Positions 1-64,000 of a DNA stretch of 64,000 nt are shown piece by piece. This DNA comes from Alphaproteobacteria bacterium (GTDB lineage Bacteria; Pseudomonadota; Alphaproteobacteria; Sphingomonadales; Kordiimonadaceae), in assembly GCA_006226495.1 (NCBI GenBank), contig SBGU01000021.1:1-64000 (forward strand), written 5' to 3'. Numbering within the stretch: position 1 is the stretch's first letter; each line of letters starts with the position of its first letter. Both the position numbers and the translations under genes were made by a program. The notes below the pieces were generated by a model that had not been told where the DNA came from, searched no databases, and saw only the letters and a list, made by a program, of their open reading frames with translations.

Positions 1-111
1 GGGCTTGGGGTGTTCGATGTGACAGACGGCGGCCTGAAGCTCGTCGAACTCGCCCCCGGCGTCAGCCTCGAGGATGTGAAGGCCCAGACCGAGGCAACGC
101 TCGTCGACTGA
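1..111 (+). CDS. scoB: 3-oxoacid CoA-transferase subunit B, C-terminal fragment
   Basis: Frame 1 is open from the window edge to a TGA at 109-111 and encodes 36 residues. The stretch GVFDVTDGGLKLVELAPGVS followed by LEDVKAQTEA matches the conserved C-terminus of the beta subunit of succinyl-CoA:3-ketoacid CoA transferases, which move CoA between succinate and acetoacetate in ketone-body or PHB metabolism. Only the last helix and strand are visible, so another family I CoA-transferase beta subunit is possible. The gene is convergent with the DsbD gene that follows, and the 31 bp between the stop codons contain no strong terminator that I can see. Confidence 0.75.
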   Translation, partial: GLGVFDVTDGGLKLVELAPGVSLEDVKAQTEATLVD

Positions 112-142
112 GGCAGGCTGCGCCAGAACGGATATAGCCCCG

Positions 143-2197
143 TTATCCTGCAACGGCATCGCGCAGGATGGCCGGGGTCAGGATTTGGGGCAAAAGCCGA
201 GCGCCTGCACGGTCGGTGCCGGGCGGGAAATAGAGATACATGGGTACACCCGCGCGGCCATAGAGTTCCAGCATGGCGGTGATGGCCGGGTCCTGGCGGG
301 TCCAGTCCCCCACCAGCACGGTAATACCCTTGTCCCGGAACAGGGCCTCGGTTTCCGCGCGCCGGATCGCGACCCGTTCATTTACCTTGCAGGTAACACA
401 CCAGTCTGCCGTGAAATAGGCAAAAACAGGTTTGTCCGCGACCAGCAGCGCCTCCAGCCGCTCCGGCGAGTAAGCAGTATCCGCCGCCTCTGTCGCCCTG
501 GGGCCCGGCCCGGGCGCCATGGTCGCCAGATAGACGGTACCGCCCATGCCTAAGGCTGCCGCAAGGGCGCAGACCCGCCATACGCGGGCGCCCCGGCCCC
601 AGGCCCACAGGGCAAACGCCAGCAGAAGGGCGGCCCCCAGCCCGGCCAGCATGCCATCCGGCCCGGTTTGTCCACCCAGCACCCAGAGGAGCCAGGCTGC
701 CGTGCCGAACATCGGGAACGCCAGCAACTGGCGGAAGTTTTCCATCCAGGCCCCCGGCTTCGGCAGGAAGCGGGAAATGCCGGGCACCAGGCTGATCAGG
801 AGATAGGGAAAGGCAAGGCCAAACCCCAGGCAGACAAAGATGCCGAGGGCCGTGGGCACCGGCTGCACCAGCGCGACCCCAAGCGCCGAGGCCATGAAAG
901 GCGCCGTGCAGGGGGCCGCCACCACCACGGCCAGAACGCCGGTGAGGAACGAGCCGGTGTTGCCGCCCCTGCCCGCCCCCAGGGTGCCAAAGCCCTGCAG
1001 CGCAACGCCCATTTCAAACAGACCGAAGAGGTTGAGGCCGACCGCCACCATCAGCAGCACCAGGGACAGGATTACCACAGGCTGTTGCAGGTGGAAACCC
1101 CAGCCCACCTCGCCCATGGTGGCGCGCGCGGCCAGCATCAGGGCGCCAACAAGCACGAAACTTGAAACCACCCCGGCGGTGTAGGCTAAGCCGTCCGCCC
1201 GAGCGGCCGCCCGGCCCTGACCCGCGATCTTGCCAAGCGACAGGGCCTTCAGGGACAGGACCGGCAATACACACGGCATGAGATTGAGGATAAGGCCGCC
1301 GAGGAAGGCCAAAAGCAGCACCGACGGCGAAAAGGCCACTGCCGCCCGTGTTTCACCCGCCTGCGGAGCCGCCACCAGCGGCACGGCAACCTGTACCGCA
1401 TGGGCCACACCGCCTTCATCTTTGACCCTGAGCACACCCGACAGCATGCTTTTGTCGCCGGCATAAAACGGGTCCAGCGGCATCGAGACCGTCAGCCGCT
1501 TGCCCGTGGCTTCATAAGTCTGGCGGCTGTCATGCCAGATCATCTCGGTGCCCGGGAAAAAACGGGGCTCCTGCACAGCATGGGGTGCCGTGGCCTCGAG
1601 CACAGCCCGATCGCCAGCCAGCCGGGCCGCAAGGGTCCAGCCCACAGGGGCCGAAGGATAAAGCTGGCGCCCGGCGGCGATGCCCGCGTCTGTGCCCTGT
1701 GCGCTCGCAACGACCGGCAGGTCCGTTTCCAGGGTGGCGGTGCCGTTCAGGCAGATTTCGCCCTTGCAGGCAAGCCATGTGACCGTCGCCTGCACCGATG
1801 CAGGATCGCCGATATTGGCGTCGGGCACGGCGGTGAGGGTTACCGGAAGGTAGACCTCATGGGAAAAACCGTGCCCGAACACCGTGCTGTCGTCACTCAG
1901 AATTGTCTCCGGCGCCGGCCAGCGGATGGGGCCTGCCTGCCAGCCTGCCGGTAACTGCCACGCGATCCGGGTCGCTTCACCGGCGCCGGGGTTTTGCCAG
2001 AATGTATGCCAGCCGGGCGCATGCTCGAGCCGCACCAGCGCCTCGACGCTGCCACCGGGCGCGATACCGGCCCGGTCAAACAGCAGGCTGGCCGCAACCG
2101 GCGACCGGTCGTCCTGCGCCGATGCCGTGCCGGCAGCCGCAAGCGCCAGACATGCGGCAAGCAGGGTCCGCACCCGCAAGGAAAACTGTCCGGCCAT
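143..2197 (-). CDS. dsbD: DsbD/ScsB-type thiol:disulfide interchange protein
   Basis: About 684 residues. A signal peptide (hydrophobic LLAACLALAAAG, then ASA-Q) precedes a periplasmic DsbD N-terminal-like domain. An eight-helix membrane domain follows, with the two characteristic cysteine loops LNLMPCVLPVLSLKA and VVAAPCTAPFMASALG. A C-terminal thioredoxin-fold domain carries FTADWCVTCKVNE (CxxC). Proteins of this kind take electrons from cytoplasmic thioredoxin through the membrane to periplasmic substrates. The ATG at 2195-2197 is preferred because it lies one base after the stop of the upstream gene. In-frame ATGs at 2212 and 2284 would overlap that gene and place extra residues before the signal peptide. 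It is the last gene of the sigma/receptor operon, which suggests a role in reducing disulfides of the exported products encoded upstream. Confidence 0.9.
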   Translation of the reverse strand: MAGQFSLRVRTLLAACLALAAAGTASAQDDRSPVAASLLFDRAGIAPGGSVEALVRLEHAPGWHTFWQNPGAGEATRIAWQLPAGWQAGPIRWPAPETILSDDSTVFGHGFSHEVYLPVTLTAVPDANIGDPASVQATVTWLACKGEICLNGTATLETDLPVVASAQGTDAGIAAGRQLYPSAPVGWTLAARLAGDRAVLEATAPHAVQEPRFFPGTEMIWHDSRQTYEATGKRLTVSMPLDPFYAGDKSMLSGVLRVKDEGGVAHAVQVAVPLVAAPQAGETRAAVAFSPSVLLLAFLGGLILNLMPCVLPVLSLKALSLGKIAGQGRAAARADGLAYTAGVVSSFVLVGALMLAARATMGEVGWGFHLQQPVVILSLVLLMVAVGLNLFGLFEMGVALQGFGTLGAGRGGNTGSFLTGVLAVVVAAPCTAPFMASALGVALVQPVPTALGIFVCLGFGLAFPYLLISLVPGISRFLPKPGAWMENFRQLLAFPMFGTAAWLLWVLGGQTGPDGMLAGLGAALLLAFALWAWGRGARVWRVCALAAALGMGGTVYLATMAPGPGPRATEAADTAYSPERLEALLVADKPVFAYFTADWCVTCKVNERVAIRRAETEALFRDKGITVLVGDWTRQDPAITAMLELYGRAGVPMYLYFPPGTDRAGARLLPQILTPAILRDAVAG

Positions 2198-2198
2198 G

Positions 2199-2714
2199 TC
2201 AGTCAGTGACATGCACAAAGAACGAGACCGCCACCCGGTCAGGCGGCAGGCAGACGGTACCGTCGCAGGTCTGGTATTCGACATACCCCTGGACCTTATA
2301 GTCGCCCGCAGGCGTGCGGGGCCGCACCCGGAAGGCCTGGGTCACCAGATTGTCCTTGCCGCGCAGCACATCATAGGCGCCATAACCTTCGGCGGGTGGA
2401 AAGGCGGCGGGCGCAAACTGGATTTCGCCCGTCGGGCGCATCACAAGCCGGGTTTCGATCACCCCCTGGCTTTCATTGATGCCGGTCGGCGCATAGATGT
2501 ACCAGGGCGCATCCAGCGACAGGGAAACCTGCGCCTGGCCGGTTTCCCCGGCACGGGCCTGCAGCGGTTGTCCGTCCATAACCTTGACCGTGAAATTCTG
2601 TGCCTCGGCGCCGCCGCCTGCCAAAAGCGGCAGGGCCAGGAACACCGCAGCGGCACAAACCCGCCTAGCGGCGCAGATAAACCCAAACATGCCCATGCAG
2701 CCTTTCATAACCAA
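2199..2714 (-). CDS. Secreted DsbD N-terminal-domain-like protein
   Basis: 171 residues with a signal peptide (VCAAAVFLALPLLAGGGAEA-Q). The mature part resembles the isolated alpha domain of DsbD: a beta-sandwich-like sequence ending in QTCDGTVCLPP, two closely spaced cysteines like the reducible pair of DsbD alpha. It directly precedes the full-length DsbD with a one-base gap and overlaps the end of the FG-GAP gene by about 50 bp, so translation is probably coupled. I infer that it relays electrons from the membrane DsbD to a dedicated substrate. Nearer in-frame ATGs (2708, 2696, 2690) could be the true start. Confidence 0.7.
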   Translation of the reverse strand: MVMKGCMGMFGFICAARRVCAAAVFLALPLLAGGGAEAQNFTVKVMDGQPLQARAGETGQAQVSLSLDAPWYIYAPTGINESQGVIETRLVMRPTGEIQFAPAAFPPAEGYGAYDVLRGKDNLVTQAFRVRPRTPAGDYKVQGYVEYQTCDGTVCLPPDRVAVSFFVHVTD

Positions 2715-4071
2715 GAAGGCGGTCCTGATGGTCGTCCCGCGCCGGTTTCAGATATTGGATCAGTTCCCCTTCAAGCGCCTGCAATTCGGCCTGAAGCGCC
2801 TTGTTTTCATAATAGACAAAGGCGCTTTTGACCCGGTCGCGCAGCGGCATATAGGGCGCTTCGAGGCCCGCGCGCTTGTCGAGCGCGACCAAGCGTGCCT
2901 CGATATCCTCGATTACCTTCATATCGGCGTCCGTGAGATCGGGCCTTAGCACGAGGCTGAGCGCATAATCACCCAGCATCAGGTCGGGCTTGCCGTCGCC
3001 ATTATAGTCCGTTACCTCGACCGAGATGCGGCTGCCGCGGCTGACCGTGTCACCTTCCTGCAGCAACTGGTGGGGCGGGAACTCGCCGCCCGGACGCGGG
3101 CCCAAAAGCTGCACCGGCGCGGCAAAATGCGGCTCGCCTTCCTGCCCGGTGTTGCGGACAAAATAGACCGCGCCCGACTGCACCCCGATGATCAGGTCCT
3201 TGAGCCCGTCGCCGTCCCAGTCCGCGACCGTGGGCGAGAGATATTCCTCGTGCCGGAGCGCGCCGCCGTCCTCGTCGATTTTGGTGAACAGATCGATCTG
3301 GCTATAGCTTTCCGACCAGGCAAAACTGTCGAACACCGGCTGGCTTGCGACCGGGGTGGTGCCGGCAAAGCGCGCGGGGCCATGGTTGCGCCTGAGCACA
3401 AGGTCGCCGTGCGAGTTGCCGATCACAAGGTCCGGATTGCCATCGGCGTCCCAGTCCATCCAGGCCGGTTTGGCGCCGTAGGCGAGGTAGGACTCGTTCG
3501 GCAGGTCCGCGAGGCGGGTGACGATCGGGATGCCGTCCCAGTCGGTCAGCGTCTGGCGCGGACGCAAGCCGTCCCTGCTGCCCTCGAACCAGTAGATCAG
3601 GCCCGGTGAATAGGAGCCGGCGACCAGATCATCGATGCCGTCGCCATTGATGTCGGCCATGCGCGGGCCCGCAGCCACGCAGCAGAAGTTGCGCAAGAGC
3701 GCCACGTCGTCTCCGGCCATGATCCATTCATAACCGTCGAAGCGCGGGTTTTCCCTGCTGCCCTTGTTGGCAAAGACCCGGAAACGGCCGGCAAAGCCGC
3801 CCACGATCAGGTCCTTGAGCCCATCGCCGTCCCAGTCGTAGAAAATGGGCGCAGCATGGCCTTTTTCTTCCTGTTCGAACCAGCGGCCATCCGTGTCGGG
3901 CTGTCTTGCCCCGGTATCGAGCGGTACCGCGCCGTTTTTCACCTGGATGACACCAGACGCCCAGTCGGGCAGGGCCTCATCGTCTGACGCGCCGGCCCCC
4001 GCGGCGCCCGCCAGAAGGGCGAGCACACAGGCACCAAAGCCTAACTGTTTCCTGATCGAGGGGATGGTCAT
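2665..4071 (-). CDS. Exported FG-GAP/VCBS-repeat protein
   Basis: 468 residues from the ATG at 4069-4071, which has an AGGAG about ten bases upstream; upstream ATGs fall inside the receptor gene. An N-terminal signal peptide (ACVLALLAGAAGAGAS) is followed by at least five FG-GAP/VCBS blades with calcium-loop signatures: FYDWDGDGLKDLIVGG, MADINGDGIDDLVAGS, WMDWDADGNPDLVIGN, VADWDGDGLKDLIIGV and VTDYNGDGKPDLMLGD. These form a beta-propeller. A CC pair in the second blade (NFCCVAAG) could be a substrate of the DsbD proteins encoded next door. The position right after the TonB receptor suggests an envelope protein acting on the receptor's ligand. The ligand itself is not identifiable. Confidence 0.8.
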   Translation of the reverse strand: MTIPSIRKQLGFGACVLALLAGAAGAGASDDEALPDWASGVIQVKNGAVPLDTGARQPDTDGRWFEQEEKGHAAPIFYDWDGDGLKDLIVGGFAGRFRVFANKGSRENPRFDGYEWIMAGDDVALLRNFCCVAAGPRMADINGDGIDDLVAGSYSPGLIYWFEGSRDGLRPRQTLTDWDGIPIVTRLADLPNESYLAYGAKPAWMDWDADGNPDLVIGNSHGDLVLRRNHGPARFAGTTPVASQPVFDSFAWSESYSQIDLFTKIDEDGGALRHEEYLSPTVADWDGDGLKDLIIGVQSGAVYFVRNTGQEGEPHFAAPVQLLGPRPGGEFPPHQLLQEGDTVSRGSRISVEVTDYNGDGKPDLMLGDYALSLVLRPDLTDADMKVIEDIEARLVALDKRAGLEAPYMPLRDRVKSAFVYYENKALQAELQALEGELIQYLKPARDDHQDRLLGYERLHGHVWVYLRR

Positions 4072-4103
4072 TGCCTGCGCTCCTGCCTTTGAACCGTTCC
4101 GGC

Positions 4104-6815
4104 TCACCATTGTTTGCTCATGGACAGCACGAACTGCCGACCAAACGGATCGTGGTTCGAGGCGTCGTAGGGCACGCCATAATTGGCGCCATACCCATAA
4201 TCGTCGGCGGCGCGCGCAAAGGGCGGATCGCTGTTGAACACGTTCCGGACCGTGATGCCGAACCGCATGCCGCCCAGAAGGCCGCCCCGTTCCTCCGGCA
4301 CACTGTAGGAGCCCACCAGGTCGAAGGTCGTCCAACTGTCGATCTTCTCGCTCGGGCTGACGGCCGTGTTCATATAGCTGTCGACATAATTGACCATCAG
4401 CCGACCGGACCAGCCGTTTTGCGCCAGGCCAAAATAGGCGCGGCCCCGAAAATCGACGGGATAGGTGATGGTGTCCAACCGGTCGATAACCGGCGCGCTG
4501 GGTGTCGCTTTTTCCTCGTTCTTCAGCATATAGACGAAGGTTGCACCCGCGCTCAGCATCATGTCGCCGACCTCGCGGTTGAAATCGATGCTGCCATCGA
4601 TGCCCGAGGTTTTCTGCGCGGCGATGTTCCTGAGGCCATTATAGATGATGTGGGTCACGTCACCCGCGATGGCGGCGGCGTCAAATTCGGTCGAAAAGCT
4701 GAAATCGCGATAGTCGAAGATCGCCTCGGCATTCTGCAGGATCTGTTCGATGATATCGACACTGACATTGTCGCTGATCAGTTCCGGATACAATTCGGGG
4801 GTCAGTGCGATGGTCAGTGAATCCGGTGGATAGGCCACCCGGTCGGTATATTTGATATTATAATAGGTTGCCGAAACCTTCAGGCCCTCAACCGCTTCGG
4901 GCGTCCAGTCGAACCCGACCGTGAAGGCGTCCGACCGCTCCGGCCCCAGGTTGGGGTTGGTCACGTCGGCCACGGCGAAATAGACTGTGGACAGGTCATC
5001 CGAGAAAGGATCGGGAAACGTGCCCACAGGACCGTCGACCGGCAGGATTTCATAGAAGGACCCGAGCGGCACCAATTGTGCCATTTCGGGCGCACGGAAG
5101 GCCTGGCTCCAGGTACCGCGGAGCGCGATATCGTTATTCATGCGCCACAGAAGGCCGACCTTGGGGTCGAAGCTGTTGCCAAAATCGTCCGTGTCCGTAT
5201 AGCGGCTGGAGATATTGAGCTCGAGCTTCTGCACAAGCGGGATATCCTGATTTTCGCCAACCAGCGGAACCTGCAGTTCGCCGAACGCATAGCGGGTTTC
5301 GCGCGTCAGGTCGAACACCGGCGGGCGCACCATGCCCTGCTTCAGGTACCCGGCGCCAAGTGCGAACATCACGCTGTTCGAATTGAAATCGAACAGGCTG
5401 CCGTCGATTTTCGCGGTCACTTCGAGCGAATCGAAATCATTGGCGCTGGTACCGCTGTAGGGGTCGGCGCCGTCTTCGATATTTTCATAATTCAGGGTGT
5501 CGTCGAGCTTGCCGTAGGTGCCCACTGCTTCGAACCTGAGGTCATTGACCAGGTCGAGGCGAAAGCCAAGCGTGCCGACAAGCTGTTTGCTTTCGGCGTT
5601 GCTGTAATAGGTGGTGGCAAACGCCTCCTCGCGGGTGACGGATTTGGTGCTGCGGTCGCTATAGAGCAGGTCCGCGAACACCTCGAAACCCGGTGCAAAT
5701 TCCTGATGCACGGACAGGAAACCGGAATAGCGCGTGTCGTCCGGCGCCAGGGTGGTCAGGACGGCGTCGGTGAAATCAGCGTCCTCGACCCGGAAGGGAC
5801 CCGAATCCTGGACAGAAAAGGCTGCGACCAGCCCGCCACCCTGCCACGCCGTGCCAAAACTCTGGTCCAGTTGCAGGATGCTGTAGCCGCCATCGCTGCG
5901 GCCGGTATAGCTGGCAGCGGTTTCAGCGCCGTCATAATCGTCCCGCAGCACGAAGTTGATGACACCACCCACCGCATCGGCACCATAGATGGAGGAGGCG
6001 CCATCCGTCAGCACCTCGACCCGCTCAACAGCGCCCAGCGGAATGAGCGAGGTATCGGACGCCCGCCCAACGTTCGCAAGCGGCAGCCGGCGACCGTTCA
6101 ACAGGGTCAGGGTCGCGCCCGGCCCCAGGCCCCGGAGGTCCGGCGCATTGATGCTGCGCGCGTTGGTGGCCCGTCCGAGCGTGTTGGCCCCGACCGGCGA
6201 ATTCAGGCTCAGGTTCTGCGGGATGTTCCGCAACAACTGGTCGACGGTGGTGACACCCAGGTTCGCGAACTCTTCCCGGCTATAGATTTCAAGCGGTGAA
6301 CTTTCGGGGATGACCCCCCGGATGCTGCTGCCGGTGACGACAATTTCCTCGCGGATCGAAAGGTCGATCTCGTCCACGCCCTTGCGTGCGCTGGGTGCAA
6401 CTGCAACAGGTGCCGACCCGTCGCCCTTGCGGGCCGCCGGCGCGTCAGCGGGCTTTTTTGCTGCAGGGTCTGCCTGCCGCTCCCCCGCCGCCTGTCCTGC
6501 GGCTGCCATCTTGACAATCGACACCGTCGCGGTGCCGCGCTCCGTGAAGGAAAGCCCGGTCCCGGCAAGCAGTTCTTTCAGGGCATCGGACGCGCTCAGG
6601 GTGCGACTGACACCCCTGGTTTTTTTGCCGGCAATCAGGTCGGCGGCAGCCAGCACCTGCACGCCGGACTGTTCGGAATAGGCAATCAGCGCATCCTCAA
6701 GCGACTGCGGCGCGATCCGGAAGGCAATGACCTCATTCAGAGCCTGGGCCGAAGCCGGTGCAGTTGCCATCACGATGGCTGATATGGCGCATGCCGAAAA
6801 CAAGTCGTATCTCAT
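4104..6815 (-). CDS. TonB-dependent receptor with STN signalling domain
   Basis: 903 residues from the ATG at 6813-6815, preceded by AGGGGAG. Signal peptide (CAISAIVMATAPASA-Q), STN/secretin N-terminal domain (about 25-95), a low-complexity Ala/Lys linker, TonB-box-like EIVVTGSSIRG, a plug domain with LTDGASSIYGADAVGGVINFVLR, and a beta-barrel ending in the aromatic residues SMSKQW. The STN domain contacts a FecR-type anti-sigma factor, and the genes for a FecR and a FecI-like factor lie immediately upstream. This is therefore a cell-surface signalling receptor that reports ligand binding to the sigma factor. The substrate (siderophore, glycan or peptide) cannot be read from the sequence. Confidence 0.92.
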   Translation of the reverse strand: MRYDLFSACAISAIVMATAPASAQALNEVIAFRIAPQSLEDALIAYSEQSGVQVLAAADLIAGKKTRGVSRTLSASDALKELLAGTGLSFTERGTATVSIVKMAAAGQAAGERQADPAAKKPADAPAARKGDGSAPVAVAPSARKGVDEIDLSIREEIVVTGSSIRGVIPESSPLEIYSREEFANLGVTTVDQLLRNIPQNLSLNSPVGANTLGRATNARSINAPDLRGLGPGATLTLLNGRRLPLANVGRASDTSLIPLGAVERVEVLTDGASSIYGADAVGGVINFVLRDDYDGAETAASYTGRSDGGYSILQLDQSFGTAWQGGGLVAAFSVQDSGPFRVEDADFTDAVLTTLAPDDTRYSGFLSVHQEFAPGFEVFADLLYSDRSTKSVTREEAFATTYYSNAESKQLVGTLGFRLDLVNDLRFEAVGTYGKLDDTLNYENIEDGADPYSGTSANDFDSLEVTAKIDGSLFDFNSNSVMFALGAGYLKQGMVRPPVFDLTRETRYAFGELQVPLVGENQDIPLVQKLELNISSRYTDTDDFGNSFDPKVGLLWRMNNDIALRGTWSQAFRAPEMAQLVPLGSFYEILPVDGPVGTFPDPFSDDLSTVYFAVADVTNPNLGPERSDAFTVGFDWTPEAVEGLKVSATYYNIKYTDRVAYPPDSLTIALTPELYPELISDNVSVDIIEQILQNAEAIFDYRDFSFSTEFDAAAIAGDVTHIIYNGLRNIAAQKTSGIDGSIDFNREVGDMMLSAGATFVYMLKNEEKATPSAPVIDRLDTITYPVDFRGRAYFGLAQNGWSGRLMVNYVDSYMNTAVSPSEKIDSWTTFDLVGSYSVPEERGGLLGGMRFGITVRNVFNSDPPFARAADDYGYGANYGVPYDASNHDPFGRQFVLSMSKQW

Positions 6816-6936
6816 GGTCAAAGCTCCCCTGTGCGCTTCTTTTCTGGCGCCGCCCCCGCAGCGCGTTCGAAAGCTGAAACGCATGGGCTCGTCCTGGCGG
6901 AAAGGATTATGCAAAAAAAAACGAGAACCGGCCCGA

Positions 6937-8010
6937 TCAGGACGCGGGCCGGATGCGGATACGGCCGCTGACGGTGCGTTCCACCTCGACCGGGAAAATG
7001 GCCGGCAGGGCGGCAAGCCAGTCGTCGATGGCCGCCAGCTTCATGGACCCCGAATAGGACATGCCGGTGAAATCGCCGCCCATCAGGTCGATCCTGACCT
7101 TGGTATAGCGGTTGATATCTTCGACCACATATTCAAGCGGTTCCGCCCTGTAGGTCAGCCAGCCGTCGCGCCAGGAAACCGGCGCCGCGGGTTTGACGTC
7201 ACTTTCCATGGCAACGGCATTTTCAGACAGAACAAGCGCCGAGCCGGCCTTGACCCGGATCGTCTTCTCCGGCACCGCCATGGCGCCTGCCGGATCAACA
7301 TCGATCTTGCCTTCGGTTACCGTGACCACAAAGCGGTCCCTGACCAGCCGGATATTGAAGGCTGTGCCCACCGCCGTGACATTGCCGAACGGCGTTTCAA
7401 CCACAAACGGCTGTTCCGGGTTCGGCGCAACCTCGAAATAGGCCTCGCCCTGCGACAAGCGCACGATGCGGTCGCGACCGGTGAAGTCGACCGCCACTTT
7501 GCTGGCGCCGCCCAGTTCGATCTGCGACCCGTCGAACAGTTTGGCTGTGCGCTGCTCCGCCCGCGCGGTGGCAATCGATGCCACCAGTTCAGCATCATGA
7601 CGGCTCGGCCCTGGCGCATCGCCCGCAAACTGGAACACCAGGCCCACCGCCAGCAGCAGGCTTGCCGCCAGTGCCATCCAGCCAAATGTGTATCGGGTGC
7701 GCGCAGGCCGCACCGGCGGCGCCTCTTCCGCCAGCCAGTCGGCAACCGACATGCCGGGATCATAGGGGCGTGCGGGCGTACCCCGGTCGTCCGGCACCAG
7801 TTCATCAAGGCCCGTGTCCGCCATCGCGGTCCACAGGGCTTCGACCTTGGTATAGGCGTCACTGTGGCTGGGGTCCGCAGTCAGCCAGGCCTGCCATTCG
7901 GCAATTTCCTCGACCGAGACATCATCGTCCTGCAGGCGCACGAACCAGGCGCGCGCATGGGCGGCGACCCTGTCCTCTGGTTCAATATCGACCCGGTTGT
8001 CGGTGCTCAT
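6937..8010 (-). CDS. FecR-family anti-sigma factor
   Basis: 357 residues. A cytoplasmic N-terminal FecR_N-like segment (ARAWFVRLQDDDVSVEEIAEWQAWLTADPSHSDAY) is followed by a single membrane helix (WMALAASLLLAVGLVFQFA, about 225-245 bases into the reverse-strand gene's middle third). A periplasmic FecR domain contains LFDGSQIELGGASKVAVDF, and a C-terminal STN-like region contains EPLEYVVEDINRYTKVRIDLMGGD. The start overlaps the sigma factor stop (ATGA), so the two are translationally coupled. It holds the sigma factor inactive until the STN receptor downstream binds its ligand. Confidence 0.92.
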   Translation of the reverse strand: MSTDNRVDIEPEDRVAAHARAWFVRLQDDDVSVEEIAEWQAWLTADPSHSDAYTKVEALWTAMADTGLDELVPDDRGTPARPYDPGMSVADWLAEEAPPVRPARTRYTFGWMALAASLLLAVGLVFQFAGDAPGPSRHDAELVASIATARAEQRTAKLFDGSQIELGGASKVAVDFTGRDRIVRLSQGEAYFEVAPNPEQPFVVETPFGNVTAVGTAFNIRLVRDRFVVTVTEGKIDVDPAGAMAVPEKTIRVKAGSALVLSENAVAMESDVKPAAPVSWRDGWLTYRAEPLEYVVEDINRYTKVRIDLMGGDFTGMSYSGSMKLAAIDDWLAALPAIFPVEVERTVSGRIRIRPAS

Positions 8011-8621
8011 GCGCTGTCCCCGCCCGTTCTGCCGCCTTCAGGCGGTTCATGTTGTGATAACCGCAACTGGATATGTTCCAGCGCCCGCACAATATAATTT
8101 CGGGCGGTTCGGTCCGTGGTGTTCAGGTGTTCGCCAATCTGTGTACTGGACCAGCCTTTGGCCCTGCTCAGAATAAACGCCTGACGGCACGCGGGCGGAA
8201 GCTCGGCAATCGCCTTTTTAATGATGTCCAGCGCTTCGCGGCCCTCAAGCGCGCGATGCTGGGTCGCGGCATAGGCAAAATCGAAGAGCGCACTTTCCGC
8301 GACGATCCGGTCCTGCGTGCGCTGCTTGCGCTGGTGGTCAATCGCCAGGTTGGCCGCTATCTTGTACAGATAGGCCCGCAGGAAACTGATTTCCTGCGGC
8401 CGGTCAAGCTGCAGCAATTTCACATAGGCTTCCTGCGCGACATCCCGCGCTTCCTGTTCGGTGGCCAGGCGGGCGCGCAGGAACGCGAGGAGCGCGCGGT
8501 TGTGTTCGCGGAACAGGCTTTCCACGGCTTCCTGGCGGCCGGCCGCATCGCCCGCGGGGACATCGCCCCCGGCCACCGCATCAGGCACCACCACCGGCCT
8601 TGCGGTCCTGTCCCCCATCAT
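8007..8621 (-). CDS. ECF RNA polymerase sigma factor (FecI-like)
   Basis: 204 residues from the ATG at 8619-8621, with GGAG about eleven bases upstream. Region 2 (VESLFREHNRALLAFLRARL, with the DVAQEAYVKLLQ core) and region 4 (IAELPPACRQAFILSRAKGWSSTQIGEHLNTTDRTARNYIVRALEHIQ) are complete. It is first in an operon with a FecR anti-sigma and an STN-type TonB receptor, the classical surface-signalling arrangement. It probably activates the receptor operon itself. A run of 26 residues upstream in frame starts with another ATG (8696) but lacks family similarity. Confidence 0.92.
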   Translation of the reverse strand: MMGDRTARPVVVPDAVAGGDVPAGDAAGRQEAVESLFREHNRALLAFLRARLATEQEARDVAQEAYVKLLQLDRPQEISFLRAYLYKIAANLAIDHQRKQRTQDRIVAESALFDFAYAATQHRALEGREALDIIKKAIAELPPACRQAFILSRAKGWSSTQIGEHLNTTDRTARNYIVRALEHIQLRLSQHEPPEGGRTGGDSA

Positions 8622-9134
8622 TGCCCGTTCTCCGCACACATGGTGTGAGGCTATTGAATGAAGGCCGGATCGTGCAAGGTGAAAGCGGGTTAACAAGCCT
8701 GTGCCAGGGCTTTTTCTACCTATAGAAACTTTTTTGCCGGATTTTTTTCCGGCATCGGCGTCTGATACGTTTTATAGGAATGGCAGCGACAACGGCCCGC
8801 CATCCGGCCACCGTGATCAACCCGAAAACCGGCCCGCCGGTGGTAACAATCGCTTCGATTCGAACCTGTTGCACATGGCGGAAATGATATCGGACAGGCG
8901 CGCACCGGAGAACCAGCCTCGCCTGGAGAGCAAGGCCGGTGCAAAATGGACCGGTCCCAGCCGAAGAAAATATGTTCCGCAGGAAAGCCCACGGATAGCC
9001 CAAAAAATTCAGGGGTTAATCGCCTCCGGGATCACACGCAAAACGCCCGGGTGCGGTGCCCTATGGGCATGGTCAGACTTTGGCATTGCGCTGACAGCCC
9101 TTCAGCGACATAACGAAATTCAACGAAGTGTATA
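8622..9134. other. Intergenic region, divergent promoters expected
   Basis: About 510 bp between the leftward sigma factor and the rightward SGNH-like gene. I find no convincing gene: a 144-codon rightward frame (8701-9135) has no recognisable domain. There is a small inverted repeat, TGCCGG at 8735-8740 and CCGGCA at 8749-8754 around an eight-base T-rich loop, next to other T-tracts. The promoter and autoregulatory sites of the sigma operon should lie here. Confidence 0.5.
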
Positions 9135-9917
9135 ATGCAGCAACCCGACATATTTGAAAAAGTGGCCCACGATCTAACCTGCGACACCCGGAGAAATCTG
9201 CTGACGACCAACCAGGCCGTGACCTGTAGCCGGGGCATCCTGGTTATGGGAGACAGCCACGCAGGCCTCGTCATGCAGGCTTTGCGTCAAGACCACCGAA
9301 AGACTGCCGCGTTTGGCGGGGCGTTTGGGGGCCTGGGTCAAACTGCGAGGCGGGATTTTTTTGTCCATGACGACCAGGGCCTTCGCTTTTCGGATGCAAA
9401 GGCACAGGCAAGCTTTGACTCGTTTGCCCGTGAGGCTGGAGAAACGCCTGGAAATCTGCTGGCCGTTACGATGCCTGTTGCCATCTCGGCACTGGGTATT
9501 GATCGCATGCTTAGGCTGTCGGACTGGGTTCCTTTCAGCACGCAGCCCTATTCACAGTCAGTGTTTGTTTCGCGTCAGATGTTCCAGGCAATCGTGCTGG
9601 ATGCCTATGATGAATTGCTGCGCTTTCTAAGCGCGCTGCAGGCGGCAAACCGGCGGGTGGCCTATATCATGTGTCCCGGTGTCCGTTCAAACGCTGGCAG
9701 CAGGGGAGCAGATTTTCTCGCTGCGCGCGCGATTCTGCGGCACGCCTTGGAGGCACGGTGCGTACCCGTGGCTGATATTACAGAAGCGACCTGTGATGCG
9801 ACGGGTGTCTTGCTGCCAGACTTTACCCCAGAGGACCCCGCCGACCAAACACACGGGAACGGTGCCTGGAACAGCCTGATGGCCGCGCGTTTGATTGAGC
9901 TTTTCCAAATGAGCTGA
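9135..9917 (+). CDS. SGNH-hydrolase-like protein, function unknown
   Basis: 260 residues without signal peptide or membrane helix. GILVMGDSHAG near residue 35 resembles the block I GDS motif of SGNH esterases (nucleophile Ser). The C-terminal DQTHGNGAWNSLMAARL resembles block V, which supplies the Asp and His of the catalytic triad (D-x-x-H). This layout is seen in SGNH proteins encoded among glycan-modification genes, where they act as acetyl- or acyl-ester hydrolases or transferases. It is the first gene of the accessory region and stands apart from its neighbours. Family assignment rests on the two motifs only. Confidence 0.55.
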   Translation: MQQPDIFEKVAHDLTCDTRRNLLTTNQAVTCSRGILVMGDSHAGLVMQALRQDHRKTAAFGGAFGGLGQTARRDFFVHDDQGLRFSDAKAQASFDSFAREAGETPGNLLAVTMPVAISALGIDRMLRLSDWVPFSTQPYSQSVFVSRQMFQAIVLDAYDELLRFLSALQAANRRVAYIMCPGVRSNAGSRGADFLAARAILRHALEARCVPVADITEATCDATGVLLPDFTPEDPADQTHGNGAWNSLMAARLIELFQMS

Positions 9918-10066
9918 AAGGACACTCAATCGCCCTGCCCCGGCGCCCCGTGAACCCGGCTACAGGAACAAAAGGTCTATCAAGCTTTCAATCTTGAAGC
10001 GCCGGCTGCCGCACATAATGGGATTGTCCGCCAGTGCATGGTCGCGTCCTTGCCCCCACAAAGCGC

Positions 10067-11014
10067 TTAGCCGACAGGTGCGGCCAGACCCTCTGCGCCC
10101 TTTTGTGCCTGCAATATGCCGCCCATCAGGCCCGCATCGTCACCAAGCCCGGGCGTCACGATCAGGTCTGCAGTTGCGCAGTCCCGGATGTAGCCGTTCT
10201 GCAGCCTGTCGTAGGCGGCCCGCACCTTTTCGACCAGGCCGGACGCAAGCAGCAGGCCACCTCCAAGCACAACCCTTTCAACCCGCGCCGTCAGTACAAG
10301 GCTCAGGCAGGCCTGTGCCAGATAATATGCTTCGACCTCCCAGGCCGGATCATCGGGCGACAGGCTGGCGGGATCACCGCAGCGGGCCGCGAGGGACATT
10401 GCGCTGGCCAGTCCCTCCAGGCAATCCCTGTGATATACACATGTCCCCGGAAAAGCCGCATCCGCAGCATGGCGCTGCACCCTTATATGCCCGAACTCCG
10501 GATGCGAAGGGTGCCCAAGCAGGTGCCCGCCCGAATAGATGCCCGCGCCAATGCCGGTACCCACCGTTACATAGGCTGCACTTTGGCAATTTCTGGCAGC
10601 ACCCCAGGCCATTTCAGCGAGCAGCGCCCCGTTCACATCTGTGTTCAAAAACACATCGGTCCGCAATGCCGCCTGCAGGCGTTCCCGCAGGTTGAACCCG
10701 CTCCAGCCCGGCTTTGGCGTATCAAGAATGGTCCCGTACCGCGCCGACGCCGGATCGATATCGATGGGCCCGAACGACGCCACCCCCAGCGCGGACATTT
10801 CCATTTTATGCGCCGCAAGCGAGCGCCGGAAAAATGCACAGACCGCTGCCAGTGTTTCTTCGGGCTGCGCGACGGGAATTCTGGTCCGGGCCAGTATCTT
10901 TCCGGCAGGGGTCGCCAGCCCGCATTTGAAGCTGGTACCACCCGCGTCAATGCCACCAATGGCCCAGTTTCCAACTGAATTACCTAAGGTAACCTCCTCA
11001 TAGAAAATGCCCAC
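10067..11014 (-). CDS. ROK-family sugar kinase (fructokinase-like)
   Basis: 315 residues. The phosphate-binding loop IGGIDAGGTSFKCGL is at the N-terminus, the catalytic region VFLNTDVNGALLAE contains the expected Asp, VTVGTGIGAG follows, and a zinc-binding ROK signature HPEFGHIRVQRHAAD ends in CVYHRDCLEG (His plus Cys residues). The C-terminal VERVVLGGGLLL closes the ATP site. The short CxYHxxCLEG loop is typical of the fructokinase/YdhR branch, so ATP-dependent phosphorylation of a free hexose, perhaps fructose, is likely. It is transcribed away from the methyltransferase genes and may be a separate transcription unit. Confidence 0.88.
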   Translation of the reverse strand: MGIFYEEVTLGNSVGNWAIGGIDAGGTSFKCGLATPAGKILARTRIPVAQPEETLAAVCAFFRRSLAAHKMEMSALGVASFGPIDIDPASARYGTILDTPKPGWSGFNLRERLQAALRTDVFLNTDVNGALLAEMAWGAARNCQSAAYVTVGTGIGAGIYSGGHLLGHPSHPEFGHIRVQRHAADAAFPGTCVYHRDCLEGLASAMSLAARCGDPASLSPDDPAWEVEAYYLAQACLSLVLTARVERVVLGGGLLLASGLVEKVRAAYDRLQNGYIRDCATADLIVTPGLGDDAGLMGGILQAQKGAEGLAAPVG

Positions 11015-11487
11015 ATTTCAGCGGAGCACGTCATCTCGCCAATAAGGGCTTGCCTTTCAGCAGGGGCATGATACGCCATCTTACATGCAGGCAACACATG
11101 CAAAAGGGATGACGTGCCGCGCTGGTTTGACAACACATCCGCAAAGGAAACAGGGTGCAACTCGGGCCAATGTCGGACAGGGCGGCCCCGGCATGGACCA
11201 AGGCCCGACACGCCGTTTTCCCGGAGAACCGTGTTTTCCAAGAGGTTGCGCCTTGCGCGCGATGACCGGCCTGGCGCGAAAGCTGAAGCTTCACCTGCCA
11301 CCTTATACGAATATTCCATCCAGATGGCACGAATGCCTTGCCCTGGGTTTTGTTACACCGTAGCCGCAATCCGTCTCTGCGGCACCTGTGCCGGCATCGG
11401 CGATGATCGTAAGTGTCCAAACATTATTTCTCCGCCGGTGAATGAACCCGGCTTGATCCCTTTTTGACATCTGTTGGTGACCCCCAC
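11015..11487. other. Intergenic region between ROK kinase and methyltransferase
   Basis: About 470 bp between divergent genes. Several overlapping frames of 90-130 codons exist on both strands but have no domain, no good ribosome-binding site and high arginine/cysteine content typical of random frames in GC-rich DNA. No hairpin followed by a T-run and no clear repeat is visible. It should contain the promoters of both flanking genes. Confidence 0.5.
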
Positions 11488-12801
11488 ATGAAGCTTCCCC
11501 ATCCCACGCCTCAGGCCCAAATACCCGCCGCAGAACGCTGGACAGATGTCACAAAGACATTCGGACACGACAATCCGCAACGCGCACGCCAGATTGCCGA
11601 CAAAATCATCGCCTTCGGTATTCGCAGCATTTTCGATATCGGCTGCGGCAATATGAAGCTTGCAGAGTTCCTGGCACCTGAAAACGTCGGCTACATACCG
11701 GCCGACGTGGTGCAGCGATCGCCGGAATGTCTTGTCGTCGACCTCAATGCCGATCCGGTGCCGCACTGCGCCGCGGAATGCGTGGTCATGATCGGGGTTG
11801 CCGAGTTCGTCAACGATATCGAACGCGTGCTGGCCGAGATTGCCAGCCACTATGACAGGGTATTGCTCACCCTTTCGCCGTTGCAGACGGTCTACGAGCA
11901 GGTTTGGTACGGCAAACCGCACACCATCACCTGCAGCCATGTCTCCGCCCATAGCCTCGCGAGCTTCAGGCAAATGTTCGCACGTTATTTCATGCTCGAG
12001 GACATTGATGTCATCACCACAGGGCAATATCTGCTGCTCGGGCGCTCCCATCGGACCCTGAACAATGCTCGGGTGCCTTCGCTTAACAAAACCAACGGGA
12101 ACGCCGAGCCCGGCGTTACGGACAATTCCATTGACTTTGACCGCTTGGCGGATGGCTTCGAGGCACATATTTTCAAGTCCGTACCGTTCCATAGCATGTT
12201 CCTCCGTACCGCGGCGCTGGTCGCTGACCGGGTGGTGCGACCGGGCACGACCTGCGTCGACCTTGGTTGCTCTACCGGTCGTTTCGCGCGCCTGTTGCGT
12301 CGGCAGATCACGGCTGTGGTACCGGTCGAGATTCTCTGCGTCGACATTGCCCCGGAGATGATCGAAGAGGCACGCCGCAAGAATGACCATCCCCTGACAC
12401 GCTTTGTCTGCGCAGACATCCTGAGTTGCGACCTGCCACAGTCTGCTGCTTTCATTTCCTGTCTTTTCACGCTGCAGTTCCTGTCGGCTGAAGACCGCCT
12501 GCGTGTCCTGCGCCGGGTTCATGATGTGCTCGACTGGCGCGGGGCGGTTGTCGTTGCCGAAAAAGTCCTGGAGGAGGGTGGCCGGCAGCAAATGGGGAAC
12601 CATTATCTGCTCAACAGCTACAAACGGGAAATGGGCCTCTCCGACGATGCCGTACTGGCCAAGGAGCGAGCGGTGCGTTCAGCCCTGCGCCCCCTGACCT
12701 CGCGGGAATGCAAGGCGTTGTTTGCAGAAGCCGGCTTCGCCCGTGTCCAGACCTTGATCTCCGCTTTTGGCTGGGAGCTTTACCTGCTCGAAAAACAATG
12801 A
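11488..12801 (+). CDS. Two-domain SAM-dependent methyltransferase
   Basis: About 437 residues from the ATG at 11488; a TTG at 11464 would add eight residues. The N-terminal half has a Rossmann motif I (IRSIFDIGCGNMKLAEFL) and an acidic loop, but its later motifs are weak. The C-terminal half is a complete class I methyltransferase with CVDLGCSTGRFARLLRR, CVDIAPEMIEEARRK and FVCADI, then FTLQFLSAEDRLRVLRRVHDVLDW. The second half resembles CmoA, including FKSVPFHSMF before motif I and VVAEKV. The two halves probably arose by fusion, one catalytic and one possibly regulatory. It heads a group of three methyltransferase genes. The substrate is unknown. Confidence 0.75.
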   Translation: MKLPHPTPQAQIPAAERWTDVTKTFGHDNPQRARQIADKIIAFGIRSIFDIGCGNMKLAEFLAPENVGYIPADVVQRSPECLVVDLNADPVPHCAAECVVMIGVAEFVNDIERVLAEIASHYDRVLLTLSPLQTVYEQVWYGKPHTITCSHVSAHSLASFRQMFARYFMLEDIDVITTGQYLLLGRSHRTLNNARVPSLNKTNGNAEPGVTDNSIDFDRLADGFEAHIFKSVPFHSMFLRTAALVADRVVRPGTTCVDLGCSTGRFARLLRRQITAVVPVEILCVDIAPEMIEEARRKNDHPLTRFVCADILSCDLPQSAAFISCLFTLQFLSAEDRLRVLRRVHDVLDWRGAVVVAEKVLEEGGRQQMGNHYLLNSYKREMGLSDDAVLAKERAVRSALRPLTSRECKALFAEAGFARVQTLISAFGWELYLLEKQ

Positions 12802-13061
12802 TCCGCGTCCCATGGCATATGAGGGTATCAGACTGAGCCCTGCGCCCGAGGAGGGCGCCTGAAAAATACCGGGCGGTTCCGGGAAAACCGGATCGCCAGG
12901 GCAGGTTTTATCAAGGCAAGACCTGCAGGAGAACCCCAGCTTGGGACGCCCCGTTTTTTTCGCGAATATTCAACATAAAGAAGGTTGGCAGTTCCATCGG
13001 TTCCCGGTCTATATTACACGCTAAACCATTCATTTAGCTACTCTTCAATGTAAGGCCCGAT

Positions 13062-13763
13062 ATGCAGTTTAACGTTTTTTGCCCTTTATGCGGGGGCCAG
13101 GAGTTCAGCGATTTCAACGGAAGACAAGCTGCCCGTTGCCGCAACTGTGGCGCAATGGAACGCACACGCCTGCTTTTCAGCATTTTGAACAGGGAGGGTG
13201 TGCTCAGGCGCGACATTTCGGTTCTGCACCTGGCACCCGAACCCGGCCTGGCAAAGCGCCTGCGTGACCTCGTAAGCCGCTATGTACCGGCGGATATCAA
13301 CATATCGCAATATCAGCATTTCCTGCCCGAGGTGCAGCGCGTCGACCTGTGTTCCTTCGACCCGACCACGCTCGGGAAGTTTGACCTGATCATTCATAAC
13401 CATGTGATTGAGCACCTTCCCTGCGACCTGGACACTGTCTTCAAGAAGCTGTCGTCTATGCTGAATGCCAATGGCAGGATGTATTTTTCCGCGCCTATTC
13501 GGGGTTCGTTGCTGACAGCAGAAAATTACGATCCGGCCCTGACCGACCAGGACCGCCACAGGCTTTTCGGGCAGCATGATCATGTCCGCATCTTCGGGTC
13601 CGATGCCCTGGCCCTGTTTCGCAAGTGGCTTGGCCCCAATGTGGGCAACATAGAAAGCCTGGCCATGTTCGCGCCCACAGAACTCAGGCAGATGGCCTTC
13701 CATCCTGACCCTGTCCCGCTTTCGGGGCACACGATTTTCCGATACAGTCACGGCGGGGAATGA
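13062..13763 (+). CDS. Class I SAM methyltransferase with N-terminal zinc ribbon
   Basis: 233 residues, with TAAGG upstream of the ATG. An N-terminal zinc ribbon (CPLCGG at residues 7-12 and CRNCG near residue 30) precedes a methyltransferase fold: VLHLAPEPGLAKRL (motif I-like, Gly-poor), FDLIIHNHVIEHLPCDLDTVFKKLSSML and GRMYFSAPI. Proteins of this type occur in surface polysaccharide and natural-product clusters. Its stop overlaps the start of the next methyltransferase gene (ATGA), so the two are co-translated and probably act on the same product. Confidence 0.75.
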   Translation: MQFNVFCPLCGGQEFSDFNGRQAARCRNCGAMERTRLLFSILNREGVLRRDISVLHLAPEPGLAKRLRDLVSRYVPADINISQYQHFLPEVQRVDLCSFDPTTLGKFDLIIHNHVIEHLPCDLDTVFKKLSSMLNANGRMYFSAPIRGSLLTAENYDPALTDQDRHRLFGQHDHVRIFGSDALALFRKWLGPNVGNIESLAMFAPTELRQMAFHPDPVPLSGHTIFRYSHGGE

Positions 13764-14539
13764 CGGGATTTCGGAATCGCTCAGGGGAGATGGCGTTGCA
13801 AGAGCAGACAGTGACATTTGAGGGCCTTTGTTCCGTTTGCGGCTTCAAGGGAACCTTCGCGCCGGAAAATGCTTCGCCACGCGACTGTTATCCCTGCCCG
13901 CAATGCCGGTTCACGTTGCGATACCGGGATCAGGCGTCCGTCATTCTGGATTTTTTTGGCAATGGTGCGGTGGAATCCTTCAACAACCTTGCCGCCCACC
14001 CCTCAATGAAAGGCATGCACATAGTCGAATTCGCCATGGGCGGCCCTTTCATCCGCTATTTGTGTCGACTGCCGCATTATCAGCAAGCGTATTTTTTTGA
14101 GTCCGAGGAACAGATACAGGCGCACCAGGGCAAGGTCTTGCATGTGGACATAACCTCGATGCCCTTCGCAAACAATTCGCTGGACCTGATTATCACCAGC
14201 GACGTTCTGGAACATGTCCCCGACGTTCAACGGGCGTTTTCCGAATGCGCCCGCGTGCTCAAACCGGGCGGTGTCCATGTCTTTTCCATACCGGTCAAAT
14301 ACCCTATTCCGAAACAAAACCTTGTCAGGGCCACCATGAAGAACGGCGTCCTCGACCATAGGGAACCCCCGCACTACCATATATCGGGCACGAAGGAAAA
14401 AGTGCTTGTATTCACTGATTTTGGAGAGGAAATTAGTACTCTTGCCAAACAAGCGGGCTTGCGCCTGATGGTGAGCCAAAGAAGCGCGCCGCTTGCCACA
14501 TGCCTTCGCAATTACACCTTTGCAGCAATAAAATTCTAG
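13760..14539 (+). CDS. Class I SAM methyltransferase with zinc ribbon
   Basis: 259 residues; the start overlaps the stop of the preceding gene. A four-cysteine ribbon (CSVCGFKG, then CYPCPQC) precedes the methyltransferase core, with the SITSDVLEHVPDVQRAF-like motif and VLKPGGVHVFSIPV. The canonical GxGxG of motif I is replaced by IVEFAMGGPF, so the SAM site may be unusual. It shares the ribbon-plus-methyltransferase design with its upstream neighbour, which suggests an old tandem duplication. Confidence 0.72.
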   Translation: MTGFRNRSGEMALQEQTVTFEGLCSVCGFKGTFAPENASPRDCYPCPQCRFTLRYRDQASVILDFFGNGAVESFNNLAAHPSMKGMHIVEFAMGGPFIRYLCRLPHYQQAYFFESEEQIQAHQGKVLHVDITSMPFANNSLDLIITSDVLEHVPDVQRAFSECARVLKPGGVHVFSIPVKYPIPKQNLVRATMKNGVLDHREPPHYHISGTKEKVLVFTDFGEEISTLAKQAGLRLMVSQRSAPLATCLRNYTFAAIKF

Positions 14540-14665
14540 GTTGCTGTTTTATATGTTCGATAAATCAATAAAAATTGCTCAAAAAAAGACTAAAATCACG
14601 ACAAGAATTGATAAGACTTAATCTCATATCTGGAAGTTTAGGTATTGCCTTTGGGGGACTGCGCG

Positions 14666-17320
14666 ATGGCGGAGCATCAAACTGTTGTTGGCTATATTGA
14701 CGAATATGTGGATGGACAGATTCGAGGCTGGATATACAGCCCGCAGGGGAATGTGACACCCATTATTCGCGTCAACGGGTTTCCCGGGAAGGTTATGGAA
14801 TACCCGACGCAAAGGAACGATGTCGCCAAGGCCGTCGGCGTGACCCCCCTATGCGGCTTCATCGCCGAACCGACCGATCTCGCGTTTGGCACAATGCATG
14901 TCGAGTTGCTTGCTGTGGTCAACGACGTCGTGATGCCCGTTACCTCCTGCACCCTGAAGGGCAATTTTTTTCCGAGCCATATCTATTCCCAATTGAAGGC
15001 GGCAAAGGAGATTTCCCGGTTACCGGGCGCTGTAGCGATTACGGTTTGGGACGGGGGCCACAACCCGATCGGACGTGCGAAGGTTCTATACGACATCGTT
15101 ACGGTGGAACGACCCGCAGTGATATTTTCCTACAATTTCTCGGATTTCGGCTACCAGCTATGGAAGCCGCTCAAAGAATCCGGCGTCTATGTCGTGACCA
15201 TTCCCTACCACAAAAGAGATCAGGTCTTCCGGTTTCTGGCCGAGGAAGGGATATGCTTCGATACCGTGTGGGTATGCAAACCCAGAAAGCACAGTTTTGA
15301 TCTCGCGCAGGCCGTAAGCCACCCCAACACCGCCTGTATGGTAGACATCGACGATAACGAGATCACTTTCTCGAATTCGGAGCCGTCCCGGCTCAAGCCG
15401 TATGGCCGTTTTTCGATCAATTTTGCCGAAGACCTCCTGCGCCAGGTTCCTGTTCGTTCCTGCGCCAGCAAATCCTTGGCGGACCGGTACGACGGCACCA
15501 TTGTCCGTCACGTCCGGTGGCCCACGGAAAAAAGCAGGGTGGAGGAAGCCGATCCGGAAAACTTCAAGCTCATTTTCTTCGGCAGTGTCAAACCCCATAA
15601 AGGCCTGATAGAACTGGCCAGCGCGATCAACCTCTATAATTTCATCACGAAGAAAAACGTCACCCTTGTTGTGGGGGGCGAATTTTCGCCCAAAGGGTTG
15701 CGCAACGAACTGGAGGACCTGGGTGTCACCTGCCTCGACGAGGCAAACGAAACGGACCTGCCCGAGCTATTGTCTGCATATGACGCCGTCATCACAGGCT
15801 ATCCCGTACATCCGGCCCAAAAAGATATCACGGACTTCCAGATCTCGTCCAAGATCGGCGATGCCCTCCGGATCGGCCTGCCGGTTCTGGTGCCATGGTC
15901 CCTGTCGGTTGCCGACCTGGAGCATCCGGGCATCATTCTGTTTTCCGAGCGTAACTTTGTCGACAAGCTGAATGAGGCCATGGCGACCAGGGAAGGCGTG
16001 ACCTTACCCGACGAGTTTTCCACGCCTTGTGCCTATGGCACCTTCTCGAAACTGGAAGCTTCGGCGCAGCGCAGCCCCAGGGCCGGGCGGATTTTCCCAA
16101 GCGTGGCCGCAGCGGCAACCTCCTCAGAAAAACGGAAGCTGGTCCTTGTCTGGAAACAGCATGACGCGGCCACCTATGGTCGGCGCATCGACCAGATCGC
16201 CCGCTATTATGCCCACGCGCAGCCCGATGTCGAAGTCTATGTTCTCGAGCTGATTTCGGATGTGCAACGTCAGGCTTTCTATACGCGGGACCCTTCCTTT
16301 GGGCGGGAAGTGGAGCTTCAGAACACTATGCTGAGGCGCAAGACCTTCGGCTATCAACAAAATAATGTGCACTATCACCTGATAGAATATTCCGACACGT
16401 TGCGGGATATGTCGCTTTCCATGGTCTTTTCCGACTTCCTGGACGCGAAGAATATATTCCCGTCAAACAGCGCTTTTGTCCTGTTCCCCTTCATGCAGCA
16501 GTTTCATGCCCTCAAGCCCATTCTCAGTTGCTTCCGTGTCATCCTCGATATTGTAGACAATCAGGCAAGCTGGTTCAGCGCCCAACAGAACCAGCGGCGG
16601 TATCTGAAGCAACTCTATGAAATGGGCTCTATTGCGGAAAAAATAATTTTGAATTCCCACAAGAACAGGGATCACCTGATCGAGGCCGGCGTAATTCCTG
16701 AAAATAAATGCGAGATCATTGCCAACTGGTACTGGCATCCAGAGCTTCCATCCCTGCGCCGCAGGCCCGCAGCCGAAAACAAGAAAATCATTTATACCGG
16801 CAATATGAACGACAGGATGAACTGGCAGTTGCTGGCCCGGATTCTGGATAATGTTTGCCGGGACGGTGTTACGCTGCATCTTGCCGGCCCCTGCGAACGA
16901 AAGCCCGGCCCACTTGAGCAGGTCATCGCAAACCCTTATTGTGTGTATCATGGGGTATTGTCCGAAAGGGAAACCATCGAACTCGTGTTGACGGCCAGCG
17001 CCGCCGTCATCTGCCATAGCAACGACGAGTTTTCGAAATTCATGAACCCGCTGAAAATATCCATGTATGAGGCGCTGGGTTTGCCATGGCTGGCACCGCA
17101 GATGGAAGGCATCACGTCGCAACATGGTGCCACCAGCATCTACGAATGCGATAGAATGCTGACGGAACGCCTGAGCGCCCTTATGCAATCAGATGAAATT
17201 CATACTTTGCAACCTGCTGATGAACCGCTGTTGGAGGCCCAAAAGTATCAGTGGATGATAGACACCTATCTGTGGGACAGAAATGACGATTTGATCCAAC
17301 TGAAACAGGCACGGCATTGA
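14666..17320 (+). CDS. Large bifunctional GT-B-like glycosyltransferase
   Basis: About 884 residues from the ATG at 14666, which has GGGGGA upstream; a TTG at 14645 is the alternative. A short N-terminal beta domain (residues 1-100, VGYIDEYVDGQIRGWIYSP) is followed by two GT-B-like units. Unit one has KLIFFGSVKPHKGLIELASAI, LVVGGEF and DFQISSKIGDALRIGLPVLVP. Unit two has IIYTGNMNDRMNWQLLARIL, LHLAGPCERKPG and FMNPLKISMYEALGLPWLAP. Both carry the C-terminal nucleotide-sugar-binding features of GT4-type retaining enzymes. It is probably cytoplasmic and builds two linkages of the same glycan. A 105-bp AT-rich gap precedes it. Confidence 0.78.
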   Translation: MAEHQTVVGYIDEYVDGQIRGWIYSPQGNVTPIIRVNGFPGKVMEYPTQRNDVAKAVGVTPLCGFIAEPTDLAFGTMHVELLAVVNDVVMPVTSCTLKGNFFPSHIYSQLKAAKEISRLPGAVAITVWDGGHNPIGRAKVLYDIVTVERPAVIFSYNFSDFGYQLWKPLKESGVYVVTIPYHKRDQVFRFLAEEGICFDTVWVCKPRKHSFDLAQAVSHPNTACMVDIDDNEITFSNSEPSRLKPYGRFSINFAEDLLRQVPVRSCASKSLADRYDGTIVRHVRWPTEKSRVEEADPENFKLIFFGSVKPHKGLIELASAINLYNFITKKNVTLVVGGEFSPKGLRNELEDLGVTCLDEANETDLPELLSAYDAVITGYPVHPAQKDITDFQISSKIGDALRIGLPVLVPWSLSVADLEHPGIILFSERNFVDKLNEAMATREGVTLPDEFSTPCAYGTFSKLEASAQRSPRAGRIFPSVAAAATSSEKRKLVLVWKQHDAATYGRRIDQIARYYAHAQPDVEVYVLELISDVQRQAFYTRDPSFGREVELQNTMLRRKTFGYQQNNVHYHLIEYSDTLRDMSLSMVFSDFLDAKNIFPSNSAFVLFPFMQQFHALKPILSCFRVILDIVDNQASWFSAQQNQRRYLKQLYEMGSIAEKIILNSHKNRDHLIEAGVIPENKCEIIANWYWHPELPSLRRRPAAENKKIIYTGNMNDRMNWQLLARILDNVCRDGVTLHLAGPCERKPGPLEQVIANPYCVYHGVLSERETIELVLTASAAVICHSNDEFSKFMNPLKISMYEALGLPWLAPQMEGITSQHGATSIYECDRMLTERLSALMQSDEIHTLQPADEPLLEAQKYQWMIDTYLWDRNDDLIQLKQARH

Positions 17321-17469
17321 GTAGCTGCACCAAGGGCATCGCAACGGATATGGCGGCCGGGCACACTGCCGCCAATGTGCTGGCTTTGGCGCGGCACCTG
17401 GCGGGTCAGGGCCATTTTCCCTTCCCCAGCCTTTCAGTCGTTTGAGATGGTCACCTTCCAACACGTCGG

Positions 17470-18717
17470 ATGAGAATTGAGATGGGCAAAACAGTCGCTT
17501 TGGCTGGAATGTTCAACATGAACAATTTCGGCGATCTACTGTTTCCAATTGTGGCCGCCCACTTTTTGGAACCGATGGGTTATTCCGTTGTCCCGGTCGC
17601 TGCAACGCCGGAAAAACCGATGCTTCAGGACGCGCCAGCGCCCATCGGGCTTGACGAGCTGGCGAGGGACGTTGGCCGCTTCTCCGGGCTTGTGATCGGC
17701 GGGGGACATATCATCCATACCCAGCCGATCGAGCGGTTCATCGAAACCAGAGAGCCCATGCCACCCTGGACAGGTTCGGGCCTTTGGCTGGGTTCCTCCT
17801 TTCTGGCGGCGCGGGAGAATTTGCCCATCCTGTGGAACGCCCCTGGTGTGCCCCACCCCCTGCCGCAGAAAAGGCACAAGCTGGTCAATCTGGCATTGGC
17901 AGCAGCGGACTATTGCAGTGTCCGCGATGCCGGCAGCGCCGCGCTGCTGCGGCAGACCGGCGCATGCCAAACTGAAATCGTGCCGGATACGATCGGTGCC
18001 ATCGACGGCGTTTGGTCACGCGACAGCCTGTCAGAGGATTTCCTGGCTTTTTGCAGTCGGGCAGGCCTGACGCCGGACGACAGGATAGTATCGTTCCATG
18101 CCCGTGACAGGTCGTTGCCCGAAGGCGGGATTGCCGCGCTGGCGCATGCCCTGTCGAAAATGGCCAATGAACTTGATTTTGTGCCCGTCCTGCATGGCTT
18201 GGGGCAGGCACACAAAGACCATGAAGTGGCACAAACACTGGGGCAGCACATGTCCTGCCGACACTTCATCTATCACGAACCGGCGTCCCTCAAAGAAATC
18301 GTCAGCGTGCTGGCATATTCCGCGGCCTATATCGGCTCGTCTTTGCATGGCTATATCGTGGCGGAAGCCCATGGCCGGGCCGCCATCCTGATCGGCAAGC
18401 CTGCCTACAAGAAATTCGTCGGCTACCTTGATCATTCAAGGCACCATGAAGACTTGTGTGCAGATTGGGCGGCAGGGCTTGAGGACCTGAAAAAAAGGCT
18501 TGCGGAAGCACCGGTGGAGACGGCTATCCAGGTACGCCGCCGGAATCACGGGCAATTGAAGGCAGCGATAGGGCGGCACTTCAACCAAATTGGTGCCGTC
18601 CTGCATAGCCATGATGCGAGCGTGGTATGCGCGCAAAAGGCCAGGTTCCTGGCCTGTTACCAGGAAACCCTGGCGACAGCCGACGCGCGGAACTGGCTCT
18701 ACACACCCCCGGTGTGA
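17470..18717 (+). CDS. Polysaccharide pyruvyl transferase-family protein
   Basis: 415 residues (ATG at 17482 is an alternative four codons in). N-terminal VALAGMFNMNNFGDLLFPIVAAHFL, then LVIGGGHIIH, SFHARDRSLPEGGIAALAHAL, and the family-defining C-terminal YIGSSLHGYIVAEAHGRAAILIG. These features place it in the PS_pyruv_trans (CsaB/WcaK) superfamily, which transfers pyruvate from phosphoenolpyruvate to sugar hydroxyls to make acidic ketals. A second family member lies at 27962-29200, so the product may carry two such groups. Confidence 0.8.
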   Translation: MRIEMGKTVALAGMFNMNNFGDLLFPIVAAHFLEPMGYSVVPVAATPEKPMLQDAPAPIGLDELARDVGRFSGLVIGGGHIIHTQPIERFIETREPMPPWTGSGLWLGSSFLAARENLPILWNAPGVPHPLPQKRHKLVNLALAAADYCSVRDAGSAALLRQTGACQTEIVPDTIGAIDGVWSRDSLSEDFLAFCSRAGLTPDDRIVSFHARDRSLPEGGIAALAHALSKMANELDFVPVLHGLGQAHKDHEVAQTLGQHMSCRHFIYHEPASLKEIVSVLAYSAAYIGSSLHGYIVAEAHGRAAILIGKPAYKKFVGYLDHSRHHEDLCADWAAGLEDLKKRLAEAPVETAIQVRRRNHGQLKAAIGRHFNQIGAVLHSHDASVVCAQKARFLACYQETLATADARNWLYTPPV

Positions 18718-18749
18718 CTGTCATCAAAAGCGGCTCGCGCGCAGCGCAG

Positions 18750-19847
18750 CTATCGCGGGGTCAGTGATACAGGGCAATATCTGTAGAATGACAGCATATC
18801 AAAACTGAATTGCTCCACGGGCTGCATGACAGGGCCGACCTCGAACGTGTCCAGCAGATATTTCAGGAAATCCTCGGCTATCCGGTACGTGAGGTTCTTT
18901 CCCAAACAGGCAACGGCACCCACCCCGAACGCAAGGCCCGGCGGCACGCTGCGCCCGGGCACAAAGTCCTCCGGCCGGTCATACCGGCCCGGATCGCGCA
19001 TGGCGGCCTTGACTTCAATACGCTGGCAGACGGGTCTGCCCCCTGCGTCGGGAGACGCGGCACCGGATCGCCACAGGGTCGGAATGCCCGGATAAAGCCT
19101 GAGGCACTCGTCGAGGAAAGCTTTCCGGCTGCCAGTATCCAGCCTCAGCGGCTCCTGCAACTCGGGCCGCCGCGCGAGGCATAACACAGCATCGCACAGC
19201 AAAGTGACGAGAGGAAACAAACCGAGCGTCCACATATTGTAGACCCGCCAGGGATGATCCTGGCGGAAGTCAGGTGCCGTTTCAGCCTCGCGGAAAATTT
19301 CCGCAATCCGGTCTACGGCAGGCCCGCTGAGGTCAATATAGCGACCTGCCACCGTGTCGGCTTCATGGAAACGCTCGAGGCCTGCCCCCGTCACGAGGCG
19401 GTCAAAAACCTCGAGCTTCGCCAACAGCAGTTCCCGGCTCGCCATTTCCGGGATTCCGAGCGGCGCAGCATGAACCAACGCAGCGATAGGCAGGGCGACC
19501 TCGGATGATATGTCGACCATCCTGTTGCTGTGTCCGGGAAGCAGGTTGTGAAGCAGCGCCCCCAGTCCGGCCCTGGTCGCGGTCTGCGAAGCACTGACAA
19601 GGCCGGTCAGGACACGGCGCAGAGGCAGTCTGGCTCGCATGACATCGGCTTCGTCCGCTCCGTCATGATTGCACGGCAAAATCGTTGCGAATTTGACCAG
19701 GTTCACAAGGGGTCGTTCCGCCCTCGTGGAAATTCGGGCCACCAGGTCCAGCAAGGGTCGGTGGGGCAGATTGCTTTCATCTTTCAAACTCTTTACAGCT
19801 TCGGAATAGCTGCAAATCCGCTGTTGCAAAACACCTGAAGAGTTCAT
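18750..19847 (-). CDS. Short cytochrome P450
   Basis: 365 residues, 30-50 shorter than usual bacterial P450s. The K-helix ExxR is ECLRLYPGIPTLWR (E247, R250). The haem loop is LAFGVGAVACLGKNLTYRIA with C314 as thiolate ligand. The region where the I-helix AGxDT motif should be reads LGLFPLVTLLCDAVL, lacking the usual acid-alcohol pair, so oxygen activation may be atypical. No ferredoxin or reductase gene is adjacent. It is divergent from the acyl-AMP ligase, and the 167-bp gap should hold both promoters. It could hydroxylate the acyl chain loaded by that ligase. Confidence 0.8.
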   Translation of the reverse strand: MNSSGVLQQRICSYSEAVKSLKDESNLPHRPLLDLVARISTRAERPLVNLVKFATILPCNHDGADEADVMRARLPLRRVLTGLVSASQTATRAGLGALLHNLLPGHSNRMVDISSEVALPIAALVHAAPLGIPEMASRELLLAKLEVFDRLVTGAGLERFHEADTVAGRYIDLSGPAVDRIAEIFREAETAPDFRQDHPWRVYNMWTLGLFPLVTLLCDAVLCLARRPELQEPLRLDTGSRKAFLDECLRLYPGIPTLWRSGAASPDAGGRPVCQRIEVKAAMRDPGRYDRPEDFVPGRSVPPGLAFGVGAVACLGKNLTYRIAEDFLKYLLDTFEVGPVMQPVEQFSFDMLSFYRYCPVSLTPR

Positions 19848-20014
19848 GAGAGATGACTTCCGCTTCGAAAATATAGAGGGCCCAGATCAAATTTATTTTA
19901 ATCAGCCGTTGATATTGAAAGCCAGTTTTTTAGGTTCTAGTCTATGTTGGCAAACACCCGCCGTCAGGTCCGTGATCCGGCCATCCTGCAGAGACGCAAC
20001 CTAGTGAGCGCCAA

Positions 20015-21739
20015 ATGACTTTTACTCCATCCCGGACCGGAAGGCTGCCTTTTCTGCATCGGTTGTTTGACCTGATGGCTACCAATGACGACAGGCTGGC
20101 GGTTTGCAATCTTGACAGCCGGTTTCAGCTCAATCCGGCACCTGCCGCAAACCTGACCTATGGCATGCTGGCAAGGCAATCCCTGGCTTACGCCCGGACA
20201 TTGGGCAGCAGGGCAGAACCCGGCAGCATTGTCTTGCTGGCCGAACAGGACCATACCGCCTTTGCCGTCAGCTTGATCGCCTGCTGGATTGCCGGCGTGA
20301 TCCCCGCTCCCTGCCCGGCACCGGACAGCGATATGCATCGGGCACGCCTTGAAGGCATCATTGACGCGACCAAGCCGTCCCTGGTTCTGTCGGGGGCTGA
20401 TTTCCACACCTGGTTCAGCACTGTCGAAACCCTGAACCATCAGGCAGGCACGGAAAGTGTCAGCCCGGAAATTTCCCTGAAGGCTGGCCTCGAAGCTGCC
20501 CTGGATATAGCTGGTCCCGGGGCATCCGAGCTGGCGGTGGTCCAGTTTTCATCCGGGTCGGTGTCAGACCCGAAAGGCATCGCCATTTCTTTTGACAATA
20601 TCCAGTGTGCTGTCGGGGAAATCATTCTTGGTGCCATCAACACAAGGGAACGGGTGACCCTTGTTAACTGGTTGCCGCTCTTTCACGACATGGGCCTCTT
20701 TGGTTCCCTGATGACGCCATTGCTGAGCGGTGGAACCTGTTATGGTGCCGCGCCCAAGTGTTTTGTCCAAAGGCCTCAGGCCTGGCTGGCGGCGATGGCC
20801 CGGTTTAAGGCAACCGCCGCGACCCTGCCAAACTTCGGCGTTGAGGTTGTTAACCGCAAGCTAAGTGGCATCGAAATACCGGAACTTGATCTGAGCGCCC
20901 TTACCGACATCTTTTGTGGCGCCGAGCCCTTGTCCGCGACCAGCATGTCTAGTTTCATTTCGAACCTGGCACCTTATGGGCTGCGCGATGACGCCTTCAG
21001 GCCCTGTTATGGCTTGGCGGAAGGCACCCTTATGGTCAGCATTTCACAAAGCGGCCACGCGCCCTCGACGATGCCGGCGGCCACGGCGCGGGCACTCGGG
21101 CTCAGGATGCCGGTCGTCAACTGCGGGTTTCCTGCCGCCCCCGGACGTGTAAAAATACTACGCCCTGACCCCGACACAGGGCTGGCTGACGCGGGCCAGG
21201 GCGAAATCTGTATTGCCGGAAACCACGTTTCGCGCGGTTTCGTAGGCCCTGACGGTCCGGGAAACCTGGTGTCCTATGCAACGATCAGGGACAGCGACGG
21301 GGTTGAATATGTCAGGACACGCGACATCGGATACCTGGACAATACCGGCCTTTTTGTTCTGGACCGACTGTCAAACATGATCAGCGTCAAGGCGCAGAAT
21401 ATCAGCCTGTCAGATATTGAAAGAACCATGGAGCACTGGTTCGGGCGCGAAGTTCAAGCGTCCAAGCCCGCCAACAGGCGGTCGGTTTCATGTATGGTCA
21501 TCAATTTTGGCGACCGTGCGGCTTCGGACCTGCTGCTGGTGGCCGAGGGGCTGGCCAGAGGCGTGACGCCCGCGGAAAAAGAGAAGCTTCAAATAGGCGC
21601 GGAACGTTACCTTGCTGGATATTTCGGGATACGGATTCCGGTTGACCTTGACACCACGAAACCACTGCCACGGACATCGAGCGGAAAACTGCAGCGGGCC
21701 AAAGCGGGCCTCTGGTACCAGACGGCAAAAGCTATTTAA
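20015..21739 (+). CDS. Fatty acyl-AMP ligase-like adenylate-forming enzyme
   Basis: 574 residues. The phosphate loop is VVQFSSGSVSDPKGIAISF (S/T-rich, Lys present). VNWLPLFHDMGLFGSLMTPLL and FRPCYGLAEGTLMVS are typical of the FAAL branch of acyl-activating enzymes. The adenylate motif is YVRTRDIGYLDNTGLFVLDR, and the C-terminal catalytic lysine lies in LPRTSSGKLQRAKA. FAALs make acyl-AMP and hand the acyl group to an ACP. The gene for a free-standing ACP follows only 15 bp later, so the pair supplies an activated fatty acid to the pathway. Confidence 0.88.
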   Translation: MTFTPSRTGRLPFLHRLFDLMATNDDRLAVCNLDSRFQLNPAPAANLTYGMLARQSLAYARTLGSRAEPGSIVLLAEQDHTAFAVSLIACWIAGVIPAPCPAPDSDMHRARLEGIIDATKPSLVLSGADFHTWFSTVETLNHQAGTESVSPEISLKAGLEAALDIAGPGASELAVVQFSSGSVSDPKGIAISFDNIQCAVGEIILGAINTRERVTLVNWLPLFHDMGLFGSLMTPLLSGGTCYGAAPKCFVQRPQAWLAAMARFKATAATLPNFGVEVVNRKLSGIEIPELDLSALTDIFCGAEPLSATSMSSFISNLAPYGLRDDAFRPCYGLAEGTLMVSISQSGHAPSTMPAATARALGLRMPVVNCGFPAAPGRVKILRPDPDTGLADAGQGEICIAGNHVSRGFVGPDGPGNLVSYATIRDSDGVEYVRTRDIGYLDNTGLFVLDRLSNMISVKAQNISLSDIERTMEHWFGREVQASKPANRRSVSCMVINFGDRAASDLLLVAEGLARGVTPAEKEKLQIGAERYLAGYFGIRIPVDLDTTKPLPRTSSGKLQRAKAGLWYQTAKAI

Positions 21740-21754
21740 CTTAGGACCTATTGA

Positions 21755-22009
21755 ATGGGATATTCTCAGGCGGAAATTGAAGACTGGATCAAAAAATACA
21801 TCCAGTCGGTTCTGGAAACCAACTCGACGGCTCTGCCGGTCGACTGCGAATGGACAGATTTGGGTGTCGATTCAGTTGAACTGGTCATTATGGCCGGCGT
21901 GATCGAGGATGATTTCGACATTGCCGTCGACCCTCACCTTCTCGTCGACTATCCGACCATCAGGGATTTTTCCCGCCATCTTGCCACCATGCTCAACCGG
22001 CGGACCTGA
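21755..22009 (+). CDS. Acyl carrier protein
   Basis: 84 residues, four-helix ACP size. The phosphopantetheine attachment motif is DLGVDSVELVIMAGVIEDDF (Ser40). It lies between the acyl-AMP ligase gene and a glycosyltransferase gene that starts one base after its stop, so all three form an operon. It probably carries the fatty acyl group activated by the upstream ligase. Confidence 0.9.
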   Translation: MGYSQAEIEDWIKKYIQSVLETNSTALPVDCEWTDLGVDSVELVIMAGVIEDDFDIAVDPHLLVDYPTIRDFSRHLATMLNRRT

Positions 22010-22010
22010 G

Positions 22011-22883
22011 ATGCCGGTCAACACCGCAAGCCGCCCGCGCGTCAGTGTTGTGGTGATTTCCTTCAATATGGCGCGCGAGTTGCCACGCACGATCCATAGC
22101 CTCTCGGCCGGATATCAGTTGGGCATTGCCCCTGCCGACCTGGAGATCATATCCCTCGACAACGGGTCGACGGAAGAACCCGCAAAGTTGCCGTCCATAC
22201 CCGGCCTGGTCCACCTTCAGCTTGACCAGCCGCCGCCATCCCCGTCCTTTGCCATAAATGAAGGGCTGAAGCGTGCGCGCGGCGACCTGATCGGGGTCTG
22301 GATAGATGGGGCGCGCATTGCTTCGCCCGGCATCATTGCCGGCGCCCTGCATGCTGCCAAGCTCTCTGAAAACCCGATCATCACCACGCCCAATTACCAG
22401 CTTGGAAGGGGTCATCATGCCGCCCGGAATGCCCTGGCCTATTCCCGCGAGGAAGAGGACGAATTGTTGCAAGGCATTTCCTGGCCAAGCGACGGTTACA
22501 GGCTTTTTGACATTGCCCGGTCCGAGATGCGGTCCCCTGACGGCCCTTTTATTGAAAGCAACGGTATTTTCCTGAAGAAGGCGGCCTGGACCGAGCTCGG
22601 CGGCTATGACATGGCCTTCGACGAGCCAGGCGGTGGATACGCAAATCCCGACCTGTTGCGCCGCGCACTTGATCTCCCCGGCGCAGAACTGGTGAGGCTG
22701 GTGGAAGAAGGCACCTTCCACCAATGCCATGGCGGGGTTAGCACCAGCACGGAAGAAGGCCTTATCGCCTTTTTGAAGCGGGGAGGCGCCAAATACAGGC
22801 GCCTGCGCGGCAGACCCGCCAGCTTCGTTCGACAGGTCGGAACACTTTTGCGAAAGCGTGACTATCTCGCCGATATCGCCTGA
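22011..22883 (+). CDS. Family 2 glycosyltransferase
   Basis: 290 residues from the ATG one base after the ACP stop. The GT-A fold shows VSVVVISFNMARELPRTIHSL, LEIISLDNGSTEEP, and a metal-binding-site region in LIGVWIDGARIASPG, where the usual DxD is IDGAR (one Asp). EGTFHQCHGG near the C-terminus resembles the active-site HxHG element of processive and chain-extending GT2 enzymes. No membrane helices. The 3' end overlaps the convergent TPR gene by 22 bp. Confidence 0.85.
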   Translation: MPVNTASRPRVSVVVISFNMARELPRTIHSLSAGYQLGIAPADLEIISLDNGSTEEPAKLPSIPGLVHLQLDQPPPSPSFAINEGLKRARGDLIGVWIDGARIASPGIIAGALHAAKLSENPIITTPNYQLGRGHHAARNALAYSREEEDELLQGISWPSDGYRLFDIARSEMRSPDGPFIESNGIFLKKAAWTELGGYDMAFDEPGGGYANPDLLRRALDLPGAELVRLVEEGTFHQCHGGVSTSTEEGLIAFLKRGGAKYRRLRGRPASFVRQVGTLLRKRDYLADIA

Positions 22884-24574
22884 TCCTCCGTCGCCTGATC
22901 GTCTGCGACAGCGCGAAAAACAGCCTGCAGTTTCCCGTCCGCATAAAGATGATTCAGGACCAGATGGTCTGCGATACCTTCAATAAAAACCGACCTGGCA
23001 TTGTCGAACCCGTCCAACAGGGCCGCTTGCGACACGTCCCGCCCGTATTCCGAGCCAAGATAGTTTATCAATTCAACGCCTGGTGTCTTTTGCAGCAGGT
23101 CCACGATGCGAATGCCCTGGTTTCTGCCGTAGCGGGTGGCAAGAACCCTTAGAAATTCGGGGTTCCAGAGCGACCGTTTGGTATCCGAATAATAGGTCTC
23201 GGGATCAACGATCGATCCGAAACCCAACACTTTCGGGACCTCCAGAATGCGCGCCATTTCGAGCGCGATACCGACGCGGGTCGAGACCCCCACCACCATG
23301 GCAGCGTTGGCCAGACTGGTGCCCAGGCATTCTTCGATACCAGTGCGATGCTGTGCCAACATGGCCCGAATCGCGCGGTCGCTTTCGACGGTAGAATGCA
23401 CATCGAAATAGACAACCGTATAACCCAGGTCCTGCAGCGCGGCGTCCAGGATATTTTGGGGCAGAAGGGAAGCCTTGAGACCCGAAACCCACAGGACGAT
23501 CGGACGCCCCTTTTCCCCCAGTCTGGCATGAATATCGTTGCCGAACGGTATGGCCGGGCGCTCGTCATTTTTCCAGGCCTCGACCGGCTTGCGCGCGAGA
23601 ATCCTGCGGATAGGTCCCGCCATTCCCTCAATCGCTGCCGGCAACTTCTGCTCCAGCAGTTTTACCGCGGTGCCGATCTCGCCGTTGAACAGATGCGCAA
23701 CAGCAGTATAAAACACCAACGGCGGTCGCATCGCGGCAGGTATCGCGTTCAGAAGCCGCACCACTTCCGCCCGCTGTTCATCGGTCATGAAGACCCGCAC
23801 AGCATGGTCCATCAGCCTGTAATCCAGCTTGCCGGCTTTAAGGGCTTCTATCGTATGGGCTATGGCAAGATCCGTCAGGCCGAGCCGACGCAGCAGTGCA
23901 ATCAGCCGCCCCAGATGAAGAAGGCGCAGTTCCGGTTTTGCCAGCAGGGCCTTGGCAAGACCCAAGGCCTGCTCGGTTTCTCCTCTTACATAGTGAAGCT
24001 CTGCCAGGATCACCTGCGCTTCCTCGGTCGCATCTCCCGCCGCCTGCATAAGCAGCAAGGTTTCAAACGCTTCTTCAACCTGCTCCGCTTCGGCAAGGGC
24101 GACAGCAAGACGCACCCGATATTTCGGGCAGGCAGAGTGCCCGGCAACAAGCCTGAGAAAAGCAATGCCGCCATCCAGGCGCGCGCGAATGACCGCATCA
24201 AAGAAGTTCCGCTCTTCAGCATCGGGCAATCCGGCCCCGACCACCGCGACGACAAGCCTGGACAGATGTTCCGACGCGGCAGCAGCATTGAAAAAAGCAG
24301 GCTTTGTGTTCAGCATCTCGGCCACACGCGGCGCGGCCCAGCGAACAGCCGATGGCGTTTGCGAAAGATCAGCCAACAGCGTGATCGCATCGTCAAACTC
24401 GTCGCACGCGACATGCAGATCGGCTTTCGTCAGCATCAGCCCGACGGAATGGGGGGAAATGCCCAGGGCACCAATGACGCCCGCCCGCGCAAGGTCGAAA
24501 TCGCCGTTCTCTATCTGTCGCTGGATCACCGCGCGATCAAATGAAATCGTCTTGTCGTCCACTTGCGTCCCCAT
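22862..24574 (-). CDS. TPR-repeat protein with C-terminal glycosyltransferase-like domain, unknown
   Basis: 570 residues. The N-terminal two thirds is helical with TPR-like periodicity (FDLARAGVIGALGISPHSVGLMLTKADLHV, EEAQVILAELHYVRGETEQALGLAKALL and others). The C-terminal third is alpha/beta (RPIVLWVSGLKASLLPQNIL, LGYTVVYFDVHSTV, AAMVVGVSTRVGIALEMARIL). The latter could be a degenerate GT-B or hydrolase fold. I do not recognise the family. It is convergent with the GT2 gene and divergent from the duplicated methyltransferase gene. Confidence 0.5.
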   Translation of the reverse strand: MGTQVDDKTISFDRAVIQRQIENGDFDLARAGVIGALGISPHSVGLMLTKADLHVACDEFDDAITLLADLSQTPSAVRWAAPRVAEMLNTKPAFFNAAAASEHLSRLVVAVVGAGLPDAEERNFFDAVIRARLDGGIAFLRLVAGHSACPKYRVRLAVALAEAEQVEEAFETLLLMQAAGDATEEAQVILAELHYVRGETEQALGLAKALLAKPELRLLHLGRLIALLRRLGLTDLAIAHTIEALKAGKLDYRLMDHAVRVFMTDEQRAEVVRLLNAIPAAMRPPLVFYTAVAHLFNGEIGTAVKLLEQKLPAAIEGMAGPIRRILARKPVEAWKNDERPAIPFGNDIHARLGEKGRPIVLWVSGLKASLLPQNILDAALQDLGYTVVYFDVHSTVESDRAIRAMLAQHRTGIEECLGTSLANAAMVVGVSTRVGIALEMARILEVPKVLGFGSIVDPETYYSDTKRSLWNPEFLRVLATRYGRNQGIRIVDLLQKTPGVELINYLGSEYGRDVSQAALLDGFDNARSVFIEGIADHLVLNHLYADGKLQAVFRAVADDQATEDQAISAR

Positions 24575-24757
24575 CTCTGAAAATCCCGTTGGCCTTGTAT
24601 GGTTTTATGCTTAACCTGTTATGGTATGGGCCTAATCCATAATCGCCCCATCACGGAATTTCTAACTCTTAGTCGCTTTATTCCACAAAGGATACTCCAT
24701 CGTGCCGTTCAAGAAGCAGCAGGCAGCGCAGAATCTCATCACGACGGAGTCAGGCCG

Positions 24758-26209
24758 ATGACGCGGGTCAGCGCCAAAAGGCGCATGCAGTATCGCTATT
24801 CGGCCGTCAACCAAGGCATGCGGAACCTGTTGCGGGACAATCCCTGGCCGGATTTCGACTATGGGTCCATTGAGCCCTTCGTCCTGCCGCTCGGCAGCAG
24901 CCGGGCCGCAGGCATCGACCTTATCCTGGCGGCTATCGCGGACCATAACGTGGTCACAATGGTGGAAATCGGGGTCTTTGTCGGTGGCAGGTCCCGCCGG
25001 TGGCTGGACAGCCAGGAAGACCTGGTCGTCATCGGCGTCGATATGTGGGATTACGACTGGGACGACTATGTGGCGGAAGCGGCAAAATTTCCGACCGGAT
25101 CGTGGGGAATTTCCGACCTGTCAGACACCGAGATCAAGGAGATCGGCGGGCACCTCAGGCAGCACGGCAATTTCCGCGTCTGCATGAATAACCTCGATGC
25201 CTACAGGGACCGGTTTTTCCCGGTCCGGCGCATCGCCTCCGAAGCGCTGACCAACCTGAAGGACCGGCATATTGCAGTGGACCTGATCTATGTCGATGGT
25301 TTCCGGCGCAGCACCGACCTTGAAAAGGCGCACGAGCTGTTTCCCGATGCCATCCTGTGCGGTGAAAACTGGCAGTGGCCGGACAGCGAAGGCAGGCTGG
25401 CGATGCAGGAGATCGTCAAGACCTTTGCTGCCGTCAATGGCCTTGAGGTGGAAACCAGCGAACAGGTGTGGGTTCTGCGCAAGCCGACCGCCAAGGCAGA
25501 CCTGAACCTCACGACCGCCGCCAACCAGGGGCTCACAAATTTGCGGCGGGACAATCCCTGGCCGGAATTTGACCATGGCACGATCAAGCCCTTCCATCTC
25601 TCGCTCGATGGCAACGGCCAGGCCGGGCGCGAGATCATCGAAAAAATCCTCATCGACAAAGACATAAAAACGATGGTGGAAGTCGGTGTTTTCCTTGGCG
25701 GCTCGGCCCGCCAATGGCTGAAATGCAAGAAAGACCTGCTCGTCATCGGTGTCGACCCCTGGAATCACAACTGGGCCGATTATCTGGCGGACGCATCGAA
25801 GGACCCGGTCCAGTCGCGCAGTTTTTCCGCTTTCACGGAAACAGAGGTTGCGGAAATCGTCACGAACATCCGCGACCATGGCAATTTTCAGGTGGCCCTG
25901 AACAACATGCGGGAATTTCAGGATCGGTTCGTCCCGGTCCGGCGCTTTTCGCCAGAGGCCCTTGTCTATCTGAAGGCACGGCAGATTGATGTAGAGCTGA
26001 TCTATATCGATGCCTTCAAACGCAGCCTTGATCTTGAAAAGGCCTATGAACTGTACCCCGATGCCATCTTGTGCGGTGACGACTGGCTTTGGCCGGACGC
26101 GAACGGCAAGCTGGTCATGCAGGATATTGTAAAGGCGTTCGCCGCCGCCCACGGTTTCGAGGTGGAAAGCAAACGCCAAAGCTGGGTTTTGCACAAACCG
26201 GCGGCCTGA
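24758..26209 (+). CDS. Internally duplicated class I methyltransferase-like protein
   Basis: 483 residues from the ATG at 24758, with GGAG upstream. It consists of two ~235-residue copies of the same domain. Copy 1: VVTMVEIGVFVGGRSRRWLDSQEDLVVIGVD, then VDLIYVDGFRRSTDLEKAHELFPDAILCGENW. Copy 2: IKTMVEVGVFLGGSARQWLKCKKDLLVIGVD, then VELIYIDAFKRSLDLEKAYELYPDAILCGDDW. This resembles the Methyltransf_24/CmcI-like group. Both halves keep the acidic residues expected for SAM and metal binding, so both may be active. DNA similarity between the halves is still evident, for example GGGACAATCCCTGGCCGGA in both, so the duplication may be fairly recent. Confidence 0.72.
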   Translation: MTRVSAKRRMQYRYSAVNQGMRNLLRDNPWPDFDYGSIEPFVLPLGSSRAAGIDLILAAIADHNVVTMVEIGVFVGGRSRRWLDSQEDLVVIGVDMWDYDWDDYVAEAAKFPTGSWGISDLSDTEIKEIGGHLRQHGNFRVCMNNLDAYRDRFFPVRRIASEALTNLKDRHIAVDLIYVDGFRRSTDLEKAHELFPDAILCGENWQWPDSEGRLAMQEIVKTFAAVNGLEVETSEQVWVLRKPTAKADLNLTTAANQGLTNLRRDNPWPEFDHGTIKPFHLSLDGNGQAGREIIEKILIDKDIKTMVEVGVFLGGSARQWLKCKKDLLVIGVDPWNHNWADYLADASKDPVQSRSFSAFTETEVAEIVTNIRDHGNFQVALNNMREFQDRFVPVRRFSPEALVYLKARQIDVELIYIDAFKRSLDLEKAYELYPDAILCGDDWLWPDANGKLVMQDIVKAFAAAHGFEVESKRQSWVLHKPAA

Positions 26210-26260
26210 TGGCGGCGATGAAATCGGGGTACGGACCGGCTCTTGGACAAAGCGAAACAG

Positions 26261-27121
26261 ATGAATGGCATGAATGAACCGGGAAATCAGGAGGCCAAAC
26301 GCGCCGCGCGTGACATGCAGACGCGAGGGTACAGCTTTCCTGTCCGGCTCCTGAGCGCGCAGCGGGCCGGTGAACTGGCCGCCATGCTGTCCGCGACCGG
26401 GCCGGAACAGAGGCCAATGACATCCCTGCAGAAACGCAACCCGCACTTCCTGTTCCAGCCCTTCTGGGACCTGGTTACCGCCCCTGAAATCGCTGAGCTG
26501 GTCCGGCACATTCTCGGGCCCGACGCGATCTGTTTCGCCACCAGCATCATTGACAAGCCAGCGGACCGGACCAGCCATGTTGCATGGCATCAGGACGCAA
26601 CCTACTGGGGGATGGCAGGCCGGCAGGCCATCACCATCTGGCTCGCGCTCACGGAAAGCACGGTCGAAAATGGTGCCGTGCGGGTGGTGCCGGGACGCCA
26701 AGGCACCCTGCTGGACCATGAAACCTGCCGGAATGCCCACAATATGCTGGGCCTGAATGAAGAACTGGCGACAACCCCGGATGAAACGAGGGCGGTCGAT
26801 ATGGTGCTATTGCCCGGCGAAGCCTCGATCCATGACAGCCTGACGATCCATGGATCTTTGCCCAACCGGTCGGCCACACAGCGCACCGGATTTTCGATGC
26901 GTTTCGTCAGCGCCGGACGCCATGATGCGGGTGCCATGCTGGAGGGGCTGATCTGCGCCCCTTGTGTCGGCACCAATGGAACCGCCGCCACGCTTGCACC
27001 CGCTCCGGATTGCCAGACCCCGGATGATGCAAAAGCAAACCACCGCGAAAGTGTGCGCCGGCTCGGTCTCCATCTTGCCCGCAGCAAACAGGTTTATCAC
27101 AGGGAAAGGCGGGCAGGCTGA
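26261..27121 (+). CDS. PhyH-family Fe(II)/2-oxoglutarate dioxygenase, first copy
   Basis: 286 residues from ATG 26261 (26270 also possible). The double-stranded beta-helix iron ligands are visible: WHQDATYWGM (HxD) and HDSLTIHGSLPNRSATQRTGFSMRFV, with the distal His and an Arg for 2-oxoglutarate. Such enzymes hydroxylate or desaturate unactivated carbons in natural-product pathways. It is followed directly by a second PhyH gene starting at its own last base, so the two are co-expressed. Confidence 0.85.
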   Translation: MNGMNEPGNQEAKRAARDMQTRGYSFPVRLLSAQRAGELAAMLSATGPEQRPMTSLQKRNPHFLFQPFWDLVTAPEIAELVRHILGPDAICFATSIIDKPADRTSHVAWHQDATYWGMAGRQAITIWLALTESTVENGAVRVVPGRQGTLLDHETCRNAHNMLGLNEELATTPDETRAVDMVLLPGEASIHDSLTIHGSLPNRSATQRTGFSMRFVSAGRHDAGAMLEGLICAPCVGTNGTAATLAPAPDCQTPDDAKANHRESVRRLGLHLARSKQVYHRERRAG

Positions 27122-27936
27122 TGCCAGCATCCGGAAAGCATGACATACCGGCCGGCACCATGCCGGAATTCTACCGTGAAAACGGCTATGCCGCCCCGCA
27201 TCCCGTGCTGGATGCGCGGGAGGTGGAAACTGCGCTTGCCGATTTCGCCGCCCTCGAGGCCCGGTCCCACGGCCGGATCAAACCCCTGTGGAACCTTAAG
27301 ATCCATCTTCTGGTGCCCTGGATATGGGATCTGGTGCATGACGAACGCATCGTTGGCCCGGTGCGGGCGGTGCTTGGCGACAATCTTCTGTGCTGGGGTG
27401 CAGGCTTTTTTGTCAAATCGCCGGGCGACCAGCAGTTTGTTTCCATGCATCAGGATGTGTATTACTGGAACCTGACCGAGCCAAAGGGCCTGACCGCGTG
27501 GCTGGCCTTGACCCCGTCCCACCCGGAGAATGGCTGCCTGGAGGTGGTGCCTGGCAGCCATATGTCGCTTTTGCCTCATACCAACAGGCGGCAGTCTGAC
27601 AATATGTTGCCCGCCGGCGAACATGTCGCACGGTCCGATGCGCAGGCATCATCGGTGCCCATCGCCCTCAATGCAGGGGAAATGAGCCTGCACCACTGCC
27701 AGCTTATCCATGGTTCGCAGCCCGCCAAAGGCGGTGGCCGCAGAATCGGCCTGACAATCCGCTATATCGATGCAGCCGTCGCGCAAACCGGCCCCCAAAA
27801 GGGCAGCGCAACCCTGGTCAGCGGCCTGGATCGGGGGACCTTTGACCTGGAACACGGCCCCAGGGGCCTTCTGGACCCTGACGATATCCGGGCTTACACA
27901 GAGCTGTCCCGCCGCTTTTTCAAGGTCGCCTTCTAG
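27121..27936 (+). CDS. PhyH-family dioxygenase, second copy
   Basis: 271 residues. The start overlaps the stop of the first PhyH gene (TGATG). Iron ligands: SMHQDVYYWN (HxD) and LHHCQLIHGSQPAKGGGRRIGLTIRYI (distal His, Arg). Sequence identity with the first copy is low, so the pair is not a recent duplication; each probably acts at a different position of the product. Typical length for the family. Confidence 0.86.
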   Translation: MPASGKHDIPAGTMPEFYRENGYAAPHPVLDAREVETALADFAALEARSHGRIKPLWNLKIHLLVPWIWDLVHDERIVGPVRAVLGDNLLCWGAGFFVKSPGDQQFVSMHQDVYYWNLTEPKGLTAWLALTPSHPENGCLEVVPGSHMSLLPHTNRRQSDNMLPAGEHVARSDAQASSVPIALNAGEMSLHHCQLIHGSQPAKGGGRRIGLTIRYIDAAVAQTGPQKGSATLVSGLDRGTFDLEHGPRGLLDPDDIRAYTELSRRFFKVAF

Positions 27937-27961
27937 TCGACCGGGACCTGCCGGCCCTGTC

Positions 27962-29200
27962 TCAGGCCTGATCCTGGTCCAGGGCGGCCAGAAACCGGCT
28001 GATGCCGGTATTCGCAATTTGATAGCGCAGCAGCAGCCGCGCGAGCCTGTTCCTGAGCGCTGCCTTGCTTGCATCATCCTGCCGGATCAGATGCCGGATT
28101 GTGGCCCAGTGCCGGTCAAGCATTGGTATCAGGTCCTCCCTGATCAGCCTTTCCGTGGCACCGGCGTCTCCCGTGATCCACACCGGCGGCAGGTCGACAG
28201 CATCCTGCCAGCAGTTCAGAAGGTCCTGTTCCCTTTTGAGCAAGCCGGTCACCGCGCGGGTTTTGGGAAGGGCCGGTTTGCCAATGATCCGGGCCGGCAC
28301 ACCATAACTGACGGCAGTGATGTAACCATGCATGGACGCCCCGAGGTAGCCCCGGCTGCCGACAAGCGTGGCGGCAACATCAACAAGCGTGGTGAGCCTG
28401 GCGAAATTGATATGTTCGGATGCGAGCAGGCCGGAAATCCGGTCTGCTGTTACGTGGTCGTCATGGCAGTGGCCCAGCGCGATGAGAATGGGGGTCATTC
28501 CCAATTTCTGAGAAAGGCTGTCTATTTGCGCGGCCATGGTTTCGATGTCCGCATCCAGCGACCGCGCCTTCACATGGATAGCCAGGTAAGGCTGCTGATC
28601 CGACCGGCCATGGGCCTGCAACAAAGCCCGGAACCGTTGCAAGAGATAATCCCTGGCCCAGAGTTCAGGGAGACTAAAGACAGTATCAGGGATGATGGAG
28701 GTCCTGACATCGTCAGGCTCGTCGAGATTGTCGAGGCTGCTCTGGTCCCTTACCGAGATATAGCTGCTTGCCCTCAGGATATGCTTCATTACATGGGCCG
28801 CCATCTGACTTAGTGGAAACGGCACACCGGGGGCGTTCCAGATCAGCGGTATATTGTGAATGGACGCCAGCGCCGCAGCGCCGATCCACAAGGAGGGGTA
28901 GGCAGACCTGTCCAGTTCTGCGGGATAATAGCCTGGCAGGTTCGCTGAACCCGAATGAACGATGTTGCCACCGCCGATCAGCAGGGCACGGGGAACCATA
29001 TTGTACCTGAGAAGGTCGTTCACGGTCATCGTGGGCCTGGCATCTGCAAAATACACCTTGCGCTGTGTCGGCGATATCAGAAGCAGGTCTTTGTCCGTCA
29101 AGCCCAGTTTAAACGATGCGATCAACGGAAAAAGGAGGTCTCCATAATTGGGCACATCAAATGTCCCCACAATCGCGACAGGGTTTTCCGAAAAATCCAT
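27962..29200 (-). CDS. Polysaccharide pyruvyl transferase-family protein, second copy
   Basis: 412 residues. VAIVGTFDVPNYGDLLFPLIASF, ALLIGGGNIVHSG, PYLAIHVKARSLDADIETMAAQI and VGSRGYLGASMHGYITAVSYGVPARIIG place it in the CsaB/WcaK superfamily. It is the opposite strand's counterpart to the first copy at 17470-18717 and similar in length (412 vs 415). The His in SMHGY is conserved in both. It is convergent with the PhyH pair. Confidence 0.8.
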   Translation of the reverse strand: MDFSENPVAIVGTFDVPNYGDLLFPLIASFKLGLTDKDLLLISPTQRKVYFADARPTMTVNDLLRYNMVPRALLIGGGNIVHSGSANLPGYYPAELDRSAYPSLWIGAAALASIHNIPLIWNAPGVPFPLSQMAAHVMKHILRASSYISVRDQSSLDNLDEPDDVRTSIIPDTVFSLPELWARDYLLQRFRALLQAHGRSDQQPYLAIHVKARSLDADIETMAAQIDSLSQKLGMTPILIALGHCHDDHVTADRISGLLASEHINFARLTTLVDVAATLVGSRGYLGASMHGYITAVSYGVPARIIGKPALPKTRAVTGLLKREQDLLNCWQDAVDLPPVWITGDAGATERLIREDLIPMLDRHWATIRHLIRQDDASKAALRNRLARLLLRYQIANTGISRFLAALDQDQA

Positions 29201-29735
29201 TTAAAGCAACTCTTCCTTTTCAAGGATATTGTGGAGGGCATTGTCCTTGCACCCAGCATGACAGGATCTGCCTTCAGTCCTTTGCCGCCACCCTTTCCGG
29301 GATTGCCCGAAGGTGACGTTAGAGACGAACCTGCGACAGGATATCAACCGCAGCCCCCTGGTCACCTATCGGGCTATTTACACCATTTCTGCTGCTTGTG
29401 TCCCGCACCGTCAAGCCTCCGGAGCCACCTATACGGCAAGGACAGCGCTTACGAAGCTGGTCTTTGGATTCGCGCCGATCAGTGGTCACGGCCCCGGACA
29501 GGGCAGTAACGCAAATTATAGGCTCAGTGCGAGGGTAAACACGCTATTAATTTGCACACCGCCGGAATACTCGGCATCTTGTCTTTCACTAACCACAGGG
29601 CGAGGCTAACTTATCCAGCCTTGGGGGCGTGAACTGTGGCCACATTGGATTTTTTGAGAAGACATCTCTGAGGCGCGACCCCGCCTGGACGGTTTCTTGT
29701 GTTCTTCAGGGGTGTGCGGAAGGAAGCAGGTTTTT
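29201..29735. other. Intergenic region upstream of radical SAM gene
   Basis: About 535 bp between a leftward pyruvyl transferase and a rightward maturase. A 98-codon rightward frame starting with GTG at 29313 ends before the maturase but has no leader-peptide motif, signal peptide or known domain. I looked for a small precursor peptide (NHLP, Nif11 or Gly/Cys-rich core) on both strands and saw none that is convincing. A purine-rich AGGAAGCAGG before the maturase ATG is its ribosome-binding site. Confidence 0.5.
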
Positions 29736-31673
29736 ATGACTTTTGTACCAACCGGGATGCAGCCAATCCCTGCACCCTCCGCGAACGCGACCGACGTCAT
29801 TCTGGTGATGATGCCCTTCGCGCCCGCCAGATTGCCATCCTTGGGGCTTACCATGTTGGCACAGGTACTGCGCGACGCCGGTGTGTCTGCGCGTATCGAC
29901 TATCCGCTGATCGATTTTGTGCGGGCGATGGGCGACCAGGATTTCGACATCATCGTCAACGGCTTTGGTAAACTTTCGCTGGGTGAATGGATTTTCTCCC
30001 GCGTCTTGGACCCGGTCGGGACCGAGGAAGACTATATTGCGCTTTGCGAAGAGAGCATTCGCCCGCAGCAGGTGCCCTTATTGCGCCGTCTGGTGGAAAA
30101 GGCCGTGCCGATCGCAGCCCAACTGGTGGAGGAGACGGCGCAGCGCATTTGCCGATGTGCGCCCCGTATTGTCGGGCTCAGTTCAACTTTCCAGCAGCAG
30201 ATGTCGTCGCTCGCGCTTGCCAAGCGCCTGCGCGAATTGATGCCGGACGTCAAGATTGTGATGGGCGGTGCCAATTGCAGTTCGCCGATGGGCGAGGCCA
30301 TGTTCAAGGCCTTTCCGGTGCTCGATGGCCTGCTCGTCGGACCCGGCGAGATTTCATTTTTACGCCTCGTGAAGGCCATTCTCGGCGGCGAGACGGACAT
30401 ATCCATTCGTGGTCTCTACTGGCGGGACGGCGCGCACACGACACAGCAGGACCCGGGGGTTGCCCCGGAGCCGCCAATGGACGACCTTCCCTTTCCCGAA
30501 TATGATGATTATTTCGACCTCCAGCCACCTGACAAAGAGCATCCACAGTATATCCCGTTTGAAGGCTCGAGAGGCTGCTGGTGGGGACAGAAGCAGCACT
30601 GCGTATTCTGCTCGCTCAATCACTCCATCACCTATCGGGCGAAACACCCCGAACGCCTGTTCAGCGAAATTGTACACCTCAACGACCGCTATCCCGGTGG
30701 GCAGCTTTTTGCGACAGACGACATTCTCGACCACCGGGTGATCGGCACCATCACAGACAAGCTCGCGGCGCTGCCGGTGCGCCCAAAGATATATTTCTGC
30801 GTGAAATCCAATTTCAAGAAAGACCAGCTTCGGGCGCTTGTTGACGCGGGTGTGAATGCTATTTTGCCAGGCGTAGAAAGCCTGGCCGATGAGGTCCTGA
30901 CCCAAATGCGCAAGGGTGTCACCGGCCTGCGCAATCTCCAGCTCCTGAAATGGTCGCAGGAATTCGGCATCAGGGTCAGTTGGTCCATTCTTTACGGATT
31001 TCCGTTCGACAAAGCGGAATATTATGACCGCATGACGGGCTGGATTCCGAGCCTGACCCACTTGCATCCACCCCGCGGCCTGAACGAAGTACGCATTCAG
31101 CGCTATAGTCCGCTTTATATGCAGGCCGACCATTTTGGCGTCACCAACCTGCGGCCACGCAAAACCTACGACCTTATCTACAATGTCGCGCCGGAGCTCA
31201 TGGCCGATCTCGCCTACAATTTTGATTGGGACCCGCCAGAGGACCAGTCCAGCTATATACGTCCGCTGCAAGGCCCCGTTCATGCTTGGATGCATTCCGC
31301 TCGGACGTTGCCGGACCTTCTGCTTTTTGTCGAAACCCGCGACGGCCTGATCATCGGCGATACCCGTAAAGCCGCTGTGCGCGCCATCCACCACCTAAGC
31401 CCGGTCGAAAGTGCCATCTGCCTCGCCTGCGACGGCGTGATGAAACGCCATCAGATCGCCGCTGCCGTCAGGAGCGCCGGTCATGCCATCAGCGATGAAG
31501 CCCTCGATGCTTGCCTTGCACAACTGGTTTCGGACCGGCTCATGGTGGAACATGACGACATCTTCCTGTTCCTGGCCATTCCGCTGGGCGACGGGGCGCC
31601 GCGTGCAAGCGATATCGCCCGGCAGATGCTTGCCGAAGCTGAAAAGCGTGCGCCGGCGAAGGAAATCGCCTAG
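29736..31673 (+). CDS. RiPP-type B12/radical SAM maturase (rSAM protein 1 family)
   Basis: 645 residues from the ATG at 29736. The N-terminal ~220 residues form a cobalamin-binding-like Rossmann domain (DVILVMMPFAPARLPSLGLTMLA; VKIVMGGANCSSPMGEAM). The radical SAM cluster motif is GSRGCWWGQKQHCVFCSLN: C281, C289, C292, a Cx7CxxC spacing diagnostic of RiPP maturation radical SAM proteins (TIGR03975-like) instead of the standard CxxxCxxC. It probably performs C-methylation or another radical modification on a peptide. No precursor is evident nearby, so it may act on a remote or unusual substrate, or on the glycan product of this region. Confidence 0.82.
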   Translation: MTFVPTGMQPIPAPSANATDVILVMMPFAPARLPSLGLTMLAQVLRDAGVSARIDYPLIDFVRAMGDQDFDIIVNGFGKLSLGEWIFSRVLDPVGTEEDYIALCEESIRPQQVPLLRRLVEKAVPIAAQLVEETAQRICRCAPRIVGLSSTFQQQMSSLALAKRLRELMPDVKIVMGGANCSSPMGEAMFKAFPVLDGLLVGPGEISFLRLVKAILGGETDISIRGLYWRDGAHTTQQDPGVAPEPPMDDLPFPEYDDYFDLQPPDKEHPQYIPFEGSRGCWWGQKQHCVFCSLNHSITYRAKHPERLFSEIVHLNDRYPGGQLFATDDILDHRVIGTITDKLAALPVRPKIYFCVKSNFKKDQLRALVDAGVNAILPGVESLADEVLTQMRKGVTGLRNLQLLKWSQEFGIRVSWSILYGFPFDKAEYYDRMTGWIPSLTHLHPPRGLNEVRIQRYSPLYMQADHFGVTNLRPRKTYDLIYNVAPELMADLAYNFDWDPPEDQSSYIRPLQGPVHAWMHSARTLPDLLLFVETRDGLIIGDTRKAAVRAIHHLSPVESAICLACDGVMKRHQIAAAVRSAGHAISDEALDACLAQLVSDRLMVEHDDIFLFLAIPLGDGAPRASDIARQMLAEAEKRAPAKEIA

Positions 31674-32097
31674 GTACGGAAGGGAACAGTTGCTTTTGCA
31701 CGGCCCATATCAGGCCATATTTGCAAAACCTCCTGTTTTCTTCCGATCCCGGGGGCAGCGGCTGAGCCGGTCCGCCAGGGGAACTGTCCGCACAAACCGC
31801 GCAGGCAGGAAGACACGGGCATCATCCGTTGTGGAACGCGATTGACACTTTCCCGGAATTGCGCACGCGGGCGAACGAGGTTTCCAAGTTGTAGGCTGAC
31901 ACCTTAAGAGAGATTATCCATATAGCCTTTCGCCGCACCAACAAGCATGAAAGGATTGGACTCCCAATCGGTGTAAGATCACACCGGGGAGCACGCCAGG
32001 GCCATTCTGAACCAGCGTTTTGCCCATAGATTTCGCTGGCTGGATTGAAAAAGCTGCAGGGAAATCCGGGAAGTGCAGCCAACCTTGCCAGGAACGG
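31674..32097. other. Intergenic region without recognisable gene
   Basis: 424 bp between the convergent maturase and TetR genes. It holds small stem-loops (GATTGG/CCAATC and GGTGT/ACACC near 31953-31985) that briefly resemble tRNA arms, but there is no acceptor stem or T-loop consensus. Short frames on both strands have no supporting features. Confidence 0.45.
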
Positions 32098-33375
32098 TTA
32101 CTGATCGGCCTGATGCGCGGTCAGCCCGTAAAAGGCAATGTCCGAAATGAAGTCGGCGAGGTCGCGGCAAGGTACGTTCGCTGGTGCCAGACGCGGTAGC
32201 CCCAGGAAATATCCGGCCACAATCTCAGGCGTATATTCCGTCAGGCCGGACCGTACATATTCACCGGCGATGCCGTCCTGCAAGTTCTGGAGGCCAAGCT
32301 GACCCAGGGCTTTGGCCCGGCGGCTGAACTCGACCCGTTTTTTGCCATTCAGTTTGCTGAGGCCCGGCTGCAAGGCCAGCGGTGGCGTGGCACTGAGCTG
32401 TGCCTGGGCATTCAGGTGCGTGACGATGAATGCACGATCAAGGGGGGTGTCGCCCGTCCGGTTTCCCGTGGCCATGATAAGGTCGTAGATATCAAAAGCA
32501 CGGTCATAGCAGCGTTCGATCAGGTCCGACTTGTCCTTGAAATGGTGATAGATAGCGCCCTTCGTGGCGCCGATTTTGTCGCTGACATCATCGAGCTTCA
32601 CACCGTCCAGTCCCTTCAGGTTGAACAGGCGGGAGGCTGCCGCAATGACCTGCGTCACCTTGAGCTCCGCCGTTTGCGACCTGTCGAAAGCGTTGAAGGG
32701 CTGGCTTATCAGGCTGTCATAGTCCAGCGTGCAGGGGCGCGGATCTTTCTGCGGCGCAACGAGACCGTTGAGGAGAATGTCGATAACGGCTTCCACATAG
32801 CGAGCACGGCTGCGCCTGCCGTCCTGGCGATTGAGCCAGGGCAATGAAACCAGCGCCCACGACAGGATATTGAGGACGAGCCGGGCGGCCAGGGGGCCGT
32901 CAACTGCGCGGAACACCCCTTCCGTCAGGCCGGCTTCAAGCAGCCGTCCCAGGGCGGCGGCATTTGCGTCTGCCGCATCAAGAACCTGCCGCCTCAGTTC
33001 TTCCGGCAGGATGTCGATATCATTGAGTGCAGCGACCGGGGCGTCGCCTTCCATCAGGGTGCGCTTGATGAATTGGGCCAGTTTTTCGTCCGCTGCCATA
33101 TCCAGCTTTTCGGCCCAGGCAATGTTTGCGGCAATACGTGCACAGGTATTCTGATAGGCCTGAAACGCGAGGTCGCTACCGTCCCGGCAATAATAGTAGA
33201 GCGAACTCCGCGACAAACCGAGTTTTCTGCACAGTCCCGTCAGATTGATGGAGCCAGCCCCTTCGGTATTGATCTGGAGGGTGACCGCGTCAAGAAGCGC
33301 AGCCCGCTGCCTGGGGCCCCGGACCGGGGGCCGCCCCCTGCGTGCTTTGGTGTCAGTCGTCTTGGTCATCTGCAT
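32098..33375 (-). CDS. TetR-family regulator with two TetR units
   Basis: 425 residues, twice the usual TetR length, with two DNA-binding domains. Unit 1: INLTGLCRKLGLSRSSLYYYCRDGSDL near residue 45. Unit 2: VKLDDVSDKIGATKGAIYHHFKDKSDLI near residue 265. Each is followed by its own ligand-binding-type helical region. It is divergent from a TonB receptor gene, and the 160-bp gap carries a direct repeat that could be its operator. It probably represses the receptor and hydrolase genes and itself until an inducer binds. Confidence 0.88.
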   Translation of the reverse strand: MQMTKTTDTKARRGRPPVRGPRQRAALLDAVTLQINTEGAGSINLTGLCRKLGLSRSSLYYYCRDGSDLAFQAYQNTCARIAANIAWAEKLDMAADEKLAQFIKRTLMEGDAPVAALNDIDILPEELRRQVLDAADANAAALGRLLEAGLTEGVFRAVDGPLAARLVLNILSWALVSLPWLNRQDGRRSRARYVEAVIDILLNGLVAPQKDPRPCTLDYDSLISQPFNAFDRSQTAELKVTQVIAAASRLFNLKGLDGVKLDDVSDKIGATKGAIYHHFKDKSDLIERCYDRAFDIYDLIMATGNRTGDTPLDRAFIVTHLNAQAQLSATPPLALQPGLSKLNGKKRVEFSRRAKALGQLGLQNLQDGIAGEYVRSGLTEYTPEIVAGYFLGLPRLAPANVPCRDLADFISDIAFYGLTAHQADQ

Positions 33376-33425
33376 AGCGCCTTTATCTGCACCTATCTGA
33401 TTTTTGGGGCGCCCGCAACATTCCG

Positions 33426-33499
33426 CATACCTGAATGTCGAAAAATTTTGACTCTTTTAAATACGGATATATATCTATTCATACCTGAACGTCGAATAA
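33426..33499. promoter_or_regulatory. Direct repeat, candidate TetR operator
   Basis: A 20-base element CATACCTGAATGTCGAAAAA at 33426-33445 recurs as CATACCTGAACGTCGAATAA at 33480-33499, 54 bp apart, 18 of 20 bases identical. The second copy sits inside an inverted TTCA/TGAA arrangement. Both lie between the divergent double-TetR and TonB receptor genes, and a tandem pair of sites would suit a regulator with two DNA-binding units. The AT-rich segment between them (33446-33479) probably holds a promoter. Confidence 0.55.
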
Positions 33500-33539
33500 A
33501 TGCGTTTGGGATGGGAAGGGAAGCCCTGGGGAGAAAACC

Positions 33540-35771
33540 ATGTTGATGAAATCAGGCCTGATAGGTCGCGCATTATTCTTTTGTGGCGCCGGTGCGGCGG
33601 TTGGCCATTGGCCGGTGCAGGCAGCGGACACGTCCGACGCGTCGGATACCGTTCTCGAGGAAATTGTTGTTACCGCCAACAAGCGGTCACAAAGCATCCT
33701 TGATGTCGGTGCAACAGTGAATGCCGTGTCCGCGAGCGACATACGGGAGCGGCGGATCGAGCAGATCACCGACCTTGTCGGCCAGCTCGCCAATGTCGAT
33801 GTCAAAGACAACAGCCCCGGCATTCTGCCGGTCGTGACCATCCGGGGCGTGGGGTTGAACGATTTCAGCGCAACCAACAACCCGTCGGCCGGGGTTTATG
33901 TCGATGAAGTCTATCTGAGCTCGCTGGCCCTCCTGAATACCGACTTTTTTGACCTCGAGCGGCTGGAGGTCCTCAGGGGACCGCAAGGTACGCTCTATGG
34001 CCGCAACTCGACAGCCGGCGCCATCAACGTCATTTCCGCCAGACCCAATACCGATGCCTTTTCAGGCCATGTGGCGGCGGGCTATGGCAACTATGACACC
34101 CTGGATATCGAGGCCGTCGCGAACGTGCCGCTGTCGGACGAATTCGCCGTCCGGCTCAGCGCCAAGATGATCGACCAGGGCAAGGGCTTTTTCTACGACA
34201 CCTCTGACCAGACCGATGTTGGAGAAAGGGACACGACCCTGGGCCGGTTTCAGGCCCTGTGGAAACCATCAGCGGACTTTCAGGCGCTTCTGAAGATCGA
34301 AGGTCAGCGGACACGCTCGGAAGTCGGCGCCGGAGAATTCTTCGGCGCGCTGCCGAACGGCAATGCCACGTGTCCCGGCTCCAGCCAGTGCACCGATTTT
34401 CTCGGCTATTCGGACCCGGACATGGACCCCTATATTGGTGATTGGTCGGTCGATCCGACCTATGACCTGAACCAATTCGCGGCCACCCTGCGCCTTGAGG
34501 CGACGCTCGGCACCGTGACCCTGACCTCCATTTCCGGCTTCATCGATTTCGACCGGCAATGGGGCGCAGACACCGACGGCGGCCCCTACCGCCAGACCGA
34601 TTTCGTCGAAACAGACGATATCCAGCAATTTTCCCAGGAACTGCGGCTCGCGGGGGAAACAGGCCGGGCCTCCTGGATTGCCGGCATGTTCTATTCGGTC
34701 GATGACGTCACCGGCCGCTATGACGGCAATCTGCAGGACCTGTTCAACACAACCTACCTGACCCTGTGGGACCAGACCTCCAGGTCTGCCGCCGGCTTCG
34801 GCAATGTCGACTATCATCTGGCCGACAATCTGACCCTCATCGCCGGCCTGCGCTATACATGGGAGAAACGCAGCAACACGGGCGAAAATATCGACATGGT
34901 CAGCCTCGCGCCAGGCAGCAGCCTGTCGCTCGTGCCATACGGCGCCGGCCCGGTTACCCTCGCCGCGGTGGACATGACCATCGACGACAAGAACTGGTCT
35001 TGGAAGCTCGGGCTCAACTGGACCCCGCAGGACAACACGCTCGTCTATGCAAGCGTTTCCAAAGGCACCAAAAGTGGCGGCTTTTTCTCTGGTGTCGCGA
35101 CCAATTCCGGGCAGTTGCAGCCCTATAGCCCTGAAAAGCTGATCGCCTATGAACTGGGCGCCAAATATCGGCAGCGCGCCTTCGATGTCAGCGCTTCCCT
35201 GTTCTATTATAATTATCAGGATGTGCAGACCTTCATCCGGGACGAATCCGGTGGTTTGCCGATCCAGCGGCTCGGCAATGTCGACACGGCCACCATCTAC
35301 GGGGCTGATCTGACAGCATCCTGGCGTCCTGCGGGGCTTGAAGGCCTTACGCTTTCGGCGGCGCTAGGGCTGCTGGATACCAAACTGGGCGAGTTCACGT
35401 CGTCAGACGGTCTGGTACCGGAGGGCAACGAGCTTCCCAACGCACCCGATGCATCGGGCACATTGGGCATCGAATATGCCCGTGACTTGGCGGCGGACTG
35501 GATCCTGCAGATCCAGGGCGAAGGGCGTTATTCGGGGGCGATGTTCAAGGACTCTCTCAACGATCCGCTGATTGCCAGCGACGCCTACTGGGTTTTCAAC
35601 GGTCGTCTGGTGCTTTCAAACACCCGGGGCTGGGCTGTGTCCCTGTGGGGGCGCAACCTCACCGACAAACGCTATGTCACCCAGGGCGTCAATAACCTTG
35701 CGCTTGGGTACGGCTACCGCGTCTATGGCGCGCCGCGCACTTACGGCATTTCGATCTCGAGGGAATTTTAA
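33540..35771 (+). CDS. TonB-dependent receptor
   Basis: 743 residues. Signal peptide (FFCGAGAAVGHWPVQA-A), TonB-box-like EEIVVTANKRSQSILDVGATV, plug domain with PVVTIRGVGLNDFSATNNPS and the family-typical LEVLRGPQGTLYGRNSTAGAINVIS, and a beta-barrel ending with YGISISREF (terminal Phe). It lacks an STN domain, so it does not signal through a FecR. This is the alphaproteobacterial IroN/FyuA-like group with broad substrates. It is next to a serine hydrolase gene separated by two bases, so imported ligand is probably an ester or amide cleaved by that enzyme. Confidence 0.92.
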   Translation: MLMKSGLIGRALFFCGAGAAVGHWPVQAADTSDASDTVLEEIVVTANKRSQSILDVGATVNAVSASDIRERRIEQITDLVGQLANVDVKDNSPGILPVVTIRGVGLNDFSATNNPSAGVYVDEVYLSSLALLNTDFFDLERLEVLRGPQGTLYGRNSTAGAINVISARPNTDAFSGHVAAGYGNYDTLDIEAVANVPLSDEFAVRLSAKMIDQGKGFFYDTSDQTDVGERDTTLGRFQALWKPSADFQALLKIEGQRTRSEVGAGEFFGALPNGNATCPGSSQCTDFLGYSDPDMDPYIGDWSVDPTYDLNQFAATLRLEATLGTVTLTSISGFIDFDRQWGADTDGGPYRQTDFVETDDIQQFSQELRLAGETGRASWIAGMFYSVDDVTGRYDGNLQDLFNTTYLTLWDQTSRSAAGFGNVDYHLADNLTLIAGLRYTWEKRSNTGENIDMVSLAPGSSLSLVPYGAGPVTLAAVDMTIDDKNWSWKLGLNWTPQDNTLVYASVSKGTKSGGFFSGVATNSGQLQPYSPEKLIAYELGAKYRQRAFDVSASLFYYNYQDVQTFIRDESGGLPIQRLGNVDTATIYGADLTASWRPAGLEGLTLSAALGLLDTKLGEFTSSDGLVPEGNELPNAPDASGTLGIEYARDLAADWILQIQGEGRYSGAMFKDSLNDPLIASDAYWVFNGRLVLSNTRGWAVSLWGRNLTDKRYVTQGVNNLALGYGYRVYGAPRTYGISISREF

Positions 35772-35773
35772 AT

Positions 35774-36925
35774 ATGACAGCGACTTTCTCACTCGAAGGC
35801 CACTGCGATCCCCGCTTTGAAGCGGTACGCGACGCTTTCAGGGCCAATTTCGAAAATCATGGTGAAGTGGGGGCTGGTGTCGCGGTCGTTCACAATGGAT
35901 CGCTTGTCGTCGACCTTTGGGGCGGGCATGCAGATGCCGGCAGACGCCGGCCCTGGGCACAGGATACGGTTACAAACGTCTGGTCCACGACCAAAGGCGT
36001 AGCGGCGATCTGCTTTGCCATTGTGGTTGAGCGCGGCCTCGTGTCCTATGACGACCGGGTCGCGAAATTCTGGCCGGAATTTGCGGCAAACGGCAAGGGC
36101 GATGTTACAGTCGCCCAACTGCTATCCCACCAGTCAGGCCTGTGCGGGTTCCGCGAGCCCATCACCCTGCAGGACATCGCCGACCAGGAAAAAGCCGAAC
36201 GCATGCTGGCCGCGCAGGCACCCTTCTGGGCGCCCGGCACACACTGCGGGTATCACGCGGTCACCTACGGCCCGCTGGTCAATGCGCTTTTCCGGCGTAT
36301 CGAAGGCCGAACCCTGGCGCGTTTTCTGGACGAGGAGCTGGCTGGTCCCTGTGGACTGGAAATATCGATCGGCCTTCCCGAAAGCGAAGCGCACCGCGCG
36401 AGCGAACTGATCGCTCCGCCAAACCTGTCTTCCCCCGATGCGAACCCCATTCCTTCCTCCGAGCAACAGGCGGCGCTGGCCAACCCTGTTCTCAACCCCC
36501 TGGATGCCAACACGGCAGCCTGGCGGTGGATGCAGGTTCCCTCCGTCAATGGTTTCGCGACGGCAAGGGCTCTCGCCCGCCTCTATGGCATGATGGCCGG
36601 TGACGGTTCGCTTGACAGCAAACACCTGCTGTCGACGCAAACCATCAAGCAGGCGTCCGGGGTTCGTATTGCGGGGGAAGACCTCGTTCTGGGGCTGCAA
36701 GCAAGATGGGCCGCCGGGTTCCTGGCCAACACCCATAATGTCTATGGCGACAACGATGCGGCGTTCGGCCATTCCGGCTGGGGCGGCTCTCTCGCCTATG
36801 CCGACCCTGACCGCAAGCTTGGCGTGGCCTATGTAATGAATGCCATGGGCCAGAATCTGGTAGGTGATCCGCGCGGCCTGGCCCTGATTGCCGCAACGAT
36901 CGAAAGCATAGGCCGGTCCTGCTGA
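35774..36925 (+). CDS. Class C beta-lactamase-family serine hydrolase (esterase VIII-like)
   Basis: 383 residues. Nucleophile motif S-x-x-K is WSTTKG (STTK), the second motif is YHAVTYG (Tyr general base), and the third is HSGWGG (equivalent of KTG/HxG). No signal peptide, so it is cytoplasmic. This set is that of family VIII carboxylesterases and EstB-like hydrolases more than true cephalosporinases. It follows the TonB receptor in the same operon. Confidence 0.88.
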   Translation: MTATFSLEGHCDPRFEAVRDAFRANFENHGEVGAGVAVVHNGSLVVDLWGGHADAGRRRPWAQDTVTNVWSTTKGVAAICFAIVVERGLVSYDDRVAKFWPEFAANGKGDVTVAQLLSHQSGLCGFREPITLQDIADQEKAERMLAAQAPFWAPGTHCGYHAVTYGPLVNALFRRIEGRTLARFLDEELAGPCGLEISIGLPESEAHRASELIAPPNLSSPDANPIPSSEQQAALANPVLNPLDANTAAWRWMQVPSVNGFATARALARLYGMMAGDGSLDSKHLLSTQTIKQASGVRIAGEDLVLGLQARWAAGFLANTHNVYGDNDAAFGHSGWGGSLAYADPDRKLGVAYVMNAMGQNLVGDPRGLALIAATIESIGRSC

Positions 36926-36980
36926 AGTTCTGATCGGGTCGATCAATGAAGCTTTTGCCAGAAATCTCTCCTTCCCAGTG

Positions 36981-37162
36981 GACACATTTAGTGCGACAGG
37001 GTCACCAGCCTATAAATGCCACGTATAGTACGCACCAATCCGGCAACAAAGTTGCGGGATCATCGCACAAGCCAAATTGCGACAAGGCTTTCTTGTCGCA
37101 ATTTATGTGGCGCGTTGTTGCACTTTATGCGTCGCCAGTTGCACTTTATGTGTCACACGACA
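36981..37162. repeat. Right-end-type Tn7-like TnsB-site cluster
   Basis: Copies of a ~17-19-base motif with core GCACTTTATG: GTCGCAATTTATGTGGC (37095-37111), GTTGCACTTTATGCGTC (37117-37133) and GTTGCACTTTATGTGTCAC (37138-37156), spaced about 21-22 bp. A degenerate opposite copy GACACATTTAGTGCGAC is at 36981-36997. The last copy runs into ACGACA, giving a terminus ending ACA at 37162. Dense spacing and an ACA terminus are how Tn7 right ends look. No transposase gene lies to its left, so this is probably a remnant or a mini-element. A 13-bp perfect hairpin at 37074-37104 overlaps the first site. Confidence 0.6.
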
Positions 37163-37170
37163 ACACGACA

Positions 37171-37303
37171 TGTCGGGTGACACATAAAGTGCAACAGATG
37201 ACGGTCGATTTCCGCCATTTGAAGTGCGCCTTGCGACCCATTTCTTGCTGCAAATTGACACATAAAGCGCTGCAACCTGAAAGTTTTGACGCATAAAATG
37301 CGA
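37171..37303. repeat. Left end of the Tn7-like transposon
   Basis: Starts with TGTCGG at 37171 and carries GTGACACATAAAGTGCAAC (37177-37195), a diverged copy beginning TTGACACATAAAGCG (37255-37276), and TTGACGCATAAAATGCGA (37286-37303). The first 25 bases match the inverted first 25 bases of the neighbouring right-end-type terminus except for one position. Wider, less regular spacing of three sites is typical of Tn7 left ends. The GACAxATAAAGT core resembles the TnsB-binding site of Tn7. Cargo extends from here to the tns genes, whose own nearby end lies beyond the window. Confidence 0.68.
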
Positions 37304-37466
37304 AAATAGGGAATCGCCTGCGATCGGGCATCAACCCGTTTCGACTGACCCTGATACTGCAATGCAAAGGATGCCTCTAATGTCTGGGCCGGCCACAAGC
37401 TGAGTATCTTCAGTTAAAAACAGCCGATAGTTCCGCAGCAAATCATCGATGGCGTTGGATGCAATA

Positions 37467-37901
37467 TCACTGCACCTGCAAACTGGCACGCAAGCTGGCA
37501 AGAGCACCTTCCGCAGCCTCAATTTCCCGGAGAATATTTGAGCGTTCTCGGTGGTCGATCTTGTTATCCTTCAGACTGTCCTCCACTGCTCGCAAAACGT
37601 CTGCGGCTTCAAGAACGCTATGAGCGGCACCCTTTTCGACACTGCGGCTGGAATCACATTGGGCTACGGGCTTTGGCGCCGCAAAAAAGTTGGTGTCTGC
37701 AAGAAAATAGTCAAAAAAGTCCCGTTCAGGATAATATTTCAAGAGCCTGCGTATTTCGTCGGGTCGAAATTGGGCACGGCCTGCTAGCCTCGAGTAAAAG
37801 TTATGATACTTCATGCCGAGCCTTCCTGCCGCGATCGCCAGCTCCCCGTCGCCAATCTTGCTCAGGTGCCTGTGTACAAGTTGAAAAAAGTCTTCCGCCA
37901 T
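37467..37901 (-). CDS. CII-like phage regulatory protein, putative
   Basis: 144 residues. The N-terminal half (DGELAIAAGRLGMKYHNFYSRLAGRAQFRPDEIRRLLKYYPERDFFDYFL) resembles CII-type phage regulators, with a helix-turn-helix-like segment. The C-terminal half is a charged helix (DVLRAVEDSLKDNKIDHRERSNILREIEAAEGALASL), probably a coiled coil for oligomerisation. It is the first cargo gene inside the left end and could control cargo expression. No other phage genes are present. Confidence 0.5.
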   Translation of the reverse strand: MAEDFFQLVHRHLSKIGDGELAIAAGRLGMKYHNFYSRLAGRAQFRPDEIRRLLKYYPERDFFDYFLADTNFFAAPKPVAQCDSSRSVEKGAAHSVLEAADVLRAVEDSLKDNKIDHRERSNILREIEAAEGALASLRASLQVQ

Positions 37902-37937
37902 ATCGCCCCTCCTGTACGGCTCAAATCAGCGTAATAA

Positions 37938-38771
37938 TCACGCAAAAATATATGTCCCCGGGACAATTTCACGTCGCCGTCCGGAAGATCGGGGGTCTCT
38001 GAAGGACCCTTCCACGAGGCCATACTCTGGCGCTTGAAAGAATATCTCAGCAAGCGCCCTACTCAGATCATCAAACCTCAAGCTTTCGAAGCCAATGACA
38101 CTGACCCGGCGTTGTCGAGCAAAAGTGCCCAGAAATTCGATCGGTTCACGTGCGTAGCGCCCTTTAAACAAATCCAAGCTTGTCACAAGTGTTGCCGTAT
38201 CTCCACGCTGACCGTAGCGCTGGCATCTGAGACGAATCTCCTGCGCGGCAGCAAGCCATGGCTTGCGCCTGTTACTATAGGTCTCAGGCAAATTCCGGTA
38301 GGCTTTGCACGAAACAAAATGCAGCCTTTTTCCGGTACGGGCGACAACATCTATCTCGTTATAGCAGCCGGGCAGCCGCGCCCTCTCAATTTTGACGGAT
38401 ACAGCGACCTCGTCGGCACCCGCCTCGCGGGCCGCAGCCCCCACCAGTTCCTCAAGCCAGGCACCTGTGACATAGGCCCGCGCTTCCGGCAGACGGGCAA
38501 GCATGAGCATCCCTGTGCCTTGTTGCACAATGTAACCGAGATCTATGAGGGCTGCCAAAACAGGTGCGCACAAAGACGGCAAGCGCTCTTTCTCAAACGG
38601 CTGATACATGGTCCGGCTGTTCAGGAACAATTGCCGGATGGGATCAAACCGGTCAAATTCATGCCCAAGCAACTTTGCAAGCTCAAGTCGTTCACCCACC
38701 CGACCGCTTTGGGGAGATGCTGACACAAACCGAGATCGGCGCACATTTAAAAGGCTATCAATTGAGTCCAT
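37938..38771 (-). CDS. Card1/Can2-like (DUF1887) nuclease-domain protein without CARF
   Basis: 277 residues. The C-terminal two thirds resembles the nuclease part of type III CRISPR ancillary nucleases Card1/Can2: GAWLEELV (103-110), CYNEIDVVARTGKRLHFVSCK (NEID 138-141, SCK 154-156). The family normally has E-C-K at the last motif; here the acid is Ser154, which may abolish or alter metal-dependent cleavage. The N-terminal ~95 residues are too short for the CARF domain that senses cyclic oligoadenylate. It lies 3.4 kb from cas6 within the same element, 37 bp from the CII-like gene on the same strand. It may be a decayed or a differently regulated effector. Confidence 0.6.
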   Translation of the reverse strand: MDSIDSLLNVRRSRFVSASPQSGRVGERLELAKLLGHEFDRFDPIRQLFLNSRTMYQPFEKERLPSLCAPVLAALIDLGYIVQQGTGMLMLARLPEARAYVTGAWLEELVGAAAREAGADEVAVSVKIERARLPGCYNEIDVVARTGKRLHFVSCKAYRNLPETYSNRRKPWLAAAQEIRLRCQRYGQRGDTATLVTSLDLFKGRYAREPIEFLGTFARQRRVSVIGFESLRFDDLSRALAEIFFQAPEYGLVEGSFRDPRSSGRRREIVPGTYIFA

Positions 38772-39530
38772 CGAGGATTTCTACCAAAGATTTAACCTAG
38801 CTATACCCGCCTCCTGTAGGCAATGAAAGCAGCTTGCTTTGTGGCGCAACCGGAACGCCCCTTGGTCAGGTCTTTGCATTTGTTTCAAAACGGCAGTCGC
38901 CTTTTGAAGCGGCCACCTGTTGCACACAGCTCCCGATCTTCAAAACAAGGCATCGGATTTGAAAAACCAGGCGGGTCCTTAGCCCCTTTCCCACCACACT
39001 CTTCCGGTATATATGTGGTCAATCGACAGACTTGCTCTGTTGGCCTAAAGGGCTTCGAAACCCTACAAGATCGCTGGTTTCAGCGGGCCACGGCTGGCAC
39101 AGCCGGATGTCAATGCCATGTCCAAGGCAGACATAGTTGCGTTTTGTGACTATGCCGACCTAAAAGCATTGAGGCTCTCTCTTGTGGGCTTTCGAACATC
39201 CGGCTTTGCGAGCCGTGGTTGAAATTGGCACTTTTCATTTGTGCCCGCTCCGCTAAACTTCGCTTGCTTGCATTTGCAAGCGAGGGCTTCGAAACCCTGA
39301 CAAGAGAGACAGGTGGCGCAAGCTGCCGTCAATGTGTCGTGCGCACGCTAGTTGCGCATGCTTTGTTTTGTGTGCGTTTGTGCGCACGGCTTTCTCTTGG
39401 CATTGGTAAAGCGCCCTCTTTCAGTCGGACTGTTTGAGAGAGGACTATACATGCTTGACTATCCCGCCCGTGGCGTAGCCACATTCTTCTTCCTTCACAG
39501 GCAATCCTTCCGGAATGGAAGGACCGCGCC
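38772..39530. other. Gene-poor stretch with short palindromic repeats
   Basis: About 760 bp without a convincing gene. AGGGCTTCGAAACCCT, an almost perfect palindrome, occurs at 39049-39064 and 39283-39298, each followed by a near copy of ACAAGA. A diverged third copy, GGGCTTTCGAACATCC, starts at 39186. CTCTCTTGT (39177-39185) and ACAAGAGAG (39300-39308) are inverted, bracketing about 130 bp like a tiny inverted-repeat element. A further dyad, CTTGC/GCAAG, is near 39262-39282. Confidence 0.5.
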
Positions 39531-39719
39531 ATGATTTTCATCGTCCTGATCTGGATTGCCTGCGCTTTCATTTGCGGGACCATGGCCAGCAGCCGCAATC
39601 GCAGCCCGCTTGGCTGGGGCATTGCAGGCCTCTTTTTCGGCGTTTTTGCCATCCTGCTACTCGCACTGGTAGGGCACCAATATGTCCCCGATCACCGCGA
39701 CCGGGGAGACAGCGCATGA
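39531..39719 (+). CDS. Small two-helix membrane protein
   Basis: 62 residues, almost entirely two hydrophobic segments (MIFIVLIWIACAFICGTMAS and LGWGIAGLFFGVFAILLLALVG) joined by a short charged turn (SSRNRSP), ending in a charged tail. No known domain. The stop overlaps the next start (ATGA), so it is co-translated with the secreted protein that follows. Position and translational coupling support a real gene despite its size. Confidence 0.55.
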   Translation: MIFIVLIWIACAFICGTMASSRNRSPLGWGIAGLFFGVFAILLLALVGHQYVPDHRDRGDSA

Positions 39720-40489
39720 TGACACTCTTGCCACGCATGGGGCTTATGGCATCGGCCGTCTGGCTCCTCCTTTGCGCGACAGCAGAAGATGCGTCCGCGA
39801 AAATCCGTTGGGAGCCGGCATTCCCGCGCCCGCACGGCATTATCCTGACTGACGAGATCAACCAGGAGACCATGGCCTTCTATATCGACAACAAGGACAA
39901 GACGCTTCGCATCGGCGGCAGGTTCCACAAGTACAATTTTGGCGAGGACCTGAGCTATGCGGTCGTCTATGCCAAGGAAATGTTCAATGTCGGCCTGCTC
40001 AATCGAGACACGCTCTATCGCTGCCGAACCAACACCAGCAAGGAAGACCTGAAAAAGATCTCACGGATTGCCCGGGATTCGCAGCTTATTTTTGAAGGAA
40101 AACTGGTCGACTATGACGGCAGGACCTTCCTTCTCGAGGATTGCACCGTGCGGACGGACGTCAATCTGTTCCACCCTGGTGATATCTCGATCATCGAAGG
40201 TACCTGGTGCCACACATATAACGGTACGACCTATTCAACAACCACCTACAGCAGGGCAGAAAACGGACTCTACCGGGAAGTTACGCGATACGACCAAGGC
40301 TATGTACGTGAGGATCTGGTGAAAATTACCAATCGGCACGGTGAGTTGAAAATCACTGTCGTAACTGAAGGGTACCGACCCCATTCGCGCTACAGGACCC
40401 TCGCAGGTCCCATGAAACTGAGTGAGGAATACGCCACCCTCAGCAAGCCCCGATACAACGACCATCGCTGCAAGGTCATCAGCTACTAG
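39716..40489 (+). CDS. Secreted protein of unknown function
   Basis: 257 residues from ATG 39716, with GGGGAG upstream; frames further upstream are shadows. A signal peptide (GLMASAVWLLLCATAEDASA-K) precedes a beta-rich sequence with no recognised domain (FYIDNKDKTLRIGGRFHKYNFGEDLSYAVVY). Four cysteines suggest a disulfide-stabilised fold. It is in one operon with the small membrane protein and the lipoprotein that follow; all three are unrecognised and probably act together in the envelope. Confidence 0.6.
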   Translation: MMTLLPRMGLMASAVWLLLCATAEDASAKIRWEPAFPRPHGIILTDEINQETMAFYIDNKDKTLRIGGRFHKYNFGEDLSYAVVYAKEMFNVGLLNRDTLYRCRTNTSKEDLKKISRIARDSQLIFEGKLVDYDGRTFLLEDCTVRTDVNLFHPGDISIIEGTWCHTYNGTTYSTTTYSRAENGLYREVTRYDQGYVREDLVKITNRHGELKITVVTEGYRPHSRYRTLAGPMKLSEEYATLSKPRYNDHRCKVISY

Positions 40490-40502
40490 AAGGATTTGGA
40501 CC

Positions 40503-41150
40503 ATGAAAAAAATACTCTTGGCAGGCTTTGTGGCGCTCGGGTCATTGTCGGCCTGCAACTCCCTCGCGGTTGACGCCATGATCCGGCAGAATATCGACCC
40601 GGCAGAATATGAAAACATGTCGGACGAAGCGTTCAACGCGCGCACAAAAAGGATGTACAGCGCCACCCTTTCGTCCAAGGGCATCTCACACTACAAGGGG
40701 CCCGGCATGTACTACACCAATGGCCGGAACGGCCAGTTGAATGCCTTTATCGACCCCGATGGCACAACCAGCTACACATTCACCATCACGCGGCTCAACT
40801 ATAACGAACCGGAAAAGCTGGTGTATGACCGCGCCGTTGACCCGCTTGGCACAGAATATCCGGCAGAGGTCAAATACAGCACGATCATCGTCAAACTGCC
40901 GCGCGAATATTTGGAGGAGAACCGGTTCAGCGACATCCTGATGACCGTCTATGAAGCCCGGGAAAGTGCCGAACGCCGGGGCAATCAATCGCAGTCAGGC
41001 ATGTCCATGGCCATGGACATGCTGGGCTGGACAAATTCGAACCCGGACAATGTCAATCTTGAGTTCAGGATTCCGGCTCATTACACCGACCTTTTCCTGA
41101 CAACCGTCGATACACGCGTCGCAGAAGACCGACAGGCCGCCGGTCATTAG
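40503..41150 (+). CDS. Putative lipoprotein
   Basis: 215 residues. The N-terminus MKKILLAGFVALGSLSACNS is a lipoprotein signal with an LSAC lipobox. The mature part is moderately hydrophilic with Tyr-rich beta segments, and no domain is recognised. It follows the secreted protein by 13 bp on the same strand. Probably anchored in the inner leaflet of the outer membrane (Asn after the lipidated Cys, no Asp). Confidence 0.6.
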   Translation: MKKILLAGFVALGSLSACNSLAVDAMIRQNIDPAEYENMSDEAFNARTKRMYSATLSSKGISHYKGPGMYYTNGRNGQLNAFIDPDGTTSYTFTITRLNYNEPEKLVYDRAVDPLGTEYPAEVKYSTIIVKLPREYLEENRFSDILMTVYEARESAERRGNQSQSGMSMAMDMLGWTNSNPDNVNLEFRIPAHYTDLFLTTVDTRVAEDRQAAGH

Positions 41151-41201
41151 GACACCTGCCGGCCTGCTCGCCCAGCCATGCGCGAGCAGGCCGGCAATCA
41201 T

Positions 41202-42080
41202 CTAGCTAAGGCTATAACGTCCAAGGCCATGCGCCACCCCACCGCCGGCATGGCAACTTTCGCCCAGAAGCAACAGGGCAATTGCAAGCGGCGGTGGACG
41301 CTCAAAATCGACCGTCCCGCGCAGACCGAACATCGGTATGGCCATGCCGCCTTGCGCTTTCGAAAAGCGTACCCACGATTCTGCCACCAGGTCCTGCTCG
41401 CATGGCAGCAGGTCGGCCATGGTGCGGCACGTGTGCCAATCCATATGCACGTCCAGGCCCTGCCACCGCGCCAATCCTGAAACACGCCGTGCGACTGACA
41501 AAAAAATGTCCGGCAAATGTGTACCCAACGCATGGCGCCCGCCAAGTTTGACGGGGCTTCTGAACGTCAAGCGCACGAAACGCCCGAAAGGTCGTGGTTC
41601 AAGCATCTCGTGTCGGCTCCACCTGGCGTCTGACACGTGCCAGGGCACAAAAGCTGTGGTGCCCACCGGTCGCAACGGCAGTCCTGTCGCCAACCCGGCA
41701 AGCAAGGCATCGAATGCGTCCTGGCGCCATCGGTCCGCAGCACCAAACAGGGTCAGCCGAATATCTATATGATCACCGTGCGCATCGACCGCCAGGACGA
41801 AGGGTTTTGGGGCCGGGGCGCCATTCCAATATCCCGCAGCCGCGCCAAAAAAAACATCGAAGGCCGATATCTCCTGCCCGTCGGGCGCTATGGCGTGCAA
41901 CTGCCGTCCCCAGGCGCCGCGCACCATGGCCGCAAGCCAGGGCCCTTCTTCCAGTCCGGCTGGTCGGTCACAAACGACATATAACACCGTCTGTCGCCAG
42001 TGGTTCACCATCGCTTCGACCGGCACTGTTTCGACCGGGTTGCCCAAATACCGCGCGAGATCCAGCACTGGGGCCCGCAT
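41202..42080 (-). CDS. cas6: CRISPR repeat endoribonuclease Cas6
   Basis: 292 residues. The C-terminus ends in GGGVAHGLGRYSLS, the Gly-rich RNA-binding loop that defines Cas6. An internal RAMP-like segment (FGRFVRLTFRSPVKLGG, ALGTHLPDIFLSVARRVSGLARW) supports a two-ferredoxin-fold body. Cas6 cuts the repeat to leave the 8-nt 5' handle, here AUUGAAAC if the usual position applies. It starts directly after the cas2 stop and is last in the adaptation operon, separate from the RT-Cas1 protein to which it is sometimes fused in RT-CRISPR systems. Confidence 0.82.
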   Translation of the reverse strand: MRAPVLDLARYLGNPVETVPVEAMVNHWRQTVLYVVCDRPAGLEEGPWLAAMVRGAWGRQLHAIAPDGQEISAFDVFFGAAAGYWNGAPAPKPFVLAVDAHGDHIDIRLTLFGAADRWRQDAFDALLAGLATGLPLRPVGTTAFVPWHVSDARWSRHEMLEPRPFGRFVRLTFRSPVKLGGRHALGTHLPDIFLSVARRVSGLARWQGLDVHMDWHTCRTMADLLPCEQDLVAESWVRFSKAQGGMAIPMFGLRGTVDFERPPPLAIALLLLGESCHAGGGVAHGLGRYSLS

Positions 42081-42368
42081 CTACAATAGCCAATAGCGTG
42101 CGCCGGCACCGATCGCCGGCCCGCCGTAATTGTCGCAATGATCAAGCTGCCGGTCGCCAACGCGGTACAGCCGCAGGCTGTCGCCCGCCAGGAGGTGTGG
42201 CCGCAGCTCCGCCATCAGGGCCCGCGCTGCATGGCGGCTGAGCCTGGCTTCAAATACCGAGCCCTGAACGCGCGCAGCCCGGCTTTCCAGGATGTCAGCC
42301 ACCCGCGCCCGCGCCTTGGTATCGGAAATATCGTAGCAGATCACACACAATTCAGCCCGATCGACCAT
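42081..42368 (-). CDS. cas2: CRISPR-associated endonuclease Cas2
   Basis: 95 residues, with the ferredoxin-like beta-strand one (ELCVICYDISDTKARARVADIL) and the key Asp in CYDIS. It abuts RT-Cas1 (stop at 42369) and Cas6 (42080), so all three are in one operon. Cas2 dimers bridge two Cas1 dimers in the integrase complex. Confidence 0.88.
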   Translation of the reverse strand: MVDRAELCVICYDISDTKARARVADILESRAARVQGSVFEARLSRHAARALMAELRPHLLAGDSLRLYRVGDRQLDHCDNYGGPAIGAGARYWLL

Positions 42369-44396
42369 CTAGAAGTCCATCCGATAGGGTTCGTAGGGCG
42401 TGTCAGCCACATAGCTGTCAGCCAATGCGCGGGCCTGCAAAAGGATAAGGTCGCGCCAACTGATCCTGGCCTTGCCTTGCGGGCTTCTGACCGGGCGCGC
42501 CAGCCATTTCTCATAGTTTGCGATCAGTTTTGTGCCCGAGCCACTGGCAAAGCGCACACCGCCGTCCTGCTTTATGAAATCGTCGCGTCCGAGGACCCGG
42601 TTATTGAACAGATACACGCACAGACCTTCCGCAAGCGGCGCCCGAAATTCCTCCATCAGGTCAAAAGCACAGGCTTCGCGCCCCCTGCCTTCCGCATGCA
42701 GGGTGCCAAAACCCGCGTGCAGCCCGGCGCGGCCGATGGCGGCACCGACATCGCGGCAAAGCAGGGACGCCGTCCAGTCCAGAACGGCATTGACCGGATC
42801 TGGCGCCGGGTGCCGGTCGCGCCGGGCGAACGACCAGCCATGTTCCAGGCTGGCATTCAGCGCACGCCAGTACCGGGACGCGGCTTCGCCTTCCATGCCC
42901 CGCAGGCCATCAAGCGACCGCGCGATCACCAGTTTGCGGCGCAGGTGTGCGATCCTGTCGGTGGCCGCATCGACCATTTCCAGCTTCCGGCGGCGGTTCA
43001 GGCGTTTGAGAAGCGCGTGCATATTGCCCAGCCGCCCCGCCACCACACGGCCGGCATGGGCCAACCTCAGGCCAGCATCCAGCGCATAACGGGCCTGGGC
43101 AAGCTGCAATCGCCCATCGCCCAGCCCTGCCGGGTACAAGGTTCCGGACAACCCCCCCATGCCGTCCAGGAAATGCACGATCACACCTTCATCGGCCAGC
43201 GCCCGCAGGGCTTGGTCTTCGGCTTCAACCCTGTGGCCCAGCTCCAGCCTGCCAACTTCCTTCAGGGGAACCCGCAGCAAAACGGTATCACCTTCCCGCA
43301 CCTCGAGCGCCGTGCCGTGCGCCAGGCCAACCCGCCGGCCTGCCTCCAGCACATAAAGCGGCCGGATAGCAGGCAACCTGCCCGGTGTGCCACTGTCGTC
43401 CGGCATCGGGGCTTGCGCCGCAGTCTCCGGCTTCTTAATCAGGACACTTGGCTGAACCACGGCGCCAGTGTCGTCCCTTGCCTCAGGGCCTTCCGCATCG
43501 GCATCCGGCAAATTGCCCGGGCCATCTGTGGGGGGCTGTTGCACAGGGTCCCCTCCAGGATTGCCCAAACTGTCGACCATCAGGCTGCGCACAAACTTTT
43601 TGCCCAGGAAGCTGAAAGCCTGGTCGAAGCCTACAATGCGGGTCTTGTCGGCATTCAGCGCCAGCCCGTGCGCGGCACACAGGCCCTGCAGGCGTTCCAG
43701 TGCATTTTCTGCTTTCGGCCGGCTTTTGCACAACAGGACAAAATCGTCCGCAAAACGCACAAGGCGCACACCTTGGCCGGCGATGGCTTCGTCGACATCG
43801 TCCAGATACAGGTTGGCCAACAGCGGGCTGATCGGGCTGCCCTGTGGCACACCCACACCTGCATCGCTGCTGGCTTCCAGCCAAAGCGCCACCAGGTCCA
43901 GAACCCGGTCGTCCGCCACATACCGGGCCAATCGGTCCAGCAGCGGCCGGTGCGGAATGCTATCGAAATAATCCTTCAGGTCGCCGTCCACCACCCAGTG
44001 GAAACCCTGCCGGCGCAGCAGGGCGACCCGCCGCGCCGCCTGTTCCGCCGAACGGCCGGGCCGATAGGCAAAGCTGGAATCCTCGAAATGGGGTTCCAAC
44101 ACCGGCGCCAACACCATGGCAGCGCTGGTTTGTGCCACCCGGTCCACCACACAGGGAATGGCCAGTTGCCGCTGGCCGCCTTGGCGCTTCGGTATCATCA
44201 GCCACCGCAAGGGGCCGGGCCGATACAGCCCTGACGCCAGATCGTGCGCCAGGCGCCGCAACCGCAGGTCGCTGTCCGCCGCAAACGCACCGGTGCTGAC
44301 CCCATCGCCGCCCGGCGCGCCTGCGTTGCGATAAACCTTTTGCCAGGCACGGGCCAGGCTGTCTGCGGCGATGATATGGTCGAACAAGGAAGCCAT
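42369..44396 (-). CDS. cas1: Reverse transcriptase-Cas1 fusion
   Basis: 675 residues. RT domain ~1-275: motif A VVDGDLKDYFDSI, GVPQGSPISPLLANLYLDD (B), and the catalytic FADD at 215-218 (Y replaced by F in YxDD), all with intact catalytic aspartates. A low-complexity linker ~276-344 follows. Cas1 domain ~345-675 has E502 (LRGMEGEAASRYW), H567 (GFGTLHAEG) and D579/E582 (FDLMEEFR). RT-Cas1 enzymes can acquire spacers from RNA and then copy them to DNA. The ATG is one base from the first ACCCWGTGGA box of the array 1 leader, and transcription runs away from the array. Confidence 0.95.
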   Translation of the reverse strand: MASLFDHIIAADSLARAWQKVYRNAGAPGGDGVSTGAFAADSDLRLRRLAHDLASGLYRPGPLRWLMIPKRQGGQRQLAIPCVVDRVAQTSAAMVLAPVLEPHFEDSSFAYRPGRSAEQAARRVALLRRQGFHWVVDGDLKDYFDSIPHRPLLDRLARYVADDRVLDLVALWLEASSDAGVGVPQGSPISPLLANLYLDDVDEAIAGQGVRLVRFADDFVLLCKSRPKAENALERLQGLCAAHGLALNADKTRIVGFDQAFSFLGKKFVRSLMVDSLGNPGGDPVQQPPTDGPGNLPDADAEGPEARDDTGAVVQPSVLIKKPETAAQAPMPDDSGTPGRLPAIRPLYVLEAGRRVGLAHGTALEVREGDTVLLRVPLKEVGRLELGHRVEAEDQALRALADEGVIVHFLDGMGGLSGTLYPAGLGDGRLQLAQARYALDAGLRLAHAGRVVAGRLGNMHALLKRLNRRRKLEMVDAATDRIAHLRRKLVIARSLDGLRGMEGEAASRYWRALNASLEHGWSFARRDRHPAPDPVNAVLDWTASLLCRDVGAAIGRAGLHAGFGTLHAEGRGREACAFDLMEEFRAPLAEGLCVYLFNNRVLGRDDFIKQDGGVRFASGSGTKLIANYEKWLARPVRSPQGKARISWRDLILLQARALADSYVADTPYEPYRMDF

Positions 44397-44397
44397 A

Positions 44398-44542
44398 ACC
44401 CAGTGGATTACCTAATATTATATAAGTCAAACACTTTTTTGTATTATAGTGAAAATATGTCGTTCAATATATCAAAAATACATCTACCCTGTGGATATGC
44501 ATCAAAAAACTGTCATCTTGACAAGCAAGTCCGAATGGGGGA
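44398..44542 (+). promoter_or_regulatory. Leader of CRISPR array 1
   Basis: An AT-rich 145-bp leader (from 44398 to the first repeat) with two copies of ACCCWGTGGA: ACCCAGTGGA at 44398-44407 and ACCCTGTGGA at 44486-44495, 88 bp apart. GGGGGAGTCTGA joins leader and repeat. The leader of array 2 has the same two boxes 87 bp apart and a similar junction. The array is transcribed rightwards from here. Each box also resembles a DnaA box on the other strand (TATCCACAGG vs TTATCCACA), which I note without weight. Confidence 0.75.
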
Positions 44543-45175
44543 GTCTGACCGCATTCCGGCAGTGGATGCCGATTGAAACCATGGGCAACACCTCGTAGTC
44601 AGGGGCCTTACGTCTGACCGCATTCCGGCAGTGGATGCCGATTGAAACCCGATGACATAAGTCTCCTTTTTCGGAGGGGTCTGACCGCATTCCGGCAGTG
44701 GATGCCGATTGAAACGTGACGTTTCTGATATCCAATAAATTGGAATGTCTGACCGCATTCCGGCAGTGGATGCCGATTGAAACCGTTAAACTCGGTTACA
44801 ATTTTTTGTACGTGTCTGACCGCATTCCGGCAGTGGATGCCGATTGAAACGCGATCGCGTCAGCGATGGAAAAAAAATGGGTCTAACCGCATTCCGGCAG
44901 TGGATGCCGATTGAAACACGAAGATTTTTACGCATAGTATTCCCCTCTGTCTGACCGCATTCCGGTAGTGGATGCCGATTGAAGCCATGTACAAACATAC
45001 TATCCTCCTCTTATTGTCTGAGCGCATTCCGGCAGTGGATGCCGATTGAAACAACCGGAAGCCCCACGCGGGGCATGGGGGAGTCCAACCGCATTCCGGC
45101 AGTGGATGCCGATTGAAACGGCGAAAAAAGGTCTGCTTTTTATGGCAAGTCTTACCGCATTCCGGCAGGCGAAAC
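44543..45175 (+). CRISPR. CRISPR array 1 (9 full repeats plus a degenerate one)
   Basis: 37-bp repeats start GTCTGACCGCATTCC and end GCCGATTGAAAC, at 44543, 44612, 44679, 44747, 44814, 44881, 44949, 45016 and 45083. A shortened last repeat is at 45149 (loss of about twelve bases). Nine spacers are 29-32 bp. Repeats 6-10 carry point changes (GTCTAACC, GGTAGTGG, GAAGC, GTCTGAGC, GTCCAACC), so the distal, older end is at the right and the leader at the left. The ATTGAAAC ending fits a Cas6-processed type III array read on the plus strand. Confidence 0.97.
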
Positions 45176-45268
45176 CCATGATGGACCGCACGCCTTAGGG
45201 CGCGCGGGACTGCTGTGTGAGCTCGGGCGATGTTCAGGTTTTTGACTTGTGTGCGGCCCGGTGCCCGA

Positions 45269-46072
45269 TCAGGTCTGGGGCGCGCGTCCGCACAGATCGA
45301 GGAGGGTTTGCACCAGGGTATCCCGCGCCGCGCCGGGGACGAGGTTGACCCCCCAATAGCCACGCGCCGGCAGCGCGCCGCCATACCAGGCCCCCGGCAC
45401 GTCGGCCAGGGCCCGTATCACATGCCCGGCACCGAAAAAATTCAGCGCCACTGGCGTTTCAACCAACAGATTTTCCGCACCGGGGCCGCCATATTCCGGT
45501 TCGATAAAGTCGCCGATCGCGCTCGACGACGGGCTGTCGGTCCGGACATGGGTCAGGCTGCCCCGCTGCCGGGCGGCGGCGATGGCACGGCGGGCTTCGG
45601 CCTCGTCCGCCGGGCCGATGCCCTGGGCACGCCTGTCGGCATCGCGGACCTGGCGGATTTCTGCGGCGCTGGCGCCCAGCGCGCGCAAAGCCCGCATATG
45701 GCCGATGTCGTTGGCTTCGACCAGGTCGAACCAACGGCTCCAGGCCGGGGCGTCGGCCAACAAGGTATGCACCTGCCGCAGTGCCGAGGGGTTGGCCGTG
45801 CCCGCCCGCGCACCATGATGATCAATGAAGATCAAACGGTCCCGCGGCACATCTGCTGGCAAATCATCCGCCAGTTCGACCAATACGGGGATGTTGTCGT
45901 CTGCCGCCAGAAGGGCCCGGATATCTGCCTCGTACGCGCGGGCACCCGCGCCCCAGGAAAGGCCGCAGTCGCGCAGGGCCGCACGGCCCCGGGTCGCTGT
46001 TACCAGATCGGCAATTGTCTGCATTTCCAGGTCGTGGCCACCCAGCAGAAAAACATAGGGACGTGTATCCAT
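45269..46072 (-). CDS. DHH-like phosphoesterase (NrN-like), stand-alone
   Basis: 267 residues. GGHDLEMQTIADLV (HDLE 13-16) near the N-terminus, DRLIFIDHHGARAG with DHH at 84-86, DLVEANDIGHMRAL with a further Asp (D122), and a C-terminal FFGAGHVIRAL. These fit a DHH/DHHA1-type phosphodiesterase like the nanoRNase NrN, although the usual DxD of motif 1 is reduced. The N-terminal motifs recur in the large membrane fusion at 54816-57794, so the two are related. It is the last gene of the interference operon, 146 bp after the third RAMP, and I infer that it degrades the Cas10-made messenger. Confidence 0.68.
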   Translation of the reverse strand: MDTRPYVFLLGGHDLEMQTIADLVTATRGRAALRDCGLSWGAGARAYEADIRALLAADDNIPVLVELADDLPADVPRDRLIFIDHHGARAGTANPSALRQVHTLLADAPAWSRWFDLVEANDIGHMRALRALGASAAEIRQVRDADRRAQGIGPADEAEARRAIAAARQRGSLTHVRTDSPSSSAIGDFIEPEYGGPGAENLLVETPVALNFFGAGHVIRALADVPGAWYGGALPARGYWGVNLVPGAARDTLVQTLLDLCGRAPQT

Positions 46073-46218
46073 GTCATGCCTCTTGATTGGCCGGCAAGGC
46101 GAACATTATACGCGGGCCGTCGCCACTGTCACAATTGCCGCAAGGATTGCTGCCACCCGGCAGGGCGCTTGACCGGGCTTTTGCAATTGCGCCCACACTG
46201 TCTGTCGTACCTGCTATT

Positions 46219-48726
46219 CTACCGCTTTTTCGGCGGCGGTGTGCTTACGGCTTTCATCGGCTCGATCTGGCCATTCTTGATGGGTTCCAGGGCAGAATAT
46301 TGCCGGGCTGCTGCCTCGCCGGCAGGTGCTACCTTTGGGTGCTTCGACCCGTGAAGTGAATTGGCAAATTGTTCAGCGCGCTTTTCGTTGGCCACGGCCC
46401 ATTTGAAGCCTTCGCCTTCCAGCTCGGCCGCACGGCGGCGGCCAGACGCAAGCTGGCCGGCTTCCAGCGGATAGTGAACGAAGGTTTCCTGCGCATTGCC
46501 GCCCGGTGCCGGGAATGTGTTTTCGCCAATGGCCAGCAGCGCGGAAATCTGGTTGTGCAAGGGTTTGCCCTTTGCGCCATGCTTTGCATGCCATTCGGCA
46601 GAACATGCCATGAAGGGCGCCGAACCGCTGCCTTGCAAGCTTTGCTCGCAGAGCTGCCGTTCGTGCCGGTAGGCGGGTTGCTCGAACCAAAGCTGGTCCT
46701 CTCTCCGGCCTGGCAAGCAGCGGCCGTATCGCTGGGTGTCAAACAGGGATTGCCCGCCATAGCGGCCGGCACGGTCGATCAGGAACAGGCCCTGGGGCAC
46801 AAGCTGAACGCTGCCAAGGCCAAGCGGCTTGCCCATGCCCAGCTTGTGCCGGAACCTTTCGGAAGGCTGCAACGCAAAACAAAGCAAACTAAGCTCGTTG
46901 ACGTTCAGATTGTCGAAATCGATGTGGAACCAGAAACGGGTTCCTGACTTTATCGGCCGCACGCGGTTTTTCTGGCTCGCGGTACGGTCGACATCCGGTC
47001 CATCGACAAGCGGTACCTTGGTTTTCCAGGGCTGTGCGTCAGCCTGAGCTTCCTGATGCAGATAGAATTTCCGGCCCTGAAGGTCATGCCGGTCGACTGA
47101 CAGGTCCTTCTTCCGGATTGGCCGGTATGATGGTCCTTTATGCCGGAAATACAGGGCCGGCGCCGGTGGCTTGGGTGTGGCCAGAATTTTCAGGGGGATT
47201 TCGTCGTCCAGCACGGTGCTCGCGTCCGTGCCGGGCGGCAAAACACCGTGCGAGAACCGCAGTTTGCCGGAAAAGGCAACACGGTGGCTATTTTTCGCAC
47301 GCCTGCCGCCTTTTTTGTCGCCTTCCACAAAGCCGAACATGCGCTCCACGATGGAAATGCGCGTCCTGTCGGCGCTGTAGGGCAAGATTTCCGGGTCGGT
47401 CTCTTGCCGCGCAAAGCGTCCAAGGGTGGCGCATTTCGGTGTGCCATCCTCGGTGTATCTGCTGCAATCGCGCCAAACGGCTGAAAACGAGATTTCGGAC
47501 ACAATTGGCTTGCCTTCGGCATCGGCAAAGTTGGCGATATCGAAATAGACGATTTGGCCTTCCGTTAGCGCAGGCACAACTGCACCCGTTGCCGGGTCTT
47601 CGCGCCACTGTTCGGCCATACCCGGCATGTCCGGCAGATAGGGAAGGCGCTCCAACGCTGGCAACCATTCGCCCGATTTCTTGCCACCATCGCGGCTGCT
47701 GCCGACACGGTTGTTGTTGTTGCTTTGTGCCCGCTCAAGCGCCAGTGCATCAAATGTCGCAATGACCTCTGGCCGCAGCAACAACCTGTCGTTCCGGCAC
47801 TCCGCCGGATCTGGAATAAACAGCTCGTGCTTTTTGGTGTTGGGAATGTCGCGGCCAGCAACCTCGAAAACCCGCACGTGACCGGCGGTCCGGCTTGGCC
47901 CCGCAGACGAAAAGACATCTGTCAGGTTGAACCCGATAAAGGTATTTGCTGGTTTCTTTGCCATCTTGCGATCCGGCCCCAGCCCCCGTATCACCGACGC
48001 AATATCCGTCTTGGTAAAGACCGCAGGGTTGATGGCGGCATAGTGGCGAGCCCCCAGGCTTTCAGCTGCCATTTTATGGTTCGGCAGGCCGCCCTGTTCC
48101 CCATCGAGGCTATAGTCCTTCAGCGACCCGCCACGATAGTTGCCCAGATAGCCTTTGACGCCCTTGAACCTGTGAAACGCCGCTTCCCACAGCTTGGAGC
48201 GCTCTGGTTTGCTGTTGATACAGTAGGAACTATGCGTGCCATCGATTTGCACCACCGGCACGACCAGGGGCCGCACATAGAATGTGTCGCCGTCCCGCTC
48301 GATGATTCCCATGGCCGACAGCGCATCGCGGGCCATTTTGCGGAAGGTCACAGGGAAGTCTTCACCAAAAACACGCGCTGCCGACCCGCTGGCAGCCTCG
48401 GCGACACTGCTGATCATACCCTTGAGGCTGGTTGCCGGCAGAGCCGGCTGGCCGTTCAGCTCAAACGGCGTAACCCTTCCATATGCGCTTTCATCATTAG
48501 CGCCTTTGGTGCCGGAGGTTATATTGGCGCCAACAACCAAAGGCGTATCGACCTCGAGCACACAGACAATACGACCGGAATACAGGTCCTTGTCGTACCG
48601 GTCATGACCATCGTGGCCTGGCCCGTTTTTCCGGAAATCCGCAGCGTCCGACCCCAGATGTTCACCAGCACCATGACTGCTTAGCGGCACAAAATGATAG
48701 TTATTGTAGAATCTATCGTTCGACAC
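46219..48726 (-). CDS. RAMP protein 3, TIGR03986-like (Cas7 group)
   Basis: 835 residues. The N-terminal Cas7-like motif is VLEVDTPLVVGANITSGTKG with ALPATSLKGMISSVAEAA. A long middle section has unrecognised insertions. The C-terminal half closes with the RAMP Gly-rich region RHKLGMGKPLGLGSVQLV. It follows the second RAMP with a gap of nine bases. It probably forms one or more backbone subunits of the crRNP. Confidence 0.8.
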   Translation of the reverse strand: MSNDRFYNNYHFVPLSSHGAGEHLGSDAADFRKNGPGHDGHDRYDKDLYSGRIVCVLEVDTPLVVGANITSGTKGANDESAYGRVTPFELNGQPALPATSLKGMISSVAEAASGSAARVFGEDFPVTFRKMARDALSAMGIIERDGDTFYVRPLVVPVVQIDGTHSSYCINSKPERSKLWEAAFHRFKGVKGYLGNYRGGSLKDYSLDGEQGGLPNHKMAAESLGARHYAAINPAVFTKTDIASVIRGLGPDRKMAKKPANTFIGFNLTDVFSSAGPSRTAGHVRVFEVAGRDIPNTKKHELFIPDPAECRNDRLLLRPEVIATFDALALERAQSNNNNRVGSSRDGGKKSGEWLPALERLPYLPDMPGMAEQWREDPATGAVVPALTEGQIVYFDIANFADAEGKPIVSEISFSAVWRDCSRYTEDGTPKCATLGRFARQETDPEILPYSADRTRISIVERMFGFVEGDKKGGRRAKNSHRVAFSGKLRFSHGVLPPGTDASTVLDDEIPLKILATPKPPAPALYFRHKGPSYRPIRKKDLSVDRHDLQGRKFYLHQEAQADAQPWKTKVPLVDGPDVDRTASQKNRVRPIKSGTRFWFHIDFDNLNVNELSLLCFALQPSERFRHKLGMGKPLGLGSVQLVPQGLFLIDRAGRYGGQSLFDTQRYGRCLPGRREDQLWFEQPAYRHERQLCEQSLQGSGSAPFMACSAEWHAKHGAKGKPLHNQISALLAIGENTFPAPGGNAQETFVHYPLEAGQLASGRRRAAELEGEGFKWAVANEKRAEQFANSLHGSKHPKVAPAGEAAARQYSALEPIKNGQIEPMKAVSTPPPKKR

Positions 48727-48735
48727 GTCCGCCCC

Positions 48736-50247
48736 CTATTCCGCCGCAGCGCGTTGCAACTGGCGCCGCAATTCTGCAACAGCGCCGTCAAGAAACGCCT
48801 TGACCTCAGCCAGCTCCAGGACGGAAGCTAGCGGCCCTTGCATCTGCTCCGGCAGCCAGGCACTTTGCGAACCGGCCACACCCAGTTCCATTACACTTGC
48901 TGCAAGGTCCACCGTGGGGACGCCAAAACCCTTGCGGCTGCCAAAGCCAAGTGGCATGTCACCTTCACCAAAGTCCCGTGCCACAAGCGCCAAAAGCCCG
49001 ATGCAAGCCTGCGCATGGTCCCGGCCATTTTCGGTATCACCAAAATTTGCCACCAGCCTGTCGCGTCGCAGCCGCATACCGCCCTTGAGACGCAAACTGT
49101 CCGGCCGCCGCACGTTGAACTTGGCCCCGCTCCGCGCGCCGCCCGTAATGCGGTCAATCGCGACAAATTCCTGAATACGGTCTTCGAAGGCACCATCATC
49201 AACCTTGAAATGGTGGAACTCCAGTGCGCCGCGCTGCCCGACGTCCCCAAACAGCGGCGCAAGGAACATGGCTTCCGCGTCTTCTGCACCCAGCCCCAAG
49301 GTATTCAGAATTCGGCTTGCCTGCGCACGCCAGGCACCTTTCATGCTGCTGCCAGGCAGACGCACGACAGACCGCAGATCGCTGTGGCTGATCGAAAACT
49401 CGAAGGGTGCCAGGTCCGCCTGACCGGCCGTGTCTGTTGTGGCAACCAGGAAGGGCGCATCAAAATCGAGCACAAGATCAATCCTGATGTCGTCTTCATC
49501 TGTTGGTGCAATCAGACCCGGTATGGCCCCCGCAAGCGCGGCCATATCCACCGGATATTTGCGGATATAGTCCCGCCATGACGGAATGTCCGGTTCCGAA
49601 AGCCAGGCCGCAATTGCGGTTTCATCCATGGCAAAAAGCTGCAAATCCTGCAGCTCTATCAGGCCGGCCCCCGTTGAAGCGGATGCACCAACCTGGCGAG
49701 GCTCAGCAGCGAAAGCAAGGAGCGCCGCGGCCAGAAACTCAATCTCGGCGCCTGTCAGGCTATCGGCGGTGATTTCGAGTGAAAAGCGCGTGCCGGCTGC
49801 CGCGAGCCTGCTGGCGCGCAACATGGCATCGCCAGCGGTACGTGTGGCATTGTCGATTGCAGTTTGGCAGAAGGTTTCGAAGCGGGGATCTTTGTCGCTG
49901 GACATAAGGTTTACGAATTCGAGCTTGCCGCCCCTTGCGACCTGAACCTGACGGGTTTGGCCATTGGTCTCCTTTTCTGCGGCGCGCGGGCCATGACCAA
50001 AAAGCATATCCGCCACCGGGCCGCCAGAGGTGCCCAGAAAAGCCCTGAAAACACCCCTGAAACTGGATGCCGGTATCATCGGGCGGCCCAAAATATCAAG
50101 GTCGATAGCCAATGGTTTGCCGCTGCCTGCGTCATCATTCGGCGTTTCCGCGGCCTCCTGGGCGCCGGTGCGGACAGCCAGCGGAGTCAGTGCAAATACA
50201 TCAGCTTTGACAAGAACGCGGTTTATGGGAGTTCCGTCTGCCATCAT
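48736..50247 (-). CDS. RAMP protein 2, double Csm3/Cas7-like
   Basis: 503 residues. Two fused Cas7 domains: domain 1 with PLAIDLDILGRPMIPASSFRGVFRAF and a Gly-rich VGASASTGAGLIEL; domain 2 with ISHSDLRSVVRLPGSSMKGAWRAQ, RITGGARSGAKFNV and MPLGFGSRKGFGVP. The Asp in LDILGRP is where Csm3 has its target-RNA-cleaving Asp, so slicing is possible. The start overlaps the stop of the upstream RAMP (ATGA). Double Cas7 proteins shorten the usual set of separate backbone genes. Confidence 0.82.
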   Translation of the reverse strand: MMADGTPINRVLVKADVFALTPLAVRTGAQEAAETPNDDAGSGKPLAIDLDILGRPMIPASSFRGVFRAFLGTSGGPVADMLFGHGPRAAEKETNGQTRQVQVARGGKLEFVNLMSSDKDPRFETFCQTAIDNATRTAGDAMLRASRLAAAGTRFSLEITADSLTGAEIEFLAAALLAFAAEPRQVGASASTGAGLIELQDLQLFAMDETAIAAWLSEPDIPSWRDYIRKYPVDMAALAGAIPGLIAPTDEDDIRIDLVLDFDAPFLVATTDTAGQADLAPFEFSISHSDLRSVVRLPGSSMKGAWRAQASRILNTLGLGAEDAEAMFLAPLFGDVGQRGALEFHHFKVDDGAFEDRIQEFVAIDRITGGARSGAKFNVRRPDSLRLKGGMRLRRDRLVANFGDTENGRDHAQACIGLLALVARDFGEGDMPLGFGSRKGFGVPTVDLAASVMELGVAGSQSAWLPEQMQGPLASVLELAEVKAFLDGAVAELRRQLQRAAAE

Positions 50248-51980
50248 GCGGCTCCCATCTTCACCAGAGTGAGCGACGTGGGTGCCGGCTGCATTTGCAG
50301 ATGTTCCTGCTGATCGACAATGATCTCGCCAAACCCGTTTTGCCGGATATAGGGGCATTCCCGCCAAAGGTCGGGGCCATCCGCCGACAGGAGATAGGTT
50401 TCCCTTATGGCCCGAGTAAGCGGCAAGCCATGGGCCTGAAGATCATTCAGCTTCTGCGCGGCGGTTTCCGGGTCCTTGATCCGCACCACAAAAACACTGC
50501 CCGTTTCAGTCAAGAGCCACGGTCTGTAGGCACGGCCCGCCGAAAAGCGGTTGGCCATGAAATCCGCACCGGCCATGCGTTCGCTTGTAAAACAGCGAAC
50601 GAGGTCGACCGCCCCATCAAATACATCGGAAATTGCCGGACCATAGGCATTTCTTTGGTCCAGAATAAGCGCGGGACTTGCGAGGGTCAGGACATGAAGG
50701 TCACCTTCCCGCAGATTCTGCACGGTTCTGGCGTCGGCGCCCCAAGAAATGCACAGACTGGCGTGCGCGCCACTGCGCCCGAGGGGGGCGATGCCGTGTG
50801 CCAACAGGGTCGAAAGCTCGTGGATAATGGCTTTGCGATCCGCGACCGGGACGTCCGCGAGACCAAGTTCACCATGCCAGTCGTGTTTGTCGACATTGCT
50901 GAGTTCGTACGCGAACAATTGTTCCGGGCTTGCACTCAAGGTTTCGCTGCTGACTGCGGTGCGGACACGCAACTGACTGGACGGCCAATCCCCGAACAGG
51001 TCTTCAGCAGCCTCATAGGCCTTTGATTTCCAGTCCATGCCGAATGCGGGCACCTCGCCGCCGATCAGGCACGGGCCGTCCACAAGGGCAATGTCGGCAA
51101 GGCCCGCGGATGTGCTGACCAGAGAGCGCGGACAGGGACGCCGCCGGGCTGCATTCCCTTTGGCGGACGGATAAAAATGGGTAACCCGCAAAGCCGACAG
51201 GTGCCTGGCCAATGTCGAGCAAGCATCAGGTCCCGCCGCAATTTGCATCATGTGGGCCAGAGCGCCCTTGAAGGCGCTTCCGGGAACGATATGGCTGCTG
51301 CTGAACAGGTTTTTCCCGGCGCGCCGGTCGGCAATGCAAAAGGGGTCGGAGAAAACCAGCTTCAGGGCGAGCCGCGCAGGCGCGCCCTCTACCAGTGACG
51401 TGGATGTTGCGGCCGAATTGTCATGCAAAGTCGCTTTGTCGACCCGGCCAAACCCGATACCGCGCATACCCCCCATCTGCGTCAACCAGTTAAGCGCTCG
51501 TTCCAACAGCCTTGCGGCTTTCATCGCGTCCGCTTCCGGCATCAGAAGGCGCAGGGCGCCGGTAAAAAGGACGGTTTCGCCCACCCCGTAGGGTTGCTCC
51601 ATAACCTGCAACGCGCCCGGTTCTACCGTACCGGTTTCCGGGCTGATCTTGATCCGCGTGCGGCGACCGGACACACCCTTGGTTTCGGCAACAAGGTCAC
51701 TTACATAGACAGGCCGGCGACCGTCCTGCCCTTTGAAAACATCGCCCTCGTTGGTACCAAGCCAGGCATCAAGCGCCGCGGTACGTTCGCCCGCTTCAAC
51801 CAGCGGCCCCAGTATACGCAGCGCATGTCGCAGTTTGCCGAGCACATGGCTGCCGGCAATATAGGGCGTCCCGTCAGGCAGGCGCGCAAAGACCGTGTCG
51901 ATACCAAAGTCACCCACGTCACTGGAACGGGTCAGGATCGGGCCTTGCAGCCACAGCTTCAGCCTATATTCCTGTATCAT
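50244..51980 (-). CDS. RAMP protein 1, double Csx10/Cas5-Cas7-like
   Basis: 578 residues from the ATG at 51978-51980, which overlaps the Cas10 stop (ATGA). Domain 1 has GTPYIAGSHVLGKLRHALRIL and MGGMRGIGFGRVDKATL. Domain 2 has DRRAGKNLFSSSHIVPGSAFKGALAHMM, VRTAVSSETLSASPEQLFAYE and HGIAPLGRSGAHASLCI. The latter resembles Csx10/Csm4, the Cas5-like cap holding the crRNA 5' handle. I cannot settle whether one half is Cas5 and the other Cas7. Confidence 0.76.
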   Translation of the reverse strand: MIQEYRLKLWLQGPILTRSSDVGDFGIDTVFARLPDGTPYIAGSHVLGKLRHALRILGPLVEAGERTAALDAWLGTNEGDVFKGQDGRRPVYVSDLVAETKGVSGRRTRIKISPETGTVEPGALQVMEQPYGVGETVLFTGALRLLMPEADAMKAARLLERALNWLTQMGGMRGIGFGRVDKATLHDNSAATSTSLVEGAPARLALKLVFSDPFCIADRRAGKNLFSSSHIVPGSAFKGALAHMMQIAAGPDACSTLARHLSALRVTHFYPSAKGNAARRRPCPRSLVSTSAGLADIALVDGPCLIGGEVPAFGMDWKSKAYEAAEDLFGDWPSSQLRVRTAVSSETLSASPEQLFAYELSNVDKHDWHGELGLADVPVADRKAIIHELSTLLAHGIAPLGRSGAHASLCISWGADARTVQNLREGDLHVLTLASPALILDQRNAYGPAISDVFDGAVDLVRCFTSERMAGADFMANRFSAGRAYRPWLLTETGSVFVVRIKDPETAAQKLNDLQAHGLPLTRAIRETYLLSADGPDLWRECPYIRQNGFGEIIVDQQEHLQMQPAPTSLTLVKMGAA

Positions 51981-53761
51981 GCCGCGACCCCTGTGCCCCC
52001 TGCGGTGGCCATGCCGCCAGCCGCAATCAACAGATAGTCCCAATAGTCTTCCAGAAGCAGCCAAAGCGCGTGCGCGCCCATGGCATCCATCGCCGGGGCC
52101 AACAGGCCCCGCACATTGGGATATAGTGCAAAAAGCCGGTCACGGGCGGCGAGGTAGCTGCCACCCTCGGTTCCGCCCGCATGAAGTGCGATCACCACCT
52201 GCCGCAACTGCCGGCGCCCCGCGCCATCGTCCAGGACAGAAAGCTGTTTGGCCGTATCCACCAGAAGGGCAATATTGGCTGGGTCAACCAACAGTTCGTC
52301 CGGCGCAACACCGACCGGGCTGCGGCCCGCCAGATAGGCTTCAACGCTGTTGCCCACCTGGTCGAAACTTTCGAGCACGGATATACAGGCCAGATCCTGA
52401 TCCCGGCTTTTTCGCTTGCAGGCCTCAGCCAGCCCGTCGCCCAATCGGATGATGTTGGCAATCGGGGCGTCATGGTGGAAAAACACCAGCCCGGCAGCAT
52501 GAAACATGCGGCGGTCGCCCACACACCATTCATCGCTATCTGCGCCTGTGTGGCGGCCACGGGTCATGTCGAAAAACAGTTTCAAGGCATCGAAGCCCAA
52601 CCTCGCTGGCAGGACAAATCGGAATTCGTCGCCCCCCCAAAGCAGCGTTTCCAGGCGAAGCACGGTTTCGATGGCGACCTGGCCTTCGCGGCCTGACCCG
52701 CCGTGGCGCCAGTTCAGCGCCTGGCGTTCTTCCCGTTCCGCATCGGACGGCGCACCGCTGGCATCGCGGTGCACCAGTTCAAGCAGTGCCTTCAGGAACC
52801 GGCGCCGCGTGGTACGCAATGTCGCGTCCAGTTCGGTTTGGCGGGCCAACTGGTTTTGCCCGTGCGCGGTGGATTCGCCCCTGATATAGGCCGTCTGCAG
52901 GGCGCCGAAGCCGTTGCCGTCGGCATAAAAAAGCGCCAGCTTGTCACGCAGGTTTTCCTTGAGGTCCAGGTTGCCACCTTCGCTGATCGACGCGAAATGG
53001 AGGGCCATGGGCAGCCGGTCCCGTGCATCGCGCAAGGCGTGGGCCAGGCCGTCCGACGGTGCATCGGCGTCTTGCAAAAGGGCAAGCTGATCGCTGTAGA
53101 AAGCCTGCTTTTCGGCAACACCAAAACGCCGCCGCAGGGACACAGAGCGGCTGATCCAGTTCAACTGTCCCTTGACGTTTTCCGCCATGTCCTGGCGCGG
53201 CAGGATACCATTGAGGCTGCAAACCGCACTATCGGGCAAGTCCACCGGATTGCCGCCGCGGCGAACGCCGCTTGCTCCGGTGGTGCCCTGCGCGTGCGGA
53301 ACCGCCGACCATTCGTCGCGGTGCCGCACATTGGGGCCTGCCATCTGGTTCCAGCGCATGCGCGTTTGCGCGGCCGCCAGGGCATCAAGATAGCCGTCGT
53401 CGCCTTCAAGCGGCACGCAGGCAACCACAAAACGCATGAATTGCGCCGCCTCAAAAAGGCTGGCATCAGCCGCATCCGGCATGGCCGCACCGTCAAGGAC
53501 CGCCCGGCACCGTTCCTCGATTGCGGCGGGTGCCAGATCGCTGGTGACTTTCCAGACCCCGCGCGACGCTCCGAGACTGACGGCTTCCGCCTGGTCGGCA
53601 GGCTGCAGCACATGGCGCGACAGCGCACCATTTTCGCCGCCGAACGCCAGGGGCACCTTCAAAAGCAACAGCGAACTGCCCCGAATGGTTGAAAGATCAT
53701 TGGTATCGAGCACCGTGGCATAGATATCCACTGCCTCGACCGCCAGCAGGTAATTGCCCAC
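51977..53761 (-). CDS. cas10: Compact Cas10 with GGDEF motif, HD domain missing
   Basis: 594 residues. The N-terminus begins directly with a palm strand (YLLAVEAVDIYATVLDTNDLSTIRGSS), with no HD nuclease domain before it. LALFYADGNGFGALQ (279-286) is the first palm acid site. LLWGGDEFRFVLPA carries an intact GGDEF (376-380), so nucleotidyl cyclase- or conjugase-type activity is likely. The C-terminal helical part has no obvious zinc cysteines. Cas10 senses target RNA and makes the second messenger for effectors. It is first in the interference operon, 265 bp from array 2. Confidence 0.88.
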   Translation of the reverse strand: MGNYLLAVEAVDIYATVLDTNDLSTIRGSSLLLLKVPLAFGGENGALSRHVLQPADQAEAVSLGASRGVWKVTSDLAPAAIEERCRAVLDGAAMPDAADASLFEAAQFMRFVVACVPLEGDDGYLDALAAAQTRMRWNQMAGPNVRHRDEWSAVPHAQGTTGASGVRRGGNPVDLPDSAVCSLNGILPRQDMAENVKGQLNWISRSVSLRRRFGVAEKQAFYSDQLALLQDADAPSDGLAHALRDARDRLPMALHFASISEGGNLDLKENLRDKLALFYADGNGFGALQTAYIRGESTAHGQNQLARQTELDATLRTTRRRFLKALLELVHRDASGAPSDAEREERQALNWRHGGSGREGQVAIETVLRLETLLWGGDEFRFVLPARLGFDALKLFFDMTRGRHTGADSDEWCVGDRRMFHAAGLVFFHHDAPIANIIRLGDGLAEACKRKSRDQDLACISVLESFDQVGNSVEAYLAGRSPVGVAPDELLVDPANIALLVDTAKQLSVLDDGAGRRQLRQVVIALHAGGTEGGSYLAARDRLFALYPNVRGLLAPAMDAMGAHALWLLLEDYWDYLLIAAGGMATAGGTGVAA

Positions 53762-54026
53762 AGCCGATTTCCCCCATCAATCCAAATGCCGGATTAGCCT
53801 AAAATAATACTCGAAATACGTTCCATCAAAAGTTGCGGCTTTTTTTGAAAAAGGCAACCCGCAATCGCACCCGGCGCAGGCTTCATGGCCTTCGGGAACA
53901 TGATGGGCAAATAGCGGGGACAGCAAGGCGGCCCAACACTACTGCCTCACGGACCGGTAATACCGGGCACCCGATGCAAGCGAAACGACATCGGACATGG
54001 ATAGGACAGCAGGAGACACGCCAGGC

Positions 54027-54672
54027 GTTTCAATCGGTATCCACTGCCGGAATGGCCTCAGACGGAGATCACCATGAACATCGAAATTCAAGCGTTTCAA
54101 TCGGCATCCACTGCCGGAATGGCCTCAGTCGTGGAGGACAAAATGCAAAAAATTGTTAAGTTTCAATCGGCATCCACTGCCGGAATGGCCTCAGACTTAC
54201 TCTTTTTTTCCGCCGCATTGCGGCAGTTTCAATCGGCATCCACTGCCGGAATGGCCTCAGACGAGAATGCTATGGCTTACAGAGCTATTGATAGTTTCAA
54301 TCGGCATCCACTGCCGGAATGGCCTCAGACCAACACCTGACCCCTGAAATGGAAAGGAGTTCCGTTTCAATCGGCATCCACTGCCGGAATGGCCTCAGAC
54401 GATATGACAAATGACCACACTGTCCATTCTGTTTCAATCGGCATCCACTGCCGGAATGGCCTCAGACCCTGTTCGAATTCGACCATCCGGATGTGAAGGT
54501 TTCAATCGGCATCCACTGCCGGAATGGCCTCAGACTTAAAAGTGGCGTGCTACCCATTTTCCAGCCGGTTTCAATCGGCATCCACTGCCGGAATGGCCTC
54601 AGACGGAACCAGCATTGTTGACCGCCTTTTCGGTGGTTTCAATCGGCATCCACTGCCGGAATGGCCTCAGAC
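54027..54672 (-). CRISPR. CRISPR array 2 (10 repeats)
   Basis: 37-bp repeats on the plus strand begin GTTTCAATCGGCATCC and end GGCCTCAGAC, at 54027, 54094, 54160, 54226, 54294, 54364, 54431, 54499, 54568 and 54636. Nine spacers are 29-33 bp. On the minus strand they start GTCTGAGGCCATTCC and end ATTGAAAC, so the array is read leftwards. The changed repeat (GGTATCC, at 54027) is at the left, the distal end. The repeat differs from array 1 only in a three-base block (GGC vs CCG) after GTCTGA. Arrays 1 and 2 therefore face each other across the interference operon. Confidence 0.97.
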
Positions 54673-54816
54673 TCCCCCCTTTGCAGCATTCTGTCAAGCT
54701 TTACTGATTTCGACATGTTTCCACAGGGTTCATACCATTTGGCCATATTTTCAAAACCATTTCGCACGTAATTAATTTTCCTGTTATATTTCATGTAATT
54801 ATTGTTTCCACAGGGT
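54673..54816 (-). promoter_or_regulatory. Leader of CRISPR array 2
   Basis: AT-rich, between the last array 2 repeat and the stop of the DHH-CorA gene. TCCACAGGGT occurs at 54720-54729 and 54807-54816, 87 bp apart, the second touching the gene's stop codon. On the minus strand they read ACCCTGTGGA, as in the array 1 leader. The leader-repeat junction GGGGGGAGTCTGAGG also parallels array 1. Confidence 0.75.
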
Positions 54817-57794
54817 CATGGAAACAGGAATGGCCAAAGCAGGCCGCTGACCAAGGTCACCGCCACCAACACCAAAACCAGCATCGAGGCCCAGGAAAAG
54901 GCCTGTATACGGCCGGGGCGCGGCGCGGCAAAAGCAGCCAACCGGCGCAACCAGGACCGGTTGCGCGCCATCCGGGCCACCATGCCCGACAGGGTACCGG
55001 GTCGCCGGTGCGGCAGCAGCACCAGCCACAACAGCCCGGTCAGGAACACGGTCAGGACTGTGGCGAATGCGGTGAAGCGGATCCCGTTGTCGAGGCCCAG
55101 TTCCGCCAGGTGGTATCCCAGCGCACCACCCTTGCCATAAAGCCCCAGCGCGCCGCCAAACAGCGTCAGCGGAATACCGACAAAAGCCAGAGCGCGAATG
55201 CGGTTCTCTGCCCGGCGTTCGCTTTCCCGGTCCCAATATTCCTGTGTGCGCTCGATTTCGTCGCGGATCATCTCATATTCGTTGCGGGCCTGGGTTGGCT
55301 TGCGGATCAGGTCGAACAGTTCGATGCCCTGCACCTGGCTGGACACCTGGTTGAACCACAGCATGTTCACGAACTTCAGCAATTCGGGCAGCAGGGCGTG
55401 GTAACGCTGGGGCAACGGTTCGCCCTTGTCCGGCTGCCAGGGTTTGAGGATGTCCGAAATTTTGCAGGAATAGACCTGCAGCACAGCGGTATAAAGCTGG
55501 GCCAACAGCGCCATGCGCAGGTAAACACCATTCATTTGCCTGAGATGAATGACATCATAGGCATAGGACTTCGTCCTTCGGCCGCCCGCGAAGCCCAGGT
55601 AAGCAAAAGCATGGTCACTGGCAACAAAATAGCTGCCGAACTGTTCGTGCCGCCGGTACCGGTTCTGCTCCAGCAGTGCGCGCGCGAAATCTTCGTCATA
55701 ATTGAAACCGCCGCCAAATCCGTCAACTTCGCGCAGGCGGTCCAGAACCGCATCCAGCCGGGCTGTGGCGCCTGGCAGGGTGGGTCTTTCGCCTTCCAGC
55801 ACAACGGATGTGGCAACCCGCGCCCGCGCGTCGCCAAGATATTGAACGCGGTTGGCATAGCCACCCGCCTCTGCCTCACCGACAATTGAACCGAGCGCCA
55901 GTTCCACCAGCTTTCGCAGCACATGGCGGGGTCTTTCGTCGCTGGTTGCGGACTCGCATCCAAAGAGGAAACCGGCCAATTCTTTGTCGCCCTGGTGAAG
56001 CTCCAGACGGTAATGGCCTTTGTCCTGCACCTCGTCTTCGCTGTATTCAAATTCGGAATACAGGTACCGGGCCTTGGCATTATAGTCGATCATCGAGGCA
56101 AGCGACTGGCTCGCACCGCCGGACAGCAGGCACATGCACAGTGACCCTGCACCTGCAGACACCTCAGGGGCCTTGTACCCGACCCCCCATTCCAGGCATA
56201 TCGTATCATTGTAGAAAAGATGCAGGCGCACATGTTCGACTTTTTGGACCTGCCGCACATGGCCCTTGGGCCAATCCAGCACATAGGCAAGATCAGCAAG
56301 GTTCCCGCTGAGGGTGATTTCGAGGCTGACAAGGCTGGGGCTTTGCGGATCACTGCCGCCCTCCCGCCAGCTTGCCCCCAGTTGCTGGCGCAAATGGCGC
56401 ATGAAATAGCTGGCGTCGCCAATGTCCTGAACCTTAACCCCTTGGGTATTCTCCGTTATGGCCGCGTGCGCAGCCTTTCGCAGCCGATCAAGGCTGAAAT
56501 CTGCATCCGGCACAAGCCATAGTGGCTGCATGAAATGGGTACGCCAGGCCACCACCGGTCGGGCGCCAAGCAGGAAGTTGTTCAGAAGGAAGTCACAGAA
56601 ATTCAGGATCGCTGCCGGCGCATTCGAAATGCCATGGACATCTTCCAGCCCAAAATAGAAACCGGTTTCGCCGACAAGATAGGCCTGAAGCTGGTCCAAC
56701 CCATGCTCCGCCCGTACATCGGGCTCCAGCACTTGTTCCAGCACAGGCCTGTCCGCCGCAGGGCCGCAGAATTCGAGCCGGCAAATTGACGCCAGCATCG
56801 TTTCAAGCGACGGCGACACGTCTGCGCCAGCCGTTTCAGGATAATAGAGGGCCAGAATGCGATGGTCTTGCAGGTAAGCCTCGCCCTGACTGAAATAATA
56901 TTCATACACCGCATCGACCAGCAGGCGGCGCTCCCGCAGCGGGGCAACAAGCAGTAGAAGGTCTTCTGCCTTATTGGGTAGGGGCCCGGAACGCAAATAC
57001 CTGCCAACGATCCGCGTCGTGCTGGGGTCTGTATACGCGGCGTCCGGGCTGCCGGCATTTTCAATTGCCTGCCCGACCTCCTGCGCAAGCTGCTCCAGGC
57101 GCGACTGCATGGCTTGCAGTTTGGCGTCAGAAACAGTCTGGCTGCCGGCAGCAAACGCGTCGCCGTGCAATGCGGCATAGCCCTCTTCCGCAATCACAAG
57201 ATCAGCCGCTCGAATATGCCTGATTTCAGCAAGCGTTTTCTCGAACTGCGGCCATTGCCCCGGATCATCTGGCCAGCCACACCGGCCATTGCTTGCAGCG
57301 GAATCCTTGAATTTCAGGGGGGCGCGCCCGCGACGTTTCCATTGATGTTCGAAACAACAACGTGCAAGCGCGGGCATGCCGCCCATCTCGCGCGCTGATA
57401 CGCGTTCGGCCCAAAGCCAATCTTCGTCAAGTTGATCCTGCGGTCCGGCAGCAGGACAAAAATGCCGGTAGACCTGCTGAAATGCCGATAAACCATGCCC
57501 GCGCGACACGTGCCCGCCCATGGGCGACGCATAGTCCTTATGATCAATCAGGGTAACCGTCTTGCCGGCTTCTACCAGCCTGCGTTCGATGTCCGGATTG
57601 TTGATCTCGACCATCGACACACGGTCAAAATCTTTCAGGTAACGCGCGATATCGCTGTAGTGGATAGTATCGCCCCATGACCGGTCAACGATACAAACCC
57701 TTTCAGCCCTTTTTTTATTGCGCACAAGAAATGCGGCAATTTCGGCCGTTTCCAAGTCATTGCGCTGAACCAGATACAGCGTCCCGTCCGCCAT
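54816..57794 (-). CDS. DHH-like domain fused to CorA-like membrane protein
   Basis: About 992 residues from the ATG at 57792-57794 (an upstream ATG at 57809 adds five). The N-terminal ~150 residues share the stand-alone DHH protein's features: LVQRNDLETAEIAAFL (cf. GGHDLEMQTIADLV) and VTLIDHKDYASPMGGHVSRGHG (DHK in place of DHH). The large middle region is unrecognised. The C-terminus is a long charged coiled-coil (EYEMIRDEIERTQEYWDRESERRAENRIRA) followed by three membrane helices: ALAFVGIPLTLFGGALGLY, FTAFATVLTVFLTGLLWLVLLP and SWASMLVLVLVAVTLVSGLLWPFLF, like CorA but without the GMN motif. I infer a messenger-gated channel with a built-in messenger hydrolase. Its stop touches the array 2 leader. 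Confidence 0.7.
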   Translation of the reverse strand: MADGTLYLVQRNDLETAEIAAFLVRNKKRAERVCIVDRSWGDTIHYSDIARYLKDFDRVSMVEINNPDIERRLVEAGKTVTLIDHKDYASPMGGHVSRGHGLSAFQQVYRHFCPAAGPQDQLDEDWLWAERVSAREMGGMPALARCCFEHQWKRRGRAPLKFKDSAASNGRCGWPDDPGQWPQFEKTLAEIRHIRAADLVIAEEGYAALHGDAFAAGSQTVSDAKLQAMQSRLEQLAQEVGQAIENAGSPDAAYTDPSTTRIVGRYLRSGPLPNKAEDLLLLVAPLRERRLLVDAVYEYYFSQGEAYLQDHRILALYYPETAGADVSPSLETMLASICRLEFCGPAADRPVLEQVLEPDVRAEHGLDQLQAYLVGETGFYFGLEDVHGISNAPAAILNFCDFLLNNFLLGARPVVAWRTHFMQPLWLVPDADFSLDRLRKAAHAAITENTQGVKVQDIGDASYFMRHLRQQLGASWREGGSDPQSPSLVSLEITLSGNLADLAYVLDWPKGHVRQVQKVEHVRLHLFYNDTICLEWGVGYKAPEVSAGAGSLCMCLLSGGASQSLASMIDYNAKARYLYSEFEYSEDEVQDKGHYRLELHQGDKELAGFLFGCESATSDERPRHVLRKLVELALGSIVGEAEAGGYANRVQYLGDARARVATSVVLEGERPTLPGATARLDAVLDRLREVDGFGGGFNYDEDFARALLEQNRYRRHEQFGSYFVASDHAFAYLGFAGGRRTKSYAYDVIHLRQMNGVYLRMALLAQLYTAVLQVYSCKISDILKPWQPDKGEPLPQRYHALLPELLKFVNMLWFNQVSSQVQGIELFDLIRKPTQARNEYEMIRDEIERTQEYWDRESERRAENRIRALAFVGIPLTLFGGALGLYGKGGALGYHLAELGLDNGIRFTAFATVLTVFLTGLLWLVLLPHRRPGTLSGMVARMARNRSWLRRLAAFAAPRPGRIQAFSWASMLVLVLVAVTLVSGLLWPFLFP

Positions 57795-58103
57795 GTGCCG
57801 CCCCCACATCCTCGGGGTGCATGCTTTTTACCCCGTCCTGACCACTAAAAGTTGATTAAATCTGCGCGGCGCGGCTATGGCAACCCATATGTGGCGACGT
57901 TTCATAGATTTAAGTTTGGCAGGGCTGCTGGAAATACGGCCAAATAAGTATCGATATACTATGCGGATATGGAGTCGGCCTGCCTATATCCAACTGCCCG
58001 ATCTTAAGGGGGTGCCGATATTCCAAAAACTGACACCCATCTTTCAACTTTCATCAGCGCGGTTCGCATTTGAGTGCCAAGATTGGCGAGTATTGGCAGT
58101 AGG
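57795..58103. other. Spacer between hipA and DHH-CorA gene, possible hipB remnant
   Basis: 309 bp. On the minus strand after the hipA stop is an open stretch (58004-58100) reading LANLGTQMRTALMK, which resembles the start of HipB-type XRE antitoxins (LGxQLRxAR), then loses similarity and stops. It may be the ruin of hipB; the match is short. An inverted repeat AGTAT/ATACT around CGAT (57947-57962) lies in the rest, where the DHH-CorA promoter should be. A rightward frame here has no recognisable domain. Confidence 0.35.
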
Positions 58104-59294
58104 TCAGTCGAAGATTGTCTCCCATTTTTCAAGCACGCTGGCCCGGAAAGCGTGTGTCCTGCCTGGCCCAAGCGGTATATCGCCATCGAGGCGCGCGAAC
58201 ACGGCATCCCGGGCCTTGCCTACATCCTTGAAAGCCTGCTCGATCGCCCGTTCAGTCAGCCGCAGGCGCCGACCGATCTCTGTGAGCAAGGCCCGGTCGT
58301 AGACGTCCCACTGGATCGCCTGCCCATCCAACTGCAGCCCGAACCGGGTGCTGTAGCCCTGGGCGCCATAGAGATAGCCGTTCAGCACGTCATAGATGGG
58401 TGACAGCCGCAGGCCGTCACTGGTCTCCAAAAGGCTCCAGTTCTTCAGGTGACAGTCGGTGTTGCCGATCAGGCAAAAGGCCACCAGCCGCTTGAACAGC
58501 CTGTAGCCGTCAAGGACAGGGGCAGCCGAACGCTCAAGCGCCGCGGCCAGGGCCTCATAGCCTACTGTATATTTGGCGCTGCGGTCCCGGCCGGGCGGCA
58601 CCGACAGAACCTGGGCAAAGTCCTCGCAGCGCAATTTGCCGCGCCGGTCCGGCCCGACCCGGTCAAACCGGTTGACCATCAGTGCCGGCCGATTGATCCC
58701 GGCAAGGATAGTGCGCTCTGCCGTCACCACCTGGTCGTCCGGCAACAGCAACCGAACCAGCTCCAGGCTGAAGGCCTCGTTACCAACCAGGTCGATCAGG
58801 TCCTCGCGATTGAACTTGGCGATATAGGGCGCAGCCTCAGTGCCCTGCGCCGGCGCATAGCGGTCGCCGTGACAAGCACACAAAAGTTTCTCCTGAACGC
58901 CAGGGATCGTACGTCGGGCTGCTGCAATTGCTCTCGTTTCAGCGTCGGCGGCCTCACCAAGATCGAAACCTGACGCGAATGCTTCAGGATCCTCGATACC
59001 GATAGCGCCGATACAGTCTCTGCCGAACGCAAGCAGCAGACCAAAGTCATCGTCTTCACTTATATCCGCGATCGCCCGCTGACGGCTTCGAAGCCACCCT
59101 TCCGGCGCCATATGTGCAAACACTGGATGCAGGCCATTTGACCATTCATGTTCATCCAAGGCCCGCGGCAATGCGCAGGCAATCTCGGGCGCATCCTCAT
59201 CATAGACAAACACAGTACCACCATCTGCAGTCTCTGAGAGAATGCCGGCCCTTTTGTCTTTGAAGGTCACAATGCCATATCGGAGCTTTGCCAT
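58104..59294 (-). CDS. hipA: HipA-family Ser/Thr kinase toxin
   Basis: 396 residues. HipA N-domain (KLRYGIVTFKDKRAGILSET, HPVFAHMAPEGWL), the ATP-loop TIPGVQEKLLCACH, and the HipA-C catalytic NxDxHxKN as GNTDCHLKNWSLL with LSPIYDVLNGY (metal-binding Asp). All catalytic residues are present. HipA phosphorylates aminoacyl-tRNA synthetases and is normally held by HipB. No hipB lies upstream: hipA starts 51 bp after the tniQ stop. A degraded match is downstream. It is probably a stabilisation or defence cargo of the transposon. Confidence 0.85.
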   Translation of the reverse strand: MAKLRYGIVTFKDKRAGILSETADGGTVFVYDEDAPEIACALPRALDEHEWSNGLHPVFAHMAPEGWLRSRQRAIADISEDDDFGLLLAFGRDCIGAIGIEDPEAFASGFDLGEAADAETRAIAAARRTIPGVQEKLLCACHGDRYAPAQGTEAAPYIAKFNREDLIDLVGNEAFSLELVRLLLPDDQVVTAERTILAGINRPALMVNRFDRVGPDRRGKLRCEDFAQVLSVPPGRDRSAKYTVGYEALAAALERSAAPVLDGYRLFKRLVAFCLIGNTDCHLKNWSLLETSDGLRLSPIYDVLNGYLYGAQGYSTRFGLQLDGQAIQWDVYDRALLTEIGRRLRLTERAIEQAFKDVGKARDAVFARLDGDIPLGPGRTHAFRASVLEKWETIFD

Positions 59295-59345
59295 CCCGCA
59301 CTTCTTCCAATGCTTTCGCGGGCATCAAGAGTGCGCTTAAGCGCT

Positions 59346-61250
59346 TCATTCTGCCACTGCACCGTCAACGCCAGCTCGCTCAAAAAAATATTGCCTGCCG
59401 CCATCAACATTCGGCCCGGTTACTGGCTGAAGTCCTTCGTTCCGCAGGTTCTCAACCAAGGCCTTTGGGGATTTTCCACGAGCTTTCGCACACTCTGCTG
59501 CAGACACATAGCAAGTGCGGAACCGCTCAACTTCGTCCCTAGCGATCGTGCGCATGAAGCGCACCCCAATTTTGGTTTCCCTAGTCTGCAACAGGCCACG
59601 TTTCACCAGGCCATACAGCACTTCCTGCTTCAAGCAGAGTTCGGCCGCAGCCTCCGGCAAGCTCAAAACGTCTTCGGGCGCCATAGCATTGCGCTCAAGG
59701 ATTTTTTCCATGTCAGCGAATGCAAAGCAACACTGCCGAACGCCGACCTCGCGCGTGTCACATGCCTTTACGTTTATCTGGTCACGCACCACCATTTCCA
59801 GCAGATCCGCTATGCCCAGCCCAACTGTGGTCAACATGCGCACGGCAATTGGGAAACCGACCAGATCTTCTTCGCCACCGACATACTGGGGCGCGTCGCC
59901 AACAACTCGCTTTATAAAAGCTTCTACTTCCATACGATCGAGCAACATCGTACGCGACCGATTGATGGGCACGTCTGGCAGCGGGTTCAACAGGCCTCGC
60001 TCAACAATCGCCCGAAACGGTACTTCTGAAAGACCCAACAGAATACCTGCACGATAGGGGGTAATGGTGTTCGCTTCTTCATCCAACCGACGAATTACGC
60101 TGCGGCGTTCGACCAGCGACAGCTTACGGGCGCCTGTAGCCAGGACGTGGCCCTTTAGATGCCCTTCCTCGATCATCCTGTCGATCATGGTCGGCGCACA
60201 GCGCAGCACTTTCGCGGCCTCCTGACGATCCATGTATTTTCGGGATTCGACGGGCGCGAGCTTCAACCTGCTATTCCTTCGTGACACCAACCCGCCGTCC
60301 CACCTGGTATTGGCGTAGTCCTGCAGCGCCGCCCAAAGGAAATCGAACGCTCTCCCGCGGAAGTCTTTTCCGAGTGCCTCGTAGAAACTTCCCAGATCAT
60401 GTGCCAGGCCCGTTGTGCCGGCACCGGCCGGTGCCCGGGTCCGGATCAATTCCAGAAGCGCAAAGAAATTGGTAGGCCATTCATCCAGGACACGTGCCGC
60501 TTGCGCTATCATGTCATATGCGGCCCGAACCGACAGGTGTGCACAGGCCCTGGCTCCATATCCACTGGCATCCTGCACGCTATAAAGCCCCAGAAAAATG
60601 ATCAGCCTGCAAAGATCGTTTGGCGTCAGATCATCCAGAACGGAAAAGCCGGCAGGGCGGTGACCATTGCCCTGTCCAAGTTGACAGAGAACATAGGTCG
60701 TGAGGGCCACCGCCTTCGCGTCGGCCTCCGCGGCGACTACAGTCGACAGATCAAGGCCACAGTACCCACAGGACGCGACCCTGGCTGACGACCATGCAAG
60801 GTCACGCGCGCACCCCGGGCAGCGGTCCAGGAGACGGTTACCATGTGTGGGGCAACAGGCGACAACAGAAAGGTCCCAGATCGCGCGCCTGAATGGTTTC
60901 TGGCCAAGGCACGCCGGACATACTTTTGGACGCTTGAGCTTGACTGCCGCATCCGGCAGTTCCACCCCCAGGAATGATCGTGTCTTGTGCCGCCCACGTC
61001 CAACCAACGGCCAGTAACATGTGTCGGCAAGGGTATCAACTTCAATACCCAAGACTGCAGCCAATGCCGCTGGATCACTTTGCCGCATAGGCAATGACGC
61101 TGGCGAAACCGACATATCGAAAAGCCAGCCAGGTCGCGCATAGCCATTTTCTTCTGCGACACGGACAAGATAGCCCATCAGGCTCTCGCCTTCTTCGGGC
61201 CGCGGGCGCCTCAACAGTTTCTTGTTCTCAAAATTGGAACCGACGATCAT
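59346..61250 (-). CDS. tniQ: TniQ/TnsD-like target-selection protein, long
   Basis: 634 residues. The TniQ N-domain (LLRRPRPEEGESLMGYLVRVAEENGY) is followed by zinc-binding pairs (C111/C114, C132-C133/H136, C144/C147, C161/C164) and a C-terminal region with several helix-turn-helix-like segments, e.g. YMDRQEAAKVLRCAPTMIDRMIEEGHLKGH. This long form resembles TnsD, which binds a fixed chromosomal attachment site, not the short TniQ of CRISPR-guided transposons. The start overlaps tnsC by one base. Confidence 0.85.
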   Translation of the reverse strand: MIVGSNFENKKLLRRPRPEEGESLMGYLVRVAEENGYARPGWLFDMSVSPASLPMRQSDPAALAAVLGIEVDTLADTCYWPLVGRGRHKTRSFLGVELPDAAVKLKRPKVCPACLGQKPFRRAIWDLSVVACCPTHGNRLLDRCPGCARDLAWSSARVASCGYCGLDLSTVVAAEADAKAVALTTYVLCQLGQGNGHRPAGFSVLDDLTPNDLCRLIIFLGLYSVQDASGYGARACAHLSVRAAYDMIAQAARVLDEWPTNFFALLELIRTRAPAGAGTTGLAHDLGSFYEALGKDFRGRAFDFLWAALQDYANTRWDGGLVSRRNSRLKLAPVESRKYMDRQEAAKVLRCAPTMIDRMIEEGHLKGHVLATGARKLSLVERRSVIRRLDEEANTITPYRAGILLGLSEVPFRAIVERGLLNPLPDVPINRSRTMLLDRMEVEAFIKRVVGDAPQYVGGEEDLVGFPIAVRMLTTVGLGIADLLEMVVRDQINVKACDTREVGVRQCCFAFADMEKILERNAMAPEDVLSLPEAAAELCLKQEVLYGLVKRGLLQTRETKIGVRFMRTIARDEVERFRTCYVSAAECAKARGKSPKALVENLRNEGLQPVTGPNVDGGRQYFFERAGVDGAVAE

Positions 61251-62287
61251 CAGAACACATCCCGTAGCGTAAGGGCGCTATCTGCACCAAGAGCGGGCTT
61301 GTTCTGCTTGCGCGGCTTGTCACCGATCAGTGTAGGCGCCTGGTCGGGGACCAGTGCTGGCCCATTGGCGAAGGACCAGTCCACGGCAAAAGGATTAACG
61401 GCCGGTGTCCCTCTGTCGAGACTGCCCTCTGGCCTTAGAATTCTTTCACGGTAGGCGCGCTCCAAGAGGCCAAGGGTGATGCTTTTTTCGCATTCTTCGA
61501 AAGCCAAGAATGCAGCACCGCGCACAATCTTCATAACCTTTGAAACATACCCTTGGGAGGCCGAGAAAAACCTGCGTCCCATGTCCAGATTCCCGAACGC
61601 CGGCTTTTCCTCAAACGGCAATCGGTCAGCGACAAAGCTCAGAAATTTTCGGAACTCTTCCATGTCATGGCCCGCCCCAAACGGCTCAAGGACATACTGG
61701 CTCGAAAAGCGTCGCATAAGCTGTTCGTTGGCTTCCAGAACGTTGCGTGAATAGGGCAGCCCGGTCAGCACCACGGGTACCTTTGTTTCGCTGATCAGGT
61801 TTTTGAGCCAATCAGACACGGACCGCAGGACGCGAAGATTGTCGCGGTCGATGAAGTGCTGAAACTCATCCAGGATGAGGATTTCGACCTCGCATTCCCG
61901 GATCAGCTTGTAGAGCCGCTGTGTCTTGTTATCCAACGACCCCCGAAGGGCGGACGGATCGCCAAGACTAATCAATAAGGCCGTCGCCATTGCCTTCATG
62001 GTCGCCGGCACCGGGATGGCCGCAGCCAGGACAGGAATGGTGGTCCCGGAGGTGGTTTCCGTGCGCGGATAGCGCCGCAGATAGAATTCTTTTATAGTGG
62101 TTTTGCCAACGCCCGATTCCCCAAGAATAAGAAGGCATTCGGGCTCGTTTGCGCCTTTCGACAGAGCCCGGCAATAGTCGACCTGCCGAATTGCCTTCAT
62201 CATGCGGGGGTGCGTTATCACCATCGCATTTATGGCACCAAGGCTCTCGAGTGCGGTGTCCGACAATTTTCTGCTGCTATTCTTCAT
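61250..62287 (-). CDS. tnsC: TnsC/TniB-like AAA+ ATPase
   Basis: 345 residues. Walker A is ILGESGVGKTT (56-64); Walker B is EVEILILDEFQHF (D140, E141). KSITLGLLERAYRERIL and a basic C-terminal tail follow, typical of the TniB/TnsC ATPases that link target-site proteins to the transposase. It overlaps tnsB by eleven bases at its start and tniQ by one base at its end, giving a tight tnsB-tnsC-tniQ operon. Confidence 0.9.
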   Translation of the reverse strand: MKNSSRKLSDTALESLGAINAMVITHPRMMKAIRQVDYCRALSKGANEPECLLILGESGVGKTTIKEFYLRRYPRTETTSGTTIPVLAAAIPVPATMKAMATALLISLGDPSALRGSLDNKTQRLYKLIRECEVEILILDEFQHFIDRDNLRVLRSVSDWLKNLISETKVPVVLTGLPYSRNVLEANEQLMRRFSSQYVLEPFGAGHDMEEFRKFLSFVADRLPFEEKPAFGNLDMGRRFFSASQGYVSKVMKIVRGAAFLAFEECEKSITLGLLERAYRERILRPEGSLDRGTPAVNPFAVDWSFANGPALVPDQAPTLIGDKPRKQNKPALGADSALTLRDVF

Positions 62288-64000
62288 AGCCCCAATCCTC
62301 GCTATCCAGGGTGTCCGGCCGATCTTCCGATGGCATCATTGCGGCTTGGTCAAACTCGCTACTCCCGCTGCTGCCAGGGTCGGGTTTTTGACTACTTGGC
62401 GCCGTCTTGGGGGCTGCAATGTAACGGTTGCTCCCCTGGCCATTGAAGCGGGCAATCTTCTTGGTTCTGGCAATCTTCTGTTTGCGCGCGCGCACCTCAT
62501 TGAAGATCGACCTGATCTCCTCCCGGGCTTCCATCAGCGACAGGTCAAAATCGTTCTCATGTTTGCGCCGTGCCCGCCATTTGCAGATGACCTGATGCTG
62601 CCATAGGTTCAATCCTCGGGCATATTCCGGGTCTCTCGCGGGCACCCTGAAGAACCCACTGCCATCCGGGTGCGCCACAAAAACCGACCCCAGATCAGAT
62701 GGGTCGATCTTGACCTGAACCTTCGGGTTTTTCGTTCTCTTGTAGACGACCAGGATGCGGTTGAGGTCTTCGCTCACATAACGAAGGCCTTTGAAGACAA
62801 TCCCGTCTTTGCCAATGGTACGTTCCTGGACATGGCTCAGGATGGCGATTAGATCATCAATGGATGCCGGCAGGCGCACCGCCGGGAACCGTTCGCGGCC
62901 ATCATTCCATACATCGAGAGGCACACCACAAAGACCGTTATGATAGGTGCGGGCGTAAACATCCACGATCCACTTGCAAAAGCCCTCGGTGAATTGCCCC
63001 AAATTGACAATCGCGTCTTTTTGGGGATCGTAGCCGACAATTTCGCGGGCAATCGGCAAGGTTTTGCCTTTGACTCCCCTTAACAGGCGCGTATTGATCG
63101 TACCGAAAATTCGCTCCACCTTGCCCTTGTACCAGGCCTTCGTCCGAGGTGCATAGACCACCTCAATGCCTAATTGTTCGCAGGCCATTTCCAGGTCGGT
63201 AGAATGGAACTCACGACCGTTGTCCACGACAAGTACTTCGCACGCGCCGAAGCAGGGCCATACCCCATTGATTGATGGAAAGCCGTCGATGACCTCGCCT
63301 TTGGGCATGATCATCATGCGCAGGCAATGCATTACCGTTTGCCACCCGGGCGGCTCAAAACCCAGATAAAAGCCTACAATCATGCGCGAATAGCAGTCGA
63401 TGGCGACTGTGAGTGTGGGCCGGCCAAGCGGCAGCCCGGTTTCCTCATCCACCAGGATCAGGTCTAGGACGGTATGATCGATCTCGACGCGTTCAAGCGG
63501 TCGCGTGGCAACCGGACTTTTGCCGTAGGCACGAAATCGTCTGTCGGCAATATCCTTGCCCTCGCGGCACCGGACAACCGTGTAGGGATCAAGCTTGTTG
63601 AGCTTGCGGTAAATGGTCCGCTTGGCGACAAAGTCCATATGCCGGGATTTGGGCAAATGGGAGTTGTGCTTGGCAATCCCCAAATTCACCGCGTCCATGA
63701 CTTCCGCGGGGGCCGCACGCCGTGCGTTCAGGTACCGGGTTTCGATCACCTGGTTGATGATTTGCTCCTGGTCAGGCGACAGTCTTGCCGAGCGGTTGCC
63801 GCGCTTCTCGTACGAGGGTCGCAGTGCGCGCAAATCCCTGCGGCCATCCAGGAAGTCGCGGTACCATCGTGCGACAGTCGTCCAGTGCGGAGCTTTTGGG
63901 TCTCCGATGCGCTTTGCCGTCTCGGCAATGATTGGTTCGAGCCTGTCCCGGGTTTTGGGAATCGGCATATACGCTTCAATTGCTTTTATATAGTCGCGGC
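62277..64000 (-). CDS. tnsB: TnsB/TniA-type DDE transposase, 5' end beyond window
   Basis: At least 574 residues are visible. The reading frame stays open past the first internal ATG (63968) to the window edge (RDYIKAIEAYMPIP), so the true start lies beyond 64000. The catalytic triad is ERVEIDHTVLDL (D164 from that ATG), EVLVVDNGREF (D249) and KGKVERIFGT (E285), a DD(35)E retroviral-integrase type. An N-terminal HTH (APHWTTVARWYRDFL) and a basic C-terminus (KWRARRKHENDF) follow the Mu/TnsB plan. No tnsA is visible; it would be to the right. Confidence 0.93.
   Translation of the reverse strand, partial: RDYIKAIEAYMPIPKTRDRLEPIIAETAKRIGDPKAPHWTTVARWYRDFLDGRRDLRALRPSYEKRGNRSARLSPDQEQIINQVIETRYLNARRAAPAEVMDAVNLGIAKHNSHLPKSRHMDFVAKRTIYRKLNKLDPYTVVRCREGKDIADRRFRAYGKSPVATRPLERVEIDHTVLDLILVDEETGLPLGRPTLTVAIDCYSRMIVGFYLGFEPPGWQTVMHCLRMMIMPKGEVIDGFPSINGVWPCFGACEVLVVDNGREFHSTDLEMACEQLGIEVVYAPRTKAWYKGKVERIFGTINTRLLRGVKGKTLPIAREIVGYDPQKDAIVNLGQFTEGFCKWIVDVYARTYHNGLCGVPLDVWNDGRERFPAVRLPASIDDLIAILSHVQERTIGKDGIVFKGLRYVSEDLNRILVVYKRTKNPKVQVKIDPSDLGSVFVAHPDGSGFFRVPARDPEYARGLNLWQHQVICKWRARRKHENDFDLSLMEAREEIRSIFNEVRARKQKIARTKKIARFNGQGSNRYIAAPKTAPSSQKPDPGSSGSSEFDQAAMMPSEDRPDTLDSEDWGYEE

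Follow-up and report, generated by a model that had tools for sequence, protein, structure and literature searches.

A CorA-Type Membrane Protein Joined to an Apparently Decayed NrN-Like Domain in a Type III-D CRISPR Locus with a Separate Intact NrN

Gene Composition of the Locus

The window (the whole stretch of 64,000 nucleotides that was analysed) contains a CRISPR locus in which the fusion gene considered here is followed by a CRISPR array and cas10; then come three RAMP genes and a DHH gene of 267 aa, and after these another array, a reverse transcriptase (RT)-cas1 gene and cas6, with all the genes on the minus strand. The fusion gene (54816–57809) encodes a protein of 997 aa, a putative type III-D membrane effector composed of a pseudo-NrN part and a CorA part, as judged from its frame, PADLOC profiles, BLASTP and HMM shuffle tests. 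The array detected between the fusion gene and cas10 occupies 54027–54682, and Cas10 itself (594 aa, 51977–53761) has a GGDE palm motif. Profile matches identify the RAMP proteins, that is, one of the Csx10/Cas5-Cas7 type (50244–52064), one with two Cas7-like stretches (48736–50367) and a TIGR03986 protein, the type III-D Cas7 (46219–48726). They are followed by the DHH gene (45269–46072), the array detected between it and RT-cas1 (44531–45189), the RT-Cas1 fusion, recognised by a profile match (42369–44396), and Cas6 (41202–42080).

The locus is assigned to type III-D because TIGR03986 is matched above its cut-off (NCBIfam, 250 bits against 161), PADLOC gives III-D-type profiles to the locus, and one solved complex (PDB 9wxh) is matched both by Cas10 and by two RAMP proteins. 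For the Csx10-type Cas5, TIGR02674 scores 26.6 bits, under its cut-off of 177, and the PADLOC profile for Csm4 of CAS-III-D matches at E 9e-54. The palm motif GGDE, in place of GGDD, is also found in the Cas10 of both Tistrella genomes described below and in that of PDB 9wxh. Mapping of the SAM-binding acidic residues of Bacteroides fragilis Cas10 (D70, E151) onto the Cas10 of the window was abandoned, since the palm regions of III-B and III-D align unreliably.

The Stand-Alone NrN

The 267-aa protein encoded at 45269–46072 (minus strand) is an NrN phosphodiesterase by sequence, in which all NrN motifs are intact (GGHDLEM, ELADD, IDHH and EANDIGH). It matches the solved NrN (PDB 9lq9) at E 3.4e-23 and the PADLOC family C3a116 at 1.2e-58; since PADLOC already holds this family, genes related to it have been catalogued before. 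As all catalytic motifs are kept, the proposal in the preliminary description that a stand-alone DHH protein could take over hydrolysis is supported.

The Fusion Gene and Its CorA Half

The fusion is encoded by a single intact open frame of 997 codons, whose GC content by codon position (0.67/0.43/0.67) is of the coding type. The interval 54816–57794 given previously lies in this same frame, but 57794 corresponds to the second Met (residue 6), and the frame reaches 57809. The DHH-like N-terminal region (residues 1–275, 56985–57809) carries the motifs NDLE, EINNPD, DHK and ARE and an EIxxIRxxD helix; the DHHA1-like region (residues 280–430, 56520–56972), in which GGG is degraded to VGE, is homologous to residues 313–464 of the Tistrella protein (E about 1e-11); and the CRISPR-type CorA sensor and membrane domain, matched by PADLOC CorA, covers residues 437–997 (54819–56501). 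The intact frame, the CorA match (E 1.2e-46) and an NrN-HMM score equalled by one in 4000 shuffles thus confirm the earlier claim that DHH-like and CorA-like domains lie in one protein: an NrN-like (DHH/DHHA1) N-terminal region and a CRISPR-type CorA membrane domain are joined in one gene.

The CorA identity of the C-terminal half is secure by sequence, with PADLOC CorA PDLC01174 matching residues 462–923 at the E value given above and PDLC01043 matching the same half at E 1.4e-27. Hydrophobic segments at the C-terminus (residues 871–892, 909–935 and 966–997, within 54819–55199) are predicted to be three transmembrane segments, and together with the PADLOC match they bear out the previous reading of the C-terminal helices as CorA-related. 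The third segment is present in all five fusions (that of the window, two from Tistrella, and those of Arcobacter and Haliscomenobacter), whereas the solo CorA-like proteins tested (8/8) have only the two usual segments. The GMN signature is missing from the CorA parts of the window and Tistrella fusions, which read GLYG and GLKE, respectively. At the proposed SAM-AMP site (R152/R153 and D219/D220 in B. fragilis), one Arg and one Asp seem to be kept in the window fusion (KARY, GDAR), as judged by eye in a region where the alignment is uncertain. As for the features of a CRISPR-associated CorA effector, a CorA-like C-terminal domain is present, and cas10 and RAMP genes adjoin the fusion.

In more than 15 Pseudomonadota genomes, solo proteins of 550–600 aa (L045–L060, L075 and L076) match the CRISPR CorA profiles along most of the protein, with no CRISPR arrays, tested cas genes or clear conserved partner nearby. 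These proteins, which came from a phylum-wide search with PADLOC CorA, were dropped as CRISPR homologues because they do not adjoin tested cas genes or CRISPR arrays.

Descent of the N-Terminal Half from NrN

The N-terminal part of the fusion has no DHH match in Pfam, PADLOC or NCBIfam, and its best single-sequence match in BLASTP to the stand-alone NrN of the window has an E value of 0.055. An NrN HMM was built from four sequences, namely the NrN of the window, the N-termini of the two fusions from Arcobacter and Haliscomenobacter, and PDB 9lq9 in the form in which alignments show it, and significance was taken from 4000 composition-preserving shuffles. The score of fusion residues 1–440 was equalled by one of these shuffles and that of the Tistrella homologue by 16 of 4000; the CorA half of the fusion, used as a control, was not significant. 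With an HMM of the DHHA1 end and the CorA start, the Tistrella homologue stood above all 4000 shuffles. Some of the sub-tests fell short of significance: the DHHA1 end of the window fusion alone gave 0.03, and the first 265 residues of Tistrella gave 0.06. A profile–profile comparison reached only E 0.07.

The window and Tistrella fusions match each other across residues 279–890 (E 6e-39), the DHHA1-like stretch included. In the joint alignment motif I, the EIxxIRxxD helix, the GGG motif and the start of CorA follow one another without rearrangement, and over about 430 residues both the motif order and the junction to CorA are colinear with those of the fusions from Arcobacter and Haliscomenobacter.

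As for structure, the AlphaFold model of residues 1–167, with only two sequences in the alignment, is weak (pLDDT 59, pTM 0.54); its alternating order of strands and helices suits a DHH domain, and its matches include RecJ (Z up to 5.4) and NrN (Z 4.6–4.8), with unrelated or generic Rossmann-like folds at equal Z. The model of residues 1–440 has a pLDDT of 42.5, too low for any fold family to be named. Each of the sequence tests is modest by itself; taken together, the shuffle tests, the colinear motifs and the Tistrella match make it likely that the fused N-terminal domain descends from NrN.

Catalytic State of the Fused Domain

In the alignment, the invariant residues of NrN include DLE, ELxxD, IDHH and ND. 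In the fusion, the Asp and Glu of motif I are kept (NDLE, residues 17–20) and the EIxxIRxxD helix is retained; DHH has become DHK at residues 89–91 (57537–57545), motif II (ELxxD) reads EINNPD with loss of its Asp, ND of motif IV has become RE (AND to ARE), and GGG of DHHA1 reads VGE. The discoverers of B. fragilis NrN used a form of it with a mutated DHH as their inactive variant (PMC10600005). Among the solved structures, PDB 9lqa is an NrN variant with the Glu of motif I altered (DLE to DLA), and PDB 9lqc is entitled "NrN D119A in complex with SAH-AMP", where D119 lies in motif IV. The fused NrN of the window thus appears to be a dead enzyme, that is, a pseudo-enzyme, in which weak activity is possible since the Asp and Glu of motif I remain.

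The fused domain of Tistrella keeps the Asp of motif I, ND and GGGE and has lost the Glu of motif I and DHH. Consequently DHK is not conserved among homologues, a point on which the preliminary description had asked for an alignment. The two domains have lost different residues, as would be expected if the activity of the enzyme had ceased to be required.

Homologous Loci in Tistrella

Three intact loci of the pseudo-NrN–CorA type were found, in the window and in two Tistrella genomes, so that two of them belong to one genus. No relatives of the fusion or of NrN were found in the genome contigs scanned with each of the two, nor were any found in viral contigs scanned with alignments, and phage records yielded no NrN. 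The III-D locus of Tistrella mobilis pTM1 (WP_014747449.1) resembles that of the window in its set of cas genes, the pseudo-NrN–CorA architecture, a GGDE Cas10 and an RT-Cas1-like cas1; it differs in the catalytic residues that have been lost, in having no NrN by HMM, and in a gene with DEDD motifs beside cas10. NrN is absent from both Tistrella genomes by two HMMs.

The gene in question, present in both genomes, has roughly 195 aa and lies divergently beside cas10 (28523–29122 in L032). DAETNG near its start and HDPLADA near its end correspond to the ExoI DxE(T/S) and ExoIII HxxxxD motifs in the DEDD order, while the Asp of ExoII appears as Glu. Both motifs in this order arose in 4 of 300,000 shuffles and in no other ORF among 541. 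We call the gene DEDD-like rather than a member of the family because neither the profiles of Pfam, PADLOC and NCBIfam nor the PDB sequences gave a match to DEDD. DEDD nucleases are a published alternative to NrN beside CorA (PMC10600005), and the gene may be a SAM-AMP phosphodiesterase of III-D systems. In short, Tistrella parallels the window with a differently decayed fused domain and an adjacent DEDD-like gene. In a third Tistrella genome this locus has decayed to a relic, of which no more than fragments of RT-Cas1 and of the N-terminus of the fusion are left (L077, 9320–10236).

Relation to Known Systems

The view that the two parts are separate genes in known SAM-AMP systems does not hold, since a fused nrn-corA has been reported in Aliarcobacter butzleri (PMC10600005), and two further NrN–CorA fusions with intact DHH were found here by homology, in Arcobacter (WNL35163.1) and Haliscomenobacter (WP_013769062.1), each in a III-B locus on a plasmid. 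These III-B fusions share with the window the domain order, the position of the junction and the third C-terminal membrane segment. They differ from it in that DHH, motif I and motif IV are intact and no second NrN was noted in the stretch seen, whereas the window fusion has a decayed NrN part, lies in a III-D locus and is accompanied by a separate NrN. What sets the window fusion apart from these nrn-corA fusions is the catalytic decay of the fused NrN, as read from sequence.

In B. fragilis, as in the window, a CorA-family membrane effector and an intact NrN of the SAM-AMP pathway lie in one type III locus; there, however, they are two separate intact proteins of a III-B system, the CorA bears no pseudo-NrN, and the catalytic pair of Cas10 is DD (D328/D329). 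The CorA effectors of Actinomyces also belong to III-D-type loci, but they are associated or fused with Csm6-2, cA6 is suspected as their messenger, and no SAM-AMP-degrading enzymes accompany them (PMC11229360). A self-limiting fusion of a ribonuclease and a ring nuclease likewise joins an effector to a messenger-degrading domain family; there the degrading domain is reported to be active (PMC7293037), whereas that of the window appears dead. According to a 2025 review of CRISPR classification, no SAM-AMP-cleaving enzyme is known in III-D and the messenger of its CorA is unclear (PMC12669027). The locus in the window thus looks like an exception, tying a III-D CorA to NrN, although NrN may have been noticed in III-D loci before.

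Proposed Mechanism and Alternatives

We consider it probable (roughly 0.6) that the fusion is a type III-D effector in which a SAM-AMP-gated CorA carries a pseudo-NrN domain, and hydrolysis is carried out in trans by the separate NrN. The fusion would have been derived from an NrN–CorA fusion of the III-B kind, the NrN part of which turned into a pseudo-enzyme. The messenger that Cas10 would make upon recognition of target RNA is a nucleotide, for which SAM-AMP or a close relative is the most likely candidate; it would open or remodel the CorA part in the membrane, while the intact NrN (45269–46072) would hydrolyse it in trans. The retained N-terminal domain would serve as a structural, docking or messenger-binding module and not as a self-limiting enzyme. 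The sequence itself supplies the fusion, the identity of CorA, the III-D context, a separate NrN with its motifs intact and a fused copy that has lost catalytic motifs; from these we infer SAM-AMP as the messenger, the disruption of the membrane and any role of the pseudo-domain. Several points count against this reading: the homology of the fused N-terminus to NrN is modest in statistical terms and recognised by no curated family, the structural models are of low confidence, the III-D CorA of Actinomyces is suspected to respond to cA6 (PMC11229360), the fused domain may have kept weak activity, the residues that bind SAM-AMP in B. fragilis CorA seem to be conserved only in part, and the known intact loci number just three, two of them from one genus. 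The messenger, moreover, is deduced from the NrN and CorA families only.

Three other readings were weighed. If the fused NrN were still an active phosphodiesterase, the effector would be self-limiting, as had been suggested, and the separate NrN would be a second, redundant enzyme. The retained Asp and Glu of motif I, the first two letters of DHH, the conservative change of Asp to Glu in motif IV, the fused NrN–CorA proteins with intact motifs and the self-limiting precedent in another pathway (PMC7293037) would suit this; yet the third DHH residue, the Asp of motifs II and IV and GGG are all lost together, the Tistrella homologue lacks other essential residues, and in both the window and the Tistrella loci there is a separate phosphodiesterase or a gene that may encode one. 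Such a reading is quite improbable, and self-limitation fits the III-B fusions with intact DHH better than the window copy. Hardly more probable is an N-terminal Rossmann-like sensor unrelated to NrN, with DHK a coincidence: the shuffle tests, motifs colinear over about 430 residues, a domain order and junction as in bona fide NrN–CorA fusions, and the presence of another, intact NrN in the locus speak against it, against which stand the missing family match, the best single-sequence E of 0.055 and the weak, mixed structural matches.

Another messenger, for example a cyclic oligoadenylate (cOA) or a different AMP conjugate, might instead gate the effector, with NrN degrading that messenger or its linear product. 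GGDE in place of GGDD in Cas10, the co-occurrence of the Actinomyces III-D CorA with the cA6-activated Csm6-2 (PMC11229360) and the ring nuclease Crn4, and the unclear ligand of III-D CorA (PMC12669027) would agree with it. Among the locus proteins tested against PADLOC, however, no cOA effector or ring-nuclease profile was matched, and B. fragilis NrN cleaved SAM-AMP and not pApA or cA2-6 (PMC10600005); we regard this alternative as rather unlikely.

Returning to the reading with a pseudo-NrN and hydrolysis in trans, a further step can be put forward tentatively: in a III-D branch with SAM-AMP (or a close relative) as its messenger, a messenger-degrading enzyme fused to its effector may have become a non-catalytic domain for messenger sensing or gating, and hydrolysis would be left to a separate NrN or DEDD-like enzyme. 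If true, it would be, as far as we know, the first pseudo-phosphodiesterase sensor in CRISPR signalling. The intact NrN and the CorA with an NrN relic here, and the DEDD-like gene in Tistrella, suggest which messenger the III-D CorA senses, and because these genes are present, the question can be tested with few proteins. The arrangement also bears on the need of CorA immunity for SAM-AMP degradation: if the messenger is degraded in trans and the fused domain is dead, the degrading enzyme need not be tethered to the channel.

Surroundings of the Locus

The two arrays (44531–45189 and 54027–54682) have nearly identical repeats, differing in about three bases, lie in opposite orientation and flank the effector genes. 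Directly beside the III-D locus, TniQ, TniB and a TniA-type (rve, Mu-transpos_C) transposase gene are found at 59346–63968, and a HipA-like gene (58104–59294) lies between the locus and the Tni genes.
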